Shown one piece after another: positions 1-64,000 of a stretch of DNA of 64,000 bases (positions are counted from its first letter, which is position 1; every line of letters starts with the position of its first letter). The position numbers were made by a program, and so were the translations under genes. Origin of the DNA: Tubiluchus corallicola (taxonomy: Eukaryota > Priapulida > Priapulimorpha > Priapulimorphida > Tubiluchidae); NCBI GenBank assembly GCA_030141605.1, contig JAQGDQ010000306.1:37501-101500 (forward strand), given 5' to 3'. A model generated the notes under the pieces. That model had not been told where the DNA came from. It made no database searches and saw only the letters and a program-made list of their open reading frames with translations.

Positions 1-2117
1 GACTGAAGCAGCATTAAAATAATTTATTAAACTCTTGAAACCAAGCTTGACCAAAAGGAGCCAAGACTGAATTTGAACCAACAATAATGAATGAATTCAC
101 GCGAGGAGCGCAACGCCGTGACCCTGTCCACACTTGATGGCTAGTATCCTTGACTCTTTGACAGAGGCCGTTGTTCAGCACAACACTTTCAAGCCTCTAT
201 TCCAGGTGTTTTCCCTCCAAATTTCCCGTGTATAGTATTGTATAGTATAGCCTCCTGTATATAGAAATACGTTTTCTATATATTTAATTTCTATTACATT
301 AGCATTTGAGAAGTACCCAGCCGTAACTATTTAAGTTGTGCACAACGTGCTATTGAACTTAGGTCCTTCCCTCCTTGCAAGTTACGAACAAATTTAAGAA
401 GATTTTTGCGAAGACAGGCTTAGTGAATCCGTTCGTACGCACCGACTTACGAAGAAAATCGTTCGTAAAGACTTTAGTGAAACTGGCCCCAGTTGGATTG
501 CATATACATCGGCATTATTTCATGCGACACGCTTTGTTTTGATCATGGCTAGTCTCAGTTCAATCCTAACAGCTGACCAAACCAGTCTAAAATTTCCGCA
601 TTAATTGATTGAGTTCTGTACGTGAGTTGAGCAACAGGCTATTTATCATACCTTTAGAAGTACTGAAACGGCTCATTATAATTACATAACAACGAATTAC
701 ATTAGACAATTAAAAAACCAACCGCAAACCATTTGTTATTCGTCTGAAACTGTTCAAAATATTAAAAACAAGCAATGTCGCGACTCAGCTAACAAAGGTT
801 GTTGGCTATTGGTTTTTAGCATTAAAATTATTCCATTAAGATTTGCATAGCTGGTGCTTGCAGTTTGCAGAAAAATTATAATCTATGGTTCCTTGTTGTT
901 CATCGTTTCTTAAAAATATTGAAATTGCTTAATATCAATTTTCCAATATAGTAGGTCACGATAATGGAAAAAATGCCATGCACAAAAATTGCAAGAAAAC
1001 GTTTTTGTTTCGTTTTTTGTAGTATTTAGTCCAGCGAATAACATAGTAGGCCGAAATTTGAGCGCTATATTTGACCAAAATAAACAGGTATTTAGTCTAA
1101 TAAGATGGTGAAAAAATGTTCGCTTTGATTCAAAAGCATGAAACTTTACATAGTACGAGTTCATTAAATGATTAAATTTTTATTATGTAGTCAATCGAAA
1201 GTCGTTCAGTGTGGCTGCAAGTTTCGTGATGGCCGACAAAATGGCTGTTACTAACTCATAAAGCCCACATTTTTGGAATCGTGAACAAAGTCTACCTGTT
1301 TTGTCAACTAACATGCACGTACTGTTACAACGTAACAAGGTTATGTTTAAATGCTGGTATGGTTTCTCAAAAGAATACCATAATATTATATTATTACACA
1401 TACAATATTATATAATGCGTTGGGTTCATTGCTACACTCTGCATAACTTCTAGAAAAAGCAAATACCTTAAGTATATAGCTTTTCGTGAATTTGCGAATG
1501 CCGTAGGTCCTGAAAAGAATCAGTTCTACCAGAATTTACTGGTTACACCTGATTTCAGATTTTGCAGGAGAAAAAATAGCCTGTCTGCATGGTAAGAATT
1601 GAAGAGGTAACAGAAAAATTTGGTGTTTCTAAGATTTGTGCTTAAACGTTTTGCTACACTTTGGTATGAGAAAGCCAGCACATGCGTCACTGTGACAAGG
1701 CTAATAAAGACTTGCCCACAAAGAAATGTGTCATTGGGTGCAGTGTTGGAGCATACTGAATGGGCTGAGCATCAAGCAGAACTGTTGGGACCAGGCACTG
1801 ATCATGCCCTAAATTTTACTATCACTATTTGACTCAGGCTGGAAAAGTTTTACTGAACTGAGAAGAAAATCACACTGGATTTTGTATTCTAAGGCACCAA
1901 AAGAGTGTCAATAACTTTTTACTATAAAATTAATAAATAGGTTTTAATAAAACGAAAGGGTGTAAACTCGTACAATCACAGAAACATGCTGATGTTATTG
2001 CATTTCTGGCTATGTTTTATGTGATGGGATGCATTCTTGCACCAATTGCACAAAAAATGATGCTGTGTACCATCATTACAATAATCACTGCAATCATCTA
2101 TGTAGCACTATTGTGAG
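1..2117. other. Non-coding stretch, no gene recognised
   Basis: I see no supportable gene here. Short open frames at 910-1164 and 1183-1401 (minus) and 1620-1832 (plus) have no recognisable motifs, splice sites or biased composition. The segment around 380-490 repeats the words TTACGAA and GTTCGTA in both orientations and ends in AGTGAAACTGGCCCC, which suggests a small decayed DNA transposon without clear boundaries. Confidence 0.5.
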
Positions 2118-2436
2118 TAAATTACATAATGTTAAACTGTACTGGAACTTGAGCAAATTGCATAATGTTGGAATGTACTGGAACTTGAGCAAATTACATG
2201 TTGGAATGTAGCGAAACTTGAGCAAATTGCATAATATTGGAATGTATTGGAACTTGAGCAAATTGCATAATATTGGAATGTAGTGGAACTTGAGCAAATT
2301 GCATAATGTTGAACTGTACTGGAACTTGAACAAATTGCATAATGTTGGAATGTAGTGGAACTTGAACAAATTGCATAATGTTGGAATGTAGTGGAACTAG
2401 AGCAAATTACACAATGTTGGAATGTAGTGGAACTAG
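2118..2436. repeat. 36-bp minisatellite, about nine units
   Basis: About nine head-to-tail units of 36 bp, each beginning AAATTGCATAATGTTGGAAT and ending in a GGAACTTGAGC-like block. The third unit is three bases short and the last ones carry AACTAGA instead of AACTTGA. Because 36 is a multiple of three, the minus strand stays open in several frames and produces 12-residue repeats. These are a by-product of the array and not evidence for a protein. Confidence 0.9.
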
Positions 2437-2499
2437 ATAACATTTCATTTGAACATAAATATATATATACTTTGGTATAGTTTTTAGCGTGGCTTCACA

Positions 2500-2990
2500 A
2501 AATGTCCCACATCAAACTACTGACCCATTCTCAGTAACCACTGATGCAAGAATTTTATATAGCAATGTATAAAGTATGCAACATGTAGGTAAAAACTTAC
2601 AGAAGGACCACAAAATAGTTTGGAGAAAATAAACAGGACATCAATAAACACATTTTGGACTATTGTGAGAAGGACAGTTTTTAGGGTAGTCCGCCCTGAT
2701 GGACCAGTCACAACTTTTTTCTGCTACTGTCCGGATGATTACAATGGTGAGCAGCATAAGACTAGACCATGTAAACTTTTGAAACTTAGGTGGCTATAGC
2801 TCATCCTTATCATCCACAAATTTTCACAAACATAGTTTTTATGTGGTCCCACAAATGGGAAGTGCCGTAGGAAAGTCCGACCATTTTTGCGTAAAGGCAT
2901 AGACCTTCGAGAGAGGATGTTGTCTGGCTCTTGGACTAGAAGTAAAATTGTGACAATCGCATTTATGAAAATCAATATTGAGATGCCCGG
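2500..2990. repeat. Dispersed repeat family A, copy 1
   Basis: This roughly 450-bp block is clearly related to 10240-10600 and 28235-28720. Shared landmarks in order are a TAAAAACTTA(C/T)AGAAG block, AAAATAAACAG followed by CAGTAAACACATTTT-like text, ATCACAATGGTGA, then GGCTA...CCTCATCCTTA and ACAAATTTTCA. I could not define terminal repeats or coding capacity, so the class is unknown. It could be a non-autonomous DNA transposon. Confidence 0.7.
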
Positions 2991-3590
2991 TAATAGATGT
3001 ATAGCTTTTTATTTTCTGAATTAATTCCTTATGACAGATTCTACACTGGATTTAAATTGATAAAGATTTAATTGGCTTCCACTTGGATGACGATAAAGCA
3101 GCCCAATGGCATTCTTTTACCGGACCCGACATTTTCACAATCATTTAACTTTAACCCTTGTCTGTTATGAAACGATACTGACATGTTAATATACAAACCA
3201 ACTCTACCTAATTGAGATTTTTAATTAGAATCACTACTTATAAAATCATAATAACCATTCAGTCAGCATTATATATTATCAGTAGTATTTACTTTCGTGG
3301 CGTCTGCACATTTTCAGAAAGCCCGATAATTTTAACTGGAGAATTAAGTAAAGCTAATAAATTATTAATTGTCGTCTGTCAGCATACCGTAATATAAAAT
3401 TTGTTGGAGTCCTTGTACTACACCTGAGGTTATAAAAGTACCGTGAAAATAAATTTTATATAACCTACTCGAACAATTTATAAAGATTCATGTTACTGCA
3501 TTTGTTTCTATTTGTTATTGTTCGCGTCCTCTTTGTTTGTAAGTTTGTTCTTTGTTTGTTTCTTGCTCGCTCTTTTGTTGTGATTGATAC
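2991..3590. other. Non-coding stretch
   Basis: AT-rich sequence with no recognisable gene, repeat or RNA. It separates the family A repeat from the triplet-repeat cluster. Confidence 0.5.
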
Positions 3591-3592
3591 CA

Positions 3593-4090
3593 TCACCACA
3601 ACCACTACCACCACCACCACCACCACCACCACCACCACCACCACCACCACCACCACTAACACCGCCACCAACACCAACACCACCACGATCATCATCATCA
3701 TTATTACTGTTATTGCTACATTTATCATTTTGTTGCTGTTGATGTTGTCATTGTTGCAGTCGCTGTTGTTGTTGTTGTTGTTGTTGCTGTTGCTGCTGTT
3801 ATTGCTGTTGCTGCTGTTAATATTTACAGTGAACTTCATAATTTTCATCACCATAACCATCACCACTGTTCCTGTTGTTGTTGTTGTGCCTATAAATAAC
3901 GATGGATGATTACAGTAATAGTGATGACAATAATGACAACGATGTCGATAATGATGATATTACTAAAGACAACGATGATAACAGTGATGATTGTAGCAAA
4001 GATGACACTGATTATGATGTTTACAGTGACAATGATTGTGACAATTGTAGCAAAAGCGAGAATGACAGTGATTACTACTGCATATAGTAG
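3593..4090. repeat. Cluster of triplet microsatellites
   Basis: Three different triplet tracts follow each other: (ACC)n at about 3598-3655 with an ATC tail, then TTG/CTG repeats at about 3735-3820, then an imperfect GAT/GAC/AAC-rich tract at about 3900-4085. The last part has an Asp/Asn/Ser-rich open frame (3902-4087) with no non-repetitive sequence, so I treat it as repeat and not a gene. Long open frames on both strands here are caused by the triplet periodicity. Confidence 0.85.
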
Positions 4091-4283
4091 TTACAGCTAG
4101 CACTACACTATGTGGTACATTTAGGGTGCTTTTGATAATTCCATTGATTTAAATTCAGTCCTCATTTTATGCAAAATGCCTTAAAGGGGCTTGGCTAGCC
4201 AGAATAGATAATACTCAATTTTCAAATTTGGCAAAACTTTCTATTATTTATAACTAGCCATGCCCCATTAAAAATACTAGACG

Positions 4284-4375
4284 GTATAGTGCATTGGTTC
4301 TCAAACTGTGGGTCATGACCCCAAAAAGGGTCGTGAGCCTTTTTCTGGGGGTCACAAAGTTTTTATCAAAAAGGA
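4284..4375 (+). mobile_element. hAT-like DNA transposon end (decayed)
   Basis: The text GGTTCTCAAACTGTGGGTCA followed by TGACCCCAAAAAGGGTCGTGAGCC-type hairpin sequence resembles the terminal region of non-autonomous hAT (Charlie-type) elements, which commonly begin CAGTGGTTCTCAAACTGTGGGTC. The internal GGTCATGACC/GGGTCGTGAGCC palindrome supports this. The opposite end and target duplication were not found. Confidence 0.5.
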
Positions 4376-4383
4376 AATGCATC

Positions 4384-4445
4384 CTTTTTTACACAAACGC
4401 ACGCACGCACATGTGCGTGCGTGCGTGCGTGTGTGTGTATGTGTG
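4384..4445. repeat. Short CACG/GT microsatellite
   Basis: An interrupted tract of ACGC, then GTGC, then GT units between 4397 and 4445, directly after the hAT-like end. No coding signal. Confidence 0.7.
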
Positions 4446-4449
4446 TCCA

Positions 4450-4850
4450 TTTTTATTGAATTTGGCTTCTGCGACATATAATTAAAAAATTAAACCCCGT
4501 GCCCCTAGCGAAAATGTGGAGTAACTCTATGAGACCCAGGAGTTCAAAATGGCCGGCATTAGCCGTTTTGAAAACTATATTTTCTGTAGCTTCAACTACA
4601 CTGCTGCGTAATATATATGGCTATGTCAAGGAGTTCGTATTTGATAGCATTCTTATGAATTAACGTATTTTCGACCTTCCAATCTAATTTAAATCCAGAA
4701 TCGGACATTTTGGATTTATCTCTTGAAGTGGTTTCGCGGAGAATTTTTAAGTGATTTGGGACAATGCTGCACAGCTTATGTTTTTTAAATATTCTTGGTT
4801 GAAAAATTGGTTGAGATGCCACTATTGTTGTGTTAAGGATAAGTTATGTA
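4450..4850. repeat. Dispersed repeat family B, copy 1
   Basis: The segment matches 26800-27060 over a few hundred bases. Shared blocks include GGCTT(C)TGCGACA, AAAAAATTA, CTAGCG(A)AA(A)TGTG, ACTCT(A/G)TGAGA, a TCAAAA(T/A)(G)G block, CTACA(C/G)TGCT(G/A)CG, and later TTCGTATTTGAT. No terminal repeats or coding region are visible. It is a diverged interspersed repeat of unknown class. Confidence 0.65.
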
Positions 4851-5458
4851 TTTTTTTAAATTGACAAAAGTTTGTTTCTCTCGCCCATATTATTATAATT
4901 TTTATTTATTTCAGTCGTCCAGTATTCGTTACACATTTTTTATAATTTCATTTAATGAATGCTAACAGCCGCTTATCGCTTATCGGGTTTTTCTCCGTTA
5001 CACACAACATCGATATGAGTAAAAGTAGATTTTACAAATCAAGCCCAGTTATTTAAACCCGCGTCAGCTTGATTTATTGACTCCTTCTATAAAAGAGATT
5101 CGAATAATTTTTGGCAAATTAGTACCTGATCATGACAATTTCTCCATGGAGTAAGAAATTAAATTTTGCAGTGTTGATAATAAACGACAAAGCCTTGTAC
5201 TTTGCCTCAAGAGTTAAAGACGGTGTGAAAGGACCTGGTACGAAAGAATACCAATTGATTCGCATTACAATGTCGCGCTGTGAAAAAGACTTGAAGCAGA
5301 TAGCGTATCAGAAGCATATGGGATTAGGGCTGTGACAGGCGATTGAGGTACTTGGTACTAAACTACAAACATTAGATATTAGATACAACAATATATTAGA
5401 TATAAGAATAAGGTATTTTGCTGAGTAGCCAAACGCGTAAGCTTCACAACCGAAGTTA

Positions 5459-5655
5459 TGGCGCGTACGCAGACGTAGCGACTTCTCTCGCAACTTATTG
5501 CGCAACTTCTCTTTTAGAGTAAAGTTGCAATATGCGAAGTTACAACTTGGCAACTTCTCTCGCAACTTGTTGTAACGTGTGAACGGCTTGGCAACTTCTT
5601 TCAGCAAGAAGTGCGCAACAAGCTGCGAGATAAGTCTCTACGTCTGAACGCGCCA
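5459..5655. mobile_element. 197-bp MITE with TTA target duplications (Harbinger-like)
   Basis: The left end TGGCGCGTACGCAGACGTAG and the reverse complement of the right end (TGGCGCGTTCAGACGTAGAG) match over about 35 bp with few differences, forming terminal inverted repeats. The element is flanked on both sides by TTA (5456-5458 and 5656-5658), the TWA-type duplication known for PIF/Harbinger transposons. The interior is made of repeated GCAACTTCTCTCGCAACTT-like words and has no open frame. It is a non-autonomous element. The superfamily assignment rests on the 3-bp duplication and is an inference. Confidence 0.75.
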
Positions 5656-5944
5656 TTAAACAACACCAAGCCTTGTCAGTGATTGACGCGTGACTGCCTG
5701 TATTCAATACTCACACCATTAACTGGGCGGTTTCATTTGCTATATTCATTCTAGACGTTCACTGTTAATAGGCATTTTATTGTATGCGTTTGAGGACGCA
5801 AAACTATGAAAACCAATCGCTGCATTTTCACCGTGTTTTCAATTGGAGTCCGCATTGCTAAAATTTAGGTTCTTATTGTAATTTAAAGTACAATAAAGTT
5901 AACACATTTTTTAAGTTTCCTATTACATTAAATTAAACAAACAA

Positions 5945-6118
5945 GAGAGTGGGTGATAAGTAAATAAACGAAGAGCAAGAGAGAGTGTGTGTGCGCGCGC
6001 GTGGGTGAGTGCGTGCGTGTGTGTAGTTGTGTATTTGAGTGAGTGAGTGCGTGCGTGTTTGTAGTTGTGTATTTGAGTGTGCGTGCGTGAGTGCATGTGC
6101 ATGTTTGTGTGCATGTGC
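5945..6118. repeat. GT/GC-rich microsatellite
   Basis: Imperfect GT and GTGC units interrupted twice by a duplicated TTTGTAGTTGTGTATTTGAGTG-like block. Histidine/threonine-rich open frames on the minus strand come from this repeat and are not genes. Confidence 0.8.
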
Positions 6119-8559
6119 GGCTTACAATGCGTAAATGTAACTTCAGTTTCATAAAACATAAATGTGCCTTTCATTATTTGGTAATTCTGGATACAGAATA
6201 TAAACTTTAGAACTAGCAAATTGTCAAACAGCAGCTAACAGGATGTTTTCTACTTACAGGGTGACACTTCAGCCAATTTCAAAAAGTGCCTAATTGGTCT
6301 GCTTGGATAATTCTAAGTTGCAGGGGTACCACGTACAAAAAAACTTACTTCACATTTAACTGAATACGGGATTGCATGCTCTGTGTTATTATATGTGCTG
6401 AAAAAAAAAGAAAATGTTTTATCAGCTTCATCTAAATAGTCATTTTACAGTAGTTACATATATAAGTGGAATATTTTGCGGTTCAAAAATAATTTGTAAT
6501 TTCTTATAGCAATTTAATATATCTAACTATATAATACGCAATAAAAAGCTTGTGAATTTCTACAGATGCACTTCTGTAATTTGCACTTTCATCTGGTCTA
6601 TTTGCTTTGAACATGCAAAGGTCTCACTTCCGTGGGCAGATGCAGACCTTAAAGACATGTACGTCGTCGTCGTCGTCGTCATCATCATCATCATTCTCCA
6701 CCGGCGCAGAGGGTCTGTTTTGTTGTATCTATCTGTCTATCCATTTGTGGATCTTCCCGACACGAGCAATCGTTCATTCCATCAACTCTACCAGTAAGCT
6801 AATCAGCCTCATCATCATTATCAATTTATTAGTATATTAATTAAAAGTAGTTTCGACAGAACCGCCCACGGATGCTCAAACATTTTAATATGTTTGACTT
6901 CAATTGCCACAAACATGCGTCGCTGACACACGCGATACATACATTTTGGGAAAAGTATCGACCGTAAAACAGGCAAGAACATACGCTATTTATTTACTTT
7001 TATTTGTTATTATTCGTACATAAATGTACATTAACACAATACAGACACACAGTACATTAGTGATATTTACAAATATAGTTAGTTATTAATATATGTACAT
7101 TACTTAATATTTACATATTTACAATACACTACACACAAAAATAATACAAGGGGAAAAAACAAAAAATAATAAAAAGACAGAGATGACATTCGCTAGCCTT
7201 AAAAATTACCTTCAAAACCTTAAAAACGCCAAACAATTATCTATATGTAGTTAATCTTCCATGATAAATGTTAAGATTTCATTCAGCTCATTCAAGTTGA
7301 AAGAGAAATATCTTGCTTTTATTGTATCTAAAATATCCACGACCAGAAATACTCCAGAAATGTGATCCTCAGTTAGGTTTCATTCGTCTTTAAATACGTA
7401 TGATCGTACAAGCTTCGGACAATCATCAGTGCGAAATGCCAAAATCTATATTATATTTTTGGCATATTTATATCACATTATTTCTCATACATGATAAAAT
7501 TAAATGCTCAACTTTGTTGAGCAAAAAAAGAAACCAGACTATTACGCTATGATAACGTGTATAAAAGAACTTGACGCACCTTGCCTCGAATACTAAGCTT
7601 TGCCACATTGCAAATATGGGGCAGAAAATGACTGTGTAATTTTCTTGGAAGTTTCCATAATTGTCTCACACCTATATTCCACGCGGTATCATTCTATGGC
7701 ATGGTATTAATTTATACCATTACTATAGTAAACTACTCGAGCTGGACAAATTAATTTAACATTTTTTATTTAAAATACGCGCGTTTAATTATCAAAAGAC
7801 TTTAGCATTGTTACAGGTGTTAAAATGCATACTTTCCCCTTCTTAAAAGTGGAATATGATATGAAAAATCAGCCTGTTTCGTTTTATTTATCTCAAACTA
7901 GTCTTGCGTATCTGACTACATTATAGTAACAGTGAAAACTCAAGGACATGTATAAAATTGTTTTGAAGTCGATAACTCAGAAATGTACAGCAAGCTATTG
8001 ATATTTGGGTCAATACAGCATTATGGAACTGCAGGTATGCATTTGAATGCAAACATTTGAGCGATGTCTTAATCAATGTGAACAGCTTAATCATAAAACT
8101 GTGTTTTTTCGTAAATTTTCAAGCTTGATAGCAATCTTAGTTACTACAAGCATAAGTAAATGATTACATACATGATAGGCCTTATTAAAAAACGAGTTCA
8201 TATTTACGTATTACATTATTGTAGAACTGTATAAGACAATAACTTTTTTCCAGTTTCTTCTCCCTCTTTCATGAACCAAAATGGTTTTGCTTAACAGCAA
8301 ATCAGCCTTCTAGCTGAAAATTAACTCTAATGCATGCTGTCAAAATGAAATCTACGTCTATGAAACATTACGAAATGAAAGCCAAACTTTTTCGGCAACC
8401 AAAACAGGGTCAACTAAAAGGGTCCTGTCAAGCAAAATAAGTACGCAAATGGAAGTTTCTAAATCGATCTAACAGTTCAATAAAAATCCAATAAAATGCT
8501 GATTGTTGCAAAATGTTGCACACTAAAAGAAGAAAAGAAGAAAAATCACACCTATAATC
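6119..8559. other. Non-coding stretch
   Basis: No gene recognised. A short GTC/ATC triplet tract lies at about 6663-6695. The region 6980-7190 is AT-rich with repeated TACATTA/TATTTACA words and a downstream A-rich run, which could be the antisense tail of a retroelement, but nothing diagnostic is present. Confidence 0.45.
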
Positions 8560-9620
8560 TAGTTCCACTTTCAGGAAAGGGAAACCTTGGAGGTGTTTTT
8601 TCTAAAAGTGGGCAGCATAGCCATTTTTATGAATTTTGGTTATGCTGAATCCGAAAAAAGGCTGTAGCCAGCTCGAAAAATTAGCAGAAAGGGATTAAAG
8701 AAGCAAAAAACAAACCTGGCTGCCACGTTTCTGCACAAACAATGTAAATTAAGAAAAAATTAACATTAACAAGTCATACAAGTCATTACGACATCTATTA
8801 CAGAGTAGTTGGACTCGAGAAACTCATTTGTGTCATTTTCATTTCAAAACTGGCTACAGTTATTAAGATGACTGCCACCCAATAACGAAATAATGCTGAT
8901 CGTGCAGTTATATTAACCGCTCATCAAAAGATTCATTACATAAACAAAAAACAATCAACTGGCTCTTCTTGAATACAGAAAACTCTACTAGCCCAAAATA
9001 ATGCAAAGCGGTTCAAGCAGTAAAATAAGTAAAAAACAAAATGGCCGTCGCGATCCCGATATAATTGTCTAGCAGAATGGTGAAAAACTTGCTTTTTTCA
9101 CCTAAGTTACAAAACTTTGCACAATACTGTAATCAATCAAAGTAATTAATTTTGATTATGAGATCAATCAAAAATCGTGTAATATTGCTGCCACAGAATG
9201 AGCTGTGGATTGCTTGACTTCTAAAACCTATATTTAGACACCAATATTATCATCTTATCTGTTCCAACAGTTAATTATAATTGATTGGCATAATTTCGTT
9301 TTGTATGGCGGCAATTTTGAAAACAGCAACCATTCTTGTAATAAAGGTAGCAGAAATGGATTGCTTAGACCCAACTGCCTTGGAACCGATGTCACAATCG
9401 TTTCATAAAATTAATTTTCTGGGAACTCCTTTTAATTTACATTGCTTGTGCAAAAACTTTGGGGCAATTTTGTTTTTTTTGGATTTTTAACCCTTTTCCC
9501 TTAATTTTTCAAGCTAGCAACAGTTTTTTTGGGATTCATCATAGTCAAGTTGATAAGACTGGCTATGTTGATCATTTTTAGAAATAAACGGCGGCCCCTA
9601 GACCTTTGCAGACGCACATT
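8560..9620. mobile_element. Large foldback element 1 (imperfect inverted repeat)
   Basis: The left arm (about 8560-8915) reads on the opposite strand as the right arm (about 9285-9620). For example, TTTTCGGATTCAGCATAACC from the complement of the left arm corresponds to TTTTTGGGATTCATCATAGT on the right, and AATTTACATTGTTTGTGCA corresponds to AATTTACATTGCTTGTGCA. The arms have clearly diverged. The spacer is about 370 bp. No transposase is visible. The arms could also be two inverted copies of one repeat. Confidence 0.65.
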
Positions 9621-9854
9621 TTCAGGATATGGGCCTAAAGTAGTAGTGAAACTGATAAATCAACACAGTTTTTCAATCTACAGCGTATACAGTAGCAGCA
9701 GCAATTGCAACGGCAGCAGTCACATAAAAAGGCACGTAGTGTTTCCTTATTTATAACTTGTACATACAATCAAAAATTAAAAATCATCACAAAATCGGGA
9801 ACAATCGAAAATCAACGTAAATTATCATTTGTCGTGCTCATGTTTTATCAAAAA

Positions 9855-10715
9855 CTCTATAGGCGAGTAGGAGAACAATTTTTTGTGAATTAATTGTGAC
9901 ATAAATGCTTTTGCTTTTTTGAATCAGTATGATGTAGCATTCCAGAAAAATTCGCCCGATGAATTGGCTCGAGGAACATTTTTAAGGCTCGTTGAAATTC
10001 AGGCCCAGGTGAGCGCCTGGAAATGTAAACAGTTGTGCATGGCAAGGATGAGGGCATACAATGTTGTAGCCATGCAAAATTCGAGAGATGACTCTGTTAG
10101 TATTTTGATGTGCACCATTGTGATCATGTGGATAGTAGCAGAAAAAATTTGAATAGTCCTTCATGGCGCACTACATACTGTACATACTGCCCCACCCTAA
10201 AGTAACTACTGATAATGGGATTTTATATACATGTAACAGTGTCGAGAGCAGTGCACTGTATAGATAAAACTTATAGAAGAAATAAGAGAAAGCCAAAGAA
10301 AAATAAACAGGGCATCAGTAAATATATTTTTGGGCTACGATGAAACGGGACGCTTTTTAGGGTAGTGAAGGACTATTCAAAATTTTTTTCTACTGTTATT
10401 CACATGATCACAATGGTGCACAGCAAAACACTAACAGAGTCATGCCTCAAATCTTACATGGCTACAACATTGTACGTATAGCCTCATCCTTGCCATACAC
10501 AAATTTTTACATTTTCAGCTACTTACCTGGGCCTAAAGTTCAACCGGTCCTAAAAAAAATTTCCCAGGGCCAATTCAAGGGGGAATTTTTCTGGAATGGT
10601 AATGGTACATAGAATACTGATTCAGAAAAAACAAAAGCATTTATGTCGCCACTAATTCTCGCAATTGGGTAGTTTAGCGCTATTCCCACTCGCCTACTAT
10701 AGCTTTTTAGAACTA
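9855..10715. mobile_element. Large foldback element 2 containing family A sequence
   Basis: The left arm (about 9855-10160) is the imperfect reverse complement of the right arm (about 10355-10715). Matching words include GACATAAATGCTTTTG, CATTCCAGAAAAATTC, GGCAAGGATGAGG and CACCATTGTGATCATGTG. The right arm and loop carry dispersed repeat family A, also found at 2500-2990 and 28235-28720. Transcripts crossing it could fold into a hairpin with roughly 300-bp arms. No protein-coding capacity is seen. Confidence 0.7.
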
Positions 10716-13700
10716 TAGAAAGGCGATGCTACCTCTTTCTTGTTAAAACCACAAAGACATTGCAACTGGTGTTGTGACATTTATATAAATGCTCATTATG
10801 CTTATTTTTTGTAGTGGTTACTGTTACTGTTATTTAGTTTATGCTTATGTGCAGAAATTTTAAAAAGTTTTAAATTTTCTGTTTGATGAGTGAGCATTCG
10901 TAACTCTCCTCACCAAACAAATGGATTACAAGTAGGCCTCTGTCAGTTTAGTGTGAAAGCTTTTGCAGGTGATATGATTGCTAAATTTAAATTTGATTGC
11001 AATATTTTAAAATTATTAGAATGTAATGTGAACTAAATATGAATGTTGTGACAACGTGGAAGTAATTCCTTGATCAACATAGCAATTATCATGCATACCA
11101 TAAATAAAATCAAAATGACTTTTAGGCATCTGTTTAAGTATACGGCCAGTTATAACATTTTGTATTTCTGAAATGAGAAAGTTTGCGTATGCTTATAGCT
11201 TTTTTGTTTTACTTTTTACACTACCGTAATGAAAGTTAGAAACCGATTTTGTACTTCTGTCAGCAAAATAAACAAAAAATTTTAGCTGCATTTTTCAAAG
11301 AAAAAACAACAAAGGCTTTTGGTATTATTTTTGAAAAATAAGCAAGACACGCTAAATGGCGATTTCTGATGATTTTTGACTGCTCACAATTTTGTAATGA
11401 TTTTTCATTTGTATCACTGTAAAAGGAAATATTACATACCATAGACAGAGAATTAATAGCGAGTATTGCTAGAAGTATGTATAGAGTAAAGCATTTCAGT
11501 CCCTTTTGTAATTATTAAATTCCATCAACTAATTGATTTAGCAAATGTGTCTTTATGAAGCAGGAATGCGTGGCTTTCGCTAATTAATCTTGTCAATAAT
11601 TTGTACCAATTACTGGATTATGCGACATGGCTTATGATAAATTCTGCATATTGATATTTCCCTAGCGAGCTCATTAAAACACATTCACCTGCAACTGGTA
11701 GGGCTAGAGAGCGACCGTGGTGCATCAAATTTCAGCGTCAGTGACAGAGTAATTCTACATTTTGAGGCTAAAAATGTGTGAAGATTCATTATAATCATTT
11801 TGTAAACCTAGCGAGAGAAGATGTCAAGTGAACAGACTTTTACTTAGCTTAATTATGTAGTTGATTCATAGTTATGTGAATTTAGTTATTGCAGTATTAC
11901 AAACCATATGCTTTTTACCTTTACTGATGTTCTTAAAGACAAATGACATTAATTAAATATATTATGTTTAACTGATATACTAACACCTCGAAACATACTG
12001 AATTAGTTAAATGGGTACACGAGATGATTTATTAACAGATGAACTATTGTTTCTACCACCTGCAATAGCAACTATTCTTAAGAGTGTATACGTCAAATTT
12101 TGATTCTAAATGGAAAACACTGCATGAAACGATAAATGAACAAATTAAAATCGACCATATATCAACTATACCACTATAGCAATTGGAAATCAGTATCCTA
12201 TGATGGGATGTCATTTTGCGAACTAAGTGTATGTCCAAAATTACACCGAATGTGAACAGCTTCTTTGACAACCAATTTGTTCGGGTTACCTTTATCAATG
12301 ATGTGTACGCAAGATTTGTCCAATAAATGGTTAGCCGATATGTACATGACATGATAATATGATATGAAATGACATGACATGATGTAACATAACATAATAT
12401 TAATTTTATCATCACATACAAACTTAATAAAAATGACGGTTTGAAAACATTTTGTATAAAGGGCAGACAACGAAAGACCGATTGGTCATCTAATCAGCTG
12501 CAATTTGATTAGTAATGATCATTTTACTGTACTATAGTAATGCACGTAATTAAAACTTAATACTTATGTGATCCACCAAACCTGAATGTTCATTGTCACA
12601 ATGACGAATAGCACTCATATGTTGAGTGACTTGTCTTTTTAAAAAAATTTGAGTTTTCTCAGTAAAAAGTTCGTTGCAGTCTTGGTATGCTACAAAGTTC
12701 GTTGAGTTAATTTGGCATGCTACAAAGGTCGTCCTAAACATGCCATTATCATCATCGATCACGTACGTTATTAACACTATAGAATTTCTTGTTAATCACG
12801 GATCCAGTCTTACAGTTACAGGTCCATATATCAAAACGCTCTGTTATAGTAAAATAATGGTCAGTAACTAAACTTTGTTCCTGACTTCCTGTTGTGGGTA
12901 CTCGCGTTTGTTTGACCTACATTTCTAATTATATCAGACAAAACTGCATATTAGTTTACAATTGTTTCTATAAATTATACCTTCTATATTCTTGTTTGTT
13001 TTTACTGATGTTTAGCGGTCTATTAGACTCAGTCAATTCTTGCATAAAATTCAGGTTTGAATTATAAATGATTAATCATAGCGTTTATTGTGTTTATTGA
13101 CGTGCAATACTAAACGGATGTGATAGAAAAGTTAATCAAATCGTACTAATATAGATTCACCAACATGACAAAGTAATGAAATAATATCATGGTAATTGAA
13201 AAAAGATCAAGGGGCTATTGCAAAAGGCTAATTAGGCGTCTTTGAAAAAAACTGAGTATTTTGGTATTTGTTATAACTGCTCGCAGCTGAGCTGTGCATT
13301 TTGCTATCTCAAATATGAAGCACATAAACGTTAAACACGTAATTATTATAACATATTCAAGATAATTATAACTCTCGGATTTCGGTTGTTAGTCCGGCAG
13401 CCAAAATAGCTTTCTCATATTTCATTGGTCCGTTTCAAGAATAGTAAGAGAGGCCCTTTGGCCATTGAGCATTTTGAGATATTGGTCAGAGAAATGATGC
13501 CTTACTCTTTCATTGCTGGTTAAGCAGTCCGGGGATGGCCTGTATTATTTCAGAACCACGGAGTGTCTTCCTTGTGATGTATTTTCACATTTGAGAAAGC
13601 CAGCCATGTCACAAGACATACAACTGGAATTAATATGGCATTTGGAAAAACACAAAGTTTGAAACAAAGTTTACGAGGATGGGCACAGATGATCAAAAGT

Positions 13701-15599
13701 GATCGACATCATACTAAAACCAGAAACATGAAAACATGGGAACTGAGTCATCATATTTTTGTGAAGAAGAAGAACAATTCAGGTATCAGACACGATGACA
13801 TATGTATATACTCCACGGCACGTATAACAAAGAAGCCAAATCAACAATAATCGCAGATAATATAGACGAGCAAGAATTGCGTAAAAAGCTGAAGTTTGCA
13901 CCAATCTTCTAGCTCCACACAACATCCTCAGAATAATTATAGTCTATGTTTTAAATAGGAAGACTGTACGATTGTGACTGAATGTGGTCAATTCAGTAAC
14001 AATAAGTATAGCACTACAAGAAAATTTTCAAAGCAATTGGCCACAATGTTTTATAGACAAACAAATAAAGTTCGTACGATAGCATTGATGAGGAAGTCTG
14101 TGCAGGAGGAACTTGAGAAAAATTTATGATACTGACTAATTCAGGAATTACAGGACCTCAGTCATTCAATGTGAACATCAGCGAAGTTCTGTCCGATGAA
14201 TTGTTTCTGTTTCCAACATTAACTGGTAATAATTAATAATTGTTTTGCCTTGGAAAACAGAGAAGAATCATCAAAGCATCATTCCAGACAAAGGGGTATG
14301 CACTGACTCAGTATGTTCATGTACATTGTTCTAATCAGTCTAAATGGAATGGATTAACCCACTAAATTCATCAAGGCATGCTATGGGTAGTCCTACCTGA
14401 ACTGTAGTACCATGTCTAAAATTAAAGTGGCTGTATGACGCAGTGAGATGAGTAGAACAGATATTACTAGGACAACCATGCACAATTTTAAAGGTGATCC
14501 ACATACCCTAGTTTTGGACCAAAGCTCTGAAGTTTGCTATTAACAATGGAAGCAACTAAGAAATGCAACGAATGCACATTTAACCATGCATGTAGGAAAA
14601 AAAGCACTTGAAATAACCCAACGTGTCTTGATGGCAGAAAATGTGAACCATTGTCGAGGACTACGTCAGTATGGCATATCTCGAGTTAAAGTGTTTTTTT
14701 AAATTATGTGCATGAATCTGCCCTTGGAAACTGTTTGCTGAATATGAACGTAGTGTTAAATTTGCATCGTAATCAATTACCCATGTAATTGTCATTCAAG
14801 TCTATAGTATAACTCGCATATGCCCAACTGGCCATGTAATTAGCTGAATTAGGCTTCTTTCAAAGATCTGTAGTAATTTTTCTGTACCAAACGCCTAGCT
14901 ATCCAGGAGTCACATAGCACCGATAATCGCCATGCTGCTCCTTTGGTTATCATTGAGGATAACCTTGGGCACAGTATCATCAGATATGTGTAAAGTCTTG
15001 TTGCATTAGATTTAAAGTAATGTAATCATGTCGTAATTTAGTCATATTGTAATTTCTTTTCTCTTTACTAAAGCCTAGAACTAAAACATAGGTCTCTTAT
15101 AATATACCAGTAAACCTTTATTACTATTTACTCTTGTTCCATCGTCATTGTAAATATCGTCATTGTAGAAATATAATATTCATCAATAATTATGCGTATA
15201 TTTTAATTACTTGTTCTTGTTTTCGATATAAAAGTTAAAGTACATGCATTTAGAAAATTGCTACAAACTAAACTCAACTCAGTATTTGTTTGCGTCAAAA
15301 ATGCGAAAGTAATTGAATTCAAGGCATTCAGCCGCCCAAGTTTTGCTCTCCGGCATATTTTTTACAAAAATCAAGCTTTTTACATCAAGAAAAAAGCTAA
15401 AAACATTCAATTAAATCAGATAAAATATTTTCGAAGAATAAAAATCAACCAGTCATTGTAATAAAATTAAGCGTTTTTGACAACCATTATGGCCAGTAAT
15501 CTTGCCTCCTACTGTAAAATCAGCACTAGGTGCTATTTTAAAGACAATCAGATGCTCTTCTTCTATGGCAAAATCATGCAAATCTTTTAAATGTAATTT
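10716..15599. other. Long non-coding stretch
   Basis: No gene could be supported. A short run of ACATGACATGAT-like words lies at about 12343-12410. Open frames at 12053-12470 (minus), 12550-12777 (minus) and 13635-13850 (plus) have no domain-like features or splice context. The phrase CGAAAGACCGATTGGTCATC at about 12470 recurs in slightly changed form at about 37147, so some old interspersed repeat is present. Confidence 0.4.
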
Positions 15600-15602
15600 A
15601 AA

Positions 15603-15709
<107 letters not shown>

Positions 15710-15712
15710 GGT

Positions 15713-16404
15713 AGTGCAAAATTAGTTTGCATCATGTTCCTTGCATTAAGGTAATAATCGACGAACAAAATCTATACTTTATTAAAGTGATGAAGCCAAA
15801 GTAAGGAGTTGGAACTATATGATAGCTATGGTAGTATTGATACAATAAGAGAATGTTTCCGGCGCAAAATTGGATTTAATGGATTGAGAAAGGTGTAACA
15901 CACGAACGTTGAGCAAAAATGACTGTACTGATATTGGTGTCATCCTCGATCAGAATTTTTCTTGAACTACATAAAAATTTAATAATGTTTTATTTGTTTA
16001 AAGGTCCTTCGTGTTAAAAATATATAAAAATATAATTTTTTTACTTTATTTGGTACTTTTATATGTACAATCACGACAATTTAGGTTTGTCATAGTACGT
16101 TCTTGTCCAATGTAACACGTTTGCTCAAGGGTGACAGAAGTTCACCTCAATATTCTTAAGAGGGACATTGAGGACATGTGAAAACCACCGAGAAAAAACT
16201 TACCCCAGAAATGCAAGGCTCACCTTACCGGCTGCCAGACTATGTATTTATTCACAGGCGGCTCAAACACATTTCTTAGATTGCAACATTACTACACGCG
16301 TAGGCCTACACTACAGTGAAAATTTGTATTGTGATCATTACTTACACAGCATCTGGCTGTTAATTACGACACGCATTCAATAGCTAGGCGTTTCAACGGG
16401 CAAC
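15713..16404. other. Non-coding stretch
   Basis: AT-rich sequence without recognisable gene or repeat. The open frame at 16168-16383 shows no known motif. Confidence 0.4.
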
Positions 16405-16620
16405 TATGATACCTAAAAGCGAAATATGGCACCGTCATATCATATAGCTTAAAAGCAGAGCACATCGTTATTAAAAGTTCACTCTCAGCGGTTTTTATGT
16501 CTTTATTTCGCATTATTTGTCTTTAAGCCGAAAGAAGAAAGCACAAGAGACAAAACATCGTGCTGCATTTAGCTATAAATGGAGTTCCCCATTATTGAAG
16601 CATAATATGTTATACATTAT
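16405..16620. repeat. Dispersed repeat family C, copy 1
   Basis: Aligns by eye with 29170-29375. Shared blocks are GATAC...AAAGC(G)AAATA, GCACCGTCAT(A/G)TCAT, GCTTAAAAG(C/T)AG, TATTAAAAG(T/C)TC, TTAAGCCGAAAGA(A/T)GAA, TCGTGC(T/C)GCATT and GAGTT(C/A)C. Class unknown. No coding capacity or terminal repeats recognised. Confidence 0.7.
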
Positions 16621-19139
16621 AATGATAATTGATAGCATGTAATATCACGGCAGATGGTCCAGCGTAGCTACTGTTAAACGTTACAAAGATAACCTTTTTT
16701 TAGGGGATTTCCCTCCTTGTTTATTCAGTTTTTGTCCTAAAATGTCTGAATGCATTCTTTGCAAATCAAGCGTCTAACTAACTAAACCTAGAAATGAATA
16801 CGGCAGAGCAACGTTGCAGCATAATGGCGCATTACTACATAATAGTGTAGATTCAAAGGGGCACAAAGGCAATTAAAAAGGGCCCTACTGAAAGGATTTT
16901 TGCCTTAATTTCTTTTTAACAACCTGTTTACACCTTTTAAAGTATGCTATTGTGTTTCAAAGATATACGTGTATAAGTATTGCGTTTTAATATAACATTT
17001 AATAATTAGTATAGTTTATTTCACATGTATTGTTAATTTTAAGGTATAATTTGTGTGTAATTTTTATGTGCTTAATTTTATTATGGATGTGTTGCAATGT
17101 GTTGTGCTTATTTTACAAGCTTTTCTTAACTTCTCGTTTTTTCAACACGTTCATTATTAAGCGTAGACGAGCGTTTCGACTTAACAGTCATTTTCAATTA
17201 TTAGGCGATAGGTCTTTTAAAGTTCGCGAGGTGCAAATATGTGATTAAAATACAGTTTTTTAATACTGAAATTCCGTCTATGAAAAACAAGAACGATAAA
17301 GTTAAAATATGCGCACAGTTATTATTACATTACACAAACGTTTCACAAGTGATATGCAAGGATTATATGAAAAAGAACAATTACATGATAATGGCAATGC
17401 GAATAAATACAGGTAAACACTACGTTTAAACAGAAATAAAAATAGAGCAAATGCTACGCAAAAGCCATTGGCTACGTTAAGTTAATGACTACGTCTAAAT
17501 GAGCATGAGTGAAACAATTACAAAATACAAATATAATGACTACATACCGATAATTGGCTACGGATTATCTTCGATAAGAGGAAAGTGGAGTGCCATAACG
17601 CAATGTTATGTCACTCTAAGCTAGCTAAAAAAAGTTGCAATATCACCACTATATATACCTTCTGAGAAGGAAGCCTATATGCAAGAGATTACATGTATAC
17701 TATAAAAACAGGTTTGTTAGGAAAAATACTTGTAACCATAAATAAACACTTTTATTCGAGAAGCGTAGTTTTCGCAGTGGGCAAGAACTTGGCACGTGGT
17801 TAAACATCTTCGGCCAGGCCCAGAGGGGTGATATTACAAGTTTTGTAACATGGCATTACTAAGCAAAAATTATTTATTTATTTCGTAAATATGTAAACTT
17901 CGCATAACTCAAATTCAACCCGACTGAAAAAACTGTGAGTTAAGCGACGTGGACCATTTTCCAGCATAGGAACTCTAAACCCCTCTAAATCCTTTGGGAA
18001 TCTAAATAGGAGGCAGAACGTCAACCCTTCTATACATAAATGACGAGATTTGATAGCAATATATATATGTTATACACAAACCCAAACAAAATTAGCCAAC
18101 AAATCGGATATCCATTAAAGTTTGAATTTTACAAATCCTTCCAAATTTGCGTGAAGTGCTCAAAAATTGCTAAACCTTGAAAGTACGCGATAGCGCCAAT
18201 CGTCTTTCGACTTCAAACCTGCACCGCATGTTCATGAACTTAATCTCTTAAATGTGGTTCTTGGAGAAGATGAAAAATGGAACCATTTTAGCTTAATCCT
18301 GGCGATAGAGGAACCATTCCACGACTTGACAATTGGGATTATTGGAAAGATGCAGAAAGATGCAGAAAGACTAAGAAATGCATCAAAGAGACCTGATAAG
18401 TTATTGCAATCACTGCACGTCTTACATGTAATTGTAGAATATAGAATATCGGTCTATATACAAATGAGTGGGAGAGGGAGAAAGAGACAAAGGAATCGAG
18501 TGAGATAGAGAAAAAGAAAAAGGAAAGAACGAGTGAGTGAGAAAGAGAGAAGAGAGAGGGCAGAGAGGGAGGGAAGGAAATAGAGGGCGAAAATGGAGTT
18601 GAAAACATGGATGCTACTGATCTTTAGGCTCATAATGAAGGAATCATCTCAAAGCTACGTAAAAACTGTAAAATGTTATTGCTACAATTGGCCTAAATGA
18701 TATTTGTTATGTAACCTCCTAGCAAGTTATCTCTAAAACAGTGACGTAATTCCTCTGACATGTTAACACAATCAAACAACAAATATAAAGGTGTTTGTAA
18801 TTGCCACACACAGAGAAGGGTAAACCACTGGGTAAAAAAACTATGCGATTAACAAATGATTTTAAAACCCATGTACACAGCTAAGGACTCTTGTATCTAA
18901 GTCTCTATTATTGGCAAAAACAAATGACACAATTTAACAGGAAATGTATCGGGAATAATATGAAACAAATCATTTTTACCAGTTACAGTTGCATGTACAT
19001 GTTAAATTTTCTGTGCCATGCAGCCTTTTTCCTTTATGCTTGGATTGTCAGCGGTTAAAACATTGCTTGATGTTTATTAGTCGCTCATATTAACGATCTA
19101 CAACCATTCCTTTAAATCTCTAAGACTTTATAAAGTGAT
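16621..19139. other. Non-coding stretch with a GA-rich tract
   Basis: No gene supported. At about 18466-18600 the plus strand is strongly purine-rich (GAGA, AGAAAG and GAGG units), producing Ser/Phe-rich minus-strand frames. The open frame 18254-18508 runs into this tract and shows no recognisable domain. Confidence 0.45.
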
Positions 19140-19700
19140 TGTGAAAACAGGTTCACGGTTATTTAGAATAAAGCTTCGTGGGATTTTGATTGCCTCTAGA
19201 ATCTTAATTTCATTTTTCCATTTTAACCATTCACTTCATGGGGTAATTCTTCATCCCATTCGGAACACATCATCCAGCACCTTTGTAGAAGCTGTTGGCT
19301 CACACTGTAAAAGGAGACAGCATCCCTATAGTATAGGGTCATACAGCTTTCGTGATTGCCTTAGAATGGTTCTGCGCATTTCAGGTTCATTATTTTCCAT
19401 TTTATCACAAAAGGAAAACATAAGAACATTTTTCTCTAGGAAAATATTTGACATGCAATGTTTTAGTTGTGAATGTTTCATCACAAATGTTTTGATATGA
19501 TAGGAAGTTAAATCTTCAGCTTCTAAAAGCGTCAAAGCTTCAGGTTCATTGGAACAAAGCTTTCTTAATGGAAAGCTGCCTTTCTGCATTAGACATTTCA
19601 TGTCACTAGCTAAATTAACAGCTTTGCAAACTGAATCAGCACTCTGTATTCTGTCTTCCCCACCAAAACAGAACGTCATAGAAACATCCACGATCACAGA
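19140..19700 (-). pseudogene. BEL/Pao retrotransposon pol fragment (decayed)
   Basis: The minus strand at 19326-19697 reads GGEDRIQSADSVCKA, then LMQKGSFPLRKLCSNE and later FSFCDKMENNEPEMRRTIL and KLYDP. This order matches the segment following the reverse transcriptase active site in BEL/Pao polyproteins (Peptidase A17 family region). The coding similarity continues in shifted frames to about 19140 with WDEELPHEV and IKIPRSFI-like words. It is truncated on both sides, frame-broken and cannot be functional. The adjoining LINE at 19730 was probably inserted next to or into it. Confidence 0.7.
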
Positions 19701-19729
19701 AGTGGCATCTACTAGATTATCTTATCGTC

Positions 19730-22275
19730 AGGCAGAGAGACAAACAAGATGTCAGAGTAACAAAGGCAATGTGCGGTGCAGAATGTTGGACAGACCACCG
19801 GCTTATACTGTCCAAACTAAACATCAGAATCCACCCCTCAAGAAGACCGCAGGGAAAACGGGCACCCAAGCGGCTGAATATCTCCAAGCTGAAAATGGAA
19901 AACGTCAGGCAATCACTCATGAATGACATGGACGGTAGATTAGAGGCATTGGATAATAGTTATCTAGACCCTGAAACTCAATGGAAAGCCCTTATAGTGA
20001 TGCCATTTACTCCTCTGCACTAGAAACCATTGGGCCCTGCACCAGAAAACACCAAGACTGTTTTGAGGAACACAACGATCACATCCAGACCCTACTAAAT
20101 GAAAAGCACCAATGTCACAGAGCTTTTATAAACAACCCCAAGTGTCCAGCAAAGAAAACTGCCTTCACCAATGCCAAAAGAAAAGTCCAAAAGGGGCTCA
20201 GAGCCATACAAGACTCCTGGCTATGTGCAAAAGCTGACCAAATCCAAACCTTCGCAGACAGAAAGGATCAAAAGAACTTTTATCAGGCTATCAAAGCTAT
20301 TTACGGACCGTCCAAGTCTGGCACAACACCAATTCTCAGTGCCAATAGCTCAACCCTTCTTACTGAAAATGATAAGATTCTCCAACGCTGGGCTGAACAC
20401 TTCAACATCATTCTAAATCGACCATCCGCAATAAATGATGAGGCCATAGAAAGACTACCCCAAGTCCCTACCAACAGATCTCTTGAAAATCCCCCATCAG
20501 AGAAAGAGGTAGAGAAAGCCATAAAGAGCCTGTCCAGTGGCAAAGCGCCTGGCGCTGACTCCATCCCAGCTGAAATATATGCAAACGGAGGCCCTAAACT
20601 ACAGACGAAACTGACGGAGCTGTTCCAACTTATGTGGAAACAAGAAAAACTACCGCAAGACTTCAAAGATGCCACAATCATCCACCTCTATAAGTGGAAA
20701 GGAGACAGACAGCAGTGCGACAATCACAGGGGCATCTCACTCCTATCGATTGCTGGCAAAATCCTGGCAAGAATTCTGCTAGATCGTCTCAACGCACACC
20801 TAGAGAAAGATCTTCTACCAGAAAGTCAGTGTGGATATAGGCAGGGACGCAGCACAGTTGATATGATCTTTGCAGTGTGGCAGCTGCAAGAAAAATGCAG
20901 AGAACAGAATATCAACCTACTGACAACCTTCGTTGACCTCACTAAGGCCTTTGACACAGTGTCTCGCGAAGGACTCTGGAAAATCATGGCTAAATTTGGA
21001 TGCCCTGATAAGTTTATAAAGCTGGTCAGGGAATTCCATGATGGTATGCAAGCGAGAGTTCAGGACAACGGGAAATATTCAGACCCATTCGCAGTCTCCA
21101 ACGGCGTAAAACAGGGCTGGCACTGACTCTCTTCAGCATGATGTTCTCCGCAATGCTCACCGATGCATGCAGAGAAAAGAATGTCGGTATTGACATCCGT
21201 TACAGGACAGATGGAAAACTTTTCAATCTTCGCAGACCAAAGTCAAAGAAGACACCATCCGTGACCTCTTTTTTCCAGACGACTGCGCTCTCAATGCCAG
21301 CTCAGAGCAAGACATGCAGGAAAGTGTTAACCTCTTTGCACAGGCATGCAATGATTTTGGCCTCACTATTAACACAAAAAAGACAGAGGTCCTACTTCAG
21401 CCTGCCCCTGACAGCACATATGTAGAACCAACCATCACTATCAAAAATGAGAAACTGATGGCAGCCAACAAGTTCGTTTACTTGGGTAGCACCCTATGAA
21501 GATCAGCTACCATCGATGATGAAGCAGCCTTCAGAATATCAAGAGCCAGTGCAGCCTATGGAAACCTAAGAACAACATGCTGGGAAAGACGAGGCATCAA
21601 GCTGTCAACTAAACTCAAGGTCTACCATGCTGTAGTCATTCCATCTCTGCTGTGTGCCTGCGAATCGTGGACAGTCTATAGTCGCCACGCCAGACAACTA
21701 AACTCCTTCCACCTGCGTTGTCTAAGACGACTCCTCAAGCTCAGCTGGCAGGACTTTATACCAGATACTGAAGTCCTCGAGGGAGCACAATCCATCAGTG
21801 TTCATGCAATGCTTAAGGCAGCACAACTGAAATGGGTTGGCCATGTTCAACGCATGGAAGATCACAGACTGCCAAAGAGACTCATGTACTGCGAGCTGAA
21901 AGAAGGGAAACGGTCAGTTGGAGGGCAACGGAAAAGATACAAAGACACCCTCAAAGCCAGCCTGAAAGAATGCAACATCAATGTCGACTCCTGGGAAGAT
22001 GTGGCACAGGAGAGATCTCGTTGGCGGTCCCTCATCAAATCGGGAGTGACCAACTATGAGTCCAGGCGCATCCAAGTTAGGCAGGAGAAAAGACAGCTTC
22101 GAAAAGACAGAGAACGCAATGCCTATCAAGGTACACCATTCTCATGTCCTCATTGCAGGAGGAGGTTCTTAGCAAGAATCAGGCTTATAAGCCACCTCCG
22201 TACCCATCCTACGATGTCAGACTGAAGTCATGGTCCTCTTCGACTATGAAGGATGAACAACAACATCAGTTCAGA
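19730..22275 (+). mobile_element. 5'-truncated non-LTR retrotransposon (LINE) with C-terminal C2H2 finger
   Basis: The copy starts inside the endonuclease domain (GAECWTDHRLILSKL at about 19774). The reverse transcriptase follows in an open stretch 19981-21126 with GKAPGADSIPAEIY, NHRGISLLSIAGKIL, GRSTVDMIF and FVDLTKAFDTV. At about 21117 the expected GC(V/I)LAPTLFS step is broken by a small deletion and stop. The frame resumes at 21138 and shifts again near 21240. The catalytic box reads FPDD in place of the usual F/Y-A-D-D, and there is a stop at 21499. The C-terminal part (21809-22225) ends in a clean C2H2 finger, CPHC...HLRTH (C-x2-C-x12-H-x3-H). The copy is dead. I do not assign the clade. 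Confidence 0.88.
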
Positions 22276-22334
22276 AATATGCAGAGATTCAGCATCACAC
22301 AATTAAATCTAGCACATTGCTGCAGCTAAAAACA

Positions 22335-23490
22335 CTGTAATTGATAGATGGCCTGAATCAAAAAATGGTGTGCCCATAGAAGTCAAGCCATTTTGGATTG
22401 TGAGATCCCAAATTCATTTTGCAGATGAAATTTTATTCAGAGGAAGTTAAATAATTTTCCTAGGAAACATGGGTAGAGAAGTACTGAGGCAAATACATGA
22501 TGGTCACCTTGGTATTGAACTGTCAAAGCATAAAACCAGGTGGAAGGAGTGCACAAGTTGAAGACCTGTCCAGTTTGTCAAAGATATCAAAGGCAACGGA
22601 CTAAAGAACCGATGATGCTACATCCAGTAACAGAAAAGCCATAGCAATACATAGCTCCTGATCTTTTCCACTGGGCAAGATGAGACTACTTGCTTGTAGA
22701 TGACAGATATTCAAATATTCCAGACAGAAAAATTGCTTTGTTAGAGGATACATCAAGTTCATGTGTAATCAAGCATTTAAAGATATATTTGCTAGGTACG
22801 GAATTGTTGAATATGTATTGTCTGATAATAGACCTCAGTATTCAAACTTGAAGTTTCGACAGTTTAGTGAAACATAGAACTTTGTACATATAACCTCAAC
22901 CTCAAATCTGAAAAACCCTCAATCAAATGAGTTAGCTGAACGAAAACAACTGCAGAAGAAAGCTGAGGAGAGTAGTGATGACATTTATCTTGCTTTGCTA
23001 TCCTACAGAAACACCCTGCTTCATGGTGAATATTCTCCAGCCGAACTATTGAGGGGAAGACAGCTAGGCACAAGATTGCCAGTAATTGAAAGCAATCGAC
23101 AGCCAAAGCTAGTCGATAGACATCGTCATACGCAAAACATGGTTGACGACAATATCAAAAAGCATACTAAGACAAACGCGTGAAAACTTTACCAACATTG
23201 ACAGAAAGTCACCACATTGGAATGTGGAAGAAGCATACACATGTATGAGTAGCAAGAAGAATACAGAATGAAGAAATGACACCCAGATCATACAAACTAC
23301 AATTAGATGAAGGACAAGTATATAGATGCAACAGAAGAGATATCTTGAAAGTGCCGCAGGACAGTAAAAAGATGTTGACTGAAATACCAAAAATGATTGA
23401 AAATGATGGTGAATGGGTGAGATGTGGTGATAGAACGTTAATTAGTGAGCTGACAATAGAGGTGCAAGCAAAGCAGATATTCACTTGAAG
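22335..23490 (+). pseudogene. Ty3/gypsy-type retrotransposon integrase region (decayed)
   Basis: Shifted frames give, in order, FRGS-like and HDGHLGIE-like H-x-x-H context, TCPVCQRYQRQRTKEPM (zinc-binding CxxC), a DLFHWARDYLLVDDRYSN-like stretch, VLSDNRPQYSN near 22810, an ELAERKQLQKKAEE segment, YRNTLLHGEYSPAELLRGRQ at about 23003, and TPRSYKLQLDEGQVYRCNRR at 23279. This is the standard order of an integrase core and C-terminal extension of a Ty3/gypsy pol. Many stops and frameshifts make it non-functional. No LTRs were recognised. Confidence 0.75.
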
Positions 23491-25269
<1,779 letters not shown>

Positions 25270-25492
25270 TGGTAACGCAGTCAGCAGCAGGCATCAACCG
25301 AGAGAGACTCTTGAACGAGTAAAGAAGTTATATTTGCAGAATCGACATACAACAGAGTACAAGAGAGAAGTACACACGAGCCATGAGAAAGCAGGAAAAC
25401 CAAACATCAAGGACAACAAACAACAAACATTGGACAATGATATCTATAAAACTCGTAGTGGGAGGAAAGTGAAGAAGCCAAGACAGCCTTAA
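25270..25492 (+). pseudogene. Possible C-terminal piece of a Ty3/gypsy pol
   Basis: An open frame with no upstream splice or start evidence ends DIYKTRSGRKVKKPRQP followed by a stop. The TRSGR-x-V-K-P tail is typical of the C-terminus of many Ty3/gypsy integrase proteins. It lies in the same orientation as the integrase relic ending at 23490, about 1.8 kb downstream, so the two may be parts of one copy split by later insertions. The residues before this tail are Lys/Glu-rich and uninformative. Confidence 0.45.
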
Positions 25493-26446
25493 TCATAAAT
25501 TTCTAAACAGTAATTTTAGTTCTTACAAGTTCAACTTAAAAGGGTTGTTCACTAAGTTCAGATACTATATTGCTATATTCTATAAATAATTCAAAGACAG
25601 CTATAATTAACAAAGAATTATTTATTATAAAGGAGTTAATCAATTCCAATAGTTTCACATAATATTGCTTATAGTTCTAAAACTCATAATAGGCAAAGTT
25701 TGTTTTGAATTTTGCCCAATATTAGTTGGAGTTAAGAATTTGACAAACTCTACTAAGCTGCTTAACTTGTGATACCGTTGTCATTTTCTTTGGCAGATTT
25801 ATACTGCAATACGAAAATTGAAAATTTGGAATGACCATTGTAAATTGCACTTAATTTAGTTGAAATTTAAAAAATGAATCTAAAAGTTGGTTCACACTGT
25901 GAAGAATCTAAAGGCTAGTTTACACTGTAACGTATCACCGATTGTTTATCATTACAGTTTTTATGAGATCTTTCTAGCAGATCTGTTGGAAATAATTAAA
26001 AGCATTATTGTGGAAAGGGAGACGTAGTGAGTGGGCACTGTTTGTACAGTGTGATTGCATAATAGCATACTACTACAATGTATGCCCCCTATGTGAAGGG
26101 GCCTGCATTTCAAAATGTCGACGTTTTCTCGTGTAGAAATTTGGTTCCTGAATTTATTGTGATTTTTTTGACATACAATTTGCTTATGAACATTATGTAA
26201 CTATTATTGCTCAATATTAAAGTCTACGGGCTTTGAAAAAAGAAAATTATGCCAGACGAATTAGATTTATGGTTTCCAGGGCTTTGGTCCAGACGTCACT
26301 CGGAAAATACTCAGCTGTGTTGTTCCAGCAATTGTCCCATTTCCAACCTCCCTCCACAGTCCACACCCTCTATTTTTTTCCGCCAATGCTGTTAGTAGGG
26401 TACAAACAGTAAATACAAATGTACGTTTATTCTGCTCACTTTTTAG
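25493..26446. other. Non-coding stretch
   Basis: No gene recognised. The sentence-like duplication AAAGTTGGTTCACACTGTGAAGAATCTAAAGGCTAGTTTACACTGT at 25880-25930 contains two related (G/T)TT(C/T)ACACTGT words, a common start of DNA-transposon ends, but no partner end was found. Confidence 0.4.
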
Positions 26447-26680
26447 GCTACATTAGACCCATCAGTAAGGGAGAATGACTATGTAGCAAAAGAGGATGCT
26501 AAGAAACTATACGACAACAACATCTACCGAAACTTCGCTGCTATATTTGCCGTCCACACATGCGCAAAGTGCTTGCAGAATATAAGAAGCTTTCACCACT
26601 CTCATTAAGGGATGCCTTCATGAGGGAAGCGGAGCAGTTTGTATTACCAAATGATTACATTAAAGCATTTGGGGACATCA
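26447..26680 (+). pseudogene. Annexin-like exon with a 1-nt frameshift
   Basis: The segment is bordered by a good acceptor (CTTTTTAG) and donor (ACATCA|GTAAGT). The first frame reads VAKEDAKKLYDNN...NFAAIFA, and after a one-base shift near 26551 the second reads RPHMRKVLAEYKKLS then LRDAFMREAEQF. Together these follow the order of an annexin repeat (D-A-x-x-L-Y, then I-x-x-x-R-x-x-x-H/M-R-x-V-x-x-E-Y-x-K-L-S). The GTDE calcium-loop motif is absent. No neighbouring annexin exons were found, so a relic or processed fragment is more likely than a working gene. A sequencing error remains possible. Confidence 0.4.
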
Positions 26681-26779
26681 GTAAGTATTTAGGCAAAGCT
26701 TTTTCTTTAACGTACTATATATTAATCATGTTAGTTGAGTCATGTAAGGTAATTTCATGTCTGTGGAGGTAAAAAGATT

Positions 26780-27290
26780 CATTTCTCGTATTGAGTCTGG
26801 CTTGCGACAGCTAAGTAAAAAAATTAGCCCCAATGTCTCTAGCGGAAGTGTGGGCTGACTCTGTGAGAGCCCAAAGTCAAAAACGGTTGCCATTATGGCT
26901 TTTATAAATTTTATTTTCAGTGGTTTAACCTACAGTGCTACGCGATATAACAGTTTCTGTGACTTTCCATGCCTAGGATTTCGTATTTGATGTTTTCTTG
27001 TGATTTTGTTTACTTTTGATTTTCAAATCCAAAATGACTACTGTTGTACACTCTGGATTTTTCTGTAAATGGTTTGGCCGACAAAGTTCACTATATACGG
27101 TAGTTGTTACATTTGGAGTCAAAAAATTCCATATTTGCTCATTTTGCTATCATTTTGATCCAAAATGGTTACCATCGACCACTTTGAATATTATCATTCT
27201 TTTAAGTGGTTTGGCTTTCAGTACTTACTTCACAGTATATGGTTTCTTTAACGTGCTATTATTTTTACTTCAAGGATAAGTTATATAAAG
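26780..27290. repeat. Dispersed repeat family B, copy 2
   Basis: Matches the 4450-4850 block in the same orientation, including GGCTTGCGACA, CCCCAATGTCTCTAGCGGAA, GACTCTGTGAGAGCCCAAAG and ACCTACAGTGCTACGCGA. It continues with two related ATCCAAAATG(A/G)(C/T)TAC...GTA(A)ATGGTTTGG(C) blocks that look like an internal duplication. Class unknown. Confidence 0.65.
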
Positions 27291-27589
27291 CTTAAACATA
27301 ATTATATAAAAAATATAGGTTTACCTCTCGATGGGAAAGGTAATGACGGTCTCTACAAGCCAAATTAAGAAAAGAGTATTCATTTTTCATGACGGAAAGA
27401 AATTATAAGATTTGCTAGGTTATAATGTGTAATAACTTAGCAATGTGTCTTCGCAATTATAAAGGTGCGTTGCTTACCTGGTAACTATATGGCTGTGTAG
27501 TCATTATTAGGTTAGTGGTTCTAAAAGGATTGATGTCTTTGTATGACCTCGTGCAGACTCGTGCATTACACTCTGTGGCGTTGCGAATT

Positions 27590-27765
27590 ATGGACACTGA
27601 AGCTTTAGACACAGACTACTTTGACACAAATATTTTAGACACATTGGTTATTTGGACATAGAACATTTTGGACACATTGGTTATTTGGACGCAAGCCATT
27701 TGGACACATGGGTCATATGGACACATTATATTTAGACACCACGTGTTTTGGACACAAGGTAATCT
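27590..27765. repeat. Degenerate short tandem repeat of TTTGGACACA words
   Basis: At least ten spaced copies of TTTGGACA/TTTAGACA/TATGGACACA, with a local exact duplication of TTTTGGACACATTGGTTATT (27664-27683, and in near-identical form 27632-27657). The spacing is about 14-18 bp and irregular. Short plus-strand open frames here are by-products. Confidence 0.7.
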
Positions 27766-28234
27766 GGTACCATTTCAAGATGCAAATTACACCCGTGATT
27801 TTCTCGATAATCTATGCGTTTACATTAAAAAATGCCTGGTGGACCTTCCTGTGGCACAGCTTTGTGGGCGGTACTGGCCAATTTCGATGAATAATCATTG
27901 TTACCGTTACCTGGGATAGAAATCACAAGTTTGTTCATGTGCAAATATGGTACCTTTTCGGCTCCAGAATGATCGTCCCATATACGTTACCCTTAGCAAT
28001 TGCTTCATTGCTGACCTTTCTAGGAATATCCAGTGCCCTCTAGCCTAAGCTGCCATATACGAATGTTAATTGTTGGTTCCATAAATTGGTTGCCATGGTT
28101 ATTGTTTATCTTAGTAATGACATTCTTAACAGAGTTATGTTGAAACATAGTGTGGGAAACAGCGCTTTTACAATTGACAACAAATTTTAACATACAGGAG
28201 AAGCAGCAATTAACGATGCGACCATTGTTTACCT
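27766..28234. other. Non-coding stretch
   Basis: No gene. Repeated (T/G)TTACCTTAGCAA(C/T) and GTTACC(C/T)TTAGCAA words (27985, 28105, 28236) hint at an old local duplication. Confidence 0.4.
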
Positions 28235-28720
28235 TAGCAACTATATAGTGGCAGTGTGTAGTAAAAACTTATAGAAGGAATAAAAATAAAAATAAACAGT
28301 GCCCCAGTAAACACATTTTAGGCTCTTCTAACTCTAAGATGAAACTGGGAACATCTTATCTAGGATCAAATTTTTTTACTTTTAGCTAGATAATCACAAT
28401 GGTGAACACTATAAGACCACACAAAATTTACATGGCTACGACATTGTATAACCTCATCCTTACTATGCAAAATTTTTCATAGATATAGCTTTTTGAGGGT
28501 ACTGCCGTCAGTACTGTCCATAAAGCTTTGCTGTAGGAAGGTCTACCAAGTACTTTTGAGAAATCAGAGATATGGAGCTTTTCAGAATGCATTGGGAGAA
28601 TGTGCCCCCCGAATGACGCCGGTGACCAAAACATGAGTATCTGCTACATGGTCTAGTTCTATAATGTAGCAATATATTATACACTGGTTTCAGACTTCTA
28701 TACTTTTTGTGCAATGTATA
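28235..28720. repeat. Dispersed repeat family A, copy 3
   Basis: Same order of blocks as at 2500-2990: TAAAAACTTATAGAAGGA, AAAATAAACAGTGCCCCAGT, AACACATTTTAGGCT, ATCACAATGGTGAACA, then TTACATGGCTACGACATTGT and CCTCATCCTTACTATGCAAA. No coding capacity. Confidence 0.7.
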
Positions 28721-29169
28721 TGCACTGCAAAAGGATGACAGAAACCATTAAGTAGAATCAAACACGGGTAGGCCTATGTTTATTAAAGGTTTGATAGTTA
28801 CTAAACCCTCTTAATTATTATGCAGAAAGTTTAGCCTGACCCATTTAAGTTAAAATTTAATATTAGTGCTTATGCATACGAGTCGTTTAGACTGATCATA
28901 CATAAGTCGTCATTCTTTTGTCCTTTAAATTCTACTGTCTCATTATAAATTAACGGAAATTATAAACCACTTATGTACACTGTAAATATTGAAATCACAG
29001 GCCATTGTGGTTATTTATTCACAGTATAAAGTACAATGTAAATAATGTACGTTTTTTTCTGTATATACGAATAAAATGACAATGGTGATGACGACGACGA
29101 CGATAATAAATAGATATAACTTGCGCACAGTAACGAGGCACTTCACCAGGTAGCTAATGAATTCCTCTT
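28721..29169. other. Non-coding stretch
   Basis: AT-rich with a very short GACGACGACGA tract near 29090. No gene recognised. Confidence 0.4.
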
Positions 29170-29375
29170 ATGATACATATAAAGCAAAATACAGCACCGT
29201 CATGTCATGTCGCTTAAAAGTAGGGCATGTCAAGTATTAAAGCAAGTATTAAAAGCTCGCTTGGCATTTTGATGTGTTTTCGCACCATTTATCCTTAAGC
29301 CGAAAGATGAACACATACGAGAAAAAGTCGTGCCGCATTACACAAAGTAGAGTTACTCATTATTAAGATATATAG
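29170..29375. repeat. Dispersed repeat family C, copy 2
   Basis: Direct-orientation relative of 16405-16620. See the shared blocks listed there. It ends immediately before the SINE at 29385, so one may have inserted into the other. Confidence 0.7.
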
Positions 29376-29384
29376 CAAACAAAT

Positions 29385-29575
29385 GGACCAGACGGTTTAG
29401 CCTAGTGGTAACGGGTACGCTTTCCGTCTGAAAGGCCGTGATTTCGACGCGTACAGCGGCCAGGGCATGCCAAAGACCTTAAAAATGCTAACCGCTGTTG
29501 CCCTGATTGGCGCGTGGTATTTAGAGTAAAAGTGAGGTAATAATAGTTTGTTATGTGTGGTTGGCGACAATATAA
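29385..29575 (+). mobile_element. tRNA-derived SINE
   Basis: An RNA polymerase III type 2 promoter is visible. The A box TAGCCTAGTGG is at 29398-29408 and a B box GATTTCGACGC is at 29440-29450, the latter inside a CGTG/CGCG T-arm-like stem. The spacing of about 31 nt between boxes fits a tRNA head. No closed acceptor stem or proper anticodon arm forms, and about 120 nt of non-tRNA sequence (around GTTGCCCTGATTGGCGCGTG) follows, so this is a SINE and not a tRNA gene. The 3' end is not exactly defined. Confidence 0.65.
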
Positions 29576-29635
29576 TCAGGGTTAATAGCTACTTGAGCAA
29601 ATGTTAATTGTTCACCCAAAAGCCGAATTATATAT

Positions 29636-29794
<159 letters not shown>

Positions 29795-31984
29795 AAACAC
29801 GATCCTTACAATACAGGCTCCAGAAAAGTAAATTAATAAAATTCTCTTAGTGCCTTGTTTATAAAACCACAATCAACGGAGCTGCTACAGACAGCAAACA
29901 AATGATTTATTCAGGTGGGCGTTCTTGAGAATGCGATTATAAATAAATAGCAAGTTACAATGTGAGTCATGAAAGCAATCATTCTTGGGAATTCCAAGGC
30001 AAAATGAGCCGTATAATCAATGCGCACAGCACTTAGTACAGCATACTTGTCGATGTTTTCTTTGCTTTAATAAGCAAATGCACCCAAACACATATTTTAG
30101 TCATTACTGTATTCTTTGTAATAACTAAAAGAATCAGTGTATCGTGCCGAACAATTTCATTTATTAATTTTGTGTATATGTGTGGTCTAACGCATAGACT
30201 CTTAACTTGACATGCAAATCCCAAGGGTTTCGAGTTTATAATACACTGTTGGTGTACCATGTATAACTGAAAGAAATATTTTACCTGCTTTATTATGAGA
30301 CAGCACTGAGATTAAGATTTGTTTCTATGTTGAGTCATAATTAGCTGCAGCATTTATTCGATCGCTTCTTTTCTAAGAGGAAGCATCTGTTTTATTACTT
30401 TTTAACTCGTATGCATCACAGTACCTTAATCGGTGATATAAAATCTAACACAGAGTCAAGCAAGCTCATCGTTGCGGTCGAGTAGGAAACACTGAAGTCA
30501 AAAGTAAACAATTCGAATTGATAATGAATACGTGTATTGACTTCGAATTACCATCTATAATTATTAAATTTGATTTACTGTGTATATCGGATTTCACATT
30601 CAATGTCGGATGGATACTGAATTACTCAGTAATTAACTTAATTATTACTGTATCGAATAAGTTACATTAAAACTATAATTTCGATGGTTTTTAATTGCTC
30701 AGTTTTAAGCGTTTCATGTGATTACATTTATAACTGCTTTTGTAAGTGTGTGCGAGTGTGTATGTGGATTCGTTATTAAGAACTAAATACTGAAACATAC
30801 AATAATCAGATTTACTTTCGCGCTCTCCAATTCCTTTTCACCCTATTGCTCTCTCTCCTCTTCCTCCCTATATATAATTACCTTCATCGCCGCTAATCAC
30901 TCTGCCAGGTACACTCTCTGCAGCTTAATAAAAGGTGCAGGAAACGTATAAGTGAATGCAGGTGTGCTAGTACTCAAACTTTATTGATCCTGAAGAATAC
31001 GAGGAAATTAAGTATGACTATGACATACGATCATATCTTAATTAAGGATCAGAGGAGTTGTTTTTCCATTTCATTTATAGCTTAATGATCTCCTTTGCTC
31101 AACATATGTTTCTTGCAAGAAAATTTTAAACAACCAGAAAGAACTGGCTATAGTATTTTAATAATAATCCTCCATGCAGCTGTTATAATTCAAGAGTGTC
31201 TAACGCCAACTTGATGATAACTACACTCCAACAGTAAGCCTAGTGTTCCTTGGCAATAATTATTTGCTGCAGTCCATGACCCACTGTCCACTGTACATAA
31301 ATTTCAGGTACTCCCAGTTTCATCGGCTCTAAATAAAATCTTAAATTTTACCACAATAACATTTGTTATGATAAAGATAGGTGCGTTGCTACCAAGCGCT
31401 ACACAGTAAGGTGCTTATAACCTTTCTAGCTATATGGTGAATATTGTTAATAAGTACTATAGTAATAACTAGCAGATTAAATTATTTGCAAGCCACAGTG
31501 ACATCAGATTGTAATTAATCTTATCATGTATCCAACCCTTTAAGCTCTTAGCGCCCATTAGTATCTTAGGGAACATACATATGGTGTACTTAAACAGAGC
31601 TTTAGAATTCAAGAAACGGTACTGGTTGCTTTGTGTGTAACACAGTTTTTTAAGCTGAAAGCCAGTAAATAGTAAAGATGCTGTATTTATTCTTTATTTA
31701 TTCACCTGCATCATATGACAAATGTTTTACGTCAACCTGGCGAACAAACAAAAAGAACCAAATAAACGGGTCAATTATAAAGCACTTCGAGAACGGCTAG
31801 AACGTTTTTTGGACTGAGGAAATTTTTGAATAAAAATTATGTTGTAAAGTTTGTAAAAAATCGAATTTACGTTATACTCATATGTCCCTATCTGCATCGC
31901 ATGTGCACATCTCTGAACAGTTAAGGTTTTATGATCTATGTGAGCAGAGAGACTGACAGATGGTCTTCCTGTACCTACGTTTGA
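29795..31984. other. Long non-coding stretch
   Basis: No gene recognised on either strand. I looked on the minus strand for later exons of the globin at 34694-34860 and found none I could support. Confidence 0.4.
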
Positions 31985-32290
31985 TAAGATGTGTGATTGC
32001 TAGTGGAGCAGGAAAGTCTTTTATTGGGATTGCCATCCAGTCGTCTATCTGCTTCTAAGTTATTATCGTATTCTATAGGTAGCGGTATCTGCGATTCAGG
32101 GAACATCATCTTGAAATCGCACCATGGCTTGGTAATGAGCCCTTGCAATTGCCCCCTTTGATGCTCCTCGCGTAGGTGACAGGCTGTGAGCCTTAAATAT
32201 AGTTTTTGTGAGAAAAGTTTCCATGTCAGATCCCCAACATGAGTTTTTGCTTGAGCCAGGCTCTTACAGTTGACATACAAATGCTTCAAT
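31985..32290 (-). pseudogene. Fragment of an unnamed protein family (ARAHYQAM type), reverse copy
   Basis: In one minus-strand frame the words ARAHYQAMVRFQDDVP and TYRI appear, with other parts in a shifted frame at 31975-32289. The same words occur on the plus strand at 32629-32715. A 32-nt stretch at 32120-32151 is the exact reverse complement of 32624-32655. I know this motif from uncharacterised metazoan proteins that are often multi-copy and look mobile-element-linked, but I cannot name a function. The copy is frame-broken. Confidence 0.45.
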
Positions 32291-32880
32291 GTCTTCTTCT
32301 GTGCCAGACGCTACCCCTGCGAAGGAACCGAGAGCAGTAAGTGCAGATACAATCCCGGAAGAACACTTTTAGTGCCTGCCAACACATTCAATCCCCTGAC
32401 ACTGATGCACTCATAGCTCATCAGAAGGTACCACCAGCTTTGCAAAGATACATATTTCACCGGTAGTTTATGCCCTTGATCCTACAAAAGCTGCAACCTT
32501 GCCAAGATTTTATTCACTCAGTGGAGCAGGTTAAGCGTGCTGATTTGCTAGGAAGAACAAAGTTGAGATGGAAACAGTTACAAGGTCAGGACTTGTCAGC
32601 TACAGGAGGAGCTTTAAAAGAAACAATTGCAAGGGCTCATTACCAAGCCATGGTGTGGTTTCACGTTGATGTTTCTAAACCACAGATACCAACAGTGACC
32701 AGCTATAGGATATTGAAGAAAATTAGAAGCAAGTAACTAGTGACCTTTCCAACAATTGACCTTACTGTTCCGCTGGCAGTCACAGACCCTTATTGAATGT
32801 GAGTGCAGGAAGACAAACTGTCAGTCCCACTGAGGTCACAAAATCTTAAATGTTCCGAAATGTGCACATGTAATACAGAT
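32291..32880 (+). pseudogene. Fragment of an unnamed protein family with Cys-rich end, forward copy
   Basis: The frame 32470-32736 includes FIHSVEQVKRADLL, GALKETIARAHYQAMVWF and DVSKPQIPTVTSY. In a shifted frame just downstream (about 32785) IECECRKTNCQS gives a C-x-C-x4-C pattern. A Cys-rich CxC segment after an HYQAM-type segment is the arrangement I associate with this uncharacterised family. Stops and shifts indicate a relic. The inverted partner is at 31985-32290. Confidence 0.45.
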
Positions 32881-33645
32881 AAAGACATATGCAGTAGTAT
32901 GAGTATATGAGTAACGAGGTCCAAGTGATCGATGAGGAGAAAGATGTTCATACCAAGCATTGTAAGATTATAAATGCAGAATTTTCACTTTATATGCAGT
33001 GTATCATTAAAAAAATGTGTTTGCAGATCACTTGTTTATGCGTGTATATTATTACTGTGCTGGAGCTGGTTGTTTAAGACACTGAACAAGATAAAAATGA
33101 TGCCCTTGTTTTAAATTTTTGTTTGATGATCTCAGAACTATGACTTATTAATTATTAACCCCAAAAATAAATACTTGCAAAATTAGATACAAATTTTTAA
33201 CTTAATTTTGTATAGCTAGGATACTTTTTCGTAATAAAGCTTCATTCCTGCTTGTTGCATTGATTAACTTGCAACATTTGACGCCATATTGAATCATGTC
33301 GCCGTTTTGAATTTTCGCATTGAATTCCCATTAAACTGTGTTTTTGTGAAACTAATTGCTAATACATGTATTGATCGAAATTACATCTATTTTTCATATT
33401 AAAACGTAGTTTTTGCTTATCGTGATGATCTATTTGAAACGAAAGCCGCCATCTTGGATTTTGGCTTCCATTTTGAAATTCCATGCTTGCAATAACGCCT
33501 TTCTCAAACTCAGATGTGTTCGACTATCATTAATTAAGTATGCCAAACTGCTTATTTGTATTACTTTTTGAGGTTAATGTTAATACTTTCCTATTCACCA
33601 CTGATATGTATTTTACGCTAAAACGACTATTGAACTTGACCACGG
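32881..33645. other. Non-coding stretch
   Basis: No gene. The part 33270-33490 contains repeated GCCAT(A/C)TT(G)GA and CCATTTTGAAATT words of the kind found in small DNA transposons, without clear ends. Confidence 0.4.
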
Positions 33646-33660
33646 GTGCGTGTGTCTGTG

Positions 33661-33741
<81 letters not shown>

Positions 33742-33812
33742 AAGTGTGTGCATGCGTGCGCGCGTGTGTGTGTGTGGATGGGGGGGTGCGTGTGTGTGTG
33801 TGTGTGAGACAT
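33646..33812. repeat. (GT)n/(GC)n microsatellite
   Basis: GT dinucleotides with GTGC interruptions over about 165 bp. Cys/Val and His/Thr frames are artefacts. Confidence 0.95.
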
Positions 33813-34693
33813 CATCTATAAATTTTAAGTAAATTAGGCGAAACCGAAGTTTCGATTGACTGCTTGATATATAGAGCTATTATTACATCACTTGTAACGT
33901 ATTGACAAAAACGTCTTCTGTCGCAATGTCATTTATAAAAGTGACATGTAACAAATGAGGTTTCTATGTGTCACGATGATAAGCAGTTCTGCTAAAGTTC
34001 CAAGAGAGAATGCGGAATAGTTTGTCATGTTAATTTTGTCTATACAGTCCCAAAAAGGTATATATAACTGACTTATCAGTATAGCAACTTCAGAAGTCTT
34101 CAACAGTGGTGTACTGTAGAGCTCTGTTACTAGACTACACTATAGAAGCAAGTACTACATTCAAAATGACATAACACAGTATAGAACTACAATATGTAAT
34201 GCCACTAACCCACTCAATGCACAGGTTTATCAGTAATATGAGAATCGTTTTATCTACTTTATAAAAATTATATCATTACAGGCTTTCCTTTTCCATGTTA
34301 CATTATTACTTATAAGTTGGTGTAAAGATATAACATCATGCATAACTTTCTAGATTAAAATTTCAACAAAGATGAATAAAGAGTAATTTACCGAGTAAAT
34401 TTGGAATTGTTTTTAGTGTAATTAATTTTGTACCAGTGCCCCTTATTTATCGTCGTTGCGATTCGGTTGTCGCCGTATAATATGACACATAACACCAGAG
34501 AGTAATTATAAATTTAATTACGTTAATTTAATAACCTTAGCTTTCTAGTTGAGAAATAAGGCAATGAGTTAATATAATATAGGTATATCGAAATAGGTAT
34601 ATATAATATAGGTAGTTGTTATACTCAGCTAAGAATTAAACAGCGAAATCCCTTAGCACATAGCAAACAAAAGATATTTGAGCAAAAATTAAC
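33813..34693. other. Presumed first intron of the globin gene
   Basis: Non-coding and AT-rich. It follows the globin exon on the minus strand, so it is probably intron sequence. No further globin exon was seen here. Confidence 0.4.
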
Positions 34694-34860
34694 CTTATGA
34701 GCATCTCCACCCCAGTTTCCGACATCTTTCTAGCGATAACCTTCCAGTAGTTCTTCAGTTTGAAGGCTTCCCTTGGATTAAACGGCAGTCGCGGGTCAAG
34801 CGCTTCCGGTGGCGGCGGAGAAGGAGGTTTCGCTTGAGCAGCCGAGGCGGAACTACCCAT
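34694..34860 (-). CDS. Neuroglobin/globin-X-like protein, first coding exon (partial)
   Basis: The exon encodes 55 residues starting MGSSASAAQ, then a Pro-rich linker, then FNPREAFKLKNYWKVIARKM and SETGVEMLI, which is the A-B helix region of neuroglobin-type globins (x-x-x-W-K-x-x-x-x-x-M-x-E-T-G-V-E-M). It ends ATA AG|GTTAAT, a phase-2 donor within the Arg codon before LF, the conserved globin B12.2 intron position. An upstream in-frame Met at 34918-34920 would add 20 residues. I prefer the internal Met because Met-Gly-x-x-x-Ser is an N-myristoylation signal, known for globin X. Such globins bind haem and are linked to O2/NO chemistry or redox signalling. The distal and proximal His would be encoded by exons I did not find. 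The exon is head-to-head with PARP4, 1.57 kb away. Confidence 0.72.
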
Positions 34861-36427
34861 AATCCTAAACCATTTTGTCCTAATTCCAGGTTGTTTAGGG
34901 CTTCTCCTTCCACTACACATAAATTATTAAAAGCAGTCGAAGCGTAATGTTTCTCTGCACAAAACTTTTTTTTAGTCTGCGTGTAATTTTACTGTGAATA
35001 CATATACTACGTTAAATTTTATATCGCAAAAGCAGAGTGACGAGATTTTATTGTTGTTTCACGACAGAAACACCTGCAGCATACGTAGAAAGTAACATCA
35101 GCAGTATTGACTAGTAGCCATGCGCTCATCACAGCTTGTTGCACACACATTGATTCCTGCGCAAAGTGGCATTAATTTTTTTAATATATTAATTCTACAG
35201 AGATATGTCTCCTTTTATGTAATGCTAACTGGCAAGACTCTAAACTCTGAATGCCTGTGCAACAAAACATTAGACGACAGCAATATATGTAGCAATTCAT
35301 TAAGAGATAATTACAAAATATAATATCTGTTCACTCGTGAGCAAAATGTTTTTTTTGTCTTGATGCGTTCCAGATGGTGTTTTATATTTTATACTTTCGC
35401 TTCTACAAAATACATTGGTTCAGCACACCAACGGGGAGACATGATGGCAAACAGCACCATTCATAGCTCACCAAATCCGTAACTGCAACGGTCTGTAGAA
35501 ACAGATGAGCAGAAGGGACTGATTATATGATGACTCTACAACGTGACGTAACATGACATAGCATAATTATGAAATGAAACGCAATGTAACCTAATGTAGC
35601 ATAGCATGACAGTTTCTTCATGTAGCTGCTGACTCAACACGTTTAAATAAGTACGTACATTTCATCAGTGAGTGGCTTAAAGAAAACTGCCAAAACGTTC
35701 GAAATCTAGTTCGAAATTTTGCTGATTGAAAAGTTCAGACATTTCAGTGTTGCAGAGAATAGAGAATCAAGCAGGCATAGATTGAGATGTTTACAGACTG
35801 TGTTTCGTTTTGGTGTTCAGTAAAAGGCTCGTCTCTCAGGCCATGTGAGCTGTTCAATTCGATTCTCTGCGTCTTTTCGAAGTGCAGTTGTTGGTGGACA
35901 AGGAAAATGATCCACCTAGTCGAGAGCGTATCAGAGATGTTAACTGCATTCTATGTGAGTCAGTTTTTGAGCCGACTACACAAGATATTTGTTTTCCATT
36001 CGTTGTTAGTCGTAAACGTTGCAGAGACTATTGATAGATTTTTACCTCTATGTAAAGATAGGTGTTTCTCGTGCTTTAATTGTAATTTCTGTTCAATTGG
36101 CAATGCATCATTGTATAAATAAACTGAATTGGATTGAATTGACTTGGTACGACCATAGATATTTATATTACTACGTAATCCTGTCATGAGCAAAGGTCTG
36201 TATCAGCAGCATATGATCAGCGTCAGTGAAGCACGCGACAAAATCACTAGTGTTGTGTAGCGTTCACCAGTATCGTGATAATGCCCAACTATTTTAATGT
36301 TTCTTAGTGTTGGGAATTTAACGATGTGTTCATCTTAAAATCTGTGTGTCCTAAAAGCAGCTACCAGCATGCCAGATAAAAAGTTTTAATAATTTAATAT
36401 TGTTCCTGTAAATCTAATTAATTATCG
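34861..36427. promoter_or_regulatory. Divergent intergenic region between globin and PARP4
   Basis: The two genes are transcribed away from each other from this 1.57-kb region, so it should hold both promoters and 5' untranslated sequence. I see no convincing TATA box or initiator. Part of it (35787-36140) looks like retroelement tail. The segment around 36145-36170 (ATAGATATTTATATTACTAC) reappears in inverted form at about 40300-40325 in PARP4 intron 4. Confidence 0.4.
35787..36140 (+). repeat. Possible retroelement 3' tail
   Basis: An open frame without recognisable domains ends just before TATAAATAAACTGAATTGGA followed by TTGAATTGAC. Short tandem (AATTGGATTG)-like endings after AATAAA are common at the 3' ends of some non-LTR elements. 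This is the only evidence, so the call is weak. Confidence 0.3.
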
Positions 36428-38014
36428 ATGGGTTTACTTAGCGGTTTGGAAATTGCTGTTGATTTTGATCCTGCCACTAAGTATAAAGAAAAGCAAAAGC
36501 TGCGAAAGTTAATTACAGAAAATGGAGGGACAATTTCTTACATTGTCACTCGCAAGGTAAGCCTCAAGGTATTGAGTTCATGGTACTGTCGTAGATGTTC
36601 TAACTCTTTGCAGCTCTCTTTTAGTAATGTATGTAAAACGTAAATACATTCAGTTCTGCAAAAACTCAATCTGACAATTAAAATTTAATACTGCTAATCT
36701 TAAATGTGCAAACAGATAAATAATCACCACATTTTGACAGTACAATACGATACGATACCAGCCATAAACACGATATTTGCAGGAAGTTTGATTTACAGAA
36801 AATTATTAATCATGTGTGTACATTTTGCTTGCAAACACAAAAATTGACTTTTTGTAACGTTTGTGAGTATTTCCTTTTGAATTTTTGACATCAATTCAAG
36901 TAATGTAAAAAAGATGCTTGTAGTACAATTCAGTTAATAAATCCATTTTGGTGTAAGGCTAAATTAATTGATAAGGCAGCTGGATTTATAAGACCGAAGA
37001 AGTCTATTAGTAAGATATACACTGCAATACCAATACTCTCCCCACACGGTATTAGCATATAGATATAGACATAGACATTTTATTTATCTCCTCATTTACA
37101 CCGGAATACAAATAGACTATTTGGGGTGTGCAGAAGAAAGGGTAGCGAAAGACCAGTTGGTCATCAAGTCAGCTACCAATGAAACTAATTGTTAAATAAT
37201 CTAATTTCAGTATTATACTTGGGCTAAACTTACTTTAATAAATACTGCTTTACAAAAATGGTAATTTTTTGGCTGATTAGTGTTATATTACAGGCTAATC
37301 TGTTAGAACTCAGTAGTTTTGTCCGCTTCACTTTTTGGTGTGCTGTCAACAACGCATTTCGTTGTTCTCTTATTTACCAGAGTTTATCAGTGCCTTCATC
37401 AATATGTTATATGTCTTCTTCCGTATTTTAAGAATTAGCTAAGATCGACTATATGACATAGGTGCTCTCGTTGCCGCATGTTGTGTGGCACAAGTCAACT
37501 TACTTGCATTTGGCTCCAAATTGTCAAAAATACTTGCCTCTTTACTGATTTGCTCATTGTTGCTTTGAGTTTAACAAAACAACGTTCAAGTTACTACAAA
37601 AGCAAGGCATTTATAAAACAGTAAAAATCTGTTGTTTTATCTATAATTATAATAAATGTTAATCCGCACACCTCTTTATATCAAAACAGATGTTTGATGG
37701 CAGCAGTGTTCTTGGTTTATTTGTAATCATTAATCTTTATTAAATGTTAATTTTTGCAGAATCAATATAACCAGTGATTCAGTATTATAAGACTAATTGA
37801 TCTTTTTTTTTGTAGAGCAAATTTGTTATTATCAACAATGAAGAGAAATACCAGACATCGTATAAATGCAAAGCAGCAAAGAAGTACAATATACCAGTTG
37901 TCTCTCCTGATTTTATAAGTTCTTCTCTTGCTGAGGGTCGACTGTTGGATGAACAAGGCTTTGTAATTGATGCAAAATTAGCAGCCAAGGAATTTAAAAA
38001 GGGAAAGATCATTG
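36428..38014 (+). CDS. PARP4: PARP4 exons 1-2: BRCT domain
   Basis: Exon 1 (36428-36556, 43 codons, ends phase 0) starts MGLLSGLEIAVDFDP and contains KLITENGGTISYIV, the G-G turn of a BRCT domain. Exon 2 (37816-38014, ends phase 1) gives KFVIINNEEKYQTSYKCKAA, then IPVVSPDFISSSLAEGRLL, where the usual BRCT W of V-x-x-x-W is replaced by F as in a diverged BRCT. The ATG at 36428 was chosen because the N-terminus begins directly with the BRCT, as in vertebrate PARP4. The -3 position is T, a weak start context, but G follows the ATG. BRCT domains bind phosphopeptides or other BRCTs. The partner here is unknown. Confidence 0.88.
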
Positions 38015-41000
38015 GTGTGTCTATATTTTTTTAATTTTTCATAATTTCTGATATTTTTTATTTCTGAGTCTCACAGTTATATTTCAAAACTGGCTTGGAC
38101 TTGTGAAAAGAGCTTTCTAACTATTTTATAAAGGACATTTTGTGAGGCAAAATACTAAGGGCCCCTAAAAGTTGTCATCATGAAGTTGAAGCTAAAATGT
38201 TGAAGTTAAGTTATTGAAGTTAAAGAAAGGCTAAGATGTTTAGCCTTAGAAACCAACACAACTTGGGTTAAGAAAATGTCGTACTGATAGCAGAACCAAG
38301 CACAAAAAAAGAGAAAATCAAACAATCTATAAATAGTTGCTTGAAGATAGATGACATACTTAACACTTTCAAACCTTAGATCTATACTATAGATATTTAC
38401 TGTTCAAGTTCATGTATATTCACTCATTTACAAATTAATGTTTCAAAGAGCATAACGTGTGGTTAGAAGAAATGCGTGCCGTTTATAAAGCAATACGTTT
38501 CGCCAAGTTAAAATATCCAGCATTATTAGCCGCAATAACAGCTTTTTTGTTATCCTTGGATTTGTTAACTGAATTTTACTGTATGTATAAATTTGGCTAC
38601 ATTGATATGATTATACTTTCAGAAATATGATAAATACAAGTGTGATACACAGTATCTAAGTTTGTGTTTTTTACAGGAAACCGTTAGAAAGAAATTGTAT
38701 TACTAATTCCTATTTCATATATATATATATATATAGTTGGATCACTCGTCATGAGAGACATTTGTTTAATGCTTAAAATTCCTTTTAGCCGCTCAAGATG
38801 GCAAGAAGAAAACTAAACTTGTTCGCAGCATGAATGTAAAACAATGGAAACTTTCTGAAGCAGATTTACCTGCATTCACAGAGAATTTCTACATCGTAAA
38901 GTATGCTGATTTACAGGTGCGTATGACAGCTTGGATACCTGTTGTCCAGCCTTTTCATTGCTATTTAATTATGTAAAGTCAAATTATTGTTTATTAGGCA
39001 AGTTATTATTTATCATACCAAATTTAAATATTTCCTTATATAGTTAAGTATACAGACGTTCTACTTTACAGAAAATTTACATTTAGTACATCACATACAC
39101 ACATATAACATACATAGTCTTTTGTTGAAAACATTCAGAAAGGTATCACCTCTTGAAAGGAGAAGCCTGTGTAACTTTAGAGTCATCCTAAAGACAAAGA
39201 GAAAGATGCTAGATCTTTTTTTATGAAATTATATATTTAGTCATTTTACTTGGAAAACCAGATTTGATTTTTTATAATGTGTGCGAGGATTTCTGATTGG
39301 ATTTTTAACATTGTGAATTCAAGTAATATACAACGGTTTCTATTGCTCAGACGATTATAGTACACTTCACTTAATAAGCCCTTTTTGTTGTGAGGTAATA
39401 CTAATACTCTCCCGACACGATGGATTGCGAGCCTAATTTGTGCTACTTAACATAATGAAACTAATTACTAAATAATTTTATTGAAGCATTATATGAAAAC
39501 TATCTTTGGATCACTTTGATAAATACTGCTGTACAAAAATGGTAATTTTTTTACTATTACCAAAGCTACCATTGCTGTATTTTGTGAGCCACATGTCGTA
39601 CATTTGGCTGCAATAGTTGCAAAGTCATCAATAACAGACACCTGTTATCAATTTGCCTGCTATTGCTTTAAGTTTAACAAACCAATATTCAAGTTATTAC
39701 TGTTTGTGAGGCACATTTTGAATTTATAAAGCGTTTCGCCAAGTTAAAATATCCTGCATTATTAGCCGCAATATCAGCTTTTTTATTATCCTTGGATTTG
39801 TTAACCAACTTTTACTGTATGTGTAAATTTGGCTACATTGCTATGGTTATACTTTCAGAAATATGACAAATACAAGCGTGATACACAGTATCTAAGTTTG
39901 GAGCTGCACGCTGCTTTAGACAATGATAGCACCGATGGTTACAAGTTCAGGGTTTTTTTTCATTATGGAAACCTCAAGGATGTTAAGAATTCTTTGGTTT
40001 GTAACTCTTTCCTTTATTTTGCCTTGACTTATTAATTTTCAGCAGTCCACTTATCAAGCAAATTTATTGTGTTAGCATGTACTAATACACATGTGGACGG
40101 TTACTTTAATAAGTAAAAAGTTAAAAGTTTGTTTAGCTTTTCCATGCAACGCCTGTATGCACATAGCAGGTAAGTGCTTTTCTCAAATAATAATGACCTT
40201 ATTTGATATTCGGACTGACTGCGCCATAAAAAATTTCTACAGCTATAGCTGTCTAGCTGATTATTTTAACCATAGATAATAATATTACTAATTAACCTTG
40301 GGGTTGCGTAGTAATATAAATATCTGTGGCTTTAACACTCGGCTTGGTCACGTATATAATGCTCATACTGTAGGACTTTGTAGCTCAGTAAAGCCAGGCC
40401 CAGTAAAGTAACACGTTAAACGCTATTGCATGTGTACCTGTTTCTTTGTTTGCAATGGACACGATAAAGAAAATCTGGCTTCGTCATCAGCTCAGCAAAG
40501 CAGGAGGTTTAAGCTTTTGACAAATGACAATTCTTTTAGTTTTAAAAATGCAGACAAACTAAATTTAACAGTGCTGCAGTGCACCTTGTATGTGGGGGAA
40601 AAACATTATCTACATCTGAAAAATGTAAGTTGAAGTGAATTTTGCTAGGAAATTTGTGAAGTAAATTAACTTAATGACAGATTTAAGAATATTACAGAAG
40701 CAATGTTCTAATTTCACTAAAGCCAAACAGATGCACATTTTTTACAAAAGCATCACTCAAACCAGCACACAAAAATAATAAGTAATCAGTAAGGGATTTC
40801 CCTTTCTAAAAGTAATAGCAATGTGATTGCAATTTTTCTCAAGTAATTAATAATCATGAAAAATTACTTTTCAAAAGTAACGAACCCAACAATGCCTTTT
40901 TTGTCTATGCAACTTTAAAGAATTCACTTACGTCGTCTATGCTTATGTCGTCTTGCCAATTTGTTTGTCACTATGATGACGTCACATTGTGTTCATTTAG

Positions 41001-44000
41001 TTTTTATTTATATCACCTGCATTACTAGTCGGGTTAAATTAACTTTTGGTCGTGATTTGATTGAAACTCCAAGTTCGTCCTACTTGATAATTGATTGTGA
41101 CCCCCAGCAATCACATGATTGACATTAATCAATACATGGTATGTATCGGGCATTATCACTTGTTCATTATATTCCGGTATAGTAAATTTAAATGTACCAG
41201 CACTGTTCTATTGAAAACACCATTGCGCAATCTAATCTCAGTTTTTGTTTATGTTGTACACTAATCCTTTTCCTACTGAGTGGTAATATACATCCCAACC
41301 CCGGACCAACGCCTGCTACTAAATCAACAATGAATAGTAAACAAATTAATTTTATGCAAGTCAACATTCGCAGCCTAATGGCTAACGAAATTACGACTAG
41401 CCTAGCTTTAGAAAATAACTTTGATTTTATATGTCTCACCGAAACTTGGCTTTAAGCAGAGACTAATAACAACCTGTTAATTAACGGGTGTCAGCCCAAC
41501 ATGCATCGCGATTGTCCTCTCAGTGGTAGCGTTGCTATGTACGTTAACAACAGGTTATCAGCACATCAACTTCAGATGTACAAGCCAAATGACCATGAAA
41601 TCATGTGGGTGGAACTTTCACTATCACCGCTTTCAAACACACAAGTATTTATTTTTGCTGGTGACTTTTACAGTAAATGTAGCCACTGGCTCAACGGTGA
41701 GGACAGCATTGCCGGTAACAAATTTTATCATTTTGTTTCGGATAACAGTCTTAGCCAAATTGTAAATGAACCCCCTGGTATAACACCATATTCGCAAACA
41801 TTATTTGACTTAGTAATAGTAATTACTGATTCCCCTGATTTAGTTACTGAATGTTACACTTCAATTCTTATTAGTAATTGTGTTCACTTCCCTATTTTCT
41901 GCAAATTGCAGTTGAAAGGCATTTTCCCAGCAGCCTATCAAAGAAAAATATATGGATATGAGTTTGCAAATTGGCACAACCTGAATCAGGCAATTGCAAA
42001 CACTAGCCGAGGTGAAATAATTTCAACTTCTAACATTGACCTAATATACACACATTATACTGGAAAGTTGCAGTCATTACTAGATAGCCGTATCTCATCA
42101 CAGTTTACATAACTATTAGATCCAGAGACAAACCTTCGAAGAATTCCCAATGTAGAAGACTCTGCCGGGTAAAAAACCAAAAATGGAATAAATTTAAACA
42201 AAGGCCAAATGATGAAACTAGGCAACGGTATAACATGGCAAGAAACAAATATAATAATGCATGCTCAAACAGCAAACAAAAACATTACAATAAAGAATCA
42301 AAAGACTTGCTTGATCCGAACACCTCAAATAAAACTTGGTGGAAATATCAAAATCAGTCTTTAAGGGAAATTCTGTGTCCAAGGTGTGCCTCCACTGTTA
42401 GAGTACATAACATAATTACAATGGACATTGACAAACCCAACATCCTGAACAACTACTTCTGTGAACAGTCAACATTAAACATAGGACCAAACATCAACCT
42501 ACTTCCACAACAACTTAAAATCCAAGCCACCTTGTCAAGCATTCAAAGTACTCCTGACGAAATTGCCGATATTCTAAAAAGCTTAAACAGTAACAAAGCA
42601 GTAGGGCCCGATAGTATTAGTAACTTTGTAATGAAAATATAGCCAATAGTATTTCAGTCCCACTTTAGCAAAATCTTTAATAAGTCACTGAAAAGTGGAC
42701 ACTTTCCTAAATGTTGGAAAGAAGCCAACGTCAGCCCTATTTTCAAAAAGGACAATCGACAAGAAAAATCTAATTACAGACCGATTTCTCTTCTGTCAGC
42801 TATCTGAGGTTTTGGAAAAATATTATATTCAAACATCTGTACAATTGCCTAGTCATTTACAATAGTCTCTGAACCAATAGAAACTCTGGATTCAAATCAA
42901 ATGATGGCACAGTCTATCAGGTTTTATCAATAGTCCGTAAATTATATTGAGCCATGGATAATAGATTTGATGTTAGACTAGTGTTTCTAGACATATCGAA
43001 AGCCTTCGATAAAGTGTGGCATCATGGACTTTTATTTAAACTCCAAGAAAATTACATTAAGGGCAAGTTACTAAAGTGGCTTAAATCCTATCTTTCTGCT
43101 CGTCGTGGAAGAGTGGCAATAAATCTCAAATTCTCTGACTGGAAAGGTACAGATGCAGGAGTATCGCAAGGATCAATATTAGGCCTCATACTGTTTTTAG
43201 TCTTTATTGACAATTTAATAAGAACTAATGACTGTGACCTGAGGCTTTTTGCTGACGACACGTCACTAATTGAAGTTATAGATAATCCTAACACAAACAC
43301 AACACGAATCAATTCTGATTTGCAGAAAATACAGCAGTGGGCTGACCAGTGGCATGTAGCCTTTAATCCTAGGAAAACTGAAGTAAACCCAGTACCACCA
43401 CCACAACCAAGTTTATATATTAGCAATATTGAACTCCCTACAGTTTCCAGTCATAAACGTCTAGATGTTTATTTCCAACTTGGAATGGGATACCCGCGTG
43501 GTTCTAATAATCGGTAAAGCAAATTCTCGACTAGACTCTATTAGAAAAATATCACACATTGGCCCTCGTTCCACTTTCGAACATCTTTACAAATTAATGA
43601 TACTGCCAGTAATGGAGTATGCTGACAGCATATGGTGTAATATCCCAGCTGAATTGTCAGACTTATTAAAACTTACACAAAAATGAGTTGCACACATATG
43701 CAGTAAAACAATGAAAGGTACCAGTACACATAACTTGTTATTCGAAAATTCATTTAACTATTTAGCAAAAAGATGTATATTTCACAGAACCAAAATGTTT
43801 TATAAAATTGTTAACCAGTTAACACCATTGTATTTATTTGACATATTGCCAACTGCAAGTCGAGATCTACTTGATTATTCATTGTGTAACAAAAGCAATT
43901 TTGCTTTGTCTCGTACTAGATGTAACTATTTTAAATACTTATTCTTTCCTGTGTCTGTGAACTGGATGGAACAATTTACCAACTTTTATAAAAAAACTCT

Positions 44001-47000
44001 CCTTCTGTCAATGCATTTTGCAGCAGGTACAAACAGTAACTAAATTTTTTTAACCGACCTACATATTATACACATGGCTCTCCTCTAGTAGCAGTTCCAC
44101 ATACTCGAATGAGAGTCAGCTTTTTTCAATTAAATCAAGATCTCAACAGTCATGGATGTACATATAGAGCTGGGAGCATAGTTCAGCCAAATTGTACTTG
44201 TGGTTCCTCGCGAGAAACAGTACAACATTACTTTCTTGTGTGTCCCCAATATACAGCTAGTAGAATGAACCTTGAGGAAAAACTAACCCAGCTATACCAA
44301 CAAAATGTTTTCCCGTTTAATTTAAATAACTTGAGTAATCAACTGAAAATTTCAACTTTTCTTTTCGGATCGTCTCAACTAAGCTACAACCAAAATGTTA
44401 CATTCTTTCAAACTATCCAAGACTACATAAAATCTACGCACCTCTTTTCATCAATTGGTCATATGTAGTATTACTAATTTAACATCAATATTTATTTAAA
44501 CATTACTAACACTTAATAGCCATGCACCATATTTAGTAATTCTATTTCTTTGCAATACGGCCTAAGGTATTCTTAGACAGTTTATGGATAACTGTATGCC
44601 AAAGGTTATAACTTAATAAAAATATCTTTAGAAAAAAAATAAAGTATTGCAAGCTTATTGTTAATTACTATGAGGAGAAGGAGCACCTTGCAATCTGAAT
44701 GTGTTCCACATAATAGCAGTTTTTTATTTGGAACATTTTAAATGTAACATTAATTACAAATATTCGCAAATTGTTATTTTTTACTTATATTATATATTTT
44801 TTACTAGTTAATTATATACTCTATATAGTAATGCTTGTATAAGACATACATTATGTATATTTTTTATATACTTTATATGACATAAGTTTAAAAGTTAAAT
44901 ATTTTTACTGCATAGCCTATTGTACTAAGCTACTTGAATTTATTGATAGCCCTGGCTTACATGCAAACTGTAGGCACTTTATTTCAACTAATTTCAACTA
45001 CTTGCAAATGCAAGAGTCATCAGTTGCGCAATGTAGGCTTAACAGTCCTGTCGGTTGCTGTTTATATGCGAAGTGTTATTCAAAAATAGAAAATTAAGCT
45101 TTCGTTACTACAAGTAATAACTGGAGTGTAACTGTTCCAAGAGCACAATTTCTACAATACACACGTCAAAAAAGTTACTCATCCAGCCATAGTATCTAAT
45201 TGATTGACCTGTATTGTGTTCGATGATTATCAGCTGACTGTTTTCTGTTGACTAAAATTAGTTTCTGTTGGTGGAGTCTTAAAAAATAGTTAGGATCTGT
45301 TTCCATATGTGATTCAAATTTTTGATTGGTTTTGGTTTAAACATAATTTATTGAAGGTGTAACATCTAGGTTTGAAGCAGACAGTTTTACAACTGACCTA
45401 GTGGGAGCGAAGCAGTTGATTTGTTTTCATTGCAATACTATGTACATGTTATGTTATATTCATTGTTTATTGCTAGGAAGGGGAGATCATTGGTTTGCAG
45501 CTGTGTGCTTTCTTTCTGACCAGTAGCAGTGCCCTTTCATACTTTTCTGAACAATACAAGAAGTACACATCTACCCCTCATACTATGCAAGCCACGACTG
45601 AGTTAATGCATACAAAGATTGGATCAAAGGCACTGCAAAAGGTAAACAAAGTATGATCAATAAAACTTGCTTGCACTATATGGCATTCTGTGTTTGTTTG
45701 CATTTCTGCTTTGTATTGACAAAGCTTGGTCTAATAATGGCAATGTGCATCATAGAATTTTATATGCATGTAGTACATTTCAGACAAAGTAAATGGCGAA
45801 ATTATTGCAGTAGTTAAACTTCTAGTTACATACTGGAGAAGTTAGTTAAGTAACTGATTTATTATTCATCTTTTCTGAGCCAAGAACAAAATTTCTTTGC
45901 AACATATATGATTTTATTAGTAAGTAATCTACAATTGTAGGATTTCTTGTATGCAGGCAGATCACTCACTAGTTTCCAGTTTCAGTTCCTTTAGAGTTCT
46001 AATATATATTTGCTTCAATTTAAAGGACAAATTTAATACAAAAACAAATTTTCTTTTATTAAAAGAGCTGACCCTAAATTTGACATTAATTATATTAAAT
46101 TTCATGGCTTCCTCCCTAATGAGATTGGGCCCCAAAGTTGCATTTTCCACAAAACATTTTGTTCTGTTTTGTTTGCAAAATTTCAGAAAATCGCATCTAG
46201 CAACGACTTCTATAGATACCATTTCATTTCTGTGATGCTGCACTTGCAAACAATGCTACATACCAAACTGCGACATGTAATTAAGTGTAAGCACTGCAGT
46301 AACTCAGGACTGAATTTTGCTGACATCATCTAACAAGCAAAATGCACAAAATCAAGTTCCAAACTTTCAACGGAAATGACATCTTCACATCCGATTTCCT
46401 CTTATAAATTCCACCAAGAAAAAATTCAAAGTATCAGAAATTCTTAGCCTTTCTATTTTTGTGTAAAAGCAAAACTTCACAAAGTATGCTCTATTTGACC
46501 TTTAAAACAATTCTGTCTTCAACTGCTTGCAAACATTTAACAATATTTAGTAGGATAGTGACTTGACTAAATTACTGACATGTCAGGCACAGATGCATTA
46601 CTTTTTAGCTAAGAGAAGAAACTTCAGTCTCTGATGTTATACTACATCCAGCCACCCGGCAACTTGTGGAGAATATCTGGAAAGAAGCTCAAGGGGAACT
46701 TGCAGATGTACTACTCCACCCTGTGGAGTCATTGACATTAAAGAAGGTACATTTCCTGTAGAGTTTGAAGAACTATATAGGAGTAAATATCTAAATAGTG
46801 ATATATTTACAAAATACTGTACATTATTATCTCAATAAAAGTGCAGAAGTTGTTTTCCAAAATTATGTCCTCAAGAACTTGTAATGTCAAATGTGCTGTA
46901 TTACAACATTTTTTAGACGTGCTGCATTCAATACTAGCCTTCTAGTTAGTCTGTGAATTAATGAGGTGCGTTTATAATTGAAATAGGCCCAAATTGCTTG

Positions 47001-50000
47001 TGCATCATGTTATTCCACTTATTTCATATGTATGATTATTACAAGTAAATGATACATGTATGATTGTTAAAACTTTTACTATGGTTCTTAAAAGCGGTTA
47101 AAATTTTGTTTCAGGTTGAAGAGGCTGAAGCCATATTACTGCAGTTACAGCAAGTTTTAGAAGGAGGTGGTGATCAGCAGAAAGTACAAGCATTGATTAA
47201 AGATTTCTACTTGCTGGTACCACATCGTAATCAACAACCATTAGATAACTTGCACAGTCTTATCAAAAAGTTAGATTTGTGTCAGGTAACATTAAAAATC
47301 ATTTGTATTTTTTATAATACATTCAGTTTTTTCTCGTCAGGTATGCGCAACAGGTATGTTAAATGTATTACAATTTTAGATTCATGTGGCTTTGTTTGCT
47401 CATTGATCAGACATTGCCTAAGTATTTATTATGTTTGCTAAACATACATTTTCCACAAATCATGATTCGTTATATGCAAGCAACTTTTGCTTTGTTGATC
47501 TTTATCCTGCAGCAAAAATAGGAGTGTAGTAAAGTTTCTATAGGTATCAACAGAGAGAAGGCCACGAATTTTTTGCTTAACATTTGGCCTTTCGTGCTGC
47601 CAGTATTTACCTGGTTGTTTAAGTTGAAAGTATTTTCACAAAACTAAGTAGGCAATTTTCCTGTATGTAGCAGTACTGGTCACTTCTTTTTTTTGTAAGG
47701 CACCAGCATACTGCAAGTGACTGAATCGGGCAGAGGTGCCTCACTAAAATCTGTATAAGGTAAACAGCCGTGAGGGCTAATGCAACCACCCAGAGTAACT
47801 GTCGAACCCAGACAGTCCTGAACTAATCATACCAAGCATGCATACGTATCTGCTTGTCATTAACCTACCACAAATAATGATCTTACGAAAACTAACTAGA
47901 CTAAATATGGCTTGTTTTGATGCAGTTAATAAAAGATATGCTGTCCGTCAGCGAAGCTACTAACTGGATGACGCGTACCACCACACAAGCAAAATATCGA
48001 GCACTACGTTGTGTTATTCAGCATCTTGAGGATTATTCACCACAATATGAGAACGTGCGAAACTTGGTCCTTTCTTCTGATAAAAAGTTTGTGCAATTGT
48101 ATTAACATCTTTCCCGAATCAAAGTTTTCTAGTATATTTAATAAAACACTATGGCTATTATGCGAAATAAGTTTCAGAATCTTATAAACATTGACATTTT
48201 CCATTGCCTTTTTTATTCAGATCAGTTAAACGTAATTTACATAAATTCACTTAACACCATAATTTGTCTATAATTTTTATATTTGCATATACTTTAATTC
48301 TTATTTTGCTAAGAAATTTTTCTAGATCCACAATAAGCTTCATTCGTGACATGCGTAAAGTTTTTATTCATATTAAAATGGTATATTATTTAAACGATGT
48401 GACATAAAGCCCTAAAAACATAATTCATATTTATACAGGCCTTCACTTTTTTGAAACTTTTCAAACATGTGACATAATTATACACACTACTAATCGCTTT
48501 GATATGCCGGTGCTTTACTGAAATTACCTACACATTGGTTTTTGTAGAAACAGCAAGATTGCAGTGAAAAATGTTTTCGAAGTACATCGGCAATGTGAAG
48601 ACCCAGAATTCCAAAGCAGAATTGATAACAAGCGCCTGCTATTTCATGCCAGTAAGCCAGAAAATATGCTAGGCATACTTTCCAGGTATAAAATTGTGAA
48701 ATAATTGTCCATAAGACCATAATTGCTACACAGTATTAGTGATCATATTGTATGTTTGGTTATAATAAATACTATTGTTTTTCTAAAGTTTCCCACAGCA
48801 TAAAGTTCTCGTAAATATATTTTATTTTTGTTTATTCTAAAAGACTGTCTTCCCTTCATTTGCTGTTATAATAGTCATCTGCAACTTTGCGACATTTGCA
48901 ATATTTGCCAACCAACACTTTATAACTGTTTCCTTTTGATTTGTATTACTTTATTTGGAGTGAATTTAATATTTTCCAAAAACAAAAAGAAAAAATTCAA
49001 CATCTGTATTGTAAAATTGCTGTTCAGAATGGATAATTTGTCTTTTATACAGTGGATTCTGGGTTACTGTACAATAAGGAAGTTAGTGCTGTTGTGCCTT
49101 ACATTATAGTACTAAGTGTATACATTTCTGTAGGGGTTTGTTATTGCCTGGTGTCGTTGTTTCTAAGCTGGGCGGAGTTAGAACTGATATTGGAAATCTA
49201 GGATTTGGAATTTATTTTGCTGATGCCTCCAGGTAATTTGTAATTAGTTTTGTGTTGCATGGAATTTCATGAAATTTTACTACTTATAAGATCTTTTAAT
49301 ATTACTTCAATCTTATCTTTTAATTTGTTGCACTTTGAAAGCTTTTTAACATTTTTTCTTGTAGTTATTTACATTAAAAATATTCTTTAGTTTGTTGCAT
49401 ATTATAAATAGACTGTGAATTTTTAATTAGAAAGACTGACTTTAGTTAAAATTTTAATTTTTGAAACTGTTTATTTTTCAGTACAAGTTTAAAGTATTCG
49501 TCTGTTGGAAAGCACAGTCATACTAGATTTGTGCTTCTCCATGATGTGGCTCTGGGCAAGGTGAAAGAGTTTTCCACTCGGCAACTGGATCTCACTGAAC
49601 CACCCGATTCTTATGACAGCTGCCTGGGTGTAGCTAAAACTGAAGCCTTAAACTCTGATTTTACTGTATGTAAAGTGGTATTTATTATTAATTTGAAATA
49701 ACATAATTTACATCATTTGGCTGTCATCTTTCAGAACTGATATAGGCAACCTTTATTTTCATTTTCTCTCTAGGAAGATGAATATGCAATTTACAGCACA
49801 TCGCAGCAGAAAATGCGTTATTTAGTGGAGTTTTCCTTGCCTGAAGACCAAATAGCATCTTCACAACCAGAAAACATAGCAGAAGAAAGTATTCCAGCAA
49901 TTCCTGGTGTTGAACCAAAGAGTGAAGGTATTTTGCTGTATTTGAACCAAAAGCTATTTTACAGGAAAATTAATCCCCGTGATTAATTTTACCTAGACTT

Positions 50001-53000
50001 GTTAAAATGCAGCTGTCAGTAAATTCCGTGATTAAGTTTCATGTGATACAATGACTACAAATGAGTTTAAATATTTCGAAGATCGGGGTTCAGTTTTCAA
50101 TCGTTTTTCTTCCACCCAAAAAATTAAATAATGCTTAGCCCTCCTAAACCAAAGACTTTGTGAGGTTTATTATTTACAATCATGCGTCATTTGTGTATGA
50201 TTGGGCAAGGAACAACTATTTGTTGAAACATTGCTGCAGCTACTACACTGTTCTGTATGAAATTTTCAAAGACAAGTGCACAGCATTTTTGTGAACTTAA
50301 CTATATTCATATTTCAAGCAGTGTCTTTCTTTTTTGCTGTTGTCCTCTGATTGGTTTCCATGCACTTTAATTAGAAAACTCTGACTGTTTTAGGATGCCA
50401 AACTTATCAATGTTTCAGACAAAAATTCTTTTTTTCAGTGACCGAGATTGAGATAGATGATGTGCTTGATGTAGAGAATCCAATGGATAGTGTCAAAGTT
50501 GGCTTAGTAACGAATAACGATCAATTTATTCCACTGTGTGCTGTGCATATTCGAGCTAAATTGATTGACCTTGCCTCACAGGTTTGTCTATGAGCATGTA
50601 AGCGAGCTATAGTAATGGTACTTATGCACAACATGTTCATCAGTACCTATGCATTGTAATAAAGTGAAATAATGATATTGCCATCTGAATGTAGTCAAAG
50701 TTTGATCTACTTTTCGACTTAAACCTTTGACCTGATCCTAGATACAAACTTCTCAGTGGATTTAATATTTACTTAAATTTAAATAACAGTTTACTTAAAC
50801 ACTAAGATGCTAGTTAATGTAAGTGAGGCTTGTTTTTTACAACCTGGATAGGTAACCACCAGGAAAGCTGTTTCTGGGAAGTTTCAGTCCCCATACTGCC
50901 CCTTGATACCCCTTTGAGGATATCGTAAGCATGCAAACAAGGCTAAAACACTTCTGCCCATTCAGTGTCTCACCTTAGAGGAAAATAAAATACAATATAC
51001 AAAAACAGTGCCATATTTAAAAAATGTAGAATGCGTCATAGTTAATTAAACCACTTTGCAATCACAAAACAAGTTTATAAATTCACAAAGTGGCACACAA
51101 ATTTTCCACTTTACAGTATAACAGTGATTTTCTGTTTCTTTTGCTAGGTTGTTGTTTTCCAAGAGTACAAAAATGACAGCAAGTATCCAATAGAGGCGAA
51201 ATTTGTTTTTCCGCTTGTTGAGTTAGCAGCTGTTGTTGGATTTGAGGCTTTTATCAATGATAAGCACATTGTGGGAGAAGTGCAAGAGAAAGAAAAGGCC
51301 CACAAAGAGTATAGAGAAGCAGTTGCAGAGGGCCATGGTGCTTACCTCTTTGATCAAGAAACACCGGTGAGAACAATTTATTAGTTAACATCTCATCTTC
51401 CTGATAGTAACTGTTCATTTTAGGATCATTGGTAAATTCCGAAACAAGGATAAAGCATTTAACATGCCATTCACAGTACAAGAGAACATTGTAATAACAC
51501 TATAAAGATTTATTTTACATTCAATACATCAACCTTCTTCAAATGATAAGAACAAATTATATTAAAGACAGTTTGAAATGTTAAAACATTCTAAGTATCA
51601 GTACAGTACAACAATAGATATTGTTAATTTTTTATGTAAGCTCATTTACAAAAGGTTGAATTATAGCACAGCATAGAATGACAAAATGTAAGTTTTTAAC
51701 AGAATAAAAAAGGTATAACATACAATGATAAGTACTGTTAAACTATTCCAATGTGCCTGAAGAAAATGAGTTTAAAATTATGTTTGGAAATTAAATAAAC
51801 CACATGAGATAAAATTGTTCTTGAATCTCTCTGTTCTGCATTTAGGTAACGGGTATTTCAGATAGTGGTGAGCTCTATATCTATAAGTATGGGCATCTGA
51901 CAGTAGAGTATGGATTATATTATTAGGACTTTGAATTGATTATTTTACAAGAATTTTTGTGACAGTTAAATAAAGGTTGAAGATTTGCCAAAATTAGAGC
52001 ATTTGCATAGTGTTGATTTGTAACAAATTATTTTCAATTAGCATTTTTCAACAGTTTCTAACAAATCAATGAGATTTTGGAAGAGAGATGAGTACCATAC
52101 CTGACAAGCATATTCAACAACTGATCCAATGGTGGTGCAGTAACACCATTAAGAGATGCCCCATTTCTTTATAATTAGTAAATAATTAGTACAAAAAGTA
52201 AATTGTTTACTGGGTTTAGCATAAATTAAATGGACAAGGGTGTTCCATGTTAAAAGTTTAGCTACTGTACACCCAAAAGTTTAGCTGAATCAACTCTTTT
52301 TACCATCAAATGAGAGACATTAGTAGGGAAAATATCAGGAAGCCTAGCTATGACAGTCACAATCATTTTGATGAATTTAGAATATATTGAAATTTAGATT
52401 ATTAGCATTTGCCCATTGTAATGGCAATGTAATTACTTGATTAGCTGTTGTTTCAATTTTGAGATAGTCAGTAGTTAGTTCTTTGATGATGGTGGAAGAG
52501 GAAATAAGATATTTAATAAAATATTCGGAACTTGCATATATTCAAATTTTGTTAACAAAATGTTATGACCAGTGTGTTCAACAGCTTTTCGTAAATCTAA
52601 TAAAAAAACTGTAGAGGTACCACCTCTAGTGTCAACAGCTTTATGCAGTTGATACATTAAATAACTCAGAGTATGTATAGTGGAACCACCACAGATAAAT
52701 TTATATTGAGAATAACTTATTTGGTTACCAATTACCTGCCATAACCAATCAGAAACAAACTTTCCAAAATTTTGCAAAGTACCGGTGTATAGAGAAATAT
52801 GTCCCAGATCTTTTTCAAGTGATATAATGTCATTAGATTTTGGAATAAGTATAACATCTATGATGTAAAATGGCTGTAAATTAATTGTAAAACTGTTGAT
52901 TAATTAAAAAAATCTTGTTTAAGTTTTCACACAAGTGAATTAGTGGCTTACAAGGCTAAATTTTACCATCCCCACACTCAAGAAATTAGTTCGTGAAGCA

Positions 53001-56000
53001 GATTGGGATTAAGGTTAGGGTTAGAGTTATTGTATTTAAATTGTGTGTGAATTGTAAACTCCTTCCACTTACAATACACTGATACAGTTTTTGCTGTTAA
53101 AACTTCCGTTTCTGTTCATACTGTTTGTTTTCAGGATGTGTTTACTGTTAGCATTGGAAACTTGCCGCCTAAATGCCGAGCTGTGATCAAGATAACATAT
53201 ATTGCTGAACTTGGATTTGAAGCTGACCAGATAAGTTTTAGGATACCTGCCAACATAGCACCATGGCAGAGAAAAAATGCTCTTTCAACTGAAACACAGG
53301 TATTAAAATAATCCTACTGATATCGTCTGTTTCTGCTATGTGTAATTTCTTTTTATAACTATCTCATCATCTTGTCATTTGATTTTATTGTAGGGTGTGA
53401 CTGCTACAGTGGCTTCTTTCTTGGCGTGCCCAATCTCAATAATCGTAGGAATAGAAATGCCTTTTCTCATACAGAAATTAACATGCCCAACTCACATGAT
53501 TGAACATAAGGTATTTTTGTTGTTTTTAACATAATAAACTACATTATAAAATACTAGTGTTTATATTATTGCATGAAATTCTAAAAACTGTTATTGTAAA
53601 TTGCATTGCTAATAGCTGGTCATTAATTTTGAGTCATTTGCAAAGTTTGGCAGCTGCTTTATAATCTGTTCTTTTTTTCACATTTATTGACAGTTTGTGA
53701 CTCTCGTTCCATGTATGATACATCAACAAGTGATGCCTTAAACTGATATATATGTTGTTTTCATGTCGAAACACTTCTTCAATGACAAAATGTTCACTTC
53801 AGCAAACAATAACATAATGACGAGTTAAAGGTTTATACTTTACAGCACGCTTGGCCTATAAAGATGTATACGACATACTTTGATAGAATTGTACTTATAG
53901 ACGTGCAGTAGTAGCTTTAGGGTTGGCAACTGCTTTTGTCTGCCATCATCCCATTTACATTTGATTTGTGCTGTCCAAAGATCAGTAAGGCATAAATAGT
54001 TGAATATCTTCAGTTGAAATACAAAATAAATGCCATAGCACTAGCAGAGCTGCAGCCAACTCATAAATTATTTCATTTTTTGCCAAGGTTTAATAAATTT
54101 TCCACAGAATACAGCTAAAATACATCCTCGCACATTTACATTGTTTCCTATGAAAGGATTGTTTTGTTTGCTACATTTCGGTCAATACCATATTTTATTG
54201 GTCCAGATTATTAATTTACCATATACCATATACAGATCAGATGTCATTCTTACTGTCATATTTGTTACTGTTTTTTTACTTACATAGCGATCTGACACCA
54301 AGGCAGTAGTGTCAACAGCTGACAATAATGGCCTTGTTGATGGTTTTCATTTATTGATTTCTATTGCGGAGATACATATGCCTAGAATGTGGGTGGAAAA
54401 TTATCCCAATGAAGACCATCAGGTAATGAGCTGATTTCTTTGCAGAAAAAAATGTCTTTTGCTTAATAGCGTGCTCACAGTAATCTTTTCTTCAGGCAGT
54501 TTATTGAAAAACATGCTTAACTTGTTTCTATTTGCTTTTTTTGCTAAATTCACTTGGCATTTTTAGTTGGGAAATCATTGTGAAACTGTCAAAATAGCAT
54601 ATCTTTGCTTTTTCAAAATTTATATACAATTTAACCAGCTTTGTATGATCTTAACTTTTATGCCCAACATGCCATTTAACCTAAGCTACTACTTAGAACA
54701 ACAGTTCAAGCTTTCTGTCACAATCCATAACAATTTTTGTGGAACTGATTTTTTCCTGTAGAACCTAAATCCTAATAACACAATCAAAACAATGGCTGTT
54801 GTTGGTAACAACAGGTAGCATGTTGTTGTTATCAACAATAGGCATTGCTTTTGTTGCATAAGCTTTGTGAAAAGCATATTCTATTTTTTACCAATCACTT
54901 GCGTCATTTATCACCTCTGAATTTAAATTTTAAAATTATTTCTCTGTTTCTTTGTTGTTTTTATTGGAAAACTGCATTTTCATAAATTTATGCCTAAGCT
55001 GGTGTTTCCTTTTCAGGCGTGCATGTTAACATTTTTTCCGGAATTCGATGCTGAAGAAATTTCAACAGAGATACTGTTTTTGTTAGATATGTCTAACTCT
55101 ATGAAAGGTCAAGCAGCAACGGCTGCTAAGAAAGCTCTTCTTCTTGCTCTGCATCACCTACCCGACAATGTTATGTTTAACGTCGTAAAATTTGGCACTG
55201 GTAGGCAATTCTCGTCTTTTTATATAACCTGTTGAATAAAAGCATTTCATAAAAAAGTGATTGGGAAAACTCAGCACTTTTGTATTTTCTTGCAGGTTTT
55301 TCGGAATTGTTTCCAACTAGTGTTGAAAAATGTAAGGATACACTAAAGTTAGCCATACATTTTGTGCAAAATGCTTCTCCAGATCTCGGAAATTCTGAGC
55401 TGCTACGTCCATTGTTGTCATACTTTTTGCTGCATCCTGAAGATGGCTCACTCAGAAATGTGTTTCTAATTACTGATGGCTATGTGAACAACGAGCCTGC
55501 GGTTAGAAATTTAGTGAGAGAGAATTCGACACACACGCGATTGTTTGTTTTAGGCGTTGGGTATGAATACACTTTTTAACTTAATTGTTCTGTTTCTTTT
55601 GTTTTTGGCACAATATAAATCTGTACCTTCTTTTGTTTTCTGAGCTTTAGTAATAACTGCAATTATTTTTCATTGAAATAAGAGTATGAAATTTGTTGTT
55701 ATATATACTTATATCACGTCAGTCCTGGCTATGTTTGCTGCAAATATTAGATTCTTTGTATATTCAGTTCACAGGAACTTCAAATGAATTCAAAACTTCA
55801 AGTAAACACAATTTGTAGCGCTTTGTACATAAATGTTTGTCACTTGTAGCTCTACCACAAACAGACATTTTTGTCTGTCATTGGCACATGTTGGACGTGG
55901 ATGGTACGAGTACTTCGACTTGAAAACAAAGTCTCGATGGGAACATAAGATTATATCTTTCTATGACAAGGCAAAACAACCCAGCTTATCATCTGTGCGT

Positions 56001-59000
56001 GTGGACTGGCAGGTGTTTGATGATTTTGCACCACCTCCACAGCAGGCACCCCAACAGATACTTTCACTTTTCAATGGAAGTAGGCAAATAGTGTATGGAT
56101 TCGTAAACAATTGTAACCTGGTAAGAAAAAAAATTGAAAATAACGTTAATTAATTCTTTTTTCATTGCTTTATATTATTTCTGCCTGGAAGTTACCCGGC
56201 TTCAATTAGCTTATACTTTATACCATATAAACTGATTAGAGTTGGTGAGATGTACCTAAAGATCATTTGGAAAAAAATTGGCATGTATTGTGTGTTTTAG
56301 TACATGTTGTTTTGCCTATTGTATAACTATAAAAGCCTCTTTTTTTAAGGTTTAAAATGCATTTAAAGAAATTACTTAAAAAACCATGTGCTACTCGTAG
56401 TCATTGTTTTATTGGTGCATCTTAAATTGCCTTCTCATTAGCTATTTTGGTAAGATTTGTATTTTTCGTAATATTTTATTTGATCAGATTTCAATAACAT
56501 AATGCTCCAGACAAGTATCTTGCAGCACTCACTGCAGTGTAACTTGTAGTATATATCTGATATTTTTAAATACAGGCTACACTGAAAGCCGAGATTGGCG
56601 GCAAAGAAGTGTCAACAGTTGTTTCGACAACTGATCTAGCACAGACTACAGACAAGGTAGGCACATGAGGCTCAATTTTTTTTTAATGTTTTCGTTGCAT
56701 TTTTATTCTGTAATAGTGTAAAGCTGGAGTGATTAATAAAAATGCAAAATCTATTAAAAAATTTTGGAAACTGTAGGTACTTCACCAGCTGACAGCTCGT
56801 GCATTAATCCGAGACTGGGAGGAAGGTAGCTTACATGGAGATAGCATTCAGCATCAGGTAGGTACAGTCTCTGTATTTGCTTTATACTGTTATGTGGATA
56901 ACACTATTCTTTTACTAAAAGCAGGAAGCAACACTTATAAGTGATGAAATCAGACAAATCTGATGAAAAATTGGCAGTCATTTTCTGTGATATTTAGAGC
57001 TAAACTGAACGATCTCTCAATCCGTAACTCATTTTGTTCTATTGTCTAAGTTAAGATTTTGTTACCAATCTTAACATGAAGTGCACCTAGCAATAGTGCA
57101 GCATTGAACTTCAAATATTTAGCAGAAATTTTATATCCACATCACATGCATGTTTGTGACTGTTAAATTGAAACAGTGTTACTGTGCACCTCTCACAAAG
57201 AAATACAAAAACCCAGCAATTTTTAACTTTGCATTTTCTAAATCACTTTCTCTTTGCAATTTTATCAAAAAATGTAAATATTCCATCTGCAGCAAATGTT
57301 GTACATTGTAATAAATTTTTATTTAATAGGCGTTAAAGCAAAAACAACAGTCTTACATTATCGACTTGAGCAAAAAGTACTCTGTTGTCACCCAACTTAC
57401 AAGTTTTATTGCTGTAGAAGAACGAAAACCAGTAAGTATTGATGATTTCAGTGCAAACACTTTAGCAAGCCTATTTAATGCGTTATTTGTAAAGGATTAG
57501 ATTTCAGATCATCAGTAGTAGATAAAACTTGCAAAACAATGTAACAATGTTCATTTTACAATTGAAGTTTAGCCATTACATTGTTAGCAATTTTTGGTGT
57601 TTGTAAAAAGTGGTAAATATAAATGCCCATTCTTAAAGAAAATTTTTAAGTCAGTTAACTTTTTCTTGAAGTCATTCAATTTTTCAGGAAACATTCTGGA
57701 AAAGATTTCGCCTTTTGCTTCTGTGATTTGAATAGAAAATGTTTTATGGTATGATTTCATGCCTTCTGCAGTGCTAACAGTCAAGTCCATCCCTCTTTTA
57801 TGATCTGCACATATTTAATAAGTGAGGTCCTGTCAGTCAAGTGTCATGTTTGCTACATGCAGGCCATTATGTTGCTTGTTTTTAAGTAAGCTATTATATT
57901 GTTTTGTCTTTTGTTTTAGGATGATACAGCTCTAATTTCAACACCGAGCATAGAAGAAATTGTGTCAAGTGTCGATGTTGACGTGCTGCAGCTGGATAGT
58001 AAAGTGCATTACAGTTAGTATTATTTAATAAACTGAAAGTGGCTGCAAGAATAATGAGCTTTCTGTATTTTTAGTGCAAGTTCGAGAAATTGAAATCATG
58101 TTCATTTATCATCATTAGAGGCAAGTGGTTCAATTACAGCACAGCATTAAATTACAAAATATAAAATTTTTTGAAAGAATGAGCAAGGTAGAACATACAG
58201 CAATAAGCACTATTACACTGTTACAAGATACGTGAAGAAAATAAATTAAAATGATCTAACCTTATGTTTGGAAATTAAATAAATCATGTGAGATAAAACT
58301 GGTCTTGAACCTGTCTGTTCTGCAACTAGGTTAGGGGTATTTCATATGGTGGCGAGTACTACATCTATAAGTATGGGCATCTGGCAATAGAATGTGCATT
58401 ATATTATTAGGATTTTGAATTGATAAGAACAACTTATTGCAGGAATTTTTATGATGGTTTAGTAAAGGTTGAAAGTTGGCCAAAATTAGAACATTTACAT
58501 AATTTCCACTGAGCATTTTTGAATAGTTTCAAACAATTCGAAGAGATTTTGGAAGAGAGATGGGTGTTATACCTGAGAAACGTATTCAACAACTGGCCTA
58601 AATACACTAAGTGCAGTACATTTTTATATCATTAGGAGATCTCCCAGATCTGTTCATTAGTCGCAAAAGATAAATTGTTTACTGGCTTTAACATAAATTG
58701 AATGGACTTGGCTGTTCCATGTTAATTCTTTAGCTATTTGTGCACCTAAATCTTTAACTGAATCAATTCTTTTTACTCTTCAAATTACCTTCAAATCTTT
58801 CCCATTCTGTTGTGTAGAAATTTTTATATTAACCCTTTTCCACCAGAAATGTACCGCTTCTGTTGATAACTAAATTGTATTTTTAACTACTTTGCTAGAT
58901 AGGTGGGTGTATGCTGTATTAAGTTTGCACATGAAAAATTGTAATAAGAAAATCGCCACAAAGAATGTTTTCAGTGAATTATGTTACTTTCCTTAATTAG

Positions 59001-61691
59001 GTATCTAAAGCTAATTAAGTAAATTTTTTTCCACAACAATGGTAAATTTCAAAGTCAGTTAGTGTGCATCATAAAAATATTTTGCATTTGTATACTTTGT
59101 CAATTTTGTTTTTATTTATTTATTTTCCAAAATGTGCTTCTTCAAGCGCATCTCTGCAGAAACCTAAATACTACTAAAAATGTTTTTTGTGGAATCCTTT
59201 TTTGGCAAATTTTGTAGTTCCTTGCAGAGTAAAGTCAACAAAGGAAACCATTTTGCTGAATCAGGTCAACAAATTCTCACCTTATACTTTTGAAATTTGT
59301 AATTTTTCCAAAAAGCAATGGAAATTTATTTAGTTTTTCGTATTATTTTCACCACTCTGTTTCCAACAATAAATAGGGCCACTTGCTACAATTGCCCAGA
59401 AAGGGCAACAAAGTTTTTTAGATCGTCTGAGGATCAATTAGTCCATGTTATTTTAGTAAAATTCCTCTTCCAGTAAAGTTAAACATCTGACGAGAATTAA
59501 GACAAGTCGTTTGATATATTGCGATACGCATATGGCAGTAAAATTGTTGAGAAAGTAGTGAAAACCAGTAATAAATAATATGTAGAGATAAGCGATGGCA
59601 GATGTTTTACGTACTACTGATTTTCTAGTAGGAAATGTGTTTATATGGCATTTAGACAGCAAGAAGCTTCAGTTTCCAAAAAATAGCAAGTGATCTTTCT
59701 TGTACAACATAATCACTGTATTAGTCGTCAAGCCATTTGTGTGACTATGCATTCTACAAACTCAGATCAAACTCCTGTTAGTGAATATTACGAAATTATT
59801 TTGGCAAATATATAAAAATGGAGTCTGTATTACATGTCTGGGTTGTATTTAGACTTCAAAATGATCACTTCTTTTAAAATTATGAAAAATCTTGTAATAC
59901 AGATACTGTTCATTTGATTATTGTCAACAAGAAGGGGAGATTTTAAAGTATTAACTACTATAGACATTTTTGTTTGCTTTGAAGCAGAGAAGCAAAGGGC
60001 AAAGGACTCATTGACATGCTACGACATCGATGACATGGAGTTGGAAGAAGAGAGATATATAGAATGTGATGAGTAGGCCATTCAAAATACATTATTTGTG
60101 CAAAATTTACCAATAAAATGTTTAAACACTTAATATTTGTCATTATATACAAATTAGTGTTGCAACATATTAATTTTTTAGCGATTCAGTTGCACGTAAA
60201 ATGTTGTGTCTTGTACATTGTTATGTTGAGAGTAAGTGAAAAATATCTGTGACCACATATTTGGAGATTCACAAAACTAAAGTACAATTGGTAGTCAGGA
60301 AAATACACACACACTTCCGAATTTTGACCCGTAAGGTTTTGTTCTGGTTTTATACATTAATTTGTTAGGGTGGGTGGATAGACAACATCTTTCATTAGGT
60401 GCAAAAATAAATTAGTCTACTGTATCAGGCATGTTGTAACTGTTTGAAGGCAGCACTATGAATTCTGTTATGATTTTGGTGTTTTGATGTAATTTTGTAA
60501 TAACTTTTAATATAGTTAAATATACACAATGTTTTTAAATTTTAAGTTTAATAGTTTTTTGCTGTCAGCTCAATACTTATGAGGCGAGTAGCTTTACAGA
60601 ACAAGCAGAAGTTATCAAGCAAGAAGTTTTAGAATAGTATTAGTACTTTGTAAGGCACTTAATTTATATTGTTACAAATTTGTAATAGAATATGCTCAAA
60701 TCAACCCAGCACATCCAAAAAATAAGCTAGTAAAAACAGTCACATTTAACAGGAAAGTACTGAAAAACTACATACCTTTAAGTTACAGGCTTTAAAACAT
60801 TATCAATTAAATCGTTTTTGAAAGAATGTTGCTTCTGCATTGAGTATCGTTATACACAGTTGTAGGTGAAATGTTTGAATAAGTTTGATGATTTCGTAAA
60901 TGGTTGATTAGGGATGATTGCTAGCGAGAACCAAAGTTGAAAGCATTGTGTTTCAAAAGATAATTGTAGAAGTGCAATTTACTAAAGATTAAATGTTGTT
61001 ACAATCTCATAAAACGTATTTTTAATACTTCTACTATTTTTCTAACTCAGATGTGAGGAAGTGTCTTCAGATTATTCGCCAACATCGCCCAGTTTTGCAT
61101 ATGCTTCACCTGCATCAAGATCAACGTCGAGGTCACGAAGCTTACGAAGGTCAGGAAGTCGTGACAAAGCTATGGATTTTATTGAAATCTCACTGTGAGT
61201 AACAATTTTGTTGCTTAGTATGTGCTCTGGACTGAAAACTAGTTGTTGAAAGTATCGCATAGTTTTCAAGTGTACTGTAGTTAAATGGTAAAGGCTAGCA
61301 AGGTGCCGTATTTTCTATTAAAAACAATGCTGCAAATTTTGCTACATTTAGCTCAAATTTGTACATTTGCTAATTTTGCTAAACTTTGCTACATTTAAAA
61401 CTTTTGCCAGCATAATGAACAAAAATAGTGAGAAACATTTATTTCATGTTCATGCACTTTACGAAAAAAACCTGCATTACCTTCCCGAGTAGGTTGATGC
61501 TTAAGGAAAACACTTCTTCTTGGTACATTGCATCTCCCTACATGCTTTACTCTGGCTGAGTATTGCCTTTATAAGTAGTTTCATTACTGACCTTTCAAAC
61601 ACTTTCACACTTTCGTCTGCAAAACATTATAGTATGACAGCAGAGTTGGGCACCAAAAAACTACTCAGGCATTTACAATTGAACATCTTAA

Positions 61692-61738
<47 letters not shown>

Positions 61739-63862
61739 CGTCATCATCATTATTATCACCATCGATTTCCAACACCAGGAACAACAACAAAATAACATTT
61801 TAATAGATTTGGTTTCTATTCTTAAAAATATTAATAATACAAAGATTACAGATAAATCGTGGATGTTGTAACAAAAGAATTATGTTTTATTTGCTAGTAA
61901 ACAGATATTTTGCACCCCATTACAGGTTCCTTTTTCAGTGTAAGCACAACAATATGCACCACCTTGAAATGCATAATTACTGAATTACCCTAACAAAATG
62001 CAGAAAATACAGAAACATTATTAGCACCCTATAATCGGCTGCAAAATATCTGTTTATTAGCAAATGAACCATAATTCTTTTATTATAACATACATGATTC
62101 CGTCTGTAACCTTTGTTTATTAACAAAAACAATAACAACAACATCTGCAATGGTTGCATTATAACTGGTTTTTTTTGTATCAGCAGTGACGGTTTTTGTT
62201 ATCATGCGACATCAGACAAAGGTGTTCCGGCAAGCAATAGTGATGAAGACATGGGGTTTGATCTATTTAATGGAGACACAAATGTTCGTCTGAAAGGTAA
62301 ATCCTTCTCACCCAAGAAAGTTACTAAAGCAAATGTTAAGCGTGGTGTGCAACAAATGACATATGTTGGGAGGTCCTTGGCATCTAAGTCTTCTGAACAG
62401 CCAGACGAACCAAAAGAAATGGAAGAGAGCAGTGATGATGATGATATGGGATTTGGTCTTTTTGATGATGGACCACCAGTTTTACGCCCACATCATGGAC
62501 CACCAGTTTCACGCCCACATCAGCAACGAGTTACCAAAGTTGTTTCAGAAGTAAAAAGTTTTGAGGAAATGGTGAAAGAAGCACATGATAAAAAAGGAAA
62601 ACAGAAACAGTTACAAGCGAAAGGTCTCTACAGTTACAGATACGGATTACCTTCTAAAGCATCTGTTCAAAGTCTATGCCTTCCTACTTCTTCTTCTAAA
62701 GCAACCCATGGTGCACAAGCTCTACCTCCAAAATTTGGAGGATCTCCCGGACTCGGAGGACTATTTTCTTCTCAACCTGCTCCTGCAAGAGCTGAAACTG
62801 CTGTACCTCCACCTCATGAGAGTTTGCATTCTGGCTATGCTGTTTCCTCTACAAGAGCTCCAGGTGCTGCTTCAGATATAAGAGGATTTTCATTTCATCC
62901 TGTAGGGTTCACTGGGTTAATGGCTGAAAGGCCTTTCACTCAGCAGCATTCTTTTGTTTCATCCCAAATGCCAATTGTTAATTCTAGCACAGAGGTACCT
63001 TTTGCTGCAGCAATGCAGTACGTATCATCATCTCTACCCCCGCCATGTCGTCAAGCCACACGTAGTGCTGATAGAGTGCCTCCGCCTCCACCTCCACCGT
63101 GTCGTCAGCCCCCACCAAGTGCTGAAAGAGTGCCTTTGCCTCCACTCCCACTACATGCCAGCCAATCTGTCGAAATTCTCCTTCAATCTGGCGGAAGTGA
63201 CATTCTTGATCAACAGACAGCAGTTAAAGCAGGTAATTTTTGCATGTTAGTACCTTGCTGTTTTCACAGCTTTTAACATTATTTTTTTATGAACTCTAGA
63301 TACTATGTTCTTGTTATTCTTCTAATACAGGTTTTATAATCTAATATTGTGTTTGCATGAAACAAAAACCTCTTTTAGATTTTTTGGATAAATGATTCCC
63401 CACAACAACTATAGTCCATGAGGTAGACCCAGAATTTGTGAATTGGTACCGTCTGGGGTGGCAAATTGTAGTGCTGTTTACTTGAAAGGTAAATGTCTGT
63501 AGCTGAAGAAACTTTGAAGCCAAGTTCTGAGTGGTAGCTTAGTGGTAGTAATCATCATCCCAGCTTCGAAGATATGACCATGACTGGGACCAAAAATTGT
63601 GGATAAGAAAAATATAAACGACAATATTTTTTTGAAACACTGGCTCAGTTATTGGAAATTGAAACTCATACCTGCACAACATTGATAATCACAATGATTA
63701 TTAAAATGACATTTTGCAAAATTTCATTAGAAGTTCAGGGTATTGTTGACAGAAATTATCCTATATGGTCCAATTGCAGGCAGGTTTTTTTTACTTACAT
63801 ATTTGATGTATGTTTTTTTTACTTTTGCAGACCTTAATTATACGCATTCACACAAGGAATAA
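36428..63862 (+). CDS. PARP4: PARP4 (vault poly(ADP-ribose) polymerase) homologue, at least 27 coding exons
   Basis: Chained exons, all with GT-AG borders and matching phases: 36428-36556, 37816-38014, 38789-38916, 39859-39996, 45477-45641, 46609-46746, 47115-47285, 47926-48086, 48548-48685, 49134-49232, 49482-49665, 49774-49927, 50439-50581, 51148-51366, 53135-53299, 53394-53510, 54288-54422, 55017-55200, 55296-55560, 55850-56120, 56576-56656, 56777-56857, 57330-57431, 57920-58013, 59988-60072, 61051-61194, 62184-63232. They give about 1646 residues, against 1724 for human PARP4. Domain order BRCT, PARP regulatory, PARP catalytic, VIT, vWA is diagnostic of vault PARP, a mono-ADP-ribosyltransferase bound to the major vault protein in vault particles and also found in nucleus and spindle. 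The C-terminal end is uncertain: a small exon 63831-63862 would add a stop after about 10 residues, or the gene continues beyond the window. Confidence 0.93.
36840..39900 (+). repeat. Intragenic segmental duplication within PARP4
   Basis: Intron 1 to intron 2 sequence (about 36840-37600 and 38440-38665) is repeated, diverged and shortened, at about 39260-39900. Matching blocks include CAATACTCTCCC(C/G)ACACG, TACAAAAATGGTAATTTTTT, GTTTAACAAA(A/C)CAA(C/T)(G/A)TTCAAGTTA and a long block starting CGTTTCGCCAAGTTAAAATA. The copy containing exon 2 is the longer one, and the corresponding central part is missing from the other copy. The duplicated unit ends inside exon 4, giving the pseudo-exon at 38623-38664. 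Confidence 0.8.
38623..38664 (+). pseudogene. Pseudo-exon, duplicated start of PARP4 exon 4
   Basis: Following an intact acceptor (ACTTTCAG) it reads KYDKYKCDTQYLSL, identical to the first 14 residues of exon 4 (KYDKYKRDTQYLSL) except one. After position 38664 homology stops and the frame soon meets a stop. Lying between exons 2 and 3, it cannot be part of a normal PARP4 product, but its live acceptor could produce an aberrant or poison-exon transcript. Confidence 0.8.
38789..45641 (+). CDS. PARP4: PARP4 exons 3-5: linker and WGR-like segment
   Basis: Exon 3 (38789-38916) encodes the linker ending LPAFTENFYIVKYADLQ. Exon 4 (39859-39996) gives QYLSLELHAALD and YKFRVFFHYGNLKDV, and exon 5 (45477-45641) gives CAFFLTSSSALSYFSEQYKK and KIGSKALQK. 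The order of a strand pair, an aromatic F-x-x-H-x-G turn and an A-x-x-x-F-x-x-x-Y-K-K helix resembles a degenerate WGR domain. The donor of exon 4 is set at 39996 (TTTG|GTTTGT) because the stronger-looking GTAACT at 40001 would break phase with exon 5. The 5.5-kb intron 4 holds a LINE and a candidate extra exon. Confidence 0.75.
40497..40624 (+). CDS. Candidate extra or alternative PARP4 exon
   Basis: Between exons 4 and 5 an open frame reads SRRFKLLTNDNSF then LNLTVLQCTLYVGEKHYLHL and ends AAAAAT|GTAAGT, a strong donor. An acceptor after GTCATCAGCTCAG at 40496 would keep phase 0 on both sides, so inclusion would not disrupt the reading frame. I find no counterpart in the vertebrate protein at this place. 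It could be an alternative exon, an exon gained in this lineage, or chance. Confidence 0.3.
41180..44640 (+). mobile_element. Near full-length non-LTR retrotransposon (LINE) in PARP4 intron 4, NPGP-type N-terminus
   Basis: In the sense orientation of PARP4, the copy shows an N-terminal hydrophobic run followed by SGNIHPNPGP (41278-41307), endonuclease pieces (MQVNIRSLMAN, FICLTETWL, then a shifted MYVNNRLSAHQLQ part), and reverse transcriptase: NSNKAVGPDSISNFVMK, NYRPISLLSAI, VFLDISKAFDKVWHHGLL, GVSQGSILG and the intact catalytic FADDTS (about 43247). It ends with a C-terminal Cys-rich block CTCGSSRETVQHYFLVCPQY (about 44190-44250). The tail is AATAAAAATATC with an A-rich end. At least six stops or shifts make it inactive. 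The layout is that of CR1/jockey-group LINEs common in aquatic invertebrates. The clade is not fixed. Confidence 0.87.
46609..48086 (+). CDS. PARP4: PARP4 exons 6-8: PARP regulatory (alpha-helical) domain
   Basis: Exon 6 (46609-46746, 46 codons) encodes HPATRQLVENIWKEAQGELA. Exon 7 (47115-47285, 57 codons) encodes VEEAEAILLQLQQVLEGG and KDFYLLVPHRN then LIKKLDLCQ. Exon 8 (47926-48086, ends phase 2) encodes LIKDMLSVSEATNW, QAKYRALRCVIQHLED and VRNLVLSSDK. This is the helical regulatory domain (residues about 254-410) that packs against the catalytic fold, with the F/Y-x-x-I/V-P-H-x landmark seen in PARPs. Exon 8 ends at AA|GTTTGT. The alternative of reading through meets a stop at 48105. Confidence 0.88.
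48548..49927 (+). CDS. PARP4: PARP4 exons 9-12: PARP catalytic domain with H-Y-E triad
   Basis: Exon 9 (48548-48685) has KRLLFHASKPENMLGILS, in which His (about residue 443) is the NAD-binding histidine of the triad. Exon 10 (49134-49232) has RGLLLPGVVVSK and RTDIGNLGFGIYFADAS with the triad Tyr (about 483). Exon 11 (49482-49665) has TSLKYSSVGKHSHTRFVLLH and VALGKV. Exon 12 (49774-49927) starts EDEYAIYSTSQQKMRYLVEF, whose Glu (about 553) aligns with the catalytic Glu of PARP1 (N-E-Y-I-V-Y). All three residues are present, so the enzyme is predicted active. By family precedent it transfers single ADP-ribose units from NAD+ to protein targets. Confidence 0.92.
50439..54422 (+). CDS. PARP4: PARP4 exons 13-17: VIT domain
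   Basis: Exon 13 (50439-50581) has an acidic linker then PLCAVHIRAKLIDLASQ. Exon 14 (51148-51366) has YPIEAKFVFPL, VVGFEAFINDKHIVGEVQEK and AVAEGHGAYLFDQ. Exon 15 (53135-53299) has DVFTVSIGNLPPKCRAVIKI and FRIPANIAPWQ. Exons 16 (53394-53510) and 17 (54288-54422) finish with VGIEMPF and EIHMPRMWVE. This is a complete vault/inter-alpha-trypsin (VIT) domain, the partner that always precedes vWA in this family and in inter-alpha-trypsin heavy chains. Intron 14 carries a reverse-strand LINE relic. Confidence 0.92.
51520..52900 (-). mobile_element. LINE relic in PARP4 intron 14, reverse strand
   Basis: The minus strand at 52475-52777 reads SDWLWQVIGNQIS, QYKFICGGSTIHTLSYLMYQ, LHKAVDTRGGTSTVFLLDLR and HNILLTKFEYMQVPNILL, which follows reverse transcriptase motifs around F-V-D-x-x-K-A-F-D in jockey/CR1-group LINEs. 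The usual KAFD is altered to KAVE. The remaining part to about 51520 is the presumed 3' half, which has a sister copy at 58110-58800. Confidence 0.75.
55017..56120 (+). CDS. PARP4: PARP4 exons 18-20: vWA domain
   Basis: Exon 18 (55017-55200) gives EILFLLDMSNSMKGQAATAA, where D885-x-S887-x-S889 is an intact MIDAS metal-binding motif, and ends at GTG of FNVVKFGTG. Exon 19 (55296-55560) gives SPDLGNSELLRPLL, in which the MIDAS Thr of vertebrate PARP4 (GNT) is Ser, then NVFLITDGYVNNEP with the MIDAS Asp, and HTRLFVLGVG. Exon 20 (55850-56120) gives GRGWYEYFDLKTKSRWEHKI, VRVDWQVFDDFAPPPQQAP and RQIVYGFVNNC. This is a complete von Willebrand A fold plus its C-terminal extension, likely a protein-interaction module in the vault. 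Confidence 0.92.
56576..58013 (+). CDS. PARP4: PARP4 exons 21-24: post-vWA conserved region
   Basis: Exon 21 (56576-56656) EVSTVVSTTDLAQTTDK, exon 22 (56777-56857) LHQLTARALIRDWEEGSLHG, exon 23 (57330-57431) YSVVTQLTSFIAVEERKP and exon 24 (57920-58013) SIEEIVSSVDVD match the conserved stretch that follows vWA in PARP4 and inter-alpha-trypsin heavy chains (A-A-R-A-L-I-x-x-x, then T-x-x-T-S-F-V-A-V). Exon 24 ends phase 1 at TACA|GTTAGT. Confidence 0.88.
58110..58800 (-). mobile_element. LINE relic in PARP4 intron 24, reverse strand
   Basis: A diverged second copy of the 51630-52320 sequence in the same orientation. Shared blocks are AATTA(C/T)AGCACAGCAT, GGTATTTCA(G/T)AT(A/G)GTGG, ATCTATAAGTATGGGCATCT, TATATTATTAGGA(C/T)TTTGAAT and GGAAGAGAGATG. 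No coding frame is preserved. It is therefore a 3' LINE segment. Confidence 0.72.
58801..59987 (+). other. Remaining intron 24 of PARP4
   Basis: AT-rich intronic sequence. No exon, RNA or repeat recognised. Confidence 0.5.
59988..61194 (+). CDS. PARP4: PARP4 exons 25-26: acidic then RS-rich segment with a YSPTSPS heptad
   Basis: Exon 25 (59988-60072) encodes KQRAKDSLTCYDIDDMELEE, a basic-then-acidic linker, and ends phase 2 at GA|GTAGGC. Exon 26 (61051-61194) encodes SSDYSPTSPSFAYASPASRS and then STSRSRSLRRSGSRDKAMDF. The YSPTSPS at 61073-61093 is an exact RNA polymerase II CTD heptad, and the following part is an RS-like stretch of the type phosphorylated by SR kinases. Low similarity to vertebrate PARP4 is expected here because this part evolves quickly. 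Exons are accepted from splice borders and frame. Confidence 0.72.
61694..61736. repeat. (AT)n microsatellite in PARP4 intron 26
   Basis: About 21 perfect AT units followed by GACGTCATCATCATTATTATC. Confidence 0.95.
62184..63232 (+). CDS. PARP4: PARP4 exon 27: P-stalk-like motifs and Pro-rich C-terminal region
   Basis: A single 1049-nt exon after TATCAG, entered in phase 2 and left in phase 1 at GCA G|GTAATT. It encodes about residues 1297-1647. It holds SDEDMGFDLF (62239-62268) and SDDDDMGFGLFDD (62431-62469), near copies of the acidic tail of ribosomal P0/P1/P2 proteins. Next come two tandem GPPVxRPHx units, a KSFEEMVKEAHDKKGKQKQL helix, GLGGLFSSQPAPARAE, a RGFSFHPVG segment (compare PIRGFGSYHPSA in human PARP4), and a Pro-rich run with PPPPPPPCRQPPPSAERVPL. 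The equivalent vertebrate region is also low-complexity. Most of it is probably disordered. Confidence 0.82.
62239..62268 (+). other. P-stalk-like motif 1 in PARP4
   Basis: Encodes SDEDMGFDLF, about residues 1316-1325, differing from the ribosomal P-protein tail DDDMGFGLFD mainly by Asp for Gly before LF. Confidence 0.75.
62431..62469 (+). other. P-stalk-like motif 2 in PARP4
   Basis: Encodes SDDDDMGFGLFDD, about residues 1380-1392. The core DDDMGFGLFD is identical to the conserved last ten residues of most eukaryotic P1/P2/P0 stalk proteins, but here it is internal. Confidence 0.85.
62470..62523 (+). repeat. Coding tandem repeat of 27 bp, two units
   Basis: Two adjacent units beginning GGACCACCAGTTT and ending CGCCCACATCA, differing at two positions. 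They encode GPPVLRPHH and GPPVSRPHQ directly after P-stalk-like motif 2. Confidence 0.9.
63535..63600 (+). mobile_element. Probable tRNA-derived SINE head
   Basis: A box TAGCTTAGTGG at 63535-63545 and a weak B box AGCTTCGAAGA at 63562-63572 inside an imperfect stem. The spacing is shorter than in a true tRNA and no acceptor stem forms. Confidence 0.45.
63831..63862 (+). CDS. PARP4: Possible terminal exon of PARP4
   Basis: After a good acceptor (TTTTTTTACTTTTGCAG) the phase-1 continuation from exon 27 reads DLNYTHSHKE and a TAA. It is short and has no counterpart to the vertebrate C-terminal major-vault-protein-binding region. It may be a shorter isoform end or a false exon, with the true 3' exons beyond 64000. 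Confidence 0.3.
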
Positions 63863-63955
63863 TAATTGTTGAACTTTAAATGACACCAAGTCATTAAAGG
63901 TCCTATTCTCTCTGTAAGTAGGATGCTTAAGTTTCCTTGGTGCCATCCCATAGGG

Positions 63956-64000
63956 CAGGGGTGTGCAAATTATTTGACTAGCCGGTACCACATTAAACTT
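63956..64000 (+). mobile_element. hAT-like transposon end running off the window
   Basis: CAGGGGTGTGCAAATTATTT with CCACATTAAA shortly after is the familiar end of non-autonomous hAT elements (CAGGGGTGTCCAAACTTTT...CACATTAA). Only the first 45 bases are inside the window. Confidence 0.6.

Follow-up and report, generated by a model that had tools for sequence, protein, structure and literature searches.

Two internal copies of the ribosomal stalk tail in the linker of a priapulid PARP4

Why should an ADP-ribosyltransferase carry, twice and in the interior of its chain, the peptide by which the ribosomal stalk recruits translation factors? The question arises from the PARP4 gene of Tubiluchus corallicola, which we analysed in a 64-kb stretch of genomic DNA (the window, Table 1). 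Two elements of the stalk tail have been described: MGFGLFD with an acidic run that includes serine (PMC11624264), or DDD plus FGLF (PMC3280276).

The gene had been assigned to PARP4 in the initial annotation, and Pfam domains and PDB matches, including a MINT-like end downstream of the window, bore this out. The best PDB match of the catalytic domain was human PARP4 (8sx1, 1.2e-80), the next family being PARP3 (1.8e-22). The VIT and vWA domains are positioned after the catalytic domain, as expected for PARP4, and 241 of 515 aligned residues (47%) are identical to human PARP4 over its residues 249-766. The last stretch before the linker that is clearly alignable with the human protein is the exon containing IEEIVSSVDVDVLQL. 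The C-terminus, pieced together downstream of the window, matched human PARP4 residues 1583-1704 in the PDB with E = 0.0077, a value that is optimistic because the pieces were picked with the human protein as a guide. The match is weak and collinear, and human PARP4 was the sole PDB sequence found at E up to 1. Spliced alignment of this end scored 190.5, compared with 141-167 in 12 shuffles. The gene is a genuine PARP4, apparently present in a single copy in the genome, and shares with known PARP4 (vPARP, the vault PARP of clade 5) the PARP_reg domain, the H-Y-E catalytic domain, VIT, vWA and the C-terminal MINT-like end. The number 27 given to the linker exon in the initial annotation is provisional, as the spliced alignment placed exons inside a LINE.

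Table 1. Features of the PARP4 gene (window coordinates)
Feature	Position	Strand	Evidence and remarks
N-terminal (BRCT)-like exon, weak	37816..37962	+	tblastn against human PARP4, E = 0.015 at 37825-37962
PARP regulatory and catalytic domain exons	46609..49906	+	spliced alignment, Pfam; triad H, Y, E retained
Main VIT domain exons (51148-51366, 53135-53299)	51148..53299	+	spliced alignment; Pfam VIT 3.6e-35
vWA exons (55017-55200, 55296-55560, 55850-56120)	55017..56120	+	spliced alignment; Pfam VWA_3 7.7e-26
Exon with IEEIVSSVDVDVLQL, collinear with human VSELIAKEDVDFLPY	57920..58013	+	spliced alignment and human linker comparison
Ser/Arg-rich exon preceding the linker exon	61051..61194	+	phase-2 donor, in-frame join to linker exon
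Linker exon with both tails and Pro-rich C-terminal half	62184..63232	+	splice sites, phase, 349 open codons
Stalk-tail copy 1, SDEDMGFDLF	62239..62268	+	reading frame and motif scoring; followed by N, G, D
Stalk-tail copy 2, SDDDDMGFGLFD	62431..62466	+	reading frame and motif scoring; next codon D, ends 62469
54-bp tandem duplication inside linker exon, Pro-rich	63032..63151	+	–

The linker exon (1,049 nt) is read on the forward strand in frame 62185-63231, whose 349 open codons lie within a stop-free stretch of 388 codons. Its acceptor is a tandem NAGNAG, in frame with either choice, and its 3′ end is followed by GTAATT. As the initial annotation had proposed, the exon encodes two internal copies of the stalk tail followed by Pro-rich sequence; the open reading frame and BLOSUM62 scoring confirmed the copies, and the Pfam Ribosomal_60s family together with the motif scores confirmed their identity with the ribosomal tail. 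Copy 2 contains the full DDDMGFGLFD (10/10 residues) and thus both known elements of the tail, the acidic, serine-containing run and MGFGLFD. The core of copy 1, 54 residues away, is MGFDLFN, which deviates from the stalk tail by G to D and by N in place of the last D. Against Ribosomal_60s (PF00428, gathering cut-off 28.1 bits) the whole exon scored 30.3 bits, matching profile columns 61-88 only; a 40-residue piece with copy 2 scored 27.3 bits, slightly under the cut-off, and copy 1 alone scored 13 bits (columns 77-88), also below it. The Pfam scan of the linker exon found nothing besides Ribosomal_60s; the P-protein N-terminal dimerisation and uL10 domains were not found. Neither copy directly precedes a stop codon, the next in-frame genomic stop being 269 codons further on. 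FoldIndex ranged from -0.19 to 0.01 across exon residues 1-101, which include both copies, as for a flexible tether; it was positive (0.11 to 0.24) for residues 151-301, so an unfolded score does not extend over the whole linker.

Against SDDDMGFGLFD (BLOSUM62 self-score 61) the copies scored 57 and 45; the runner-up among stop-free peptides from all six frames of the window reached 22. Shuffling the exon 50,000 times never produced a score of 45 (maximum 44). We then searched the genome (343.5 Mb) with reversed patterns as control. The pattern GAYATGGGNTTYGGNYTNTTYGAY occurs at three sites, PARP4 copy 2 and two stop-terminated ribosomal tails, and GANGANGAYATGGGNTTYNNNYTNTTY, of the form [DE][DE]DMGFx(L/F)F, at four, the additional one being PARP4 copy 1 (0.004 and 0.016 sites, respectively, expected from base composition; no site for either reversed pattern). 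All these counts refer to the unsplit motif, since the search misses intron-split tails and passes over very common words. A third ribosomal P-protein gene is absent from the counts: its frame leaves the motif after MGFG, where the tail is probably broken by an intron. In a collection of 84,980 prokaryote genomes the first pattern had five sites, three of them exact DMGFGLFD, with 2-4 expected by chance, and none of the five was preceded by an acidic run. Both PARP4 tail copies are beyond chance.

These results bear on two explanations that need no function. A look-alike might have arisen by chance in a linker under low constraint and been doubled by local duplication; the exon does contain a 54-bp tandem duplication, and the linker aligns poorly with human PARP4. 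Such a neutral resemblance is nevertheless improbable, given the failure of the shuffles to reach even the weaker copy's score and the restriction of the four sites, against 0.016 expected, to P proteins and PARP4. Moreover, the copies have little in common outside the motif (flank similarity p = 0.03, out of register), and six comparisons of codon choice (p 0.16-0.82) do not indicate that they were recently copied from one another or from the P genes. Least likely among the alternatives is exon shuffling, in which PARP4 acquired a copy of a P-protein gene's tail and kept it without function. Copy 1 and the P tail at C1948 are identical at 22 bases, and copy 2 is closer in alignment to the P tail at C1248 than to that at C1948, but sequences encoding the same peptide are expected to be this alike, given the codon usage (p = 0.156 and 0.504), no stop codon follows either tail, and the Pfam match is limited to the profile columns given above.

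Could the copies be functional motifs for another partner? Ear-binding peptides resemble an acidic run followed by F-G-x-F, and the bound partner might be an adaptor ear domain, another protein of the vault (TEP1, for example) or a domain of PARP4 itself, the likeness to the stalk being convergence on similar binding chemistry. That copy 1 is less stalk-like than copy 2, and that the motif is internal whereas ribosomal tails are C-terminal, would fit this explanation. Convergence would not, however, require exact M-G-F-G-L-F-D, and copy 2 is a complete match to a motif whose unsplit pattern is found elsewhere in the genome in P proteins only. We regard this as the most serious alternative, though not a likely one.

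With the unsplit pattern confined to the PARP4 copies and the ribosomal P tails, mimicry is the best reading: we infer, with a probability of about 0.5, that an apparently single-copy PARP4 carries two functional stalk-tail mimics, which would dock readers of the stalk onto PARP4 and the vault. Translation of the exon into protein, binding by the tails, the nature of the partner and any action of PARP4 on it are all part of this proposal. Copy 2 resembles the tails of P0 (uL10), P1 and P2 in DDDMGFGLFD, in the upstream serine and acidic run and in scoring as unfolded. The PARP4 tails differ in being internal and two per enzyme chain, with no P-protein N-terminal domain found; PARP4 is not a P protein, yet its tail may function as a P tail. 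P tails here and in the cited papers are chain ends, and no internal P-stalk tail was met among them. In one archaeal tail a further residue follows at the C-terminus, and binding was not markedly altered when it was removed; the archaeal aP1 tail adopts different shapes when bound to several translation GTPases (PMC6791870). The aP1 tail, as in SEEEALAGLSALFG, shares with the PARP4 copies an acidic run followed by a hydrophobic cluster; it is C-terminal and of different sequence, and it was compared here with human PARP4 only, without significance. Among the matches listed in the literature search, no paper linked PARP4 to the stalk tail, and no other non-ribosomal carrier was noticed among those listed for MGFGLF.

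The initial annotation had also suggested that an EDGLGVL-type stretch of vertebrate PARP4 might be a worn relic of the tail. This received no support: the eukaryotic stalk tail scored best elsewhere in the linker of human PARP4 (residues 1165-1560; p = 0.14), and the archaeal tail aligned with EEDGLGVLPA no better than with shuffles (p = 0.52). Two tail copies in the priapulid linker contrast with none detectable in the human one, and the tail is not a general feature of PARP4.

In known vaults MINT anchors PARP4 to the inner wall. The genome also contains matches to MVP. As the tails lie in the linker between the catalytic/VIT/vWA half and the MVP-binding (MINT) end, two of them per PARP4 molecule would hang into the vault lumen. 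There they might hold eEF2, eEF1A, eIF5B, ABCE1, GCN2 or ribosomes loaded with one of these factors. It is plausible that eEF2 or eEF1A could dock in this way, and eEF2 might also be ADP-ribosylated. Each tail would bind with micromolar affinity, which its duplication within the chain and the many PARP4 chains of a vault would raise. About 20 PARP4 molecules per reconstituted vault are reported in a preprint (PMC13174449). One ribosome-inactivating protein binds the stalk tail at 13 micromolar (PMC3280276; see also PMC5086656), and the copies could be decoys absorbing foreign proteins of this type, with the abundant vault as carrier. We consider this very unlikely: nothing indicates that the animal is exposed to proteins of this type, and the interior of a closed shell would be a poor display site.

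We know of no established function of the vault. In Dictyostelium, vaults enclose 80S ribosomes, held in a fixed orientation, and enrichment near MVP was seen for 69 of 79 ribosomal proteins (PMC13100048); the enclosed ribosome reportedly points its tunnel exit at the vault wall, which by itself does not favour contact with the stalk. Ribosomes also co-purify with sea urchin vaults (PMC550661). A bolder and doubtful extension of the mimicry reading would give the vault a substitute for the ribosomal stalk: wall-fixed PARP4 tails would attract translation factors or factor-loaded ribosomes beside an ADP-ribosyltransferase, and the vault would store, silence or modify the translation machinery. 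Lineages lacking a recognisable tail, such as human, would then use another link or have lost it.

The two tails in PARP4 hint that the vault particle may be physically connected to the machinery of protein synthesis, at a time when vaults have already been observed enclosing ribosomes. They would provide a sequence handle joining a core vault protein to a translation-factor-recruiting peptide, which would allow a direct and cheap binding test. If the mimicry reading is true, the stalk tail would be used by one of the cell's own non-ribosomal proteins.

The plus strand of the window (bases 37,501-101,500 of contig C409, in a genome of 343.5 Mb) carries most of one PARP4 gene, in which Pfam detected the PARP regulatory domain, the PARP catalytic domain, VIT and vWA. 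Compared with solved PARP structures in the PDB, the catalytic part matched human PARP4 with E = 1.2e-80, far closer than the next match, PARP3 (1.8e-22). The residues of the PARP catalytic triad, His, Tyr and Glu, are all retained. Across human residues 249-766, 241 of 515 aligned residues are identical to the human sequence (47%). The C-terminus lies downstream of the window, from the window-equivalent positions 72185-72290 onward. With E values as high as 1 admitted, the PDB offered it a single match, human PARP4 residues 1583-1704; the E value of 0.0077 is optimistic, since the C-terminal pieces were selected with human PARP4 as the guide. Spliced alignment of the C-terminus scored 190.5 as against 141-167 in 12 shuffled controls, some of the small exons in it not being credible.

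In the window, the spliced alignment put exons at 41457-41525 and 43444-43466, inside an apparent LINE, and mis-cut the linker exon, which encodes the tails described below, in its Pro-rich part. For this reason the analysis relied solely on exons backed by a domain or by a clear alignment. The apparent LINE is the second of two LINE-type retrotransposon bodies whose frames, as judged by eye, resemble reverse transcriptase; it lies within the PARP4 gene and misled the alignment there.

A genome search with VIT yielded one strong locus, the present gene (82.3 bits), and two weaker loci above the cut-off, both on contig C954 (34.9 and 31.1 bits), so PARP4 appears to be single-copy. Major vault protein (MVP) gave 12 matches on three contigs (C1787, C2138 and C2264), with the same scores and nearly equal spacing across the three, a regularity suggesting that the contigs are redundant haplotypes or arose by recent duplication.

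The initial annotation described two internal copies of the ribosomal P-stalk tail in PARP4, and both are indeed present, in the PARP4 reading frame of a single exon: SDEDMGFDLF and, 54 residues on, SDDDDMGFGLFD. The whole linker exon scored 30.3 bits with the Pfam family Ribosomal_60s (cut-off 28.1). When the exon was split up, the piece with copy 2 scored 27.3 bits and that with copy 1 13 bits; the Pro-rich remainder alone gave no Pfam score. The PDB matches of the exon were the tails of P1, P2 and P0 (18 sequences, best E = 0.058), all of them weak because the matching stretch is short. Whereas the ribosomal P tails stand at the chain end, those of PARP4 are internal. FoldIndex values were -0.19 to 0.01, unfolded or borderline, for exon residues 1-101, which include both copies, and 0.11 to 0.24 for residues 151-301. 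A larger repeat unit enclosing both tails was considered and rejected, since the flanks resemble each other weakly and in a different register (p = 0.03).

Features of the window, with positions in window coordinates
Feature	Position	Location	Remark
Linker exon	62184-63232 (+)	PARP4	
Tail copy 1	62239-62268	linker exon	
Tail copy 2	62431-62466	linker exon	
Tandem NAGNAG splice acceptor	62180-62186	ahead of linker exon	either choice in frame, one-residue difference
54-bp tandem duplication	63032-63151	linker exon	Pro-rich, Cys-containing unit PPPPPPPCRQ...SAERVP
LINE-type body	19504-22222		
LINE-type body	41192-44465	within PARP4 gene	
36-bp tandem repeat	2114-2434		nine copies
Microsatellite (TC)n	24384-24576		long, perfect
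Microsatellite (TTG)n	29650-29794		long, perfect

Shuffling the linker exon 50,000 times did not once produce a match as good as the weaker tail copy. A stronger chance test was a genome search for two acidic residues followed by D-M-G-F-x-(L or F)-F. In 343.5 Mb this pattern occurred at 4 sites, against 0.016 expected, and the reversed pattern at none. The pattern is specific: the four sites are the two PARP4 copies and two P-protein tails, ...ESDDDMGFGLFD and ...ESDEDMGFGLFD, each of which ends with a stop codon. Tails split by an intron are overlooked by the pattern, which would also pass over any additional tail of this kind at other loci.

Among 84,980 prokaryote genomes the eight-residue core occurred as often as chance predicts, at 5 sites, of which 3 were exact and none was preceded by an acidic run. 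One match in a viral contig, in a 76-residue frame and likewise lacking the acidic run, was taken as unrelated. So were three viral-contig matches to a broader pattern, two showing an identical 78-residue frame with DEDMGFEFF and one EDDMGFIFF in a 589-residue frame, which have Phe where the tail has Leu. PARP4 relatives sought in viral contigs with a VIT exon gave 4 pattern matches, none of which was confirmed.

Matches to the P-protein family were found at three places in the genome, which by resemblance we take to be P2 (C1248), P0 (C1948) and P1 (C417). The tails at C1248:609066 and C1948:15830 read DDDMGFGLFD and DEDMGFGLFD. The P1-like gene (about base 1040) was missed by the pattern because its tail breaks off after MGFG: it reads ...EESDDDMGFG and continues with unlike sequence, probably owing to an intron inside the tail.

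PARP4 copy 2 has DDD in common with the C1248 tail, and copy 1 has DED in common with that of C1948. Recent copying of the tails from either P gene, or from one PARP4 copy to the other, was considered, and the codons show no sign of it (six comparisons, p 0.16-0.82). In human PARP4 a linker occupies the corresponding place, following a stretch recognisably common to both proteins (human DVDFLP, DVDVLQ in the present gene). A search of this linker for a stalk tail gave no significant match, and the human EEDGLGVL is therefore no evidence of the worn relic that the initial annotation thought possible there. Consultation of an article on PARP4 evolution (PMC4245714) yielded no linker sequences. 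No report of a stalk-type tail in PARP4 appeared among the papers listed by searches of 5.39 million open papers.

The stalk tail is a short motif, an acidic part phosphorylated by CK2 followed by the binding part MGFGLFD, which binds translation GTPases; the Kd of yeast P-stalk and eIF5B is 4.6 micromolar when dephosphorylated and 11.2 when phosphorylated (PMC11624264). The archaeal tail binds EF1A at 10.4 and 23.6 micromolar (PMC6791870). Activation of GCN2 requires stalk tails and increases with their number (PMC6421407).

Vaults and ribosomes have been seen together. In Dictyostelium, 8% of cytosolic vaults (80 of 985) enclosed ribosomes, mostly 80S, which varied little in orientation and had their tunnel exit facing the wall; of 79 ribosomal proteins, 69 were enriched near MVP (PMC13100048). 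Earlier tomography had detected ribosomes within three vaults from a single tomogram (PMC11088655), and in sea urchin vaults and ribosomes co-purify, the cavity being large enough for one ribosome (PMC550661). The tail plays no part in any of these findings, and the orientation reported for Dictyostelium does not on its own favour stalk contact.

The C-terminal MINT region holds PARP4 to the vault wall, with about 20 PARP4 per reconstituted vault, according to a preprint (PMC13174449). Both tails are placed between the enzyme half and the vault-wall anchor, in sequence predicted to be unfolded or borderline. From the known binding of such tails, the MINT anchoring, the tail position and the FoldIndex values, we infer that the tails, presumably translated as part of PARP4, would bind a stalk-tail reader as partner, with a putative consequence for it: they may fish for such readers in the vault lumen or the cytosol.
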